Assembly: GCA_016875195.1 (NCBI GenBank)
Contig: VGRY01000031.1
Location: 1-43,858, forward strand
Reading direction: 5' to 3'
DNA from: Deltaproteobacteria bacterium
GTDB taxonomy: Bacteria > Desulfobacterota > BSN033 > UBA1163
DNA length: 43,858 bases
The notes under the pieces were generated by a model that was not told where the DNA came from, made no database searches, and was given only the letters and a program-made list of their open reading frames with translations. Every line of letters starts with the position of its first letter. Positions within the stretch are counted from its first letter, which is position 1. The translations under genes and the position numbers were made by a program. This document shows, piece after piece, positions 1-43,858 of this stretch.

Positions 1-187
1 GGGCTTTCCCAGTGGAGCTATTACGACCGTCTATCTCTATTCATTTTTCAAAGAACGTCTTATAGCAAGATTAGATCAAGTTTAACCTATAATCACCCCC
101 TCGACCTCCCCATTGTGACACAGTCTCTTGATGGGGAGAGGGGAAGGTCGCTTCGACTCGCAACCGAGGTGAGAGGTAGTTGTTATT

Positions 188-210
188 CCTCCCCTTAAAA
201 TAAGGGGAGG
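188..210. repeat. Perfect hairpin, 10-bp stem
   Basis: CCTCCCCTTA and TAAGGGGAGG flank a 3-base AAA loop. There is no adjacent T-run on either strand, so it is more likely a dispersed palindromic repeat than a terminator. A similar purine/pyrimidine-rich hairpin occurs at 32121-32141. Confidence 0.6.
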
Positions 211-297
211 TTAGGTGGGGTTATGAATCCTTGGGTCGCTAGCTGCTATGTATGTACTATTTTGAGACTTTTAAGGGAAGGGAACGTGGAGGGGACG

Positions 298-364
298 TAG
301 GTTCTAAAACAATTTAAATCTGAAGAGTCCGGAATAAGCGCTTGCGTTCGCTTCTGATATTGAA
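298..364. repeat. Dispersed 67-bp repeat, copy A
   Basis: This segment recurs almost unchanged at 6224-6289. By eye the two differ by one substitution and one single-base deletion. Both copies are in non-coding DNA beside unrelated genes. No inverted ends are obvious, so the element type is unknown. Confidence 0.75.
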
Positions 365-501
365 GGACACCTCTAAAAATGTCATTCCAGGGAAACCCGG
401 AATCCAGTCCCGCCTTTGGCGGAATATATCCATTGCCCTTTATGCACCCATTAAAAGGCAAGGTGAAATCTCTTGATCCTTAAAGCGACCTACTTATACC
501 T

Positions 502-1890
502 TTATCCCACCATAGCCCTTTGGGCTCTCAAGGCCTCCCGAAGTAGATTGGTGTTGATACTACGGGGAGTTAAATTCGATTTGACCGTCAGTGCAGCCGC
601 AGTCCCGGCTGCCTGGCCAATGGCCATGACCGTGGACTGGAGTCTTGTTGTCCCAATGGCTTCGTGGGTGGCTGAGATGTTCTTCCCCACCACCAGGAGG
701 TTTTTGGAGGAAACCGGCACCAGACAACGGTAAGGGATATTATAGCTTCCTGCTTCTTTAAGAAAATTGAAGATCGTTTTTCCTCCCTTAGGATCATGGA
801 TGTCGATCGGGTAGGCCCCCATGGCTATGCCGTCCTCAAAACGCTTGCAAGAAAGAACATCCTCTGCGGTAAGAAGGTATTCGCCCATGACCCTGCGACT
901 TTCTCGGACCCCTACCCGGGCAGAGGTTCCGGAGAGATAGGCTTTCTCAAAACCCGGGACATTTTTAATTAAGAGTTTTGACACCTCGATCACATTTTTG
1001 CGTTCCGTGATTTCAGCCCGGGTCAGGTCGTTGACATTTGTCGGATCGATTCTTACTGTCCGTGTCATGTTGAACCAGTACACTCCCTCACGCTGAGAAA
1101 CAGCGGTAAAAGTCAGAGGGGGACGGCTCTTCGGATCGTCCCAGGGGACCATGTGGCCAGCAATATGAATGAAACGGTCTGGTTCCGGGTCTGGCCCTTT
1201 TCCACGGACGAGGCGGATATACCAGGAATCCCGGCCCAGGATGCGATCTTCCCGTTTGAGGGCTTCCACCATCCGCTCGGCATCTACGTTTGTCATCCTG
1301 AAATGGAGTGTCACATTCTGAATGTCGCCTTCTAAAGATCCCAGTTCACAGGTTGATCCCGCTCTTGCTGCAAGGTCCGCATCCCCTGTCCCATCGACAA
1401 AAACTTTTCCGGAGAGATTTATAAATCCAGATTTCGTATGGACCTGTATCCCTTTGATGGCTCCATCCTCTACGACGGCGCCGGTTAAGGTTGCATGTAA
1501 TAAAAACTGGACACCCGCCTCCTCCGCCATGATAAGGAGAACGTATTTCATCATCTCGGGATCATAAGGGGTTAGAGAGAATTCATAAACCATCGGTTTT
1601 TCTCGGGTCGACCAGGTACCCCCCCGAACATGTCCTGGCGAAGCCCTTAGCGTGACTAATCGGTCGACCACTTCTTGGGCAAGACCCGAGACCACCTGCT
1701 CCCCTCGTCCGTTGAAAAAACCGAGAAAAGGGTAACCAAATGTGGCGGTTCCACCCAGGAAGCCATCGCTCTCAACAATGAGCGTCTCCGCCCCATTTCG
1801 TGCGGCAGCAATGGCAGCAATTGCTCCTGATGTCCCGCCTCCAACAACGACAACATCTGCCTTGCGGCGGATCTGTTCTTCGCAACCCAT
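502..1890 (-). CDS. FAD-dependent oxidoreductase
   Basis: This is a 462-residue flavoprotein of the FAD_oxidored type (the fumarate-reductase/succinate-dehydrogenase-like fold seen in many stand-alone dehydrogenases). The N-terminus has the dinucleotide-binding motif GGGTSG at residues 17-22 after a hydrophobic strand, with an acidic residue about 20 residues later (LIVES). The C-terminal part has the second FAD-contacting segment around GQAAGTAAAL. There is no signal peptide or Fe-S motif, so it is probably cytosolic. An AAGGAGA ribosome site precedes the ATG. It is the last gene of the iclR-dctP-dctQ-dctM operon, 18 bp after dctM, so it probably oxidises the imported organic acid or a product of it. 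The substrate cannot be read from the sequence. Confidence 0.9.
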   Translation of the reverse strand: MGCEEQIRRKADVVVVGGGTSGAIAAIAAARNGAETLIVESDGFLGGTATFGYPFLGFFNGRGEQVVSGLAQEVVDRLVTLRASPGHVRGGTWSTREKPMVYEFSLTPYDPEMMKYVLLIMAEEAGVQFLLHATLTGAVVEDGAIKGIQVHTKSGFINLSGKVFVDGTGDADLAARAGSTCELGSLEGDIQNVTLHFRMTNVDAERMVEALKREDRILGRDSWYIRLVRGKGPDPEPDRFIHIAGHMVPWDDPKSRPPLTFTAVSQREGVYWFNMTRTVRIDPTNVNDLTRAEITERKNVIEVSKLLIKNVPGFEKAYLSGTSARVGVRESRRVMGEYLLTAEDVLSCKRFEDGIAMGAYPIDIHDPKGGKTIFNFLKEAGSYNIPYRCLVPVSSKNLLVVGKNISATHEAIGTTRLQSTVMAIGQAAGTAAALTVKSNLTPRSINTNLLREALRAQRAMVG

Positions 1891-1908
1891 AAAAATCTCC
1901 TTGAAATG

Positions 1909-3189
1909 TTATTTGAATAGATTGGGAATAAAAAGCACCAGTTGAGGCCAATAGGTGACAAGGCCCAAAACAACAAACAGGGGAATGAGATACCTTATGG
2001 TCTCCTTCGAAACCGTCTCAAACGACAGCTTTGTAATATCAGCCACGATGTAAAGGGAAGTCCCCACAGGTGGTGTGATGATTCCGACCACTAAATTGAA
2101 AACCAACATCACCCCCAAGTGGACTAAGTCCATGTCAATCTGCTGGGCCACAGTTACCAAGACCGGGGTCACGATGACCAGGTTGGCAGTGGCGGTCTCA
2201 AAGCAACCAAGGATTAAAAGGACAACATTAATAAGAAAAAGAATGATTACCTTACTTCCAGTGAATCCATAGATAAATTCAATAATGGAGTCTGCGACAC
2301 GCTCAATGGTGAGACACCAGGCAAATACCCTGGAAGTTGAAAGAATGAACATGATAACGATGGAGGAAAAAACAGTCCTCTCAAGCGCCTTCCAGATGGT
2401 TGTGAGATTGAGTTCCTTGTAGAACAGACCAAGGACAACCACGTACATCACGGCGATGGCCCCCGATTCGGTGGGTGTCCCGATTCCGAAAACAATACTT
2501 CCAACGATGATGATCGGGGCCAGAAGAGGAAAAAGGGCTGCACGAAATGCGCGGAAGATGTCTCTCCATGGCGGCCGTTTACGGACAGGGCAGATTTCCC
2601 TTCCGGTTCTCGCCATGAAGTAGATCAACACCATTAAGGAAACACCCATTAGGACCCCTGGCAGGATCCCTCCCAAAAAAAGGGAAGCGACCGAGACATC
2701 GGCAATAGCCCCGTAGATCACCAGATGGATGCTTGGAGGGATGATCGGGCCAATGATTGAAGAGGCAGCCGTGATACCCGCAGCAAATCCTGTCCGATAT
2801 CCCGAATCCTCCATGGCCTTTATCTCCACTCTCCCCAGCCCAGCGGCATCTGCAGTGGATGACCCGGAGATTCCTGCAAAGATCATGCTACCGAGGACGT
2901 TGACATGACCAAGTCCCCCCCGGATATGTCCCATCAACGCCAGGGCAAAATTGAAGATCCGTTGTGTCACCCCTGTGCTGTTCATGAGTTCGCCTACAAA
3001 GATGTAGAGTGGTACGGCCAGTAGTGTGTAACTGTTGATCCCCTCAATCATCGTCTGAGGGATGATCGCCAGGTTCATCCCTTTGCTGAGGAGAAAGAAG
3101 AGGGAGGAGAGAAAGAGTGCGATGGCAATGGGGCAGCGCAACGCAATCAGCCCCCCGAAGGAAATGAGAAGAATGCTAATTGGACTCAT
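1909..3189 (-). CDS. dctM: TRAP transporter large permease (DctM)
   Basis: A 426-residue polytopic membrane protein with about 12 hydrophobic segments, the usual size for the large TRAP subunit. Family hallmarks are visible: a GSSTADAAGLG stretch near residue 110, a PPSIHLVIYGA segment near residue 150 and a PPVGTSLYI segment near residue 385. It forms the ion-coupled channel of a tripartite transporter in the inner membrane. Its start overlaps the end of dctQ by 14 bp, which implies translational coupling. Transported substrates of this family are usually organic acids; the exact one is unknown. Confidence 0.95.
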   Translation of the reverse strand: MSPISILLISFGGLIALRCPIAIALFLSSLFFLLSKGMNLAIIPQTMIEGINSYTLLAVPLYIFVGELMNSTGVTQRIFNFALALMGHIRGGLGHVNVLGSMIFAGISGSSTADAAGLGRVEIKAMEDSGYRTGFAAGITAASSIIGPIIPPSIHLVIYGAIADVSVASLFLGGILPGVLMGVSLMVLIYFMARTGREICPVRKRPPWRDIFRAFRAALFPLLAPIIIVGSIVFGIGTPTESGAIAVMYVVVLGLFYKELNLTTIWKALERTVFSSIVIMFILSTSRVFAWCLTIERVADSIIEFIYGFTGSKVIILFLINVVLLILGCFETATANLVIVTPVLVTVAQQIDMDLVHLGVMLVFNLVVGIITPPVGTSLYIVADITKLSFETVSKETIRYLIPLFVVLGLVTYWPQLVLFIPNLFK

Positions 3190-3715
3190 CCGATTCCCCT
3201 TTTTTCTCCCTTCCGAACCCAGGCCCTTTTGGTTCGACCCCCAATATCTCTCCGAGACTGAGATGAATAGAAGTGAGCCCCATAAGCAGGGCTCCTATAA
3301 ATAAAGGCGCTGACAAATAACTTCTTGGTATCGAGAGCGAAACAATCTCCTGGCTCCTCTGAACCCAGACCAAGGAAGCAGCTTTAACCATGAGGATGAT
3401 GAAGCTTCCTCCAATCAGGAGATAAAGGCATGTGTTCAGGGCACGCTGAAAGCCCAATGGAAAAAAGCGGACAAGGGCCTCGATGCCGATATGTCCTTTT
3501 CTTCGATAGACCATACTCATTCCGATGAAGCAGGTCCAAACCATAAGAAGGGCAGAAAGGTCGAGACCCCATTGAAGATTGATCCCCGCCAGGTGGCGCA
3601 GAAGGATTTCCAGGGACATAATCACCACCATTACTGCCAGGGCTCCTGTGCAAAATACCATCTGAACCCTCTCCAGAAGGACAAAAAAACGGTCAAGCCA
3701 TTCGTATCCCTGCAT
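3176..3715 (-). CDS. dctQ: TRAP transporter small permease (DctQ)
   Basis: A 179-residue protein with four hydrophobic segments and the typical small-subunit central region (FIGMSMVYRRKGHIGIEALV). The start was placed at the ATG at 3715 rather than upstream in the same frame because it shares one base with the dctP stop (TAATG), a classic coupling arrangement. The upstream alternative would sit inside dctP. The protein joins the periplasmic binding protein and DctM at the inner membrane. It overlaps dctM by 14 bp. Confidence 0.93.
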   Translation of the reverse strand: MQGYEWLDRFFVLLERVQMVFCTGALAVMVVIMSLEILLRHLAGINLQWGLDLSALLMVWTCFIGMSMVYRRKGHIGIEALVRFFPLGFQRALNTCLYLLIGGSFIILMVKAASLVWVQRSQEIVSLSIPRSYLSAPLFIGALLMGLTSIHLSLGEILGVEPKGPGFGREKKGESDESN

Positions 3716-4704
3716 TATCGGATGGACCTCACTCGGGCAAATAGTCCCTTGCTCCAAGCCCCTTCGACTTCCATCTTTTCAGCCACTTTCTGGGCTACTG
3801 CGGCAAACTCCGAAGGATTAACCTCCAAAAAGGTGGCTCCTTCTTTGACCATTTTTTCCTTGTCTCCCTTGAATCGCTCCTCCACAAGTTGGGTATAATA
3901 ATTCCCAGCATCGACAGCCGAATCCAACAACCCCCTCCTGAGTTCGGGAGATAGTTTCAGGTAAGCCTTCTCGTTGGCGAGAAGATTAAAGGGAGCCACG
4001 AGATGGTTCGTGAGCACGATGTAGGGAGCAGCCTGATGAAACTTCTGTCCGTATATGGATCCCAAGGGGGAATCCATCCCGTCTGCCACGCCTGTCTTTA
4101 AAGCAATGAAGGCTTCAGCCCAAGGGATGACAATCGTTTTGGCCCCCATGGCTCCCCAAGTTTCCACATAGGTTTTAATGTGGGGCATACGCAGTTTCAT
4201 ACCGGCAAGATCCTGCGGAGACCGGATCGGTTTCTTGAGGAGAAGGGCCTTGGGAAGACGATACCAGTTATCTGCCAGAATCCTCACTCCTTTTTGATCG
4301 AGAAGCATCTTTTTCATCTGTTCGTAATCCGAACTTTTTTGAAATTTCCGGACATGATCGAGATTATCGAAAGCAAAGGGCATTCCAATAATTCCCCATT
4401 CTTTGATGATGTTCTCGTTCCAATCCGCCACATTGGCAAACATCTCTTGAGTCCCCATCATCAGGTTTTCAAGCTGGGGAACCTCGGCTCCGAGCTGGCC
4501 TGCAGGAAAGATTTCAACCTTGAGGCCACCGGCCGTCTTCTGCTCAACGATCTCAGCAAACTTCTTAAGACCAAGGGTTTCAGGCGCCGTTACTGCATGG
4601 ACCCCACCCAACCGCCAGGTCACCTTATCAGCGGAAAAGGCCAGTGATGTTAGGCTCCCGATCAACACCAAAATAATTCCTATCCAACCAATTCGTTTCA
4701 CCAT
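3715..4704 (-). CDS. dctP: TRAP periplasmic binding protein (DctP)
   Basis: A 329-residue periplasmic substrate-binding protein. The start was set at the ATG at 4704, which has a strong AAGGAGG site upstream and opens directly into a signal peptide (VKRIGWIGIILVLIGSL, cleaved near AFS/ADK). A frame start at 4782 would add 26 residues that do not look like a signal. The family's GMKLRMP segment is present; its arginine normally pairs with a substrate carboxylate. The GVADGMDSPLGS segment also fits. The stop overlaps the dctQ start by one base. The gene follows iclR by 78 bp. Confidence 0.95.
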   Translation of the reverse strand: MVKRIGWIGIILVLIGSLTSLAFSADKVTWRLGGVHAVTAPETLGLKKFAEIVEQKTAGGLKVEIFPAGQLGAEVPQLENLMMGTQEMFANVADWNENIIKEWGIIGMPFAFDNLDHVRKFQKSSDYEQMKKMLLDQKGVRILADNWYRLPKALLLKKPIRSPQDLAGMKLRMPHIKTYVETWGAMGAKTIVIPWAEAFIALKTGVADGMDSPLGSIYGQKFHQAAPYIVLTNHLVAPFNLLANEKAYLKLSPELRRGLLDSAVDAGNYYTQLVEERFKGDKEKMVKEGATFLEVNPSEFAAVAQKVAEKMEVEGAWSKGLFARVRSIR

Positions 4705-4782
4705 GGCAAATCCTCCTTCTTTTGAAATAAATTGAACTGCTTTTGTACCCTGTTTCGGCTGCATCGAGCCATCATTCCCCAT

Positions 4783-5535
4783 TTACAGAGACATGGAGGC
4801 CACCCGCCCCGAAATTTCCCTGGCGGCATGGAGTCCTTCCATGACATACCGTTGCCGCGAGGTCTGATTCAGACGGTTGATTGTGCTCTGAATCGACAGA
4901 GAGGCGACAAGTCTTCTGTTTCCGTCAAAGACAGGAAATGCCAGTGCAGCAGCGTCTTTTCCAAATTCCTCCCGGCTTTCAGCATAACCCCTCTCCCGGA
5001 TTTTCCGAAGTTCATCAAGGAGATGTTTTTTATTTGTAATCGTGTTATCCGTAAATGCCGGGAGACCGTAGCGGGTGATGATTATGTCGATTTCACTTGG
5101 AGCAAGATAGGCCATCAAGACCTTTCCGGCCGCACTGCAATGGAGTGGAAGGGCTTTGCCAAGAGGGACCAGCTGTCTGACGAAATAACGGCTTTCGACC
5201 AGCGCAATACAAACTCTTTTCCCCTCGATCATGATGTTCAATCCTACATCTTCCTCGATTTTATCCGCACATGCTTTGAGAATTGGTAGGGCAAGTTCTT
5301 TAAAGTCTTTGTGATACAGCACCCTACCCGCAAGTTCGACAACTTTGAAACCTAAAAAATACCGGCGCGAGGATGTATCATAAAGGACGTAGCCCGCTTC
5401 CCTGAGAGCGGAGAGGATGGCAAAAACGGTACTTTTGTGAAAACCTAATTTTCGGGCAATCTCCGTTACCCCCTGGTTTGGGTCCTCCTGGGTAAATGTG
5501 TCTAAAACAGCCAAACCCTTTTTGATGGTCTTCAA
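4783..5535 (-). CDS. IclR-family transcriptional regulator
   Basis: A 250-residue regulator. The N-terminal winged helix-turn-helix covers roughly residues 5-60 (GVTEIARKLGFHKSTVFAIL), and the C-terminal IclR ligand-binding domain covers roughly residues 75-248, with HCSAAGKVLMAYL typical of the family. It is the first gene of the TRAP/FAD-oxidoreductase operon and probably controls it in response to the imported acid or a metabolite. A 17-bp dyad lies 19 bp upstream of the start codon, which fits autoregulation. Confidence 0.93.
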   Translation of the reverse strand: MKTIKKGLAVLDTFTQEDPNQGVTEIARKLGFHKSTVFAILSALREAGYVLYDTSSRRYFLGFKVVELAGRVLYHKDFKELALPILKACADKIEEDVGLNIMIEGKRVCIALVESRYFVRQLVPLGKALPLHCSAAGKVLMAYLAPSEIDIIITRYGLPAFTDNTITNKKHLLDELRKIRERGYAESREEFGKDAAALAFPVFDGNRRLVASLSIQSTINRLNQTSRQRYVMEGLHAAREISGRVASMSL

Positions 5536-5553
5536 AGTCCGTATCGCCCTATT

Positions 5554-5570
5554 GTTCAGATAATATGAAC
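5554..5570. promoter_or_regulatory. Candidate IclR operator dyad
   Basis: GTTCAGATAATATGAAC is a 17-bp palindrome with one mismatched pair. It lies between the likely promoter (5592-5620) and the iclR start codon, where a repressor would block transcription. Assignment to IclR is an inference from position and symmetry. Confidence 0.55.
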
Positions 5571-5591
5571 AGTGTTTTTATTTTTAGAACA

Positions 5592-5620
5592 ACGTTATCA
5601 TACCCTCTGGGGTTTGTCAA
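5592..5620 (-). promoter_or_regulatory. Possible promoter of the iclR operon
   Basis: On the minus strand a consensus -35 box TTGACA (5620-5615) is followed after 17 bp by TAACGT (5597-5592), a weak -10 match. Transcription would start near 5585 and include the dyad at 5554-5570 in the leader. Confidence 0.4.
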
Positions 5621-5675
5621 TGCCTTTTCAAAATTACCGGAGATGGTTCCCTAATGACAGGGGGTAGCTTGACCT

Positions 5676-5816
5676 AAGAGGGCTGATGAAAGGAAAGCAA
5701 CTCTTTCCGAACATAAAAAGGACCAATATGCTGTAAAGGTTTCTGGGAATTGGAGAGTCATTCTTGAGTTTATTGACGGTGATGCCTATATTGTGGATTA
5801 TGATTATTATCATTGA
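5676..5816 (+). pseudogene. higB toxin remnant (C-terminal part)
   Basis: The frame ending in TGA at 5814-5816 encodes a tail typical of HigB/RelE-fold host-inhibition toxins: QYAVKVSGNWRV followed by [16 protein letters not shown]. Full HigB proteins are about 90-100 residues. Here only about 46 codons remain before an in-frame stop (TGA at 5670-5672), and I find no N-terminal half upstream. The higA antitoxin follows 11 bp later in the usual higBA order. The toxin therefore looks deleted at its 5' side while the antitoxin is kept. Confidence 0.7.
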
Positions 5817-5827
5817 GAGGTGAAGAC

Positions 5828-6142
5828 ATGAGAAGAATGGAGAGACAACCTACGCATCCGGGGAATATTATAAGAGAAGATTATTTGAAGCCTTTAGCGA
5901 TCACGATTAGTGAGCTTGCATCGGTTCTCGGCGTTTCAAGGAAGACATTATCGAAAATTCTAAATGGAAGGGGAGCCATTACTCCGGATATGGCGCTTCG
6001 TTTGGCCCGTGCCTTTAATACTTCCGCTGATCTTTGGCTCAATTTGCAAAAGAATTATGATTTGTGGCAGGCAGAGCACACATCGAATGATTGGCAGAGG
6101 GTAAAACCCCTATCTCCGCAATTGATCCAATCTCATTTATAA
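5828..6142 (+). CDS. higA: HigA-family antitoxin (XRE)
   Basis: A 104-residue DNA-binding antitoxin. The [18 protein letters not shown] opening and the helix-turn-helix [20 protein letters not shown] are characteristic of the HigA/VapI family. The ATG at 5828 is preferred over the upstream TTG at 5813 because an AGAGGTGA ribosome site precedes it and the family normally begins with this block. Its partner higB is only a remnant, so HigA may persist as a lone regulator or as an anti-addiction element against related toxins. Confidence 0.88.
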
Positions 6143-6223
6143 AACCAACAAACAACCGGCCAGCTGCCTATTCCGCTGAATCCGGCCGACTGTTCCGATC
6201 TAAAGCCACTTGCTGTGGAGGCC

Positions 6224-6289
6224 TAGGTTCTAAAACAATTTAAATCTGAAGAGTCCGGAATAAGCGCTTGGGTTCGCTCTGATATTGAA
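6224..6289. repeat. Dispersed 67-bp repeat, copy B
   Basis: Second copy of the segment at 298-364, one base shorter. It lies between higA and the next TA pair, about 65 bp before the antitoxin start. Confidence 0.75.
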
Positions 6290-6310
6290 ATTGGATGTTT
6301 GACGTTTTGG

Positions 6311-6336
6311 TGTTATGGTGTTAAAGTGATATAACA
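6311..6336. promoter_or_regulatory. Candidate operator of RelBE-like pair
   Basis: TGTTAT and ATAACA are inverted arms separated by 14 bp, just upstream of the antitoxin ribosome site. A -35-like TTGACG (6299-6304) lies upstream with a poor -10 (TAAAGT, 6322-6327) inside the dyad. Ribbon-helix-helix antitoxins usually autorepress through such sites. Confidence 0.4.
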
Positions 6337-6354
6337 TCATCCGGAGGGAACATC

Positions 6355-6588
6355 ATGACTACCCAGGTTAAAAGGGCCACAATATATTTGGACCCCGAGT
6401 TACATAAAGCGTTACGGCTTAAGGCCGTGGTGACCTCACGATCAATATCAGAACTTGTTAATAATGCCGTCAGAGAAGCCCTTGCAGAAGATGCTGAGGA
6501 TATTATGGCGTTTGAAGAAAGGGCTGGAGAGCCATTGATTAGCTATGACGAAATGGTCAAAAGGCTAAAAAGAGATGGCCGCATATAA
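6355..6588 (+). CDS. Ribbon-helix-helix antitoxin
   Basis: A 77-residue protein with an N-terminal ribbon-helix-helix fold (VKRATIYLDPELHKALRLKA, then SISELVNNAVREAL) and an acidic C-terminal tail that would wrap the toxin. A CCGGAGGG ribosome site precedes the ATG. It overlaps the toxin gene by 14 bp, the usual antitoxin-first coupling of type II systems. It should neutralise the RelE-like toxin and bind its own promoter dyad. Confidence 0.88.
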   Translation: MTTQVKRATIYLDPELHKALRLKAVVTSRSISELVNNAVREALAEDAEDIMAFEERAGEPLISYDEMVKRLKRDGRI

Positions 6589-6832
6589 AGTCCATTTCAA
6601 AGCATCTGTTGAAAAAGACCTCTCCACAATACCCAGGAAGGATTTGAAAAAATTCCTCAAACGTATCGAGGGTCTTGCCGGGAACCCAAGGCCATGGGGT
6701 TGCGAAAAGTTGACGGGTCAAGAAAGATATCGACTCCGTCAAGGACGGTATCGCATCGTCTACTCGATCCAAGACGATGAGCTTACGGTTTTGATATTTA
6801 AAGTGGGGCATCGCAAAGACATTTATCAGTGA
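6575..6832 (+). CDS. relE: RelE/ParE-superfamily toxin
   Basis: An 85-residue toxin of the RelE fold. The pattern YKVHFKASVEKDLSTIP at the start and LTGQERYRLRQGRYRIVYSI followed by KVGHRKDIY at the end matches RelE ribosome-dependent mRNA interferases, including the basic residues and terminal aromatic expected in the active site. It overlaps its antitoxin by 14 bp. RelE rather than ParE is suggested by the R..GRYRIVY and GHRKDIY signature, but activity is not proven. Confidence 0.88.
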   Translation: MAAYKVHFKASVEKDLSTIPRKDLKKFLKRIEGLAGNPRPWGCEKLTGQERYRLRQGRYRIVYSIQDDELTVLIFKVGHRKDIYQ

Positions 6833-6904
6833 AGCGAAAAAAAGCTCGGTGTCAGGCAGCGGAAATTCCATATCGACATATGTGAAGTTGTGTTGGGAAG
6901 ATAA

Positions 6905-7058
6905 ACCCCGTTAGAAAGTCTTCGACTTTCCAATGGGATGGCTCACACGGGGCTTTAAACCCCGTGTTTGCTCAAAAGGAAATTAACTCATCCCTGCTGC
7001 AAGTCCCGATAGAAGCTAAGCTTCGCAGGGGGCAAGCAGGGGGGCTTTCTAACGGGGT
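6905..7058. mobile_element. MITE-like element, copy 1
   Basis: A 154-bp element bounded by perfect 14-bp inverted ends, ACCCCGTTAGAAAG at 6905-6918 and its complement at 7045-7058. Inside are a CACGGGG/CCCCGTG hairpin and a GAAGC/GCTTC hairpin. A second copy is at 35330-35453. Flanking AA dinucleotides could be a 2-bp target duplication, but this is weak. There is no coding capacity, so it would have moved in trans. Confidence 0.75.
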
Positions 7059-7313
7059 AAAACTCAAAACAAGGTGATCACTTCTAACTGGTTCTTGTAA
7101 CCAATACCTCCATACTCTCTGACTGAATTTTTCAGTAAGGTTTTTTTATTCTGAGAAAAATCTGAACTCCCCGTCTAATCATTTCTCTAACGAGGGCATG
7201 CCCTTTCTTGTATTAGAATATGGGTGTTGTTGAAAATGATCGCTTTATGAAAGGATGGCTCTGTTGTTACGACCAGTCGAAAAGGATAAAAAGATTAGTC
7301 CTTAACAAAACGA

Positions 7314-7342
7314 TTGACTGGATTTCTCCTATGAGATACAAT
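7314..7342 (+). promoter_or_regulatory. Sigma-70 promoter of RHH/PIN pair
   Basis: TTGACT (7314-7319), a 17-bp spacer and TACAAT (7337-7342) form a near-consensus promoter 31 bp upstream of the antitoxin start codon. Confidence 0.7.
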
Positions 7343-7360
7343 ATGGAATAATGAGATACA
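7331..7360 (+). promoter_or_regulatory. Direct-repeat operator candidate
   Basis: The 10-bp sequence ATGAGATACA occurs at 7331-7340 and again at 7351-7360, exactly 20 bp apart. The first covers the -10 box and the second sits just before the ribosome site. Two-turn spacing of half-sites suits cooperative binding by a ribbon-helix-helix antitoxin. Confidence 0.5.
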
Positions 7361-7372
7361 GGGAGGAGGACG

Positions 7373-7612
7373 ATGCCTTTAAGCTTGAGAATCCCTTCTG
7401 AAAAAGATGAAATGATTAAAAAGGCGGCTGCAAAAAGCAAAAAAACGAAGACAACCTTCATCCTTGAAGCAGTGGATGAAAAAATGGGTCTTGTGAAGGG
7501 TCGCGAACAAATCGTCAGAGAGCTATCGGGATGGCTTTCCCATGAAGAGGCCGAAGAACTTAGGAAGGCAGTTGAAATTTTTAATAAGGTGGAAGCGGAG
7601 GATTGGGATTGA
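7373..7612 (+). CDS. DUF1778-like ribbon-helix-helix antitoxin
   Basis: A 79-residue protein. Its N-terminus (PLSLRIPSEKDEMIKKAAAK, then TTFILEAVDEKMG) resembles the ribbon-helix-helix domain of DUF1778 antitoxins. The C-terminal half is charged and helical and would bind the toxin. A GGGAGGAGG ribosome site is present. DUF1778 proteins usually pair with acetyltransferase toxins; here the partner is a PIN-domain protein, which is less usual. The gene overlaps the PIN gene by a few bases. Confidence 0.8.
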   Translation: MPLSLRIPSEKDEMIKKAAAKSKKTKTTFILEAVDEKMGLVKGREQIVRELSGWLSHEEAEELRKAVEIFNKVEAEDWD

Positions 7613-8013
7613 AGCTTGTCCTGGATACAAACATCTATTGTGACTTTGCAGAGGGGCTGACCGATGTCGTAGATGCAATCGCAACCTATGGGCAATTTAT
7701 ATATATCCCTTCTGTCGTGATGGGAGAGCTTCTTTTTGGATTCATGAAGGGGAGCAGACAGCAGTTCAATGAAAAAAAATTGCGTCAGGTTGTGAGTCGT
7801 TTGAAAATTGAAACCATTGATGTGAATCACGATGTCGCGAGAAAGTATGCGATGATCTATTGGTCTTTACAGAAAAAAGGAATGAAGATACCCATCAATG
7901 ATGTTTGGATTGCTGCATGTTGTATGGAGATCGGAGGGACCCTTTTGACAAGGGATAAACATTTTGAACGGGTGGATCAAATAGAAGTGATGGTGTTAGG
8001 AAGGGGAAGCTAA
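7609..8013 (+). CDS. PIN-domain toxin (VapC-like)
   Basis: A 134-residue PIN-domain ribonuclease. Acidic active-site residues are visible in order: LVLDTNIY, MGELLFG, INDVWIAA and TRDKHF. The start is placed at the TTG at 7609, not the TTG at 7603, because the GGAGG at 7597-7601 is seven bases from the former and one from the latter. The start codon lies inside the antitoxin gene, giving a 4-bp overlap with its stop. It probably cleaves RNA when freed from the antitoxin. Confidence 0.88.
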   Translation: MKLVLDTNIYCDFAEGLTDVVDAIATYGQFIYIPSVVMGELLFGFMKGSRQQFNEKKLRQVVSRLKIETIDVNHDVARKYAMIYWSLQKKGMKIPINDVWIAACCMEIGGTLLTRDKHFERVDQIEVMVLGRGS

Positions 8014-8402
8014 ACCCCATTTTCCCCGATTCGGCTATCGAAAATATTTCACAAACCTATTTCACAAACCTTGACCGAATCTTTTTCTTATTCAACAGCG
8101 GGCTTTTCTCTGGAGGCGTTCCCAGTTAGGGATATGATGGTCAGCCTGGATCGTCTTCAATCTCCTCCTCCTGATCCAGATGATTTAACGATTAACAGTT
8201 GGGACAAAATGTGAAAGGCAGGATTTAAACGTATAGCCACGGTCCAGCCTTAAAAATACTTCCTGCAATTCTTTCTTCCCTAATTTCTGAAAACGGTGTA
8301 TAGTATAATCGGCAATGGGAACAAGAGTCGTTATGGGCTGAATGGTTAGACAGCATGGAATCCACCATAACCATGCGAGAAGATTGAAAGGAATAATGAG
8401 AT
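8014..8402. other. Non-coding stretch with porB-tail copy
   Basis: No gene is supported. Present are a 13-bp tandem repeat TATTTCACAAACC (two copies, about 8044-8069), a copy of the porB 3' end (8090-8125), a TATAAT hexamer (8304-8309) and an inverted pair ATGGTTA/TAACCAT (8342-8348 and 8368-8374) just before the next gene. The last two may be promoter and operator of the MNT-like pair. Confidence 0.5.
8090..8125. repeat. 36-bp direct repeat, left copy
   Basis: Matches 9009-9044, the last codons and stop of porB, at 32 of 36 positions by eye and in the same orientation. Read on the minus strand it encodes a WERLQRKARC-stop tail, while porB ends WERLLRKARC-stop. The two copies bracket the nucleotidyltransferase pair. 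Confidence 0.65.
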
Positions 8403-8612
8403 ATGGATTCTGAAACACCCCGTCTGGATAAAACGCGACTTACGGTCTCTTCTCTTGACGAATTCACGGAGGAGAAACAATATTGGTTGTCCCGTGGAAA
8501 GGCTGACCGCCTGAACGCAATCGAGATTAACCGAAGGATGGTTTATGGCACAGATCGAACTACATCCAGACTTCAAAGATTTCTTGAGACTGTTGAACTC
8601 ATACGGAGTTAA
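8403..8612 (+). CDS. Small partner of nucleotidyltransferase
   Basis: A 69-residue protein with the pattern LTVSSLDEFTEEKQYWLSRG, then R..AIEINRRMVYG and RLQRFLETVE. I recognise it as the short conserved protein commonly encoded just before MNT-like nucleotidyltransferases. Its biochemical role is not settled; it is likely an antitoxin or partner. It overlaps the nucleotidyltransferase start by 68 bp, so the two must be translationally linked. An AAGGAAT sequence is the only ribosome-site candidate. Confidence 0.72.
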   Translation: MDSETPRLDKTRLTVSSLDEFTEEKQYWLSRGKADRLNAIEINRRMVYGTDRTTSRLQRFLETVELIRS

Positions 8613-8994
8613 GTACCTTGTGGTTGGCGGATATGCTGTGGGTTATTATGGTTATCCGCGAGCCACGGGTGATATGGATATATGGATCGCAGTCAGTGAA
8701 GTGAATGCCGAAAAGGCGGCACAGGTGCTTCGTGAGTTTGGTATGCCGGAAAAGGAAGCGATAAAGGACCTATTTATCGAAAAGGACAAAATAATCCGGA
8801 TGGGTGTTCCCCCCGTCAGAATCGAAATAATAACAGGGGCCTCCGGTGTAAACTTTGAAGAATGCTATTTACGACGGGAGGTGATAGACATAGATGACAT
8901 ACCGGTGAACTTCATTTCACTTGAAGATCTTAAAACCAACAAACAGGCATGCGGCCGGTATAAGGATAAAGAGGATCTGAAACACCTTCCTTGA
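8545..8994 (+). CDS. MNT-like nucleotidyltransferase
   Basis: A 149-residue protein with a DNA-polymerase-beta-like nucleotidyltransferase core: VGGYAVGYYG at about residues 26-35, then TGDMDIWI at about 41-48, giving the glycine pair and D-x-D metal site. Related proteins in TA or defence loci modify a partner or a tRNA with nucleotides. It is convergent with porB, 16 bp away, and lies between two copies of the porB 3' end, suggesting it arrived by insertion there. The target is unknown. Confidence 0.82.
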   Translation: MAQIELHPDFKDFLRLLNSYGVKYLVVGGYAVGYYGYPRATGDMDIWIAVSEVNAEKAAQVLREFGMPEKEAIKDLFIEKDKIIRMGVPPVRIEIITGASGVNFEECYLRREVIDIDDIPVNFISLEDLKTNKQACGRYKDKEDLKHLP

Positions 8995-9008
8995 TCATTT
9001 CATCAACG

Positions 9009-9044
9009 ATTCAACAGCGGGCTTTTCGGAGGAGGCGCTCCCAG
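9009..9044. repeat. 36-bp direct repeat, right copy
   Basis: This is the native 3' end of porB including its stop codon. The partner copy is at 8090-8125. The arrangement resembles a module inserted at a gene end with the end duplicated. Confidence 0.65.
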
Positions 9045-9889
9045 GTATCGTCCACATTTTGCTGCGTGATCTCAATATCCTTTTCCGTCAGGTGGTTGAA
9101 GCGTCCCTGAGCTTTTAAATATTCTTTCACGGGAACAACACGGGACTCTTCCTGAAGTGTATAAAATCTTCCATCCTCAATTTCATAAAGCGGAAAGATC
9201 CTTGAGCGGACGGCAAGTCTTGAAATTTTGATGGTCTGTTCCGAGGCCATCTTCCAGCCTGGCGGGCAGGGAGAAAAAAGATGGATGAAGCGCGTTCCCT
9301 CAATTCCCCTGGCCTTATTCAACTTCCTCACGAGGTCTTCTGGATAAGCGATGGTTGCAGTAGCGGCATAGGGGATATGATGATCAGCCATGATGGCCAT
9401 GATGTCTTTCTTGGGATTCTCTTTGGGTTGAGTCACCGGAGTGGTCGTGGTCCAGGCCATAAGCGGTGTGGCTGAACTTCGCTGGGTGCCTGTGTTCATA
9501 TAACCTTCATTGTCATTACAGATATAGAGTAAATTCTCATTCCTCTCTGCCGCACCGGAGAGAGCCTGAAGACCAATATCAAAAGTTCCGCCATCTCCGG
9601 CCCACACGGCCACCAGGGTCTCATTGTCCCCTCGAACATCCAGTGCCGCCCTGACTCCTGATGCAGTTGCAGCCCCTGTGACAAATCCGGCATGGATCGC
9701 CGTAATTTGATAACTGGAATGAGGCCACGATCCTGGAACGATCGACCAGCAGGACGCAGGAAAGACCATGACGGTTTTTTTCCCCAGTGCCTTTAGGGTT
9801 AGCCTCATCGCAACAGCAGCTCCGCACCCGGCGCAGGCCAGATGACCATGACCAAGGTTTTCTTCGATGGGAACTTTTATCTTATGCAT
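9011..9889 (-). CDS. porB: 2-oxoacid:ferredoxin oxidoreductase beta
   Basis: A 292-residue thiamine-diphosphate-binding subunit. Expected cysteines occur in HLACAGCGAA near the N-terminus and in PASCWS. The ThDP/Mg motif runs from GDGGTFDIG to NDNEGYMNTG. The start is the ATG at 9889 behind an AGAGGA site; the 30 upstream codons in frame come from a dispersed repeat and are rejected. With alpha, gamma and delta it converts a 2-oxoacid plus CoA to acyl-CoA, CO2 and reduced ferredoxin. Pyruvate versus 2-oxoisovalerate cannot be separated by eye. Confidence 0.92.
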   Translation of the reverse strand: MHKIKVPIEENLGHGHLACAGCGAAVAMRLTLKALGKKTVMVFPASCWSIVPGSWPHSSYQITAIHAGFVTGAATASGVRAALDVRGDNETLVAVWAGDGGTFDIGLQALSGAAERNENLLYICNDNEGYMNTGTQRSSATPLMAWTTTTPVTQPKENPKKDIMAIMADHHIPYAATATIAYPEDLVRKLNKARGIEGTRFIHLFSPCPPGWKMASEQTIKISRLAVRSRIFPLYEIEDGRFYTLQEESRVVPVKEYLKAQGRFNHLTEKDIEITQQNVDDTWERLLRKARC

Positions 9890-9919
9890 CTGAGTCCTCT
9901 TTCTATTTTGGATCTCCAA

Positions 9920-10073
9920 AAATCCGAAGCACGAAATCCGGGCGAAGCGTCCAGCAGGACCAATTCGAAACAATCTCAAATAATCAAATATTCAAAACGA
10001 ATAAAAATTTAAATAATTTGATTTTTTGCACATTTGGATTTGTTTCGGATTTCGATATTCGGATTTCGGATTT
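9920..10073. repeat. Interspersed palindromic repeat R1
   Basis: First of three copies of an element with TCCGAAATC/GATTTCGG-rich inverted ends (others at 13014-13150 and 22667-22801). It fills the gap between porA and porB. This copy carries about 22 extra bases (GGTCCTGCTGGACG core, read on the minus strand) not seen in the others. It creates a spurious N-terminal extension of porB. Confidence 0.75.
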
Positions 10074-11226
10074 ATCTTTTCAAACCCAGCCACACAATAT
10101 CTCCTTCGGGCTGGTCATGTTCCATTGTATATCGAATCGCTTCTTCGATCAACGACGGAGTGATATCCCTTCCACCCAATCCGGAGACGAACCCAAAAAC
10201 CTGGGGCCTCTCCTGTCGAGAATACAAAGAGGCTCTCAACTCCTGAGCAAAGACACCACCTACCCCGGCAGAAAGATTCCGGTCAATAACAGCAATTTTC
10301 TTTGCTCCCTGAATGGCATTGTAAACCTCATCAGATGGGAAGGGACGAAATCGTTTGACCTTGATTCCTGCGACGCTCATCCCCTGTTCAACCATCTTTT
10401 TGATAACCATCCTGGAGGTGCTGGTCACTGTCCCGGAGGTCAAAAGTAAAATTTCGGCCTCCTCTTTTCCATATCGTTCAATCGCTCCATACCCCCGGCC
10501 AAACCGGGATTTAAATTCTTCGTCCACCTTCCTGGCAACCTCTGCAACCTCCTCCATGGCCTTCTGGGTTTTGTATTTAAACTCTAAAAAATGATCGGGA
10601 GTGGTAATGCCAGAATAGGCTTTCGGTTCCTGGGTATCAATGGGGTAATCCGGGCAGAAAGGTGGTAACATGGAATCTACTTCCTCGATGCTTGGGATGT
10701 CAACAGGTTCTGAAGTGTGGGAAAGAACAAAGGCATCAAGGACGACCATCACAGGTAGCCTGATTGTTTCCGCAATCATATAAGCCTGCAGAATCGTATC
10801 GAGGACTTCCTGGTTATTTTCGCAGTAGAGTTGAATCCATCCTGTATCTCGCTGAGAAACCGAATCGGTCTGATCGCCCCATATGTTCCAGGGTGCGCCA
10901 AGGGCTCGATTGACATTAACCAGCACGATGGGAAGCCTCGCCCCTGAGGCCCAGTGAAGCATCTCGTGCATATAAGCCAATCCATGGGAAGAGGTCGCTG
11001 TGAAGGTCCTCACTCCTCCGGTGGAGGCTCCGATCAGGGCGGCCATAGCAGAATGCTCGGATTCAACTTTCAGAAATTTTGTCTTTAACCGGCCACTTGC
11101 AATTAGTTCTGAAAGTTCTTCAACAATCGTTGTCTGAGGTGTAATCGGATAGGCAGAGATGACATCCACTCGACTCAAGATGACTCCATAGGCAACGGCC
11201 TGATTTCCTGTGATGACCCTCTTCAT
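10072..11226 (-). CDS. porA: 2-oxoacid:ferredoxin oxidoreductase alpha
   Basis: A 384-residue alpha subunit. It opens with the family block TGNQAVAYGVILSRVDVISA followed by YPITPQTTIVEEL and contains the conserved KVESEHSAMAALIGAS and TATSSHGLAYMHEM segments that line the active site. The start is at 11226, where ATGA overlaps the stop of the upstream gene, with an AGGAGGCGAG ribosome site. Its stop lies at the edge of repeat R1, which then separates it from porB. Confidence 0.93.
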   Translation of the reverse strand: MKRVITGNQAVAYGVILSRVDVISAYPITPQTTIVEELSELIASGRLKTKFLKVESEHSAMAALIGASTGGVRTFTATSSHGLAYMHEMLHWASGARLPIVLVNVNRALGAPWNIWGDQTDSVSQRDTGWIQLYCENNQEVLDTILQAYMIAETIRLPVMVVLDAFVLSHTSEPVDIPSIEEVDSMLPPFCPDYPIDTQEPKAYSGITTPDHFLEFKYKTQKAMEEVAEVARKVDEEFKSRFGRGYGAIERYGKEEAEILLLTSGTVTSTSRMVIKKMVEQGMSVAGIKVKRFRPFPSDEVYNAIQGAKKIAVIDRNLSAGVGGVFAQELRASLYSRQERPQVFGFVSGLGGRDITPSLIEEAIRYTMEHDQPEGDIVWLGLKR

Positions 11227-12968
11227 CTCGCCTCCTCTTTTAAAGAGATTGCTCCCCGGGGACATTCGGTGAAACAGATGCCACAGCCCTTGCAATAATC
11301 ATAATTCATTTCATGGGAAAAAATCTCTTCTCTTTTTAACACGGAAGCATCCGGACAGAAGACATAACAGACCTCACACGCATTGCAGGTGCCACAATTG
11401 AAACATCGCTCAGCCTCTTCCATGGCAATCCCCGCAGAAAGAGTCGATGAAACTTCTTTAAATCCTTTGATTCTTTCTTTTATGGCCCTCTTCTCCTCTC
11501 CCTGCCTTTTCGCAGGGTCGAAGTAGTCCATATTCAATTCTTCAAAAGCCACCACGTGGGGGTTTCTCAATCTTTCTCCGGGATGGAGATATCCGAAGAT
11601 GGAGAACGATGGACCTTCTCCGATGAGATTCTGAACAATGGCTTCTTCCGAATCTTTTCCCTTCAGAAAAGCATCGATGGCCATGGCTGCCTTTTTACCA
11701 GAACCGATGGCATGGGCTACGGTTCGCTGATTCGAGGTAAGATCTCCGCCGGCAAACATTCCTTTGATTCCTGTGCTTCCATCTCTCCGTGTTACGATGA
11801 TCCCTTCCCTTTTCTCCAATCCCTCCGGAAGAACAGAGGCCTCGATCTCTTCGCCTGCCGCAACGATTACATGGTCCACATCAATGTAAAGACGTGAGTT
11901 GGGAATGGGAACGGGTTTTCTCCGGCCACTCTCATCCTTCTCACCCAATTCCATTCGCAAACATTCCAACCGTTTCAGACCATTCTTCTTTCCCACCCTG
12001 ATGGGATTGACCAAATACCTTATCTTCACACCTTCCTCGAGAGCCTCCAGGATCTCATCTTCGAAGGCAGGCATCTCCTCCCTGGAACGACGGTAGAGAA
12101 TGGTTGCCTTCTTGCCCAGCCGGATAACAGATCGGGCAACATCAATGGCTGTATTTCCTCCACCGATGACAGCGATCTTATCGCCTAGCTTTACCCTTTT
12201 GCGTAGGTTAGTCTTCTTGAGAAGATCGAGGCCGCTCAAAACGCCCTTTTCTCTCTCCCCCGGAATATGCAGACCTCTACTCAGATGTGCCCCTGTACTG
12301 ATGAAGACAGCCTGATAATTCTTCAAGTCTTCAAATTTTAAATTCTCACCCAGGAAGACACCGGTCCTAATCTGAACTCCCAGAGCCTCAATATCTGATA
12401 GTTCCCTGTCCAGCACTTCCCTGGGCAATCGGTAGGAGGGAATTCCCATTCTGAGCATGCCACCTGCAAGAGGAAACGATTCAAAGACCGTCACATCATA
12501 CCGTAACCTCGCAAGATGATAGGCACAGCTCATCCCTGCTGGTCCGGAACCGATAATGGCAACCTTCTCCTTTCTCTTTTCTCCTGCTTTCCCTATCTTT
12601 TTGTTGAGGCGAGAACCAAAGTCCCCCACAAACCTCTCCAGGGCGTGAATCGCAATGGGCTCATCTAACGACCCTCGATTGCACTTCGATTCGCAGGGAT
12701 GGAAACAGACCCTACCACAGACCCCCGGAAAAGGGCTCTCCTCTTTGATGGTATTCCATGCTCCTTCAAAATCTTCCTGTGAAATTTTTTGGATGAATTT
12801 AACGATATCATTTCCTGCTGGACAGGCCGCACTGCAGGGGGGAGTCTTATCCTCATAAAAAGGACGCTGCGTTCTCCAGGCTCCGGTTTTGTTCCACTCC
12901 ATATCTCCGGAGGAGACAGCAACCATCGGCATCTCAGAAACCTTATTGAAGGTAATTTGTTTGGACAT
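11223..12968 (-). CDS. GltD-like oxidoreductase fused to ferredoxin (delta)
   Basis: A 581-residue fusion. The N-terminal part (about 40-115) has cysteines in CSAACPAGND and CGRVCFHPCESKCNRG for Fe-S clusters, as in GltD and dihydropyrimidine dehydrogenase. Next come an FAD motif (IIGSGPAGMSCAYHLA, about 138-153) and an NAD(P)H motif (IAVIGGGNTAIDVA, near 265). The C-terminus (about 520-575) is a two-cluster ferredoxin of PorD type, with cysteine runs CFNCGTCNACEVC and CKGCGICFTECP. It probably links the oxidoreductase to the NAD(P)H pool through reduced ferredoxin. The 4-bp overlap with porA supports one complex. Confidence 0.92.
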   Translation of the reverse strand: MSKQITFNKVSEMPMVAVSSGDMEWNKTGAWRTQRPFYEDKTPPCSAACPAGNDIVKFIQKISQEDFEGAWNTIKEESPFPGVCGRVCFHPCESKCNRGSLDEPIAIHALERFVGDFGSRLNKKIGKAGEKRKEKVAIIGSGPAGMSCAYHLARLRYDVTVFESFPLAGGMLRMGIPSYRLPREVLDRELSDIEALGVQIRTGVFLGENLKFEDLKNYQAVFISTGAHLSRGLHIPGEREKGVLSGLDLLKKTNLRKRVKLGDKIAVIGGGNTAIDVARSVIRLGKKATILYRRSREEMPAFEDEILEALEEGVKIRYLVNPIRVGKKNGLKRLECLRMELGEKDESGRRKPVPIPNSRLYIDVDHVIVAAGEEIEASVLPEGLEKREGIIVTRRDGSTGIKGMFAGGDLTSNQRTVAHAIGSGKKAAMAIDAFLKGKDSEEAIVQNLIGEGPSFSIFGYLHPGERLRNPHVVAFEELNMDYFDPAKRQGEEKRAIKERIKGFKEVSSTLSAGIAMEEAERCFNCGTCNACEVCYVFCPDASVLKREEIFSHEMNYDYCKGCGICFTECPRGAISLKEEAR

Positions 12969-13013
12969 CTTTTCCTTTCAGTTATGAATGGAGTGATATT
13001 GCGTCTGTAATAA

Positions 13014-13150
13014 AATCCGAAATCCGAATATCGAATTTCGAAACAAATTCAAATGTTCAAATAACCGAAACTTTAAGAATTATTTGTTTTGAATTCAATA
13101 TTTTGGTCATTTGAGATTGTTTCGGATTTCGTGCTTCGAATTTCGAATTT
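13014..13150. repeat. Interspersed palindromic repeat R2
   Basis: Second copy of the R family, about 137 bp, bounded by AATCCGAAATCCGAA and its near-complement. It fills the gap after porG and extends into the porG reading frame, encoding roughly its last 25 residues. Confidence 0.75.
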
Positions 13151-13690
13151 AACTTCATTAAATGCTTCTCTTGCCGCTTTGGCATTCTCATTCTTCTTTC
13201 CGGGAGTTTCCTCACGGATTGACAGGGCTACAGAGTCTATTCCCACCAGTCCACTTACCTTCGAGAAAGCACCTAAGATGGCGGTATTAACAATCGGGTT
13301 TGTTCGGGAGCCCAAACCATTCCGGATGGCAATAGCTGTAGCATCCACCGTGGCGATTCTGAAATTCTTCAGATCATTAAAGGTCTCCGGAGAATGGGCT
13401 GAATTGATCAGAATCCATCCATTTGGTTTTAAACCGGAGGTGACATTCACTGTCCCGATCAAGGTAGGGTCTAAAACGATAAGGTGATCGGGTTCATAGA
13501 TATTTACCCTCAGTTGGATGGGATCCCTGTCAACCCTTAAAAAGGCCATCACAGGAGCCCCCCGCCTCTCGACACCGAAGGCGGGAAAAGATTGGACATA
13601 GAGCCCTTCGTGAAAAAAGGCAACGGCAAGCACTTTGGAAGCCACGACCGCCCCCTGCCCTCCCCTTCCATGAAATCGAATCTCAATCAT
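13073..13690 (-). CDS. porG: 2-oxoacid:ferredoxin oxidoreductase gamma
   Basis: A 205-residue gamma subunit starting [20 protein letters not shown], the hallmark of PorG/Vor[21 protein letters not shown] and [13 protein letters not shown] are also typical. It is the first structural gene of the operon. The last 25 or so residues (from about 181) are encoded by repeat R2 and are polar and low in complexity, unlike a normal gamma-subunit end. The family is usually about 180-190 residues, so the insertion seems to have replaced the stop and added a tail. Confidence 0.93.
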
Positions 13691-13714
13691 CCCTTACCTC
13701 ATAAAATCGTCTTT

Positions 13715-13812
13715 GGTTCAAAGGTTAGCGTTAAGAGGCCAGTTTCGTTGTTAGGTTACGTCTTCCATCTTAAAATTATAATCGTTAACCCTATCACGCT
13801 AACCTTTGAACC
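13715..13812. mobile_element. MITE-like element with 17-bp inverted ends
   Basis: GGTTCAAAGGTTAGCGT at 13715-13731 is perfectly complemented at 13796-13812, giving a 98-bp element without coding capacity. It sits between the XRE-cupin regulator and porG, so it is transcribed with, or carries, the leader of the oxidoreductase operon. No second copy is in the window. Confidence 0.7.
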
Positions 13813-13856
13813 CCAAACAGGCTTCGTCACCCCAACCTCAATACTCTGAACACCTT

Positions 13857-14453
13857 CTATCTTACTGGATAGACCACTGTTAAAGCCTTTGCGTTTCTTC
13901 TCTCCAATGCCCTATAAGCATGGGGGATCGAGGACTCAAAATAGAGGGAGTCTCCTGGATGGAGGACATATTGTTGGTTCTCTGTCCTGAATTCCAGAGT
14001 CCCTTCTAAAAGATAGATGAATTCTTCACCTTCATGGCTGAAATAGGTTAATTTATCAGCCTTTTGCCTTTTAAACTCCACCAAGAAGGGCTCCATATTT
14101 TTTTTTGACTTCTTGTAAGCAAGGGCCTCGTAATAGTAGCCGCTCTCCTCCCTGCCGAAATGCCGGGAGTCAATCACCTTGCTCTCGTCCTTTCTCACGA
14201 GCGCCACCTTTTCTTCCGGATCGCTGTCCTGGAAGAAAAAACCGATGCTGACGTTTAAGGCCTTTGAAATTTTAAGCAGGGTGGCAATAGGAGGGGAGAT
14301 CACTTCCTTCTCAATCTGTGAAAGAAGGGGCTTGGAAAGGCCTGTCTGGTTGGAAATATCCTGAAGGACGAGGCCTGCCTTTTTCCGGAGCTCCCGGATC
14401 TTCTTTCCTATGTGGAGGTTCTTTACCTCGTGTTTGATATCCACGGTGATCAT
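13857..14453 (-). CDS. XRE-cupin transcriptional regulator
   Basis: A 198-residue regulator: helix-turn-helix at about residues 15-70 (LVLQDISNQTGLSKPLLSQI) and a C-terminal cupin at about 110-195 (SHEGEEFIYLLEGTLEF, then LHPGDSLYFESSIPHAYR) with histidines and a glutamate that could bind metal or ligand. Such regulators often control local amino-acid or 2-oxoacid metabolism, which suits its place directly upstream of the oxidoreductase. An in-frame TAA lies just before the ATG, so this is the first possible start. No ribosome site is visible and the promoter is very close, suggesting a leaderless message. Confidence 0.9.
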   Translation of the reverse strand: MITVDIKHEVKNLHIGKKIRELRKKAGLVLQDISNQTGLSKPLLSQIEKEVISPPIATLLKISKALNVSIGFFFQDSDPEEKVALVRKDESKVIDSRHFGREESGYYYEALAYKKSKKNMEPFLVEFKRQKADKLTYFSHEGEEFIYLLEGTLEFRTENQQYVLHPGDSLYFESSIPHAYRALERRNAKALTVVYPVR

Positions 14454-14459
14454 AATTTT

Positions 14460-14488
14460 TAATTAAAATATTTTAAGAAGTCTGTCAA
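14460..14488 (-). promoter_or_regulatory. Promoter of XRE-cupin gene
   Basis: On the minus strand TTGACA (14488-14483), 17 bp, then TAATTA (14465-14460). The -10 ends 6 bp before the ATG, so transcription would begin at or next to the start codon. Confidence 0.55.
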
Positions 14489-14518
14489 GATATTTTTATT
14501 TAAACTAAAATTATTTTA
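14463..14518. promoter_or_regulatory. Paired AT-rich operator dyads
   Basis: TTAAAATATTTTAA (14463-14476) is a perfect 14-bp palindrome over the promoter spacer. TAAAATTATTTTA (14506-14518) is a perfect 13-bp one about 43 bp away. Both could be sites for the XRE regulator, though AT-rich DNA yields such dyads easily. Confidence 0.4.
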
Positions 14519-14607
14519 ATTTTACCAAACAAGCAAATTGTTCTATAGAATGCGCTTGCCCCTTCCTTCAGATACCATGGGGGAATCATTTCCTTAAACA
14601 AGCCTCT

Positions 14608-15897
14608 TCAATAGTAAAAGCCTAATAATTTTGGTATAAACATTGTTAAGTCTGGAATATACACAATAAGGAAAAGAACAAAAACCTCTACGAGGCAAAA
14701 TGGCCACATTTGCCTAAGGATTTGGCCCATACTCAAGCGGCTGATGATCATCCCAAAAAACAGGCTTCCACCCACAGGTGGAGTCATTAACCCGATGTTT
14801 AAGTTTACACACATTATAATCCCAAAATGCAACGGATGGACTCCCAAATTAGTTGCCAAGGGGGCTAAAATAGGAGCGAGTATCACGAGGGCAGCCACTA
14901 TATCCATTAACATACCAACTAAGATTAAAAATAAATTTATGAGGAGTAGGATCACATACTTGTTATGAGTGATCGAGAGGAAGAATTTCGCCACGATCGT
15001 CGGTATTTGCTCATTCGCTAAGAGCCAGGCGAGTACTGCGGCAGAGGACATGAGTAAAGCAGCGATTCCCATCATCACAGTACCCCTGTAAAAAAGCTGG
15101 AACAGATCCTTGAGAGAAAGGTTCCGATATATAAGAAGACCTAAAAGCAATGCGTAGCCAACTGCAATGGCCGCCGCTTCGGTTGGCGTAACAATGCCAC
15201 CTAAGATACCTCCCAAAATGATCACGGGCATGATGAGCGCCCATATGGCTCTCCTGGTGCTGGAGAATAATTTATGGAGGGTAACCTTTTCAGTATGTTT
15301 TGGGTAATTTCTCTTCCCAGAAATAATCCGCGTTAAGATCATCAACCCAGCGCATATCATGAAGCCAGGGACAATCCCCGCCGCGAAAAGGCCTGCGATT
15401 GATACGCCCATTATCGCGCCATAAATCACCATAATGATGCTGGGGGGGATAATGGGAGCAATGATGGATGATGCCACGGAAAGGGCCGTGCTGAAATCTT
15501 TACCATAGCCCTCTTTTGTCATGGAAGGGATGAAAATGTTACCCAGCGCAGCCATATCCGCTACCGCAGAACCTGAGATGCCACCAAAGATGACGCTCGT
15601 TACGATGTTAACCTGTGCCAATCCTCCTCTCAGCCTACCAAATAAAACATTAGAAAAATCGATAAGTTTTTCTGTTAATCCCACTCTGTTCATAATATCC
15701 CCGGACAAAATGAAAAAGGGGAGTGCCAGTAATGCAAAGTTGTCCATCGCGGAGAAAAAAATCTGGGGCAGCATAGTTAAAACGGCTGGATTATTAAGTT
15801 TATAGAATCCAAAGAGTGCAGTCAAACCCATGACGAAGCCGATTGGCGTGCCGATTGCCATCAGTAGAAAAAAGACTGCGAAAATGAACAAGGCCAT
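14608..15897 (-). CDS. dctM: TRAP transporter large permease (DctM), second
   Basis: A 429-residue polytopic protein with the large-subunit segments GGISGSAVADMAALG (near 107), PPSIIMVIYGAIMGVSIAGL (near 150) and TPPVGGSLFFGM (near 380). An AAGGAG site precedes the start. It is the last gene of the GntR/opine-dehydrogenase/deacylase/TRAP cluster. It is clearly diverged from the copy at 1909-3189, so the two transporters probably have different substrates. Confidence 0.95.
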   Translation of the reverse strand: MALFIFAVFFLLMAIGTPIGFVMGLTALFGFYKLNNPAVLTMLPQIFFSAMDNFALLALPFFILSGDIMNRVGLTEKLIDFSNVLFGRLRGGLAQVNIVTSVIFGGISGSAVADMAALGNIFIPSMTKEGYGKDFSTALSVASSIIAPIIPPSIIMVIYGAIMGVSIAGLFAAGIVPGFMICAGLMILTRIISGKRNYPKHTEKVTLHKLFSSTRRAIWALIMPVIILGGILGGIVTPTEAAAIAVGYALLLGLLIYRNLSLKDLFQLFYRGTVMMGIAALLMSSAAVLAWLLANEQIPTIVAKFFLSITHNKYVILLLINLFLILVGMLMDIVAALVILAPILAPLATNLGVHPLHFGIIMCVNLNIGLMTPPVGGSLFFGMIISRLSMGQILRQMWPFCLVEVFVLFLIVYIPDLTMFIPKLLGFYY

Positions 15898-15993
15898 AAT
15901 ATTCTCCTTCTACCATTGCCCTTTTAGCGTTTCCTATTAACTCCACTTCAGATTGTTGAGTGTAAGTAAATTGAACACTCGTATAATATGGTC

Positions 15994-16506
15994 TTATGTT
16001 GATCCAGATTCCGACAGGATTTTCTTGGTTACGTTTAGGATCAATTGAAGTAAGCTGATGAAAGCCCCGAGGGGGACAGCTAAATAGGGCCAGAACATGG
16101 AGATATTCAGAGTACTTGTCGTTAGAATAGTTCTGCTCGTCATAAGATATCCTTGTTTTATAAGGATAATTAAGAAAAAGGCGATGAGCAAATCGACACA
16201 ATATTCTAAGACCTTTGATACCTTATAAGGCAGTTTCTGGACTATGAATTGGATGGCAATGTGTTCCCTTTTCCGCAAGGCGACGCTGATCGCTAAAAAC
16301 CCCAGCCAGAGCATTAAGAGACGTGCCAATTCCTCGGTCCATTCAAAGGGATTATAAATTATATAGCGGAAGATAATACCAAGAAGTGCGACCCCAATCA
16401 TAATCGCATAGATAAAAACGCAAAATGCAGCGGAAGTCATCTCAATAACATATCCTATTTTATCTGATACCTTTATGGCTTGAGCTCGCCATGACATATC
16501 CTGCAT
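15994..16506 (-). CDS. dctQ: TRAP transporter small permease (DctQ), second
   Basis: A 170-residue, four-segment membrane protein with the family block EELARLLMLWLGFLAISVAL followed by RKREHIAIQF. The first ATG is used because a GGGAGAG site lies five bases upstream; an ATG three codons later is possible. It lies 96 bp before dctM and 211 bp after dctP, looser spacing than in the first TRAP operon. Confidence 0.93.
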   Translation of the reverse strand: MQDMSWRAQAIKVSDKIGYVIEMTSAAFCVFIYAIMIGVALLGIIFRYIIYNPFEWTEELARLLMLWLGFLAISVALRKREHIAIQFIVQKLPYKVSKVLEYCVDLLIAFFLIILIKQGYLMTSRTILTTSTLNISMFWPYLAVPLGAFISLLQLILNVTKKILSESGST

Positions 16507-16717
16507 TTCACTCTCCCGACGACTATATGATTCGGATATCTCCTCTATAGAAGTTGAAATGAACCCTTAAGCTTGGCGCGATTGAGTGATTTAACACCCC
16601 AATGATGCAAGAGGCGACTAATTCCGCTCCTTGTGCAGCTTGCCAAAGACCCTGCAAAATCTTGCAAAAACAATTCGGTGTCTCAAGAAGAGGCCGTCAT
16701 ATAAATATCACATCTAT

Positions 16718-17758
16718 TTATAGATAGCCCAATTTCGTCTCTGCTTCTTTAATGACTCTCAAGAATTCATCCACCCACTTGGGATCCATTTGTGTCTTGA
16801 GCCAATCAAGACATGCTGGCCGAGCGAGCTTTTGAAATTCGAGAATCTCTTTATCAGAAAGGGCATACACATTCATCCCTCGTTCCCTTAACTCTCCGAT
16901 GCTCTTTTCCTCTAACAAAACGCTTAGCCCCCTCGATGTGGTTATTGCCGCCTTAGCGGCATCGCGAACGATCATCTTATCCTCAGGGGGAAGGGTGTCG
17001 TACCACTGCTTGTTACATACGAGCCACTGGACACCATATTGGGAGTTGACAATTGTCAGATGTTTCTGAACCTCATTCAATTTTGCCCAGCTGACAATAG
17101 AAATTGGATTTGTCTGTCCATGGACAACACCTGTCTGCAGAGCGGTGAATGTCTCAGGCCATGCGACAGGAATGGCACTTGCGCCGAGGGCTTTAAACAT
17201 AGTAACCTGCAAGGTGTCCATCCCCCGAAATTTGAGCCCCGCCATATCCGATGGGGTTCGTATCGGTTTAACGCTATTGGTGATGGCTAAATACGAATAT
17301 AAATCGACATTCGCAAGTCCTTTGATTCCTGTTTTTTCAGTGAAAGCGTCAAGTAGCTTTTGGCCAAACTTCCCTTCAAGGACTTCAACGGCAATCGCCT
17401 CGTTCCTAAATACGAAGGGGGCATTAAGAAGTAAAGCGGTTGGAAAAATTCTAAATAACCCTCCCATGGATGCCGCATGGACTTGAATCACGTTATTTTT
17501 CACGGCCTCCATCATGTCTATCTCTTTCCCTAACGTCCCGGCTGGATAGATTTCGACTTGAAACCTACCGCTGCTTCTCTTTTCGAGTATATGCTTGAAG
17601 GCAGTAGCGGCAGCATGAATGGCATCATCAAAGGGTTTTGGAGGTCCTAAGTGCGCGTACTTCACCTTCGAAGGCTTTTCTGCGGCCAGAGTGACGGTCA
17701 AAGGAAGAGCTAACAAAATAGATATTATTATTACAGCATAAATCGTTCTTTTTTTCAT
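16718..17758 (-). CDS. dctP: TRAP periplasmic binding protein (DctP), second
   Basis: A 346-residue binding protein. The ATG at 17758 has an AGGAGG site and begins a signal peptide (KKRTIYAVIIISILLALPL, cleavage near TLAAEK); the longer frame start at 17836 is rejected. The AGLKFRGMDTLQV segment carries the arginine that normally holds a substrate carboxylate, and AWPETFTALQTGVVHGQTNP is typical of the family. Its neighbours, a D-amino-acid deacylase and an opine-dehydrogenase-like enzyme, suggest an N-acyl- or N-carboxyalkyl-amino acid as ligand. Confidence 0.94.
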   Translation of the reverse strand: MKKRTIYAVIIISILLALPLTVTLAAEKPSKVKYAHLGPPKPFDDAIHAAATAFKHILEKRSSGRFQVEIYPAGTLGKEIDMMEAVKNNVIQVHAASMGGLFRIFPTALLLNAPFVFRNEAIAVEVLEGKFGQKLLDAFTEKTGIKGLANVDLYSYLAITNSVKPIRTPSDMAGLKFRGMDTLQVTMFKALGASAIPVAWPETFTALQTGVVHGQTNPISIVSWAKLNEVQKHLTIVNSQYGVQWLVCNKQWYDTLPPEDKMIVRDAAKAAITTSRGLSVLLEEKSIGELRERGMNVYALSDKEILEFQKLARPACLDWLKTQMDPKWVDEFLRVIKEAETKLGYL

Positions 17759-17867
17759 GTTATCCTCCTGTTTTAATAACGAAATCTTCTGATAAAGAGT
17801 GGAACTTTTTGAAAAATCCACTTTATTGATATTCATCCCTGTCTCATTGTTCCAGTTTCACCTCCTT

Positions 17868-19484
17868 TCACGGCTTTTTGTGCCTTAATACCTTTCCTGA
17901 AGTCGCACCCATCACCTTCCCGTTGTCCACCGCAATTTCTCCGTTTACTAGGACGTAGCTTATGCCTTCGGGTTTTTGTTTCGGGTCTTCATAAGTTGAC
18001 TTATCTATGATTGTCTTGGGATTGAAAATAACAATATCTGCATCGAATCCCTCTTTCAATAATCCCTTTTTCTTCACTCGGAATGTCTGTGCGGGAAGGG
18101 AGGTCATCTTCCTAATTGCTTCCTCGAGGCTCAAAGGGCCTTTCTCTCTGACGTATCTCCCAAGTACCTTTGGGAACGTTCCGGTGAACCTCGGGTGAAC
18201 CTTGCTCACTCCAAAGCCGGGAATCCCGTCTGTTCCGATCATTGTGAAGGGGCTTTGTATGATTCTTTTGATGTCTTCCTCACTCATCACAAAAAGGATT
18301 ATGATAGTACCTCTTTTTTCCTCAACAACAAGGTCAAAGATCACGTCATAAGGACTTTTATTTTCTCTTTTTGCTATGTCAGCAATGGACCTACCAATAT
18401 AATCGTGATGGTTTGGGGATGCTGAGATGACCAGATTTTCAAAACCTGCTCCTTTTATTAAATTTTCCCATTGTCCCTCTCCGCCTTTTTCAATCTCTGC
18501 AATTACCTCCCGCCGAATGGTCGGATCCTTCAACTTTTCTGAAAATACCTCCGGGCCATCCGACAAGATGCTTGGTGGAAGAACTGCAGCCAGGAAGGTA
18601 CTTCCGGCTCTGTAGGGATACTGGTCACAGGTTATTTCAACCCCTCGAGCTCTCGCCTCTGCCATCATCTTCAGTGTTTCAACGCTCTTGCCCCAATTGT
18701 TCTTGCCGATTACCTTGTGGTGTGCAACATGGACTGGTATGTTTGCTTCTTCACCAATTTTTATAGCTTCGGTTAGGGCGGGAATTAGCGAATCACCCTC
18801 GCTTCGAATATGAGATGCATAGATGCCATTAAATTGACTGGCGACTTTGCTGAGCTCAATGATTTCATCTGTCCCCGCATAATTTCCTGGTGCATAGATG
18901 AGGCCGGTTGATATCCCCCAAGCACCATCTCCCATCGCATTCGCGACCAACTCCTTCATCCTCTTTAGTTCGGAATCTGTTGGCACACGGTTCGCTGAAC
19001 CCAATACTGCGATTCTAACAGTGGAATGACCGACCAAGGGAAGAATATTGATTCCCGGTTTTAGGTCTTCGAGCTTTCTCAAGTAATCATCAAAAGAACG
19101 GATTTCCAAATCTTCTTCCGATAAGTGTTCCCCACCCATCACCCTCAAGGTGTCTTTAATATCCGTCCTGTGGTCCTCTGATATGGGCGTCATGGAAAAA
19201 CCACAATTCCCAATCACTATTGTAGTAACCCCCTGTAATATCTTCTCGTCGCAGGTGGGATTGATCAGAAGATATAGATCATCATGGCTATGTGTATCAA
19301 CAAACCCTGGGCTTACTATTGAGCCATCAGCCTGGATAACCCGTTGCGAACCCTTTTGATTAATCTCCCTATTGATCCGGATAATTTGTCCGTTTGCTAT
19401 TCCAATATCTGCCCTGTAATATGGATTTCCTGTTCCATCTATTAAATGACCATTTTTTATTAATAGGTCAAATTGTTCTTGCAT
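17868..19484 (-). CDS. N-acyl-D-amino-acid deacylase family amidohydrolase
   Basis: A 538-residue cytosolic amidohydrolase. The metal site H-x-H is at residues 65 and 67 (GFVDTHSHDD). IGNCGFS supplies the cysteine typical of D-aminoacylases, YASHIRSEG and VAHHKVIGKNNWG the further histidines, and GTDGIPGFG the catalytic aspartate. The family hydrolyses N-acyl-D-amino acids or related N-substituted amino acids. It lies between the binding-protein gene and the opine-dehydrogenase-like gene on one strand, so it likely acts on the imported compound. D-hydantoinase-like activity is an alternative. Confidence 0.9.
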   Translation of the reverse strand: MQEQFDLLIKNGHLIDGTGNPYYRADIGIANGQIIRINREINQKGSQRVIQADGSIVSPGFVDTHSHDDLYLLINPTCDEKILQGVTTIVIGNCGFSMTPISEDHRTDIKDTLRVMGGEHLSEEDLEIRSFDDYLRKLEDLKPGINILPLVGHSTVRIAVLGSANRVPTDSELKRMKELVANAMGDGAWGISTGLIYAPGNYAGTDEIIELSKVASQFNGIYASHIRSEGDSLIPALTEAIKIGEEANIPVHVAHHKVIGKNNWGKSVETLKMMAEARARGVEITCDQYPYRAGSTFLAAVLPPSILSDGPEVFSEKLKDPTIRREVIAEIEKGGEGQWENLIKGAGFENLVISASPNHHDYIGRSIADIAKRENKSPYDVIFDLVVEEKRGTIIILFVMSEEDIKRIIQSPFTMIGTDGIPGFGVSKVHPRFTGTFPKVLGRYVREKGPLSLEEAIRKMTSLPAQTFRVKKKGLLKEGFDADIVIFNPKTIIDKSTYEDPKQKPEGISYVLVNGEIAVDNGKVMGATSGKVLRHKKP

Positions 19485-19625
19485 TTTTAGCCTCTACAAA
19501 GTTGTGTTCGGAGTCCTTTTTGAAAAAATTGTTTATTTGCAAAAATCATTACTTTTTTTCTTGATTTGTTAAACACGCTTATGGAGTAGTTAACTTTAAT
19601 GATCAAATCCCTTCTTCTCCGGCCA

Positions 19626-20810
19626 TTATGATGGCCTTACCCCCTCCCTCACATATCTGACTATTTGCTCTTTATTTAATTCTTCAATGCCCAGTTCTTT
19701 TAAAGATATTCCCTCTTTGAGAAAATCTCGTTTACACGTTATCGATCCTATCCGTATCAGCGATTCTATGATTGGAACCTCTACCCCAATTTTTTGGGCA
19801 AGACGGTATCGTACGACTGCTCCCACTGGTATATCCTCAGTAAAATAGCGATGTTCAACGGAATCAGGTCCAACGATTGGTGGAAGAACGACATCTGCAA
19901 ATGGAACCCAATATTCTATGCCCATGATGCTGCCCTTCCAGAAGAATTGGTCCTCTCGGTGTTCAATAATCTTTATTCCCATGGCGTCTGCGATCCTTCT
20001 CTCCTCTTGATAAAAGGCTAACTGAACCCTGGATACTGCAGGACTCATTCCATATTTGTACATGGAGTATTTGCCACTCGGAATACCTAAGATGCCCTCC
20101 ATTTCTGAGACCTCCATGGCACCCACATTGAGGATTGACCCAGGAATATGAACAGCCGGATTTGGGTTGGAAAGGTCAACTCCAATGATTGTGTCTCCCC
20201 TTTTAAGCTCCACGGCTCCATCGAAAGCAGGAATTCCCTTTAAGATCTCAAAGAATTTATCTCCGTCCTTGCTTGGAAGGGCATCACAGAGGAGATTGCG
20301 AATCCTGATAATACAATCAAGCTTGCCAGGCTCAATTATTCTCACGCCGTATGGCATGGAACTCCATCCACCAATCATGACATTTATATTAATTCTTTTT
20401 TCACGCACCATATTCTTGAGGATTAAGGATCCGAAGTTATCCGGGAATATGCTTATCACCTGGTTGTCCTCAAGGCATGGAATCATTTTTTCAAAGAATG
20501 CTTTGTGGCCCTTTGCCGGAATGGCAACAATCACTAAACCAGCCCCTTTGAGCGCCTCAGTTATCTCCGTAGTTACAACATCAACCTTGGCAACACCTGT
20601 TCTCCTGAACCATTTGAAATTAAGCTGTTTGCCTCCAAGCTCTATCTCATGCGTCTTCAAAACATCTCCCAAACTTTCCATTGCGAGTTCTGGGAGTTCA
20701 TAAAGGCGTACATTATGTCCTGATAGAGTAAACTCCGCAGCGAAAGTCTGGGCACAGGCACCTCCACCTAAAATCGCAACGGGCTTCTTCAATATTTCAT
20801 TCCCATCCAT
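19626..20810 (-). CDS. Opine (octopine/nopaline) dehydrogenase family
   Basis: A 394-residue NAD(P)-dependent enzyme. The N-terminal Rossmann motif is at about 12-30 (AILGGGACAQTFAAEFTLSG). The C-terminal domain has NPAVHIPGSILNVG, whose histidine matches the catalytic histidine of octopine dehydrogenase, and GMSPAVSRVQ. Family members interconvert an amino acid plus a 2-oxoacid with an N-(carboxyalkyl)amino acid. In a catabolic setting it would oxidise an opine to amino acid and 2-oxoacid. A strong GGGGGAGGC site precedes the start. The ketopantoate-reductase fold is related, so substrate assignment is tentative. Confidence 0.86.
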   Translation of the reverse strand: MDGNEILKKPVAILGGGACAQTFAAEFTLSGHNVRLYELPELAMESLGDVLKTHEIELGGKQLNFKWFRRTGVAKVDVVTTEITEALKGAGLVIVAIPAKGHKAFFEKMIPCLEDNQVISIFPDNFGSLILKNMVREKRININVMIGGWSSMPYGVRIIEPGKLDCIIRIRNLLCDALPSKDGDKFFEILKGIPAFDGAVELKRGDTIIGVDLSNPNPAVHIPGSILNVGAMEVSEMEGILGIPSGKYSMYKYGMSPAVSRVQLAFYQEERRIADAMGIKIIEHREDQFFWKGSIMGIEYWVPFADVVLPPIVGPDSVEHRYFTEDIPVGAVVRYRLAQKIGVEVPIIESLIRIGSITCKRDFLKEGISLKELGIEELNKEQIVRYVREGVRPS

Positions 20811-20875
20811 ATTTGCCTCCCCCTCATCTCTTCTTTTCTCATCGAAACCACTATTTGAACTTGTTAGACATACCC

Positions 20876-21613
20876 CTATTTCTTAATCTTGTTGAATTGA
20901 TTCCTGAAAAATTTTTCTTCCTCTGCATGAATTTCCATCGCCTTGTCAATAGCTCTCAAGTCCTTTGATTTTATGGCCTTTAAAAGAATCTTGTTTGATT
21001 CAAGAAGCTTGGAGGGTCCTTCTTGAAATATTTCACCCAAAATTGGGACATATCCTTTGAGGAGGATATCTTGAAATAGTCCCCAAACTATGTAAAATAT
21101 CTTGTTTTTTGTAATTAGGGATAATTCTTTGTGAAACTCTACAGCGATAGGAAAATATGCATGAATATCACTGGAACAAGATTCCATCTTTTTTATAATT
21201 CGATCCAACTTTTCAAGATCACTTTTGTTTGCATTGGCAGCGACAGAATGAGCTATCCCAAGTTCTATGTACTTTCGGACTTCCCATAAGTCTCTGATGG
21301 TCTTTTCTTCGACCTTGATTAACCATGAAAGCTGCTCTCGCATAGCTTCCATATATTGCGTAATATCACACTCTTTTACGATAGATCCCCTCTTGCCAGT
21401 ATTAACTTCGATTAAACCCATAATACTAAGAGTTCGTAGTGCCTCTCGAATTGTGGGTCGGCCCACATTGAACATTTCACACAGCTCTCGCTCGCCAGGT
21501 AGTTTATCCCCTGGTTGCAGCTTCCCATCGAAAATGGGTTGTTTGATTTGGTCAGCCACCTCTTCGCAAAGGCGGATCTTTTTAAGTGGTTTAAATGAAA
21601 GGGGTTTTTGCAT
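20876..21613 (-). CDS. GntR-family regulator, FadR/FCD type
   Basis: A 245-residue repressor: winged helix at about 10-80 (LPGERELCEMFNVGRPTIRE) and an all-helical FCD ligand domain at about 95-235 with histidines that could hold a metal (EFHKEL, then EIHAEE). FCD regulators usually sense organic acids. It is the first gene of the minus-strand opine/deacylase/TRAP cluster. The perfect dyad ATGGTAATACCAT sits on its own -10 box, so autorepression and co-control of the cluster are likely. Confidence 0.92.
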   Translation of the reverse strand: MQKPLSFKPLKKIRLCEEVADQIKQPIFDGKLQPGDKLPGERELCEMFNVGRPTIREALRTLSIMGLIEVNTGKRGSIVKECDITQYMEAMREQLSWLIKVEEKTIRDLWEVRKYIELGIAHSVAANANKSDLEKLDRIIKKMESCSSDIHAYFPIAVEFHKELSLITKNKIFYIVWGLFQDILLKGYVPILGEIFQEGPSKLLESNKILLKAIKSKDLRAIDKAMEIHAEEEKFFRNQFNKIKK

Positions 21614-21641
21614 TTTCTTCCTCTTTTTGTATTATTGGATT

Positions 21642-21654
21642 ATGGTAATACCAT
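21642..21654. promoter_or_regulatory. FadR-like operator
   Basis: ATGGTAATACCAT is a perfect 13-bp palindrome containing TGGTnnnACCA, the known operator form for FadR-type GntR proteins. It overlaps the -10 box of the gntR promoter. Confidence 0.75.
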
Positions 21655-21673
21655 TTTCTTATTCTTTTGTCAA
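21645..21673 (-). promoter_or_regulatory. Promoter of gntR and its cluster
   Basis: On the minus strand TTGACA (21673-21668), a 17-bp spacer and TATTAC (21650-21645). The -35 box is consensus. The operator covers the -10 box. Confidence 0.7.
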
Positions 21674-21753
21674 GCTTTTTTACAAATATTTTGAAATCTT
21701 GATTTTTCACATAGCCTCTGTTAATTTTCTTTACTACGAAATGAGGCGAGACT

Positions 21754-22665
21754 ATGAAGACGGTGATCATTGGTGCGGGTGCAATGGGTAGCCTCTTCGG
21801 AGGACTCCTCTCCCATTCCGGACAGGAGGTTTGGCTTGTCGATGTCTGGAAAGAACATATCGATGCCATCTGTTCAAAAGGCCTTGCCATCGAGAAAAAG
21901 GGAACAACCCGAAACATTTCAATCAACGCTACCACGGATGTTCGATCCATAGGAAAAGCCGACCTCATCCTCTATTTTGTCAAAACCTACCATTCTGAAA
22001 AAGCCGTCTCAGACTCCTTGATTCTTAAGAAAGATGATACCCTCTTCCTCACCCTTCAGAACGGCCTGGGCAATGAAGAAGTCATCTGTAAACAGATTGA
22101 CCGAAAGAACGTGATCTTGGGTGTGACGGGTCAGGGGGCAACCCTGCTGGGTCCTGGAAGTATTCGTCACGCAGGATGGGGAAAAACCTATGTAGGGGAA
22201 TTGAATGGGAAGGTAACAGGTCGTATCAACCAGGTCGTCCAGATGTTTTGTAAGGCCGGGATAGAAACAGAGGTCTCGACACGCATTAACGACCTCGTCT
22301 GGGAGAAACTCCTCGTCAATGTCGGTATCAATGCCCTGGCTGCCCTCCTTGGAATAAAGAACGGACAACTTTTAGATCATCCCGAAACATTGAGATTGAT
22401 GGAAACTCTTGTTTCAGAAGCTGTGGAAGTTGCCAAAAAAAAGGGGGTTCGAATTGAGGCAAATCCAATTGATCGAGTGAAAGCAGTGATTGAGGCGACC
22501 CGGGAGAATCGCTGTTCCATGGGGCAGGATCTTGACCGCAAGCGGAAGACGGAGATCGATACCATCAACGGAGCCGTGGTAAGAGAGGCAGAACGTCTCG
22601 GGATTTCTGTGCCCTATAACCGGATGATTACCGATTTGATTAAAGTAATTGAAAAAACTTTTTAA
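21754..22665 (+). CDS. panE: 2-dehydropantoate 2-reductase
   Basis: A 303-residue NADPH-dependent ketopantoate reductase, the usual length. IIGAGAMGSLFGGLLSHSG forms the nucleotide site at about 5-23. VWEKLLVNVGINALAALLG carries the catalytic lysine and NRCSMGQDL followed by KTEIDTINGAV the substrate-binding region with the conserved glutamate. It acts in pantothenate and CoA synthesis and is followed by panB, separated only by repeat R3. An AGGCGAG site precedes the ATG. It is divergent from gntR. Confidence 0.93.
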   Translation: MKTVIIGAGAMGSLFGGLLSHSGQEVWLVDVWKEHIDAICSKGLAIEKKGTTRNISINATTDVRSIGKADLILYFVKTYHSEKAVSDSLILKKDDTLFLTLQNGLGNEEVICKQIDRKNVILGVTGQGATLLGPGSIRHAGWGKTYVGELNGKVTGRINQVVQMFCKAGIETEVSTRINDLVWEKLLVNVGINALAALLGIKNGQLLDHPETLRLMETLVSEAVEVAKKKGVRIEANPIDRVKAVIEATRENRCSMGQDLDRKRKTEIDTINGAVVREAERLGISVPYNRMITDLIKVIEKTF

Positions 22666-22666
22666 A

Positions 22667-22801
22667 TACGAAGCACGAAATCCGAATTTCGAAACAATAC
22701 CAAATTTTCAAAATTTAAAACTTTAAGATAGTCTTGTTTGGAACATTGGACTTTTGGTCATTTGAGATTGTTTCGAATTTCGATATTCGAGTTTCGAGTT
22801 T
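22667..22801. repeat. Interspersed palindromic repeat R3
   Basis: Third copy of the R family, about 135 bp, between panE and panB. It starts one base after the panE stop and ends just before the panB ribosome site. It creates a false 25-codon extension of panB. Confidence 0.75.
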
Positions 22802-22812
22802 TGGAGGTAAAG

Positions 22813-23649
22813 ATGGATCGTAAAAAAATAACCCCTGTAGATCTTCAGACGATGAAGAATGAGGGAAAGAAGTTCTCAATGCTCACAGCCTATGACTATC
22901 CCATGGCGCTTCTCGAAGATCGTGCCGGAATCGAAGTGATCCTCGTGGGGGATTCTCTGGGGATGACGGTTCTGGGTTATGAGAATACCATACCGGTCAC
23001 CATGGAGGAGATGATTCATCATACCAAGGCCGTCACCCGGGGATCAAAATATGCGCTCATCATCGGCGATATGCCCTTCATGTCCTACAACACGTCGGAG
23101 CAGGATGCCATTTACAATGCCGGCCGATTTATGAAAGAGGGCAAGGCCGATGCCATCAAGCTCGAAGGCGGCGTCAGCGTCAAAGAGATCGTGAGGGCCA
23201 TTGTGAAGGCAGGTATTCCAGTGATGGGCCATATCGGTTTGACTCCTCAGACCATCTCCATGCTCGGAGGATTCAAGGTTCAGGGTAAGGATGCTCAGGC
23301 CGCCCAGAAGATTATAGATGATGCCTTAGAGCTTGAAGATGCAGGAGCTTTTTCAGTTCTGCTTGAAGCTGTTCCCGCTCCCATCGCCCAGAAGGTGACA
23401 GAGCGTTTGAAGGTCCCCACTATCGGAATCGGTGCAGGTGTCCACTGCGATGGCCAGGTTCTGGTGGTTCATGATATGCTCGGCCTCTTCGATCGCTTTA
23501 CCCCCAAGTTTGCCAAACGATACGTCAATCTGAGCGAACAGATGTTGAAGGCTTTTGATGCATACCGGGAAGACGTGTTGAAGGGAGTCTTCCCAACAGA
23601 CCAGCACAGTTTCCATATCGATGAGAAAGAATTAGGAAAGGTGAAATAA
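22813..23649 (+). CDS. panB: 3-methyl-2-oxobutanoate hydroxymethyltransferase
   Basis: A 278-residue TIM-barrel enzyme that makes ketopantoate from 2-oxoisovalerate. Signatures include VGDSLGMTVLGYENTIPVTM (metal-binding aspartate), GGFKVQGKD and GIGAGVHCDGQVLVVHDMLG. The start was set at 22813, preceded by TTGGAGGT; the longer frame from 22738 is encoded by repeat R3. PanE and PanB catalyse consecutive steps. panC and panD are not in the window. Confidence 0.95.
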   Translation: MDRKKITPVDLQTMKNEGKKFSMLTAYDYPMALLEDRAGIEVILVGDSLGMTVLGYENTIPVTMEEMIHHTKAVTRGSKYALIIGDMPFMSYNTSEQDAIYNAGRFMKEGKADAIKLEGGVSVKEIVRAIVKAGIPVMGHIGLTPQTISMLGGFKVQGKDAQAAQKIIDDALELEDAGAFSVLLEAVPAPIAQKVTERLKVPTIGIGAGVHCDGQVLVVHDMLGLFDRFTPKFAKRYVNLSEQMLKAFDAYREDVLKGVFPTDQHSFHIDEKELGKVK

Positions 23650-23716
23650 AAGGTGAAATAAATCTTGAATTTGGAAGTGGATTGGTGTAATTTAATCTCC
23701 AAAAGGAGGTGATCGT

Positions 23717-23950
23717 ATGCCGATCTCTGCTTATGTCTTCATCGAATGTACTGCGGGGACTGCCAGGGATGTAGCCAGAGAGGCCTCCAAGATCCAGGGG
23801 GTGAAGCGTGCCAACGCGACAACTGGCCCCTATGATATCATCGCCCTGGTCGAGGCCCCGGACATTAACATCCTTGGCGACTTCATTGTCACCAAAATCC
23901 AGGGTCTTTCAGGCGTATTGAGAACCCAGACGAATGTTATTGTCGATTGA
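23717..23950 (+). CDS. Lone Lrp/AsnC ligand-sensing domain
   Basis: A 77-residue protein made only of the RAM/AsnC effector fold (AYVFIECTAGTARDVARE, then GPYDIIALVEAP). It lacks a DNA-binding domain. Stand-alone versions form ring-like oligomers and bind small molecules such as amino acids; whether this one partners a full Lrp protein is unknown. The ribosome site AAAAGGAGGTGATC is close to the ideal anti-16S match, suggesting high expression. It follows panB by 67 bp. Confidence 0.9.
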   Translation: MPISAYVFIECTAGTARDVAREASKIQGVKRANATTGPYDIIALVEAPDINILGDFIVTKIQGLSGVLRTQTNVIVD

Positions 23951-23975
23951 TGGGAGAATCAGGTCAACCCTAAAG

Positions 23976-23994
23976 CCTGCCTGCCGCAGGCAGG
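23976..23994. terminator. GC-rich hairpin after AsnC-like gene
   Basis: CCTGCCTG, loop CCG, CAGGCAGG, with outer AACCC/GGGTT arms (interrupted by a 5-base bulge) extending it. No T-run follows, so an intrinsic terminator is only possible. A related CCTGCC/GGCAGG hairpin lies at 32149-32164. Confidence 0.4.
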
Positions 23995-24073
23995 GGTTGA
24001 GTTACAGTTCAATGATTAAGTGTAGCTCAAGACTTTAGCCTTGACTTACTTCGGACAGAAAGGGGGTGAATCC

Positions 24074-24166
24074 ATGGGAAGCGTCGTTAAGAAGAGACGA
24101 AAAAAGATGGCTAAACATAAACACAAAAAGAGACTCGACAGGGATCGTCATAAGAAAAAGAAATAA
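24074..24166 (+). CDS. bS22/COX24-like 30-residue basic protein
   Basis: ATG at 24074, TAA at 24164. The 30-residue product begins MGSVVKKRRKKMAKHKHKKR and is almost wholly Lys, Arg and His. This opening closely resembles the AURKAIP1/COX24 domain of the small ribosomal protein bS22 of actinobacteria and mitochondrial mS38. An AAAGGGGGTG site precedes the start. It probably binds 16S rRNA. The M50 protease gene begins 9 bp after its stop. Confidence 0.8.
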   Translation: MGSVVKKRRKKMAKHKHKKRLDRDRHKKKK

Positions 24167-24175
24167 TTTCTTTTC

Positions 24176-25072
24176 ATGCGCCGCAATACCATCCATATTG
24201 TTCTTTTCATCCTGACGGTGGCCTCTACACTTTTCGTTGGAGGTTCACGATTGTCAATAACTGGGAAGTTCAGTTTTTCTATTATTGAAGGTCTCAGTTA
24301 CTCAATTCCGATTATTCTTATCCTTCTGGGGCATGAGATGGGACACTATCTCATGTCCCGGAAATACCGAATTAGAGCGACCTTACCCTATTTTTTACCC
24401 TTTCCCCATATTTATATACCTTTTATTGGATGGTTACCTTCCCCTTTTGGTACACTAGGTGCAGTGATTCGAATGGAGAGTAATGTCTCTTCTCGTAAAG
24501 CCCTCTTCGATACTGGAGTGGCTGGACCTCTGACCAGCCTTATTCTTAGCGTCCCTGCCATTGCCATTGGTTTGAAGTATTCAACATTGATACCGACCTC
24601 CCAGGTCAAGGAGGGAATGCTCCGTCTGGCAGATCCTTTTCTCTTCTCCTTCATCCAACAAATGGTTATTGGGGAGGTTCCTCAAAATATTGATGTCATG
24701 CTTCATCCCATCGGATATGCCGGGTGGGTTGGCCTCTTCATCACCGCCCTCAACCTCTTTCCAGTGGGACAGCTAGATGGAGGACATATTGCCTATGCTC
24801 TTTTCGGAAGAAAGAGCCGTGCCATCTTCCTTATTGCCATCGCGGTCATGGGGTTTATCACTATTTTCCATAATCCAGGATGGTTCCTCATGCTCATCTT
24901 GATGATCCTCTTCGGCTTCCGGCATCCCATGCCGCTCGACGACCAGACGCCCATCGATGGAAAGAGAAAGATCATCGGCATACTCATGTTTCTTGTCTTT
25001 CTCCTCTCCTTCACCCCTTCGCCATTCCCGCAGTTTACCGAGGAGATCAAACAGACCTTCGGCTGGTTTTGA
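24176..25072 (+). CDS. Site-2 protease family (M50) metalloprotease
   Basis: A 298-residue membrane protein with about seven hydrophobic segments. Zinc ligands are in HEMGH (about 52-56) within a membrane helix and in the second motif LFPVGQLDGGH (about 196-206). Such enzymes cut membrane-bound substrates such as anti-sigma factors, or act without a known target. No ribosome site is seen before the ATG; the 9-bp gap to the small basic gene suggests coupled translation. No sigma/anti-sigma pair is nearby. Confidence 0.9.
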   Translation: MRRNTIHIVLFILTVASTLFVGGSRLSITGKFSFSIIEGLSYSIPIILILLGHEMGHYLMSRKYRIRATLPYFLPFPHIYIPFIGWLPSPFGTLGAVIRMESNVSSRKALFDTGVAGPLTSLILSVPAIAIGLKYSTLIPTSQVKEGMLRLADPFLFSFIQQMVIGEVPQNIDVMLHPIGYAGWVGLFITALNLFPVGQLDGGHIAYALFGRKSRAIFLIAIAVMGFITIFHNPGWFLMLILMILFGFRHPMPLDDQTPIDGKRKIIGILMFLVFLLSFTPSPFPQFTEEIKQTFGWF

Positions 25073-25156
25073 ATCCCTTTTCATATTGTTTCTGAACCAT
25101 CTTTGTGATAGATAAATGTGAAATTAAACTCCTCTGAAATGGTGAATTAACCGGAG

Positions 25157-26695
25157 ATGAGTCCAATCCCCCTTCTCACATTACGAGGCATCACGAAGTC
25201 ATTTCCCGGTGTCCTTGCCAACAATCATGTCGATCTCGATATTTACGGCGGTGAGGTCCATGCCCTTCTTGGAGAAAACGGCGCTGGCAAAAGCACACTC
25301 ATGAAGATTCTCTATGGCTTTTACCGACCGGATTCTGGAGAGGTCCGCCTCAATGATCAACCCATCCATATCCAATCCCCTCACGATGCCCGGCAGTTTC
25401 GTATCGGAATGGTCTTTCAGGATTTCATACAGGTCCCTGCTTTAACCGTTGCCGAAAATATTACCCTCTTTCTTCCAACCTTGCCGTTTGTCCTGGATCA
25501 TGTTTCGATCATCAAACGGATTGAAGAAGTTTCCGGACGTTACGGGCTTAAGGTGAATCCCCATGCTTATGTTTGGCAGCTCTCGGTTGGAGAACGTCAG
25601 AAAGTGGAAGTCCTCAAGCTGCTCCTCGCAGACGCAAGGGTATTGATTTTCGATGAGCCGACCAGGAGTCTGGCTCCTCACGAAATAGAAGGGCTTTTCC
25701 AGGTCTTTGCAAATTTGAAGCGGGATGGATATGCCCTGGTTTTTATTACTCATAAGATGAAAGAGGTCTTAGCCTGCGCTGACCGGATCACGGTGTTGCG
25801 CCACGGCAAAGTGGCTGGCACGCTAAAAGGCTCGGAGGCCAATGAAAGAAGCCTGATTGCGCTGATGTTCGGCAGACAGATCGAGGAATCTCCGGGGCGG
25901 CCAAGCGAAAAGCAATCGGATGGAAGAAAGCCTCTCCTTGAATTAAAAGGAATAACGACCCAGACAGAAGGAATGGCTTGGGGTTTGAAGGATATCCACC
26001 TGACCATCAAACCCGGGGAAATTGTCGGCGTTGCCGGAGTTTCAGGCAACGGACAGAAAGAACTGGGCGATGTCGTTCTGGGACTTGAGAAGTGCGCTGC
26101 AGGAGTCAAATACCTGCATGGAGAGGAAGCAACTGCCTGGTCAGTCGCCCGGATCCGCGCAAGCGGAGTCGCTTTCATACCCGAGGATCCCCTGGGAATG
26201 GCGGCTTTCCCCTGGCTGAGTGTGCAGGAAAATATGGCTATGGCCAACCCCCGGATGTATTCGAAGCAAGGCGGCCTATCCATGGATTGGCAGGCGGTTC
26301 GTTCGGACCTGCAGGCATCGCTTGAGCGATTAGGGTTTAATATCCCACCCTATTATGTTCCGCTGGGGATTCTCTCAGGAGGGAACATCCAGCGGATGAT
26401 TCTGGCGCGCGAGATGGCTCACCACCCAAAACTGATCATTGCCTTTTATCCTACCCGTGGCCTCGATGTGCAGAGCGCCAATTCAGCAAGAAAAGTTCTG
26501 ACCTCTTCCCGGGACCAGGGAGCTGGCATCCTCCTTATTTCAGAAGACCTTGGCGAGTTGTTTAGTCTAAGCGACAGGCTGGTAGTCATGTTTCAGGGCC
26601 GAATTGTGGGGACGAGCACCCCTCAGCAAGTCAGCATTAACGAAGTGGGCTACCTCATGACCGGCTCAAAAGGAGAAACAAAACAGAGTGAATAA
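25157..26695 (+). CDS. BMP-type ABC importer, double ATPase
   Basis: A 512-residue protein with two ABC domains in tandem, as in nucleoside/sugar importers. Domain 1 has Walker A GENGAGKST (39-47), signature QLSVGERQK and Walker B VLIFDEPT. Domain 2 has the usual degenerate Walker A GVSGNGQKEL, signature LSGGNIQRM and IIAFYPTRGLDV. The GGAG touches the ATG, an odd spacing, so the exact start is uncertain. The stop overlaps the first permease by 8 bp. Relatives import purine nucleosides; here the substrate may be a ureide given the downstream genes. Confidence 0.93.
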   Translation: MSPIPLLTLRGITKSFPGVLANNHVDLDIYGGEVHALLGENGAGKSTLMKILYGFYRPDSGEVRLNDQPIHIQSPHDARQFRIGMVFQDFIQVPALTVAENITLFLPTLPFVLDHVSIIKRIEEVSGRYGLKVNPHAYVWQLSVGERQKVEVLKLLLADARVLIFDEPTRSLAPHEIEGLFQVFANLKRDGYALVFITHKMKEVLACADRITVLRHGKVAGTLKGSEANERSLIALMFGRQIEESPGRPSEKQSDGRKPLLELKGITTQTEGMAWGLKDIHLTIKPGEIVGVAGVSGNGQKELGDVVLGLEKCAAGVKYLHGEEATAWSVARIRASGVAFIPEDPLGMAAFPWLSVQENMAMANPRMYSKQGGLSMDWQAVRSDLQASLERLGFNIPPYYVPLGILSGGNIQRMILAREMAHHPKLIIAFYPTRGLDVQSANSARKVLTSSRDQGAGILLISEDLGELFSLSDRLVVMFQGRIVGTSTPQQVSINEVGYLMTGSKGETKQSE

Positions 26696-27734
26696 GGCTT
26701 TTTTGCAAATTGGTTTTCATCATCAATGGGTGGCCAGCGCTATTCGATTTGTCGGGCTTTTCGTCTTAGCATTAGTGTTTTTTGCCCTCATTTTGTTAGT
26801 GTTTGGAAAAAATCCCCTGCGGGCTTACGCAGATATTTTTTCGGCCACACTCGGAAGCGCCTATGGCTTTTCGGAAGTCGCGGTCAAAATGATTCCGCTG
26901 ATCCTCACCGCTCTGGCTGTGGCTCTGCCATCGAGGATCTGGCTCATCAATGTGGGTGGAGAAGGTCAGCTCTTCATCGGAGCGTTATTTGCCACGTGGG
27001 GAGCCGTCAATTTTACAAACTTACCCGTTTGGCTTCTTCTGCCATGGATTGGAATCTTAGGGTTTATCGGCGGCGGACTATGGGGGGCCATCTCCGGGTA
27101 TCTCAGGGTCAGAGGCTGGGCCAGTGAGACAATCTCCACCTTGCTGATGAATTATGTGGCCATTCTGCTGGTAAACTTTTTCGTCTTCGGTCCATGGAAA
27201 GATCCAGAGAGCGCAAATTATCCGCAGAGCGCTCCATTTCCGGATGCGGCCATTCTGCCCTCCTTCTTTGGGACACGGATCCACCTAGGGATTGTTCTGG
27301 CCATTGTCGGACTTATCCTCTTCCACTTTGTCCTGTCTCGGACACGCTGGGGTTTGGAAATGAGGGCAATCGGAGTCAATCAGGAAGCCGCTCGGCGAAA
27401 CGGGATCTCGACCAACCGATATATTATCCTTCTCATGCTGATCGGCGGCGGTGCAGCCGGGGTTGCCGGCATGGGTGAGGTTTCGGCTATTCACGGACAG
27501 CTCCGGCCGAGCCTCTCACCGGGTTTAGGGTACACTGGCTTTCTGATCAGTTGGATGGCCGGCGGCCATCCCATAGGTATCGTGGCAGCAGCCTTTCTTC
27601 TTTCTGTCATTACCGCTGGCGGAGATATTCTCCAGATGACCCACAGGATTCCAGCTGCAGGAGTCCACATCCTGATGGCCTTGATCTTATTCGTGGTGCT
27701 GGCCCGGCCGGCCGGTAAAAAGGGAGGAAAATGA
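26688..27734 (+). CDS. BMP-type ABC importer permease 1
   Basis: A 348-residue inner-membrane permease with about nine to ten hydrophobic segments. It carries the typical block GGEGQLFIGALFATWGAV and the coupling segment RTRWGLEMRAIGVNQEAARRN seen in nucleoside-type BMP importers. It overlaps the ATPase gene by 8 bp and the next permease by 4 bp (ATGA), so the three are translated together. Confidence 0.93.
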   Translation: MNKAFLQIGFHHQWVASAIRFVGLFVLALVFFALILLVFGKNPLRAYADIFSATLGSAYGFSEVAVKMIPLILTALAVALPSRIWLINVGGEGQLFIGALFATWGAVNFTNLPVWLLLPWIGILGFIGGGLWGAISGYLRVRGWASETISTLLMNYVAILLVNFFVFGPWKDPESANYPQSAPFPDAAILPSFFGTRIHLGIVLAIVGLILFHFVLSRTRWGLEMRAIGVNQEAARRNGISTNRYIILLMLIGGGAAGVAGMGEVSAIHGQLRPSLSPGLGYTGFLISWMAGGHPIGIVAAAFLLSVITAGGDILQMTHRIPAAGVHILMALILFVVLARPAGKKGGK

Positions 27735-28648
27735 TCATATCTTTTTTAATCAGCATCATCTCAGGAGCAATCCATTCAGGCACGCCTCTGCTCTATGCTA
27801 CTCTTTCTGAGACTGTCGGGGAACGGACCGGCATTGTCAATCTCGGTCTCGAAGGCATCATGCTCATAGGAGCGGTCGTTGGTTTTACGACCACAGTCCA
27901 GACCGGCAATCCTCTTTTGGGGGTTTTGGCTGCTGCTCTGGCCGGGGGGCTTTTCAATATGGTATTTGGATTTCTGGTGATTACCCGTCGTGCCAATCAA
28001 TTGGCCAGTGGCCTTGCCCTGATGTTTTGTGGCGTTGGTTTAAGCGCAATGATCGGAGCCTCTTTTATTGGAAGCCGAATCCAGGGCCTTAACGAAGTAC
28101 GGATTCCTTTGTTCTCGGATATCCCGATCGTCGGCCGAATGTTCTTCAATTACGACATCCTTGTTTACTCAGCAATTCCAGTCGCTGTCCTGGTATGGTG
28201 GTTAATGTTTCGAACACGCTGGGGATTGGGCTTGCGGGCTGTTGGAGAAAATCCTACGGCGGCTTTTGCAGCCGGAAAAAATCCCCATAGGCTGCAATAC
28301 CAGGCGCTATTCATTGCAGGCATCCTTGGCGGTATTGCGGGCGCCCACCTGTCATTAGCCATAGCCAAAACCTGGGCAGAATGGATGACCGCTGGACGGG
28401 GTTTCATTGCGGTTGCCCTGGTGATATTCTCTAAATGGCATCCTCTCCGGGCCATTGCTGGAGCTTTGCTCTTTGGAGGGGCAATCTCTCTGCAGCTGCA
28501 GATGCAAGCCCGCGGAGTGCCAGTCTCGTCTTTTCTGTTGGATATGCTCCCTTATGTGTTGAGCCTGGTGGTGCTTGCCATCTGGAGCGGCGCTCGCCGT
28601 CATGCGACTCCAGGGAGTCTGGGGCGGGTCTTCCAGGGAACAGAATAA
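27731..28648 (+). CDS. BMP-type ABC importer permease 2
   Basis: A 305-residue permease with about eight hydrophobic segments. ERTGIVNLGLEGIMLIGAV near the N-terminus and RTRWGLGLRAVGENPTAAFA in the coupling loop are characteristic. It forms a heterodimer with the preceding permease. The start ATGA overlaps the previous stop, with a GGGAGGAAA ribosome site. Confidence 0.93.
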   Translation: MIISFLISIISGAIHSGTPLLYATLSETVGERTGIVNLGLEGIMLIGAVVGFTTTVQTGNPLLGVLAAALAGGLFNMVFGFLVITRRANQLASGLALMFCGVGLSAMIGASFIGSRIQGLNEVRIPLFSDIPIVGRMFFNYDILVYSAIPVAVLVWWLMFRTRWGLGLRAVGENPTAAFAAGKNPHRLQYQALFIAGILGGIAGAHLSLAIAKTWAEWMTAGRGFIAVALVIFSKWHPLRAIAGALLFGGAISLQLQMQARGVPVSSFLLDMLPYVLSLVVLAIWSGARRHATPGSLGRVFQGTE

Positions 28649-28706
28649 GCAAAAGAGGTTAAGTTTTGTAATGTGTATTTATTAAATAACAAAGGAGGAA
28701 AGAAAA

Positions 28707-29807
28707 ATGAGTGAAAAGAAAATGAACCTTACTGTGAAGTTGCTGTCTGTTCTAACATGCCTGGCCCTAGTTTTAACCTGGGGATTACCTGAACCGACTG
28801 CTCAGGCAAAACTGAAGGTGGGAATTATCCACATCGGGTCTATTAATGACGCGGGTTATAACCAGGCCCATTCTGAAGGCGTTCAGATCATGAAGAAGAA
28901 TCTGCCGAACGTTGAGGTGATCCAGGTTGAGAATGTCCCTGAGGGGGCTGATGCTGAGCGGGTCATGGAGAATATGATCAAACAGGGAGCCCAGCTGATC
29001 ATTCCAGCTAGTTTTGGCTACCTCGATCCGGCCTTAAGGGTTGCCAAAAAATACCCTGATGTCAAATTCGTTCACCCTGGCGGATACAAGCTTGCCCCAA
29101 ACCTTGGCACCTATTGGGCCAGCACTCCGGATGCCTTCTACCTGATGGGCATTGCTGCAGGAAAGACCACGAAAACAAACAAGGCTGGATATGTGGTTGC
29201 GCTTCCCATCAGTTTTTTCCTGGCCAATATTAATGCCTTCCATCTCGGAGCCCGTTCTGTAAATCCCAAAATGGAAACCCGCGTGGTTTTCATGGGGACG
29301 TTTTTGGATGCTCCCAAGGAGGCTACCGCAACCAATGCCTTGCTGGATCAGGGAGTGGATGTCCTAGGGGTCATCGTGGACTCCCCCATCACTGTCGTAC
29401 AAGCCGCTGAGAAACGCGGGGCTTACTCCATTGGCTATCATTACCTTGGGGTTCAGAAATTCGCTTCAAAGGGGTGGGTCAGCGGCATTGCCTTTACCTG
29501 GGGTGAACTCTACACCCGTTTTGCCAAGCAGGTCATGGACGGCACATGGAAGAGCGAGGCCCTTTTGGGAAACTTAGCCAGCGACTTTCTCACCATCGCT
29601 CCCTTCGGTCCGGTTGTTCCGCCTGATGCCATTAAATTGGTAAACGAAACAAAGCAGGAATTCATCAATGGCAAGAAGAATGCTTACCAGGGTCCGATTA
29701 AAGACAATAAAGGCGTTGAGCGCGTGAAAGCCGGTGAATTCTGGCCTCTGACTAATATAGGAAAGATGGATTGGCTGGTTGAAGGCGTTATTGGCCAACC
29801 CAAGTAA
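28707..29807 (+). CDS. BMP-family substrate-binding protein
   Basis: A 366-residue periplasmic binding protein. The signal peptide runs to about residue 34 (cleavage near AQAK). There is no clear lipobox, unlike many BMP lipoproteins. The mature part begins KVGIIHIGSINDAGYNQAHS, the family signature, with the NDAGYN motif near the ligand. AAAGGAGG precedes the ATG. Relatives bind purine nucleosides, but its placement before AllH/AllG/FdrA suggests allantoin-like, oxamate-like or other N-carbamoyl compounds. Confidence 0.92.
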   Translation: MSEKKMNLTVKLLSVLTCLALVLTWGLPEPTAQAKLKVGIIHIGSINDAGYNQAHSEGVQIMKKNLPNVEVIQVENVPEGADAERVMENMIKQGAQLIIPASFGYLDPALRVAKKYPDVKFVHPGGYKLAPNLGTYWASTPDAFYLMGIAAGKTTKTNKAGYVVALPISFFLANINAFHLGARSVNPKMETRVVFMGTFLDAPKEATATNALLDQGVDVLGVIVDSPITVVQAAEKRGAYSIGYHYLGVQKFASKGWVSGIAFTWGELYTRFAKQVMDGTWKSEALLGNLASDFLTIAPFGPVVPPDAIKLVNETKQEFINGKKNAYQGPIKDNKGVERVKAGEFWPLTNIGKMDWLVEGVIGQPK

Positions 29808-29812
29808 GACTG

Positions 29813-30790
29813 ATGGTATTGATTCAATCACAACCAAGAAGAATGGAGGGACCACTTCGCTGGGTGAGCATGAAGCGAAGCGGTCTTAAAGCCAAAGACC
29901 TTTTGGCCACTCCTGGATTCTCCGGACAGGTCTTGGCCACTCTATCGGGTGTCACCTATTTATTAGGAGACAATGGAGAGATGCTTTGGTTGGTTCGGGA
30001 TGGAGGACTTTTACATAGACGATGCATTGAAGTTTCTTTTCTGCCTCCGTCTTTATTCAGGGGTCAGAATTTTTTGGTGGAAGACCATCTTTTACAAATC
30101 GGCGGGAACCTGATTTATGATCTAAGCCCAGCCACAGAATGGAAACCTCCAATGTTAAGGCCGGAGGATATAGGCCCGTTTACAAAAGGTCAAGCTGGCG
30201 TCCGGAGATTGCTGGAGGTTATTTCATTTTCCAGCGGTAATCACGATTCAGATAAATTGATTTCCATGGTTTCCTTTCTGATCAAGGAGCGATCTTTTCC
30301 AACCTGCCCTCTGGAGTCAGTGGCGCATAAGATATATACACCGATTCTTAATCTTGCCAAGCTTTATCTAAGCCAGGGCATGGTCAATTTTCCTATCGCA
30401 GCAAGAGCGCTGGTTGGACTGGGACCGGGTCTGACTCCGGCTTGTGATGATTTTTTAGGAGGGTTGCTCTTTGCTGCTCATTGGCTTAAAAAATGTTATC
30501 ATGGAAAGTTTTATTGGGATGAACAGCCTATTTATGATCTGATGGATTGGGCGAAGCATCAAACCCATCCGATCAGCTCTACCATTCTCTCTGACCTGAC
30601 TCTGGGGCACGGCCCTGAGTCCCTCCATGAATTGGTTGTCAGACTAATCCGGGAAGAAGACCCTGAACGGGGAATGAACTGTGTGGACTCTTTAGGTAGA
30701 TTAGGCCACACCACTGGCTGGTATATGTTGGCAGGCCTTCTGACGGGTATGTTCTTGATCCCCGATAAACCCAACAGGTTCTGGAGTTAG
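29813..30790 (+). CDS. allH: AllH-like protein (DUF2877)
   Basis: A 325-residue protein of the DUF2877 family, recognised by ARALVGLGPGLTPACDDFLG followed by GLLFAAHWL and by LSDLTLGHGP. In Escherichia coli the family member YlbF (AllH) works with YlbE (AllG) and FdrA (AllF) as oxamate carbamoyltransferase, the late step of anaerobic allantoin breakdown that yields carbamoyl phosphate. The start is uncertain: no strong ribosome site lies before 29813, and ATGs at 29846 and 29870 are alternatives. It begins 5 bp after the binding-protein stop. Confidence 0.85.
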   Translation: MVLIQSQPRRMEGPLRWVSMKRSGLKAKDLLATPGFSGQVLATLSGVTYLLGDNGEMLWLVRDGGLLHRRCIEVSFLPPSLFRGQNFLVEDHLLQIGGNLIYDLSPATEWKPPMLRPEDIGPFTKGQAGVRRLLEVISFSSGNHDSDKLISMVSFLIKERSFPTCPLESVAHKIYTPILNLAKLYLSQGMVNFPIAARALVGLGPGLTPACDDFLGGLLFAAHWLKKCYHGKFYWDEQPIYDLMDWAKHQTHPISSTILSDLTLGHGPESLHELVVRLIREEDPERGMNCVDSLGRLGHTTGWYMLAGLLTGMFLIPDKPNRFWS

Positions 30791-30838
30791 AGAGAATGTA
30801 ACCCCTTTTTTTAAAAAACGAATGGAATGGAGGAGATC

Positions 30839-32104
30839 ATGGCTACGGAAGATCTCAAACAAAAGATTGAAACAGTTAACACAGAAACCGTAAAAAAGAT
30901 CAATGCCGCAGACCCTGTGCTTGTTGACATTGCTCCAGCCGGAGAAGTCATTCCAAGAATGAGAGACAGAATGATTCTCCATTCGGGCCCGCCTGTGGAT
31001 TGGCAGAATATGTGTGGCGCTCAGCGAGGTGCCATGATCGGCGCTGTTCTTTTTGAAAAATGGGCTGAAAATGCGGAAGAGGCAGAAAAACTTCTTGAGG
31101 CTGGGAAGATCCAATTTGAGCCAAATCATCATCACCAGGCAGTGGGCCCCATGGCTGGCACCATCTCACCCTCCATGCCGGTCTGGGTCGTTGAGAACAG
31201 AGCCTTCGGAAACCGTGCCTTCTGCCGTCAGGTGGAAGGCCGCCAGCAATTTGGCGATTACAGTGATTCCGCCCTGGGAGATTTACGGCTATGGCGTGAT
31301 ATCTGGGCGCCCTCTCTTCGAAAAGGCCTTCTTCAGAGGGGAGGCCTGGAAATGAAACCGATCATTGCCAAGGCCCTGACGATGGGCGATGAGCTCCACA
31401 ACCGTCCTGTTGCTGCCTCAAGCCTCTTTGCCAATGCAATGGTCTGCCCGATGATTGAAGCTGGCGTCGAAAAAGACAACCTCCTCAGCACCATCAACTA
31501 TATCACCAGGCATGAGCTTCTCTTTCTTGCTCTCTCCATGGCGTCGGGGAAAGCTTCTGTGGACCCGGCAGCAGGCATAGAATATAGCACTGTCGTTGTT
31601 GCCATGGCCCGAAATGGCACGGAGTTTGGCATCCGGGTCAGCGGTCTTGGGGATGAATGGTTTACTGCTCAATCGCCCAGGGTCAACGGGCTCTACTTCC
31701 CAGGTTATTCAGAAAAGGATGCAGGCGCTGACATGGGTGATTCTGCTATCACCGAGACAGCCGGTTGGGGAGGGTTAGTTCTGGCCGGTGCCACAGGAAT
31801 TCTCGGTTTTGTTGGAGGGACACCTGAAGAAGCCCTCGCTTACAGTAAGGAGATGCGTCAGATTACAGTGAGCACGAGTTCGAATTACCGTATGCCTGTT
31901 TTTGGTTTTCAGGGCGCTCCTTTGGGGATTGATATACGTAAAGTGGTCCAGACCGGGATCACCCCGATTATAGATACGGCTATTGCTCATAAGAATCCAG
32001 GCTACTCCATCATCGGAGCAGGACTGGTTCGTGCTCCGATGGACTGCTTTAAAAAAGCACTGATCCGCTTTGGCCAGAAATATGGAGTTGGTCGCACCAA
32101 TTAA
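30839..32104 (+). CDS. allG: AllG-like protein (DUF1116)
   Basis: A 421-residue DUF1116 protein (YlbE/AllG type). It has the family's NMCGAQRGAMIGAVLFEKWA, the GDYSDSALGDLRLWRD-like region and ALTMGDELHNRPVAAS with LVRAPMDCFKKAL at the end. The start is the ATG at 30839, because GGAGGAG (30829-30835) is well placed for it; the ATG at 30827 overlaps that ribosome site. It is predicted to form the carbamoyltransferase with FdrA and AllH. A double hairpin separates it from fdrA. Confidence 0.88.
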   Translation: MATEDLKQKIETVNTETVKKINAADPVLVDIAPAGEVIPRMRDRMILHSGPPVDWQNMCGAQRGAMIGAVLFEKWAENAEEAEKLLEAGKIQFEPNHHHQAVGPMAGTISPSMPVWVVENRAFGNRAFCRQVEGRQQFGDYSDSALGDLRLWRDIWAPSLRKGLLQRGGLEMKPIIAKALTMGDELHNRPVAASSLFANAMVCPMIEAGVEKDNLLSTINYITRHELLFLALSMASGKASVDPAAGIEYSTVVVAMARNGTEFGIRVSGLGDEWFTAQSPRVNGLYFPGYSEKDAGADMGDSAITETAGWGGLVLAGATGILGFVGGTPEEALAYSKEMRQITVSTSSNYRMPVFGFQGAPLGIDIRKVVQTGITPIIDTAIAHKNPGYSIIGAGLVRAPMDCFKKALIRFGQKYGVGRTN

Positions 32105-32120
32105 TGGAGGAAGCATGTCA

Positions 32121-32164
32121 CCTCCCTTTGGCAAAGGGAGGTTGCCCGCCTGCCGGTAGGCAGG
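32121..32164 (+). terminator. Double hairpin between allG and fdrA
   Basis: CCTCCCTTT/AAAGGGAGG (32121-32129, 32133-32141, loop GGC) is followed by CCTGCC/GGCAGG (32149-32154, 32159-32164, loop GGTA), then a moderately T-rich stretch. It may attenuate transcription into fdrA or protect the upstream message. The two stems resemble the hairpins at 188-210 and 23976-23994, so they could equally be dispersed repeats. Confidence 0.45.
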
Positions 32165-32229
32165 GGAGGGATTTTATAAATATTTTTCTAAACCATTAAA
32201 TGGTCACTTAGGTTTAAAAGTCAATCAAT

Positions 32230-33774
32230 ATGATCACACGATGTATCATCCGAAAAAATGAATATTATGATTCTGTTTTCCTGATGCGTGTGGCCAAACA
32301 GATAGCTGAGCAGAAAGGCGTTCTGCAGGCCGCCACTTTCATGGGAACCGAGAAAAACAAAGGTCTGCTTGCAGACATTGGATTTGAAAGTGGAGAGATC
32401 TCTTCAGCCAAACCAAATGATCTGATCATTGCTATCCGGGCTGAGAATGAAGAAACACTATCTTCCGTGTTTGAGAACATTGACCATTGGCTCAATCAGG
32501 GTCTGGAACAGATTGGAGCAACTTCTTGCCGAACGCTTGAAGAGGGAGTGGCTTTTCTTCCTCGCTCCAATCTTGCGGTCATTTCGGTTCCCGGGCAGTA
32601 TGCCAGTCGTGAGGCCAAAAAGGCGCTGGAACATTGCCTCAATGTTTTTCTCTTCAGCGACAATGTCCCTGTGGAGAGCGAGCTCTCTCTGAAAGAGTTT
32701 GCCCGCGAAAAAGGTCTCATCGTCATGGGACCGGATTGCGGAACAGCCATCATCAATGGGATCGGAATCGGTTTTGCTAATCTGGTTCGACGTGGACCCA
32801 TCGGTGTCATTGGTTCCTCAGGAACAGGACTTCAGGAATTCACGACGCTTGTTCATCGCTTTGGCTCAGGCATCTCTCATGCCATTGGAACCGGTGGCCG
32901 CGATCTTTCGGATCAGGTCGGCGGCATCACGTTTCTCTCTGCACTGGACGCACTCGAATCGGATAGAGAAACCCGGGTTATTGCGCTTCTGTCCAAGCCG
33001 CCTGGTTCTTCCGCCCTTGAAAAACTCATTCAGAAAATTCATCTCTGCAAAAAACCTGTGATTGCCTGTTTCCTCGGTCTTAAATATCAACCTACCCATG
33101 AATCTATAGGTTGCAAGCTTGTTAGAACTATTGACGAGGCTGCTTCGCTTTCTGTTCAACTCGAAACTGGTAACCCACCTTCCCTTTCAGAAAAAAACCA
33201 CCGTGAATTGGAGGAACTGATCCGTCAACACCAAACCGCCAAAAGACAAGAACAAAAATTCATTCGCGGGATCTTTGCAGGCGGCACATTCTGCTATCAG
33301 GCACAGCAGATCTTACGGGATGCAGGGATTTCAGTTTACTCTAACGTTCCTCTTCATGGCAATCCAAAACTGCCAGATCCCTTGCATAGTATAGAACACA
33401 CTCTCGTCGATATGGGCGCAGATGAATTCACATTCGGACGGCCTCATCCCATGATTGATTCCGGTCTCCGTTATGAACGCATCCTCGCAGAGGCAAAAAA
33501 TCCTCAAGTTTCGATTCTACTCCTCGATTTTATTCTAGGCCTCAATGCCTCACCGGATCCTGCTGGAGAGCTCCTTCCTGCTATTGTTGAGGCAAAGCAC
33601 GAAGCTAAGAAACATGGGGAATCCCTCAGCGTAGTCGCCTCAATATGTGGTACGGAAAACGATCCTCAGAATATCCAGCAGCAAATTAAGATACTTGAGG
33701 AATCAGGTATCATCACCTTCTCAAGCAGCGCGCAGGCCGCCCGTTTCTGTGCCCTTCTCATGGGAGGTTCTTAG
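32230..33774 (+). CDS. fdrA: FdrA, acyl-CoA-synthetase-like subunit
   Basis: A 514-residue protein related to the succinyl-CoA synthetase fold. It has N-terminal ITRCIIRKNEYYDSVFLMRV, MGPDCGTAIINGIGIGFANL, then VIGSSGTGLQEFT and HAIGTGGRDLSDQVGG, the nucleotide/phosphate and phosphohistidine-like regions of FdrA. It is slightly shorter than the E. coli protein (about 555). With AllG and AllH it is predicted to transfer carbamoyl groups from oxamate or a similar ureide product to phosphate. A carbamate kinase, the usual next enzyme, is not in the window. Confidence 0.9.
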   Translation: MITRCIIRKNEYYDSVFLMRVAKQIAEQKGVLQAATFMGTEKNKGLLADIGFESGEISSAKPNDLIIAIRAENEETLSSVFENIDHWLNQGLEQIGATSCRTLEEGVAFLPRSNLAVISVPGQYASREAKKALEHCLNVFLFSDNVPVESELSLKEFAREKGLIVMGPDCGTAIINGIGIGFANLVRRGPIGVIGSSGTGLQEFTTLVHRFGSGISHAIGTGGRDLSDQVGGITFLSALDALESDRETRVIALLSKPPGSSALEKLIQKIHLCKKPVIACFLGLKYQPTHESIGCKLVRTIDEAASLSVQLETGNPPSLSEKNHRELEELIRQHQTAKRQEQKFIRGIFAGGTFCYQAQQILRDAGISVYSNVPLHGNPKLPDPLHSIEHTLVDMGADEFTFGRPHPMIDSGLRYERILAEAKNPQVSILLLDFILGLNASPDPAGELLPAIVEAKHEAKKHGESLSVVASICGTENDPQNIQQQIKILEESGIITFSSSAQAARFCALLMGGS

Positions 33775-33784
33775 GGAGAGTTCC

Positions 33785-33958
33785 ATGAATGATAAACTTA
33801 AGGATCTATTAAAGAATGGACCGATTGCAATCAATATCGGGATCTTCAATTTTGCCGAAAGCCTGAAGATTCAGGGCGTAGAAGTGATTCATATGAATTG
33901 GACCCCACCCGCAGGCGGCGACCCTGAACTCATGGACCTCCTTGACCAGTTGTTATAA
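33785..33958 (+). CDS. Small FdrA-domain protein
   Basis: A 57-residue protein. INIGIFNFAESLKIQGVEVI followed by HMNWTPPAGGDPELMDLLD matches short proteins found beside fdrA and labelled FdrA-domain. I start it at 33785 (GGGAGAGTTCC upstream), 10 bp after the fdrA stop; a longer frame would run through fdrA. Its role is unknown. It could be a structural subunit of the FdrA/AllG/AllH complex. Confidence 0.78.
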   Translation: MNDKLKDLLKNGPIAINIGIFNFAESLKIQGVEVIHMNWTPPAGGDPELMDLLDQLL

Positions 33959-34041
33959 ACCATGTTATTCCCCCAAGTGTGCAAAGAGACCGAACAAAAC
34001 CTTGGCTGGTCGCAATTCCTACCCAGAATTTAGAAAAAGGC

Positions 34042-34069
34042 TTGACAAACCATTTTATTTTTGTAAAAC
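34042..34069 (+). promoter_or_regulatory. Possible promoter of AbrB/PIN pair
   Basis: TTGACA (34042-34047), 16 bp, TAAAAC (34064-34069), 40 bp before the antitoxin ATG. Confidence 0.5.
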
Positions 34070-34109
34070 TTAATACGGAAATACAAACTTAGAATTTGAG
34101 GGTAAAACA

Positions 34110-34400
34110 ATGTCGATTACCACGTTATCGTCAAAAGGGCAGTTGGTCATTCCCAAAGAGATCAGAGAAGCCCTTGGTATCAAGCCGGGCAAGAAGGTGG
34201 TTTTTAAGATGGTAAAAGATCATCTCGTAGAAATTCTGCCGGTTCCGGAGGATCCGGTAAAGCATTTTTGCGGCATCTTCAAGGAAGGCCCTTCGCTCAC
34301 CAAGGCTCTGCTGAAAGAACGAGAGGAGGATAAAAAGCGTGAAGAAAAAAAGTTTAATCGACTCTTACGCACTTCTCGCCTACCTAAAGCAGGAAAGTAA
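34110..34400 (+). CDS. AbrB/SpoVT-type antitoxin
   Basis: A 96-residue swapped-hairpin AbrB DNA-binding protein: TTLSSKGQLVIPKEIREALG at residues 4-23 is the family hallmark. The C-terminal half is charged and would bind the toxin. It should neutralise the PIN toxin and repress the shared promoter. The toxin frame begins 62 bp before this gene ends, a longer overlap than usual for a VapBC pair. Confidence 0.88.
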   Translation: MSITTLSSKGQLVIPKEIREALGIKPGKKVVFKMVKDHLVEILPVPEDPVKHFCGIFKEGPSLTKALLKEREEDKKREEKKFNRLLRTSRLPKAGK

Positions 34401-34734
34401 CTATCAGAAGGTAGAGCATCTCCTTTCATCGAAAGAAGCCCAGCTTTTGATGAACGATATCAATATTGGTGAAACGTTTTATATACTTGCAAGAGAGCGA
34501 GGGCTGGACCAGGCTGATTACTTCATCAACGCAATTCTCCCAAGTCTCCCAATCACCAAAATTGGGAATACACTCACAGAGGTGATCGATGCAGCCAAAA
34601 TTAAGGCCCAATACCCAATCTCCTATGCAGATTGTTTTGTGGTGGCAACAGCCCTCCGGGAAAAGGCTGTCGTTATTACAGGAGACCCCGATTTCAAACA
34701 GGTCGAAAAAATGGTAGAAATCGACTGGCTCTGA
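34339..34734 (+). CDS. PIN-domain toxin (VapC-like)
   Basis: A 131-residue PIN-domain protein. Acidic residues appear in SLIDSYALLAYL, NIGETFYIL, YADCFVVATA and TGDPDF, the expected four-residue metal site. The GTG at 34339 is used, with GAGGAGG about nine bases upstream. The first 62 bp lie within the antitoxin gene in another frame. It probably cleaves RNA. Confidence 0.87.
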   Translation: MKKKSLIDSYALLAYLKQESNYQKVEHLLSSKEAQLLMNDINIGETFYILARERGLDQADYFINAILPSLPITKIGNTLTEVIDAAKIKAQYPISYADCFVVATALREKAVVITGDPDFKQVEKMVEIDWL

Positions 34735-34754
34735 TATCCTGTAAATATTTCTTG

Positions 34755-34783
34755 TTGACTTCGCTAAATGAATTTAATAGACT
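34755..34783 (+). promoter_or_regulatory. Promoter of the cNMP-binding gene
   Basis: TTGACT (34755-34760), 17 bp, TAGACT (34778-34783). It implies a leader of roughly 105 nt containing the hairpins at 34831-34880. Confidence 0.5.
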
Positions 34784-34830
34784 CTTTCCAGAACCCCACC
34801 TCTCTATAAAGAATTTTTGACCAATAAACC

Positions 34831-34880
34831 AACTTACATCAGGAGGTAAGTTTAGCCTCCATAAGCGGATACTTACCTCC
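34831..34880 (+). promoter_or_regulatory. Leader with alternative hairpins
   Basis: GGAGGTAAGT (34842-34851) can pair with ACTTACCTCC (34871-34880). Alternatively its GTAAGTT part (34846-34852) can pair with AACTTAC (34831-34837). The two structures exclude each other. CCTCC at 34856-34860 and 34876-34880 could also mask the ribosome site GGGAGGG (34882-34888). Confidence 0.5.
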
Positions 34881-34894
34881 AGGGAGGGAATAAA

Positions 34895-35326
34895 ATGTTA
34901 CTCCGCCATCGCTTCCAGAAAGCCGAACTGCTTAAAAAAGTGCCGATGTTTAGCAATCTCAGTAACCGCCATCTGAACGAGGTGGCCAAGTATGCGGACC
35001 AGTTGCCGGTAAAGGCGGGCAGGGTTTTAGCTAAAGAGGGCGATTTGGGATATGAATTCGTTTTTATCTTAGAAGGGAAGGCCCGGGTCGAGAAAGGCGG
35101 TAAAGTGATCAACCGTCTGAATTCAGGCGACTTTTTCGGCGAGATCTCCCTCATTGATCGGGGACCCCGAACTGCAACAGTCATTGCAGAAACGGATATG
35201 ACCCTCTTGATCGTTAACAGCAAATCCTTTGACCATCTGCTTGACACGGTTCCCGGGCTCCAGAGAAAGATATTAATCTCCCTCTGCCAGTACTTCCGAA
35301 GGGCTGAGAAGGCCACGAATATTTAG
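34895..35326 (+). CDS. Lone cyclic-nucleotide-binding domain protein
   Basis: A 143-residue protein with one cNMP-binding beta-barrel and no helix-turn-helix. The phosphate-binding cassette is at about 78-97 (SGDFFGEISLIDRGPRTATV), with glutamate 83 for the ribose hydroxyl and arginine 92 for the cyclic phosphate, both intact. It should therefore bind cAMP or cGMP but act through a partner. Three cyclases follow on the same strand, so it is a likely receptor of their product. Confidence 0.9.
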   Translation: MLLRHRFQKAELLKKVPMFSNLSNRHLNEVAKYADQLPVKAGRVLAKEGDLGYEFVFILEGKARVEKGGKVINRLNSGDFFGEISLIDRGPRTATVIAETDMTLLIVNSKSFDHLLDTVPGLQRKILISLCQYFRRAEKATNI

Positions 35327-35329
35327 TCA

Positions 35330-35453
35330 ACCCCGTTAGAAAGTCTTCGGCTTTCCAACGGGACGGCTCACACGGCATTTAAAACAAGTGTTCGTTCCGA
35401 CAGGAGCCTTATCTTCTTCCCCGTAGCAGAGCTACAGTGCTTTCTATCGGGGT
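35330..35453. mobile_element. MITE-like element, copy 2
   Basis: A 124-bp copy of the element at 6905-7058. The left end ACCCCGTTAGAAAG is identical; the right end has one mismatch. The inner left half is conserved, and an internal hairpin is GTAGC/GCTAC here but GAAGC/GCTTC in copy 1, a paired change. CA flanks both sides. Confidence 0.75.
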
Positions 35454-35520
35454 CAATCCTTTGCTTAACGCCCTGTTCGGGTGTGTTAAATGAGGGAAAT
35501 TCTCAAAACGACCCTACCTG

Positions 35521-35553
35521 CCACCTAATGGAACCTTTTGTTCGGTTAGGTGG
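35521..35553 (+). terminator. Hairpin, possible terminator
   Basis: CCACCTAA (35521-35528) and TTAGGTGG (35546-35553) with an inner GAAC/GTTC stem; a short T-rich stretch follows. It may end transcription from the cNMP-binding gene. Confidence 0.45.
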
Positions 35554-35654
35554 AGTCTTTCCTTAAAACTATATCATTAACAACTTAGAACGGATTCATA
35601 TTTTCTGCAGTGTTGTTTTTTTGTCAATTCATGATTCCTTAGGGGGTGAATATT

Positions 35655-37022
35655 ATGAACAGTCATGAGGTCAAACGTAAGCTGGCTGCTATTTTCAGCG
35701 CAGATGTTAAAGGCTACAGCCGCCTCATGGAGGAGAATGAAATTGGAACTGTTCGAACCCTTACCGCTTATAGAGAAATCATGACCAACTTCATCCGTCA
35801 GCACAAAGGGCATGTCATAGATTCTCCTGGGGATAATCTTTTAGCTGAGTTTGCGAGTGTCGTAGAGGCTGTACAGTGTGCAGTTGAAATCCAGAAAGAA
35901 CTAAAATTAAAGAATGCTGAGCTACCTGAAAAGGGCAGGATGGAATTTCGAATAGGGATCAATCTTGGAGATGTCATTGAGGAAGGAGAACGGATTTATG
36001 GTGACGGAGTCAATGTCACTGCGCGGGTTCAGAGCTTGGCTTATGGCGGAGGAATCTGTATCTCAGGAACAGCCTACGATCAAGTTGAGAATAAACTTGG
36101 CCTAAACTATGAATATCTTGGGGAACAACCCGTTAAGAATATTACAAAGCCGGTGAGGGTTTATCGGGTATTGATGGAGACCAGACCATTTGCTCCGGCT
36201 GAAATCATAGAACAACATATTCAATTCTGCACCACCGTAGACGGAGTTCGCATCGCCTACTCTATGGTGGGTCAAGGACCTTTCTTAGTCATCCCTCCCG
36301 GATGGGTTAGTCATTTGCAGTTACAATGGGAGCATCCATCTGCACGTGACTATTTGGAGAAAGGAACTCGTAATCAAACCTTTCTATTTTACGATAAACA
36401 CGGATGTGGCCTCTCTGAACGGAACAGGACAGAATTTACCTTAGAGTCAGAAGTTCACCCATTAGAAGCTGTTATTGACCATCTCAAGCTTAAACGTTTC
36501 GCTTTGTTCGGATTTTCTTGTGCTGGTTCTACGGCCATTGCTTATGCGATTAAGTATCCGAGGCGTGTTTCACATTTAATCTTATACGATTCTTATGCTC
36601 GAGGTGAGGCAATTACTACCGAGGAATTCAAGAAAGGTTTTTCATCCTTGATTCGTTCCGCTTGGGGTGTTGGTTCTAAGACTCTAGCTGACATGTTCTT
36701 ACCCGGTGCTGATGTCTCGGCCCTTAAATGGTTCACCCGTTTACAACGTGAGGCAGCTACAGCAGAAATGGCTTCAAAATTGATAGATTTTACATACAAG
36801 CTTAATGTGATAGACCTTCTTCCCAGATTACGTGTTCCTACTTTGGTGATTCATCGCAAGGATGACAAGGCTATTCCATTCCATCTTGGGATGGAGATGG
36901 CATCTTTGATTCCAAACTCTCGCTTTGTTCCATTAGAAGGAAATATTCATATACCTTTCTTTGGTGATGCAGATGCTGTGTTGCGCATCATGGGTGAATT
37001 TTTGAGTACACCTGGTCATTGA
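35655..37022 (+). CDS. Class III cyclase fused to alpha/beta hydrolase
   Basis: A 455-residue fusion. Residues 5-175 are a class III cyclase domain with metal aspartates D17 (IFSADVKGYS) and D60 (SPGDN) and transition-state N120 and R124 (GDGVNVTARV). From about 190 it is an alpha/beta-hydrolase: nucleophile S288 in GFSCAG, aspartates at 403-404 (HRKDDK) and H432 (GNIHIPF). The purine-contact positions are D56 and R113, not the Lys/Asp of adenylyl cyclases. ATG 35655 is preferred over GTG 35646 because AGGGGG sits eight bases before it. The hydrolase may act as a sensor or enzyme. Confidence 0.88.
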   Translation: MNSHEVKRKLAAIFSADVKGYSRLMEENEIGTVRTLTAYREIMTNFIRQHKGHVIDSPGDNLLAEFASVVEAVQCAVEIQKELKLKNAELPEKGRMEFRIGINLGDVIEEGERIYGDGVNVTARVQSLAYGGGICISGTAYDQVENKLGLNYEYLGEQPVKNITKPVRVYRVLMETRPFAPAEIIEQHIQFCTTVDGVRIAYSMVGQGPFLVIPPGWVSHLQLQWEHPSARDYLEKGTRNQTFLFYDKHGCGLSERNRTEFTLESEVHPLEAVIDHLKLKRFALFGFSCAGSTAIAYAIKYPRRVSHLILYDSYARGEAITTEEFKKGFSSLIRSAWGVGSKTLADMFLPGADVSALKWFTRLQREAATAEMASKLIDFTYKLNVIDLLPRLRVPTLVIHRKDDKAIPFHLGMEMASLIPNSRFVPLEGNIHIPFFGDADAVLRIMGEFLSTPGH

Positions 37023-37087
37023 ACGGGTTCAATTGGGTAATTGGGGACGGGTTCAGATTTTTGAGCACTTCTTATGGGGTGAACAAA

Positions 37088-40000
37088 ATGAAATGCTCGA
37101 AGTGCCAATTTGAAAATCTAGAGAATGCCAAATTTTGTAGCGAATGCGGCAATAAGTTGGAAATACATTGTCCCAAATGTGGGGGAGTGAATCCCCTCAG
37201 TAGCAAGTTTTGCAGTGAATGTGGGCATCGTATTGCCCTCCCCAAGGAATCCCTTAGAAAAGAACTTTCTTATGATGAAAAGATAGCCAGGATTCAAAAG
37301 TATCTTCCCGGAGGATTAACTGAGAAAATTCTATCTCAACGTGACAGGATTGAAGGCGAGCGAAAGCAGGTTACAGTGATGTTTTGTGACATGGAGGGAT
37401 ATACAGGCCTTACCGAAAAGCTCGGCCCCGAAGAAGCTTATTCTCTGATGGACAAGGTCTATGAAATCCTCATCCGTAAGGTTCATGAATATGAAGGGAC
37501 AGTTAATGAACTGACTGGTGATGGAATTATGGCTCTATTCGGAGCTCCGATTGCTCTGGAAGATGCTCCTCAAAGAGCTATTCGATCTGCATTAGCCATC
37601 CATCGGGAGATGAGCAAGTTCAGCGATCAACTCAAAAGCGAAAGCAGAATGCCGTTTATTAAGATGCGGATTGGGATTCACACAGGCCCAGTAATTGTTG
37701 GCACTCTGGGTAATGATCTTCGGGTGGAGTTCAAGGCAGTGGGAGACACAGTAAATCTCGCCTCCCGTATGGAGGGATTAGCAGAGCCCGGCACCACCTT
37801 TGTGACTGAGGATATCTTTAATCTTACCGAGGGATTCTTCCGGTTTGAGGCGTTGGGAGAGAAGCAGATTAAGGGTAAGAAAGAGCCAGTCAAGGTCTAC
37901 CAGGTAATCGTCCCCAGCACGAGGAGAACAAGATTTGATGTGAGCGCCGAACGAGGCTTGACTCCTTTTGTTGGAAGAGAGAGGGAACTTGAACTTCTGC
38001 TCGATGGATTTACAAGAGCCAAATCAGGAAAGGGCCAAGCGTTTTCCATCGTATCTGAGGCCGGATGTGGTAAGTCGAGGCTTTTGTATGAATTCAGGAA
38101 GGCAATAGTCAACGAGAATGTAACTTTTTTGGAAGGGAAATGTCTCTCCTACAGCAGAGGTGTTGCCTACCACCCAGTAATAGATATTCTGAAGTCAAAC
38201 TTCGATATACATGAAGGAGAGGGGGATCAGGAAACCAGAGAAAAGGTCAAAAGAGGCCTGGAAATAATGAAAGTTGATGAACCTTCAACCCTTCCTTATC
38301 TCCTTGAACTTCTTTCAGTAAAAGATAGTGGTATTGATAAGATTTCCATGAGCCCTGAAGCAAAGAAAGATAGGATTATTGAGGCAATCAAGCGCATTGT
38401 TCTTAGAGGTTCTGAGATACGGCCTCTGGTCATGGCATTTGAAGACCTTCACTGGATAGATAAAAGCTCCGAGGATGTGGTAAGAAGCCATCTGGAGAGC
38501 ATACCGGGAGCAAGGATATTATTGATATTTACCTATCGGCCTGAGTTCGTTCACACCTGGGGAGCAAAGTCATATCACAATCAATTAACATTGCATCGGC
38601 TTTCTAATCGGGAAAGCTTTGAGATGGCAACCCATATTTTAGGGACAAAAGAGATTGAAAAGCCACTTGAGGAGTTAATCCTTGAGAAGACGGAAGGTGT
38701 TCCATTTTTCATTGAGGAGTTTATAAAATCCCTCAGAGACTTAAAGATCATCGAGAAAAGAGACAACACCTATTGTTTGTCAAAAGATATCCATCAACTG
38801 ACTATTCCTTCAACAATACAAGATGTGATCATGGCGAGGGTTGATTCCTTGCCAGAGGGAGCGAAAGAAGTGCTTCAGACCGGGTCCGTCATTGAAAGAG
38901 AATTCGGCTACGAATTGATAAGGCGGATCATGGATTTCCCGGAGCAAGAATTATTCTCCAATCTCTCTGTTTTAAAGGATTCAGAACTTCTTTATGAGAG
39001 AGGCATTTACCCCCAATCGAATTATATCTTTAAGCACACTCTAACCCGTGAAGTAGTCAAAGACTCAATATTAACCAAGAGAAAGAAAATCCTTCATGAG
39101 GACATCGGGAAGGCCATCGAGGAATTACATAGAGATAATTTGAGTGAGTATTACGAAGTTTTAGTTGAGCACTATTTCTTGAGTGAGAATTATTCTAAAG
39201 GAGCTGAGTATTCAAGATTGGCGAGCAGAAAGGCTGAAAAGGCAGCCTCGCTAAATGATGCGATTACCTATACCAAGAAAAGAGTGACATCTCTTGAGCG
39301 ATTACCCCAGATAGACGATGTGCAAAAACAGATTATTGATGGCAGGACGGCTCTTGGGCTCTATATGATTCAAATGAACTATCATACTGAGGCACAAGAA
39401 GCTATCGGCCCGATTATTGATTTGGCCATAAAACACGATTATAAGAGGAGACTTTGCCAGATATACACGGTCTTGGGGGCAAACTATCTGTTTATGGAAA
39501 ATGATTGTTTGAAAGCATTTAAAGTTTTGGAGGAGGCCTTAAAGATATCGGGGGAAATAAAAGACTATGCTACCTCACTTTTTGCAAGCTACTGGTTTGG
39601 AGCTGCTTCAGGTTGGAACTGTGAATTTGAAAGATCAGCACAATATATCCAAAAAGCTCTTGATATTAATATAGCAACAAGAACTCTTTGGGGAATTTCA
39701 GCAATAAAGAGCGATCTGGCTTATTTTAGTTATTTCTTCTCAGGAAAAATAAATTTAGGATTCCAGACAACCCAGGAAGCTGTCCTCATTGCCGAAGAAA
39801 GCGGAGATATTTATTCGAAAGCAATTGCGAATATCATGTATGGACTTTTCTGCCACGGAAAGGGATTGCTGGAAGAGGCTGAAAAGCATCTGCTTAAGGG
39901 GCTCGAATTTAGTGAAAGGATCAATCTCCCTTCTCGGAATATGGTTGCACGATATTGGCTCGGAGAGACCTACTTTGAAATGGGAGATTTTCCGAGATCT

Positions 40001-40456
40001 AAAGAACATTATGAAAAAGGGATTTTGATTTCAGAGAATGATCGAACTCATCCATCCTGGGCGAATCTTGAAAAGGTAAATTTGGCAAGGACAAAGGTAT
40101 TGGATAAAGAGAAAGATGTGGATTTAGAATCGTTGTATGCCTATTCACGAAATAATAAGTTGAAAGTAATCGAAGGCTGGTTCCAAAGATACATTGGAGA
40201 AATTCTGCTAAATATTGATGATCAACACTTATCTGAAGCAGAGCATTGGGTTCAGAAGGCCATCGAAGCCGATCAACGAAACCGTATGATGTTTCATCTG
40301 GGTAAAGATTATGCCCTTTACTCAGATTTGTTCAGACAAAAAGGAGACAGATTAAAAGCCCAGGAAAATCTCGGCAAAGCCATCGAAATCCTCAAAGAGT
40401 GCGGCGCCGACGGCTGGGTCGAAAAATATGAAAAAGAGTTAACTGCAATTTCTTAA
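37088..40456 (+). CDS. Zinc-ribbon, class III cyclase, ATPase, TPR protein
   Basis: A 1122-residue multidomain protein. Residues 3-46 hold four CxxC pairs (double zinc ribbon). The cyclase domain is at about 95-275: metal residues D101 and D145, catalytic N223 and R227. A STAND/AAA-type ATPase begins near 295, with P-loop SEAGCGKS (about 323-330) and Walker B MAFEDLHWID. From about 750 to the end are TPR-like helical repeats. Purine-contact positions are E141 and K216. The ATG at 37088 follows GGGGTGAAC. It is probably a cytosolic signal integrator making a cyclic nucleotide when the ATPase/TPR part binds its cue. Confidence 0.92.
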   Translation: MKCSKCQFENLENAKFCSECGNKLEIHCPKCGGVNPLSSKFCSECGHRIALPKESLRKELSYDEKIARIQKYLPGGLTEKILSQRDRIEGERKQVTVMFCDMEGYTGLTEKLGPEEAYSLMDKVYEILIRKVHEYEGTVNELTGDGIMALFGAPIALEDAPQRAIRSALAIHREMSKFSDQLKSESRMPFIKMRIGIHTGPVIVGTLGNDLRVEFKAVGDTVNLASRMEGLAEPGTTFVTEDIFNLTEGFFRFEALGEKQIKGKKEPVKVYQVIVPSTRRTRFDVSAERGLTPFVGRERELELLLDGFTRAKSGKGQAFSIVSEAGCGKSRLLYEFRKAIVNENVTFLEGKCLSYSRGVAYHPVIDILKSNFDIHEGEGDQETREKVKRGLEIMKVDEPSTLPYLLELLSVKDSGIDKISMSPEAKKDRIIEAIKRIVLRGSEIRPLVMAFEDLHWIDKSSEDVVRSHLESIPGARILLIFTYRPEFVHTWGAKSYHNQLTLHRLSNRESFEMATHILGTKEIEKPLEELILEKTEGVPFFIEEFIKSLRDLKIIEKRDNTYCLSKDIHQLTIPSTIQDVIMARVDSLPEGAKEVLQTGSVIEREFGYELIRRIMDFPEQELFSNLSVLKDSELLYERGIYPQSNYIFKHTLTREVVKDSILTKRKKILHEDIGKAIEELHRDNLSEYYEVLVEHYFLSENYSKGAEYSRLASRKAEKAASLNDAITYTKKRVTSLERLPQIDDVQKQIIDGRTALGLYMIQMNYHTEAQEAIGPIIDLAIKHDYKRRLCQIYTVLGANYLFMENDCLKAFKVLEEALKISGEIKDYATSLFASYWFGAASGWNCEFERSAQYIQKALDINIATRTLWGISAIKSDLAYFSYFFSGKINLGFQTTQEAVLIAEESGDIYSKAIANIMYGLFCHGKGLLEEAEKHLLKGLEFSERINLPSRNMVARYWLGETYFEMGDFPRSKEHYEKGILISENDRTHPSWANLEKVNLARTKVLDKEKDVDLESLYAYSRNNKLKVIEGWFQRYIGEILLNIDDQHLSEAEHWVQKAIEADQRNRMMFHLGKDYALYSDLFRQKGDRLKAQENLGKAIEILKECGADGWVEKYEKELTAIS

Positions 40457-40468
40457 GGAGAATTGTGT

Positions 40469-40888
40469 TTACAGTTTTTTAAGGCGGAGGAGTAATTCTG
40501 AAGTTTTCCAAACTTTAAGCTGCTTTATTGCTTTAAAGTGTTTATCGTTTGACCATATGCCATCATTCTCAAGGGCAAGAGCTAAAGCTATAAAAGGAAT
40601 ATCACTGGGATCGATGTCACCAATAATCCTTTCTGCTTCTTTTAGGTAAGGTTGAATGGTTTGGGCAGAGATAATGGAAATATTTTCCAACAAAGAACTC
40701 AAAAGAAGGTCAATTTCATCGGAGGATAACCCGCTCAACCTGCTAATCTTAGGCTTGTGGGCTTCTATTTCTTCAAGGGCATATTCAGGGAGGTAGAATT
40801 GCATAAAAGGAAGGAGAAGAATTTCTCTTGTGACAGACTGCTTGATAAGAGAGGAAATGAGGATACTGGTGTCAACCACGAGTCTCAT
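40469..40888 (-). CDS. PIN-domain toxin
   Basis: A 139-residue PIN-domain protein. VVDTSILISSL gives the first acidic residue, ALEEIEAH the second, SDIPFIALALA and SNDKHF the later ones. It matches a subgroup of PIN toxins annotated as putative toxin-antitoxin nucleases. It overlaps its antitoxin by one base (TAATG). It runs convergent to the first cyclase paralog, 12 bp away. Confidence 0.85.
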   Translation of the reverse strand: MRLVVDTSILISSLIKQSVTREILLLPFMQFYLPEYALEEIEAHKPKISRLSGLSSDEIDLLLSSLLENISIISAQTIQPYLKEAERIIGDIDPSDIPFIALALALENDGIWSNDKHFKAIKQLKVWKTSELLLRLKKL

Positions 40889-41112
40889 TATGTTCTCTTA
40901 TAATGCTTCAACAGGGTGGCTTTGATGGCTTTATCCAATTTGGTAGCATTCGGTTGGGTAAGTTTACTTTTCGAAGCAATCTTGTCCAATAAACGGAGCT
41001 TCTTAGCGTGATTCCATAAGGTATCTGCAACGACTTTATCCCATTTGACTTCAGAGTGTTTAGACAAGATTTCTTTAACTTCGGATGGGATTTGAAATGT
41101 AACACTTGGCAT
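40888..41112 (-). CDS. Antitoxin of PIN pair
   Basis: A 74-residue protein. PSVTFQIPSEVKEILSKH opens like a small antitoxin and the rest is basic and helical. The ATG at 41112 has a GGAGGTGGG site; the longer frame from 41271 overlaps the promoter region and is rejected. I do not recognise the family firmly; its position before the PIN gene makes the antitoxin role likely. Confidence 0.75.
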   Translation of the reverse strand: MPSVTFQIPSEVKEILSKHSEVKWDKVVADTLWNHAKKLRLLDKIASKSKLTQPNATKLDKAIKATLLKHYKRT

Positions 41113-41133
41113 TTTACCCACCTCCTGAATGGT

Positions 41134-41162
41134 AGAATAAAGGAATAGATACCTAAAGTCAA
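41134..41162 (-). promoter_or_regulatory. Promoter of antitoxin/PIN pair
   Basis: On the minus strand TTGACT (41162-41157), 17 bp, TATTCT (41139-41134), 21 bp before the start codon. It shares the 119-bp divergent gap with the second cyclase paralog. Confidence 0.6.
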
Positions 41163-41231
41163 GAAATTGATTATAAGGAAAGGCTCTAATTCCATAATAA
41201 AATTTCTTTTCTAATATTGAGGGAAGGAAAA

Positions 41232-43766
41232 ATGAAATGCCCGAAGTGTCAGTTTGAAAATCCGGAAGCAAGGAAATTCTGTCGCGAATGTGGCATAAAA
41301 CTCCTCATAATTTGTCCTAAGTGCCATTGTGAAAATATTCCCGGAGATAAATTCTGCGGTGAGTGTGGCCACAACTTAACCATTCCCTCAAAGCCTATCC
41401 TAAAGGAACTCTCCTTTGATGAAAAGCTTGCAAAGATTCAAAAGTATCTTCCCGGAGGATTAACTGAGAAAATTCTATCTCAACGTGACAGGATTGAAGG
41501 CGAGCGAAAGCAGGTTACAGTGATGTTTTGTGACATGGAGGGGTATACCGGCCTTACCGAAAAGCTCGGTCCTGAGGAGGTTTACTCCCTGATGGATCAG
41601 GTCTATGAAATTCTCATCCAAAAGGTCCATGATTACGAAGGCATAGTCAATGAACTGACCGGTGATGGGATTATGGCTCTATTTGGAGCCCCCATTGCTC
41701 TTGAAGATGCCCCTCAACGAGCAATTCGATCCGCATTGGCAATCCATCGTGAAATAAATAGATTAAGCGAGCAACTTAAAACTGAAAAGAGAATACCATC
41801 CGTCAAAATGAGAATTGGTATCCATACAGGTCCAGTGGTAGTTGGCACTTTGGGTAATGATCTAAGAGTCGAGTTCAAGGCAGTTGGTGATACTGTGAAT
41901 TTAGCCTCTCGGATGGAGAGTCTCGCAGAACCAGGGACAACTTATGTGACTGAGGATACTTTCAGACTCACAGAAGGGTTCTTCAGGTTTGAAGCTCTTG
42001 GAGAGAGGCGGATTAAAGGCAAGGAAGAGCCGGTTAAAGTTTACCAGGTGATTGCTCCCAGCACGAGGAGAACAAGATTCGATGTCAGCGCGGAACGGGG
42101 TTTGACTCCTTTTGTTGGGAGGGAGCGTGAGCTTGAGCTTCTGTTGGATGGCTTCCAACGAGCCAAATCAGGCAAAGGTCAGGCCTTTTCCATTGTATCC
42201 GAAGCCGGTTGCGGTAAATCCAGGCTTTTGTATGAATTTAGGAAGGCAATAGTCAACGAAAATATAACTTTTTTGGAAGGGAAGTGTCTCTCTTATGGCA
42301 GGGGGGTTGCCTATCATCCAGTGATAGACATCCTGAAGTCAAACTTCGATATTCACGATGGAGAAGGAGATCAGGAAATAAGAGAAAAGGTCAAAAAGGG
42401 GTTGAGTTTAATAGGAGTCGATGATGCTTCTACTCTCCCGTATCTCCTTGAGCTTCTCTCGGTCAAAGATAGTGGTATTGATCAGATCTCCATGAGCCCT
42501 GAGGCGAAGAAAGATAGGATTAACGAGTCTATCAAGCGTCTTGTTCTTAGAGGTTCTGATATACGTCCTTTGATCATGGCATTTGAAGACCTGCACTGGA
42601 TGGATAAGAGTTCAGAGGATGTAGTAAAAAACCATTTGGAGAGCATCCCAGGGTCAAGGGTTTTATTAATATTCACCTACCGGCCTGAGTTTGTGCACAC
42701 CTGGGGCGCAAAATCCTATCACAATCAACTAACTCTCCACCGGCTTTCCAATCGAGAAAGCCTTGAGATGGTGACCCACATTTTAGGCAAAAGGGAGATT
42801 GAAAGAACTTTAGAGGAATTAATCCTTGAAAAGACAGAAGGTGTTCCATTTTTTATTGAAGAGTTTATAAAATCCCTTAAGGACCTAAAAATCATTGAGC
42901 AAAAAGAAAATGTATTCCAATTAACAAAAGATATCCATGAAGTCTCCATTCCCTCTACCATCCAGGATGTGATTATGGCAAGGGTTGATTCTCTGCCTGA
43001 TGGGGCAAAGGAAGTGCTTCAGACCGGGTCTGTCATAGAGAGGGAGTTCAGCTATCCATTGATAAACCGCATTATGGGCCTTCCAGAAAAAGAGTTGCTC
43101 TCTTGCCTTTATATCCTTAAAGATTCAGAACTTCTCTATGAGAGGGGCATATACCCTCAATCCAGTTATGTCTTTAAACACGCCCTGACCCGTGAGGTGG
43201 TTTATGACTCGATATTGGCCAAGAGAAAGAAAAAAGTTCATGAACAGATTGGAAGCGCCATCGAAGAACTGTATAAAGATGGTTTGAGTGAACATTACGA
43301 AGTTTTAGCCGAGCACTATTTCTTGAGTGAGAACTATTTGAAGTCAGCTGAGTATTCAAGGTTGGCGGGCAAGAAGGTTGAAAAGACAGCTTCGTTTAGC
43401 GATGCGATTCCCCACGCTAAGAAAAGAGTACAATGTCTTGAGCGATTGCCCCAGATCGTTGATGTGCAAAAACAGGTGATTGATGCAAGGGTGAGTCTTG
43501 GGCTTTACTTGGCTCAAATGATCTACAATGCTGACGCGAAAGCAGCCATTGACCCGATTATTGATTTGGCAAAAAAACACAATGATAAGAGGAGGCTCTG
43601 TCAGATATACACGATCCTCGGTGTATACTATTGTTTTGTGGAGGACAATTATATAGAAGCATTTAAAGCTTTGGAGAAAGGTCTGAAGATATCGGAGGAA
43701 ATAAATGACTTTATTACATCAGTTTTAGCAAGCTGTGGGCGACAATGGAGAGAGAGCCAAAAGTGA
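41232..43766 (+). CDS. Zinc-ribbon, class III cyclase, ATPase paralog, truncated
   Basis: An 844-residue paralog of the protein at 37088-40456. It keeps the double zinc ribbon (3-46), the cyclase domain (D101, D145, E141, K216, N223, R227) and the whole ATPase, with the same numbering. It loses about 280 residues of the TPR region. After LKISEEINDFITSVLAS the frame enters unrelated sequence and stops within nine codons. A GGAAGGAAAA site precedes the ATG. Cyclase and ATPase should still fold, but sensing may be impaired. Confidence 0.88.
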   Translation: MKCPKCQFENPEARKFCRECGIKLLIICPKCHCENIPGDKFCGECGHNLTIPSKPILKELSFDEKLAKIQKYLPGGLTEKILSQRDRIEGERKQVTVMFCDMEGYTGLTEKLGPEEVYSLMDQVYEILIQKVHDYEGIVNELTGDGIMALFGAPIALEDAPQRAIRSALAIHREINRLSEQLKTEKRIPSVKMRIGIHTGPVVVGTLGNDLRVEFKAVGDTVNLASRMESLAEPGTTYVTEDTFRLTEGFFRFEALGERRIKGKEEPVKVYQVIAPSTRRTRFDVSAERGLTPFVGRERELELLLDGFQRAKSGKGQAFSIVSEAGCGKSRLLYEFRKAIVNENITFLEGKCLSYGRGVAYHPVIDILKSNFDIHDGEGDQEIREKVKKGLSLIGVDDASTLPYLLELLSVKDSGIDQISMSPEAKKDRINESIKRLVLRGSDIRPLIMAFEDLHWMDKSSEDVVKNHLESIPGSRVLLIFTYRPEFVHTWGAKSYHNQLTLHRLSNRESLEMVTHILGKREIERTLEELILEKTEGVPFFIEEFIKSLKDLKIIEQKENVFQLTKDIHEVSIPSTIQDVIMARVDSLPDGAKEVLQTGSVIEREFSYPLINRIMGLPEKELLSCLYILKDSELLYERGIYPQSSYVFKHALTREVVYDSILAKRKKKVHEQIGSAIEELYKDGLSEHYEVLAEHYFLSENYLKSAEYSRLAGKKVEKTASFSDAIPHAKKRVQCLERLPQIVDVQKQVIDARVSLGLYLAQMIYNADAKAAIDPIIDLAKKHNDKRRLCQIYTILGVYYCFVEDNYIEAFKALEKGLKISEEINDFITSVLASCGRQWRESQK

Positions 43767-43858
43767 CAGGGGTGGTTCCCTGTAAAATGAGATGAGAATG
43801 TAGGACTCCATCGGGAGCGATCTTGGTAATAGGCGGATTGCTCCTAAGCATTTTGTTT
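43733..43858. mobile_element. Possible insertion-element end
   Basis: From about 43733 homology to the first paralog stops abruptly. The new sequence contains a CAGGG/CCCTG dyad in the 43790s region and a GGAGCGATC/GATTGCTCC dyad (43814-43822, 43836-43844), similar in style to the multi-repeat ends of IS21-like elements. No transposase is within the window, so this is tentative. Confidence 0.35.

Follow-up and report, generated by a model that had tools for sequence, protein, structure and literature searches.

Gene content of the locus

The window analyzed here, a 43,858-nt stretch of a Deltaproteobacteria genome, contains eight open reading frames at 25157-33958, all on the + strand and uninterrupted by stops. 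The first four make up a complete BMP/PnrA-type importer: one ATPase with two ABC domains (25157..26695, +), two permeases (26688..27734 and 27731..28648, both +) and an AtzT-like binding protein of the BMP family, hereafter Bmp (28707..29807, +). All four exceed the Pfam cut-offs (ABC_tran in two stretches, BPD_transp_2 at 128 and 130 bits, and PF02608 at 142 bits, respectively); the nearest NCBIfam model to the ATPase, NF047930, is matched below its cut-off (440 versus 670 bits). Permease 1 begins with GTG, in an 8-nt overlap with the ATPase gene. The importer is followed by AllH (DUF2877; 29813..30790, +; PF11392, 60.7 bits, over cut-off), a short AllG that lacks an N-terminal module (DUF1116; 30827..32104, +; PF06545, 248 bits, over cut-off), a short FdrA, or AllF, that lacks a C-terminal module (32230..33774, +; NCBIfam PRK06091, 481 bits, cut-off 433), and a free-standing gene for a 57-residue module (33785..33958, +). 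These profile matches and intact frames agree with an earlier note on this DNA, which had read the same eight genes on one strand. Its description of their joints as tight or overlapping does not hold for all: two overlap (8 and 4 nt), four have gaps of 5-58 nt, and 125 nt separate AllG from FdrA. Inside this last gap is a near-perfect palindrome (32121..32141) found at one place in the window at up to three mismatches, where 0.02 matches are expected. Scans for sigma-70 promoters (7 promoter-like sites versus 8.2 expected from shuffles) and terminators (16 versus 11.1) gave nothing usable.

The products related to AllF, AllG and AllH place homologues of all three subunits of E. coli OXTCase together in one operon. 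AllG (43% identical to the E. coli protein) is the sole copy found in its genome and matches 3CLQ with an E of 1.3e-102; FdrA (39% identical) matches 3DMY with an E of 7.6e-83, and its 514 residues cover positions 3-491 of the 555 in PRK06091, so that the tail of the model is absent. The AlphaFold2 model of AllH is confident (pLDDT 91.3) and has no PDB match at E <= 0.001, and its fold therefore gives no lead.

The E. coli operon differs from that of the window in several respects. There the module is the tail of AllF, a kinase is in the operon (AllK, reportedly the carbamate kinase paired with OXTCase) and the allantoin genes AllC/D/E lie beside it, whereas in the window the module is a separate gene, an importer is attached, and no kinase is adjacent, one being found on another contig, C40. 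The earlier statement that neither carbamate kinase nor allantoin enzymes are in view was confirmed: comparison of 14 window ORFs with family libraries revealed none, and BLASTP with E. coli AllB/C/D/E/K and YahI/J gave one local match only, of a D-aminoacylase-like protein to AllB. The E. coli cluster YahEFG/YahI/YahJ, whose function was the subject of no title among the open PMC papers listed, has a short FdrA (YahF, 515 residues) like that of the window and a kinase-like YahI; unlike the window, its AllG homologue YahG carries the module on the N-terminus, and no importer is annotated in the stretch examined.

A linkage between a BMP-type importer and allFGHK is not new, as it is already in print for nitrifiers, with bmpA-nupABC accompanied by allFGHK and biuH in comammox Nitrospira and by allFGHK in a Nitrososphaerales MAG (PMC12625717). 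As described there, these clusters resemble the window in setting the importer alongside AllFGH and differ in the co-located kinase and, in the comammox clusters, in BiuH, for which our source genome has no match over cut-off; a separate 57-residue module goes unmentioned in the relevant portions of that paper.

A small module that changes partners

The 57-residue ORF sits inside a 103-residue open frame (33647-33958) that has no Pfam match. It aligns with positions 498-554 of PRK06091 at 40 bits, far below the model cut-off because it corresponds to the tail of the model only, and with positions 426-473 of the 3DMY chain (E 6.3e-5). A fold search also ranked 3DMY first, at an E of 0.075 that is not significant. 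The module is present as a single copy in its own genome.

We surveyed the module in 87 loci, covering the 80 best-matching of at least 577 relatives. Exactly one module was found in 80 of the 87, at the N-terminus of AllG (42 loci), as a free gene (20), at the C-terminus of FdrA (11) or as the linker of an FdrA-AllG fusion (7). These counts include two loci relabelled by hand from coordinates, L022 (from FdrA C-terminus to free) and L080 (from "other" to AllG N-terminus); beforehand they stood at 41, 19, 12, 7 and 1. In the seven loci without a module FdrA is missing or cut, and 75 of the 76 loci with an FdrA match carry one module, the sole exception (L019) being truncated by its contig end. 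Two loci, L014 and L075, have AllG and lack both FdrA and the module. The place of the module changes at least 10 times on the AllG tree, a figure that comes from one quick tree whose starred branches alone force fewer than 10.

Judged by these alignments, the 57-residue protein represents, in unfused form, a mobile module that is joined to differing partners elsewhere, a point that the earlier note missed. This finding is new, in that we did not find it in the open PMC literature. Because relatives carry one copy, fused to differing partners, the module is probably needed as a fourth part of the enzyme. Five loci carry the module on AllG with no FdrA match by tblastn (L026, L041, L045, L068 and L072). 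In three of these (L041, L045 and L068) the sequence begins close to AllG, at the edge of the contig, and an HMM picks up an FdrA tail in L045; however, L026 and L072 have AllG and the module with no FdrA in the sequence covered, which argues against the four-part reading.

Conservation and distribution

In the AllG tree, from which L011 was excluded as too short, the window protein falls in a clade of 15 rows (a starred branch, SH-aLRT 100*). Among the loci surveyed, which cover 80 of at least 577 relatives, the importer lies upstream of AllG in 12 of the 15 clade loci (none in L014 or L015), while a BMP gene was found in none of 70 loci outside the clade at a threshold of 45 bits. FdrA was matched in 11 of the 12 importer loci, the other (L010) ending before it, and AllH likewise in 11, with none found in L018. 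Within the genus the operon is recognizable in all four AllG-bearing genomes of the 10 searched, although in one of them, G298, permease 1 was missing from the matches and permease 2 and AllH are broken. The co-occurrence that the earlier note proposed to check is thus conserved.

The importer and its ligand

The closest solved relative of the window Bmp is AtzT (6PI5, E 1.8e-83; 44% identity over 329 columns), ahead of 3S99 (E 5.7e-68). AtzT is the guanine binder of the atrazine transporter operon and binds cyanuric acid weakly, at 340 uM (PMC6834077). In the window protein AtzT residues Tyr45, Ser97, Phe98 and Asn169 are conserved, whereas Glu165, Trp194, Asn218 and Asn220 are replaced by Phe, Phe, Ile and Asp. 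None of the 12 clade binding proteins retains Glu165 or Asn218, and all 12 have Asp at 220. A purine importer by homology to AtzT is not borne out, since the guanine-contacting Glu165, Asn218 and Asn220 are replaced, and the earlier assignment of a nucleoside-type importer is weakened on the same grounds.

Carbamate kinase and its neighbors

A carbamate kinase over cut-off is encoded on C40, away from the window operon, which bears out, as regards the kinase, the suggestion that the pathway is completed elsewhere. Its neighbors over cut-offs are OTCase, dihydropyrimidinase, ATCase and adenine deaminase, and XDH-like subunits, whose best matches are below cut-offs, adjoin it. In the sister species G297 the components form a single run (OTCase, dihydropyrimidinase, ATCase, an IclR-type regulator, the importer, AllH, AllG, FdrA, the module and the kinase), and in G122 a kinase and an ATCase-like gene come after the operon; a kinase thus lies beside the operon in both. 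The kinase is present in 10 of 10 genus genomes, six of which lack AllG, and is therefore not specific to the operon. Two large subunits of carbamoyl-phosphate synthetase pass the cut-off in the source genome, and an anabolic role for the kinase is therefore not required; no such synthetase exceeded the cut-off in G297.

The OTCase, ATCase and dihydropyrimidinase genes on C40 may be the biosynthetic ArgF, PyrB and PyrC. Searching the source genome with the ATCase model found YgeW alone beyond the C40 genes, and no dihydroorotase was over cut-off in three genomes, the C40 gene being the best match. The C40 ATCase may be PyrB because it retains the ATCase residues, and a catabolic role for it was dropped for this reason. 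PyrE adjoins the kinase in G297, and the protein beside the kinase in G237 has the same start. In pseudo-ATCase/UGTCase the R230-Q232 residues of ATCase are changed and the S53-T56 carbamoyltransferase motif is conserved (PMC4016543). The G122 neighbor gene (L009) shows the same kind of change at R230-Q232 (R-V-Q to Q-I-P), and its S53-T56 motif, S-T-R-T, reads S-M-R-T.

A model for the operon

On balance, we think it rather likely that the eight genes are one functional unit, in which carbamoyl phosphate is made by an acylurea phosphorylase with a dedicated importer to supply it. The transported compound would be a small ureide or a cyclic molecule that yields one on ring opening. A four-part complex, consisting of an AllF core with AllG, AllH and the 57-residue module, would then catalyze R-CO-NH-CO-NH2 + Pi -> R-CO-NH2 + carbamoyl phosphate, a reaction analogous to the cleavage of oxalurate by E. 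coli OXTCase, and the carbamate kinase on C40 would convert carbamoyl phosphate and ADP to ATP, CO2 and NH3. We infer this reaction from the homology of AllH, AllG and FdrA to the three respective proteins of the OXTCase complex; a need for the module, a flow in this direction and the class of substrate are parts of the same prediction. Measurements of OXTCase activity go back to the 1960s, but its three genes were assigned only in 2024, the purified E. coli AllF-AllG-AllH complex being reported active (PMC11326118).

More tentatively, and with somewhat less than even confidence, we hypothesize that the AllFGH family as a whole is a general four-part acylurea phosphorylase, in which an obligate module moves between subunits and the clades differ in the N-carbamoyl amide attacked. 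In E. coli this amide would be oxalurate; in the window clade it would be a ureide brought in by the importer, and YahFG-type loci might act on ureidomalonate from pyrimidines. Some of these last loci neighbor a Mo-hydroxylase, a PF04199 cyclase, a cytosine-deaminase-like gene or a malonate-decarboxylase; we found no paper on a ureidomalonate or pyrimidine route to carbamoyl phosphate in the open PMC literature.

Two alternatives are narrower forms of the preferred explanation, and their probabilities overlap with its own for that reason. The first, which we regard as doubtful, is a plain OXTCase that cleaves oxalurate, with either oxalurate itself or an allantoin-like compound entering through the importer. 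Oxalurate and oxamate alone are demonstrated for the family within the consulted literature (PMC11326118), and the XDH-like, adenine deaminase and dihydropyrimidinase genes of the source genome, together with its YgeW and YgeY genes, favor purine breakdown. However, the E. coli AllG groups with AllC/E/D loci in a clade separate from that of the window, in whose loci no AllC/AllE/AllD-like genes were seen.

More doubtful still is a biuret, allophanate or triazine-derived ureide as the substrate. The kinship of the window Bmp with AtzT points this way, as do the nitrifier contigs that join biuH to bmpA-nupABC, in comammox with allFGHK (PMC12625717). At L020 BMP and AllH are separated by a BiuH (396, cut-off 370) and an amidase, and ORFs from the same BLASTP groups occupy that position in L021. 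Yet the pocket residues of the window group differ from those of L020 and L021, the affinity of AtzT for cyanuric acid is weak, and BiuH over cut-off is absent from the source genome and from G237, G122, G093 and G035.

It is distinctly unlikely that the operon is a mobile passenger with no fixed role in the source genome. AllG is patchily distributed (5 of 297 phylum and 4 of 10 genus genomes), and the G+C content of 0.50-0.53 over 26-32 kb contrasts with 0.41-0.44 in parts of the flanks. In G298 permease 2 and AllH are broken, and G222 holds a remnant (an FdrA fragment, the module and a kinase fragment, with no AllG match). Against this, every frame in the window is intact and gene order is kept in G237, G297 and even G122, which belongs to a different class.

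Finally, FdrA carries CoA_binding and Ligase_CoA domains and is homologous to SucD, but a role as an acyl-CoA synthetase resembling succinyl-CoA synthetase is hardly credible and was rejected as the main reading, since the SucD alignment ends before the GHAGA loop, the site of the phosphohistidine, the motif is absent from window FdrA, E. coli FdrA and YahF, no ATP-grasp family is among the window Pfam matches, and E. coli AllFGH has OXTCase activity (PMC11326118).

Implications

The interpretation in the earlier note is partly supported. Should the enzyme require a movable fourth part, three genes would not be the whole of OXTCase in lineages that encode the module on its own, and so short a gene can escape annotation: none of 48 module sequences matched Pfam at E <= 0.001. 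The fusion of the module in nature both to FdrA and to AllG hints at a site where the subunits meet. The conserved importer, in turn, extends the set of nitrogen compounds from which, after uptake, ATP may be gained via carbamoyl phosphate.

Operon structure and conservation

The presence of eight genes on one strand, as described in the earlier note, was confirmed: open reading frames without internal stops occupy 25157-33958 (+) and encode an ATPase, two permeases, a Bmp binding protein, AllH, AllG, FdrA and a 57-residue protein (33785-33958, +). The tight joints that it also reported hold for most of the operon, except that 125 nt separate AllG from FdrA. FdrA (+, 514 residues) exceeds the cut-off of PRK06091 (555 positions) and matches positions 3-491, and the 57-residue protein, hereafter the module, matches positions 498-554 (40 bits). 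A near-perfect palindrome (32121-32141) lies in the AllG-FdrA gap and at no other place in the window.

The window's AllG is the single copy found in its own genome (4.08 Mb, 87% complete), and AllG occurs in 4 of 10 genomes of the genus and 5 of 297 drawn from the phylum. A collection scan gave at least 577 relatives. The 87 loci compared here are the best 80 of these, the window, two E. coli sets (AllFGH, the oxamate carbamoyltransferase or OXTCase, and YahEFG) and four segments of related genomes. A quick-method tree built on the AllG core (86 rows) places the window in a clade of 15 (support 100*). The importer lies upstream of AllG in 12 of these 15 loci, so the neighbourhood, for which the earlier note had proposed such a check, is conserved; of the others, L013 starts only at AllG, in L014 AllG stands without FdrA, and L015 lacks the importer. 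Among the 12, FdrA is matched in 11 (L010 ends before FdrA) and AllH in 11 (none was found in L018), and the same search gave no BMP match above 45 bits in the remaining 70 loci. Related permeases are present in L035 and L066, outside the clade. Titles of the relatives' records include MAGs of Chloroflexi, Thiotrichales, Wenzhouxiangella, Actinobacteria and Holophagaceae.

The operon is thus real and conserved, and the co-location is known in kind. Because the literature already describes a BMP importer linked with allFGHK in nitrifiers (PMC12625717), we do not claim that link as new.

Compared with L008 and L009, AllG and FdrA of the window are nearer to G237, of the same genus, and the importer and AllH are nearer to G122, of another class. 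Judged from sequence, such split affinities would be a sign of recombination or transfer.

Elsewhere in the window, a D-aminoacylase-like amidohydrolase (17868-19484, -; best NCBIfam match PRK09061, below cut-off) adjoins what look by eye like TRAP-type importer genes; a D-aminoacylase homologue, UacY, is described for the reductive uric acid pathway (PMC12507026). Two large, adjacent and very similar proteins (37019-40456 and 41217-43766, +) have by eye the look of cyclase-AAA-TPR regulators.

Distribution of the module

E. coli AllF (555 residues) carries the module at its end and YahG at its start. Members share the pattern INIG..F...L......VDW.PP.GG, with N17, G19, W39 and P41 invariant across 50 of them. 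Searched with an HMM of 17 free copies, 80 of the 87 loci show exactly one copy and none shows two; a six-frame reading that requires no start codon gives the same result. After two relabellings, the module stands at the AllG N-terminus in 42 loci, as a free gene in 20, at the FdrA C-terminus in 11 and as the linker of an FdrA-AllG fusion in seven. The natural FdrA-module-AllG fusions (L038, L042, L047, L049, L054, L055 and L085) are 997-1043 residues long.

Six of the seven loci without a module have no FdrA match, and in the seventh (L019) FdrA is cut by the contig end. By tblastn the module is present in 75 of 76 loci having an FdrA match; an FdrA HMM adds L045, giving 77 loci with FdrA. 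Five loci have the module on AllG and no tblastn FdrA match, three of them beginning at contig ends. The other two, L026 and L072, show no FdrA in the locus DNA examined and remain exceptions.

The AllG tree requires a minimum of 10 changes of module place, compared with a mean of 34.3 for shuffled labels (as low in 0 of 200); places are therefore clustered on the tree, of which the starred branches alone force fewer than 10. The module is present in four of the 297 phylum genomes. Three have it at the operon; in G222 it adjoins fragments of FdrA and a kinase. No Pfam family was matched at E <= 0.001 by any of 48 members, and the only PDB entry related in sequence is that of E. coli FdrA (3DMY, chain positions 426-473).

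Likely importer ligand and proposed completion of the pathway

The window's binding protein is nearest to AtzT of the atrazine operon (E 1.8e-83, 44% identity), which is reported to bind guanine at 110 nM (PMC6834077). In the 12 clade proteins the AtzT contact Tyr45 is always kept, Ser97 is kept in seven, and Glu165 and Asn218 in none; Asn220 is Asp in all 12. At the position of Trp194 the window protein and three near relatives have Phe, and the remaining eight keep Trp. From these changed contacts, the ligand is likely a ring or ureide other than guanine. In L020 the operon is interrupted by BiuH (over cut-off) and an amidase, and L021 has ORFs of the same BLASTP groups; no BiuH over cut-off was found in the window's own genome.

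The earlier note suggested that the pathway might be completed elsewhere, and for carbamate kinase this is so: one that passes the cut-off is encoded on a different contig of this genome, C40. This gene adjoins OTCase, dihydropyrimidinase, ATCase and adenine deaminase genes (all over cut-offs), an M20 protein and XDH-like subunits with best matches below cut-offs. A further contig, C20, carries YgeW and YgeY over cut-off; E. coli YgeW is described as producing carbamoyl phosphate when uric acid is degraded (PMC12507026). The sister species G297 has the operon within a C40-type cluster, in the order OTCase, dihydropyrimidinase, ATCase, IclR-type regulator, importer, AllH, AllG, FdrA, module, carbamate kinase, PyrE. 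The operon of G122 is followed by a kinase and an ATCase-like gene that lacks the R-x-Q motif and KKGET loop and deviates in S-T-R-T as well; in its altered R-x-Q it is similar to the pseudo-ATCases, one of which is a ureidoglycine carbamoyltransferase adjoining a kinase (PMC4016543). L020 has a kinase and a partial ATCase upstream on the opposite strand.

Two points count against this pathway link: OTCase, ATCase and dihydropyrimidinase may instead be biosynthetic enzymes, and the kinase is not limited to AllG carriers, since each of the 10 genus genomes has it and six of these lack AllG. Carbamoyl-phosphate synthetase large subunits over cut-off number two in the window's own genome and two in G237; none was seen in G297.

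For the family at large, genes neighbouring the operon in 85 loci were grouped by BLASTP, groups being named from one or two scanned members each. The groups include carbamate kinase (26 loci, including L009 of the window clade), a group with PF04199 cyclase (22), Mo-hydroxylase large subunit (15), xanthine/uracil-type permease (14), PucR (13), cytosine-deaminase-like (7; scanned member below that family's cut-off) and malonate decarboxylase (2). YahFG-type loci (L027, L029, L034, L035, L084 and others) hold varying combinations of Mo-hydroxylase, PF04199 cyclase, xanthine/uracil-type permease or PucR, and L027 and L029 have malonate decarboxylase among their neighbours. As a proposal that would fit these neighbours, a phosphorolytic pyrimidine route is possible in which uracil is converted to barbiturate, then ureidomalonate, then malonamate and carbamoyl phosphate.

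Proposed reaction and role of the module

OXTCase converts oxalurate and Pi to carbamoyl phosphate and oxamate (PMC11326118). Because oxalurate is an N-carbamoyl amide, AllFGH-type complexes would in general cleave an acylurea by phosphorolysis. Over residues 99-285 FdrA is similar to SucD, but the alignment ends ahead of the GHAGA loop and FdrA lacks this motif, both of which argue against the chemistry of an acyl-CoA ligase. AllH (29813-30790) is predicted confidently (pLDDT 91.3, pTM 0.90), with a beta-rich N-terminal and a helical C-terminal part, and this model has no PDB match at E <= 0.001. The prediction for the module alone is weaker (pLDDT 80.4, pTM 0.51).

The 2024 description of OXTCase has three subunits (PMC11326118), a picture that is not contradicted here because E. 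coli AllF carries the module. The present analysis adds a mobile module that can stand free and occurs in one copy, and a link in the genome between the operon and a kinase cluster. We infer that the module is an obligate fourth part of the complex and, because it is found fused to either partner, that it acts where FdrA and AllG meet.
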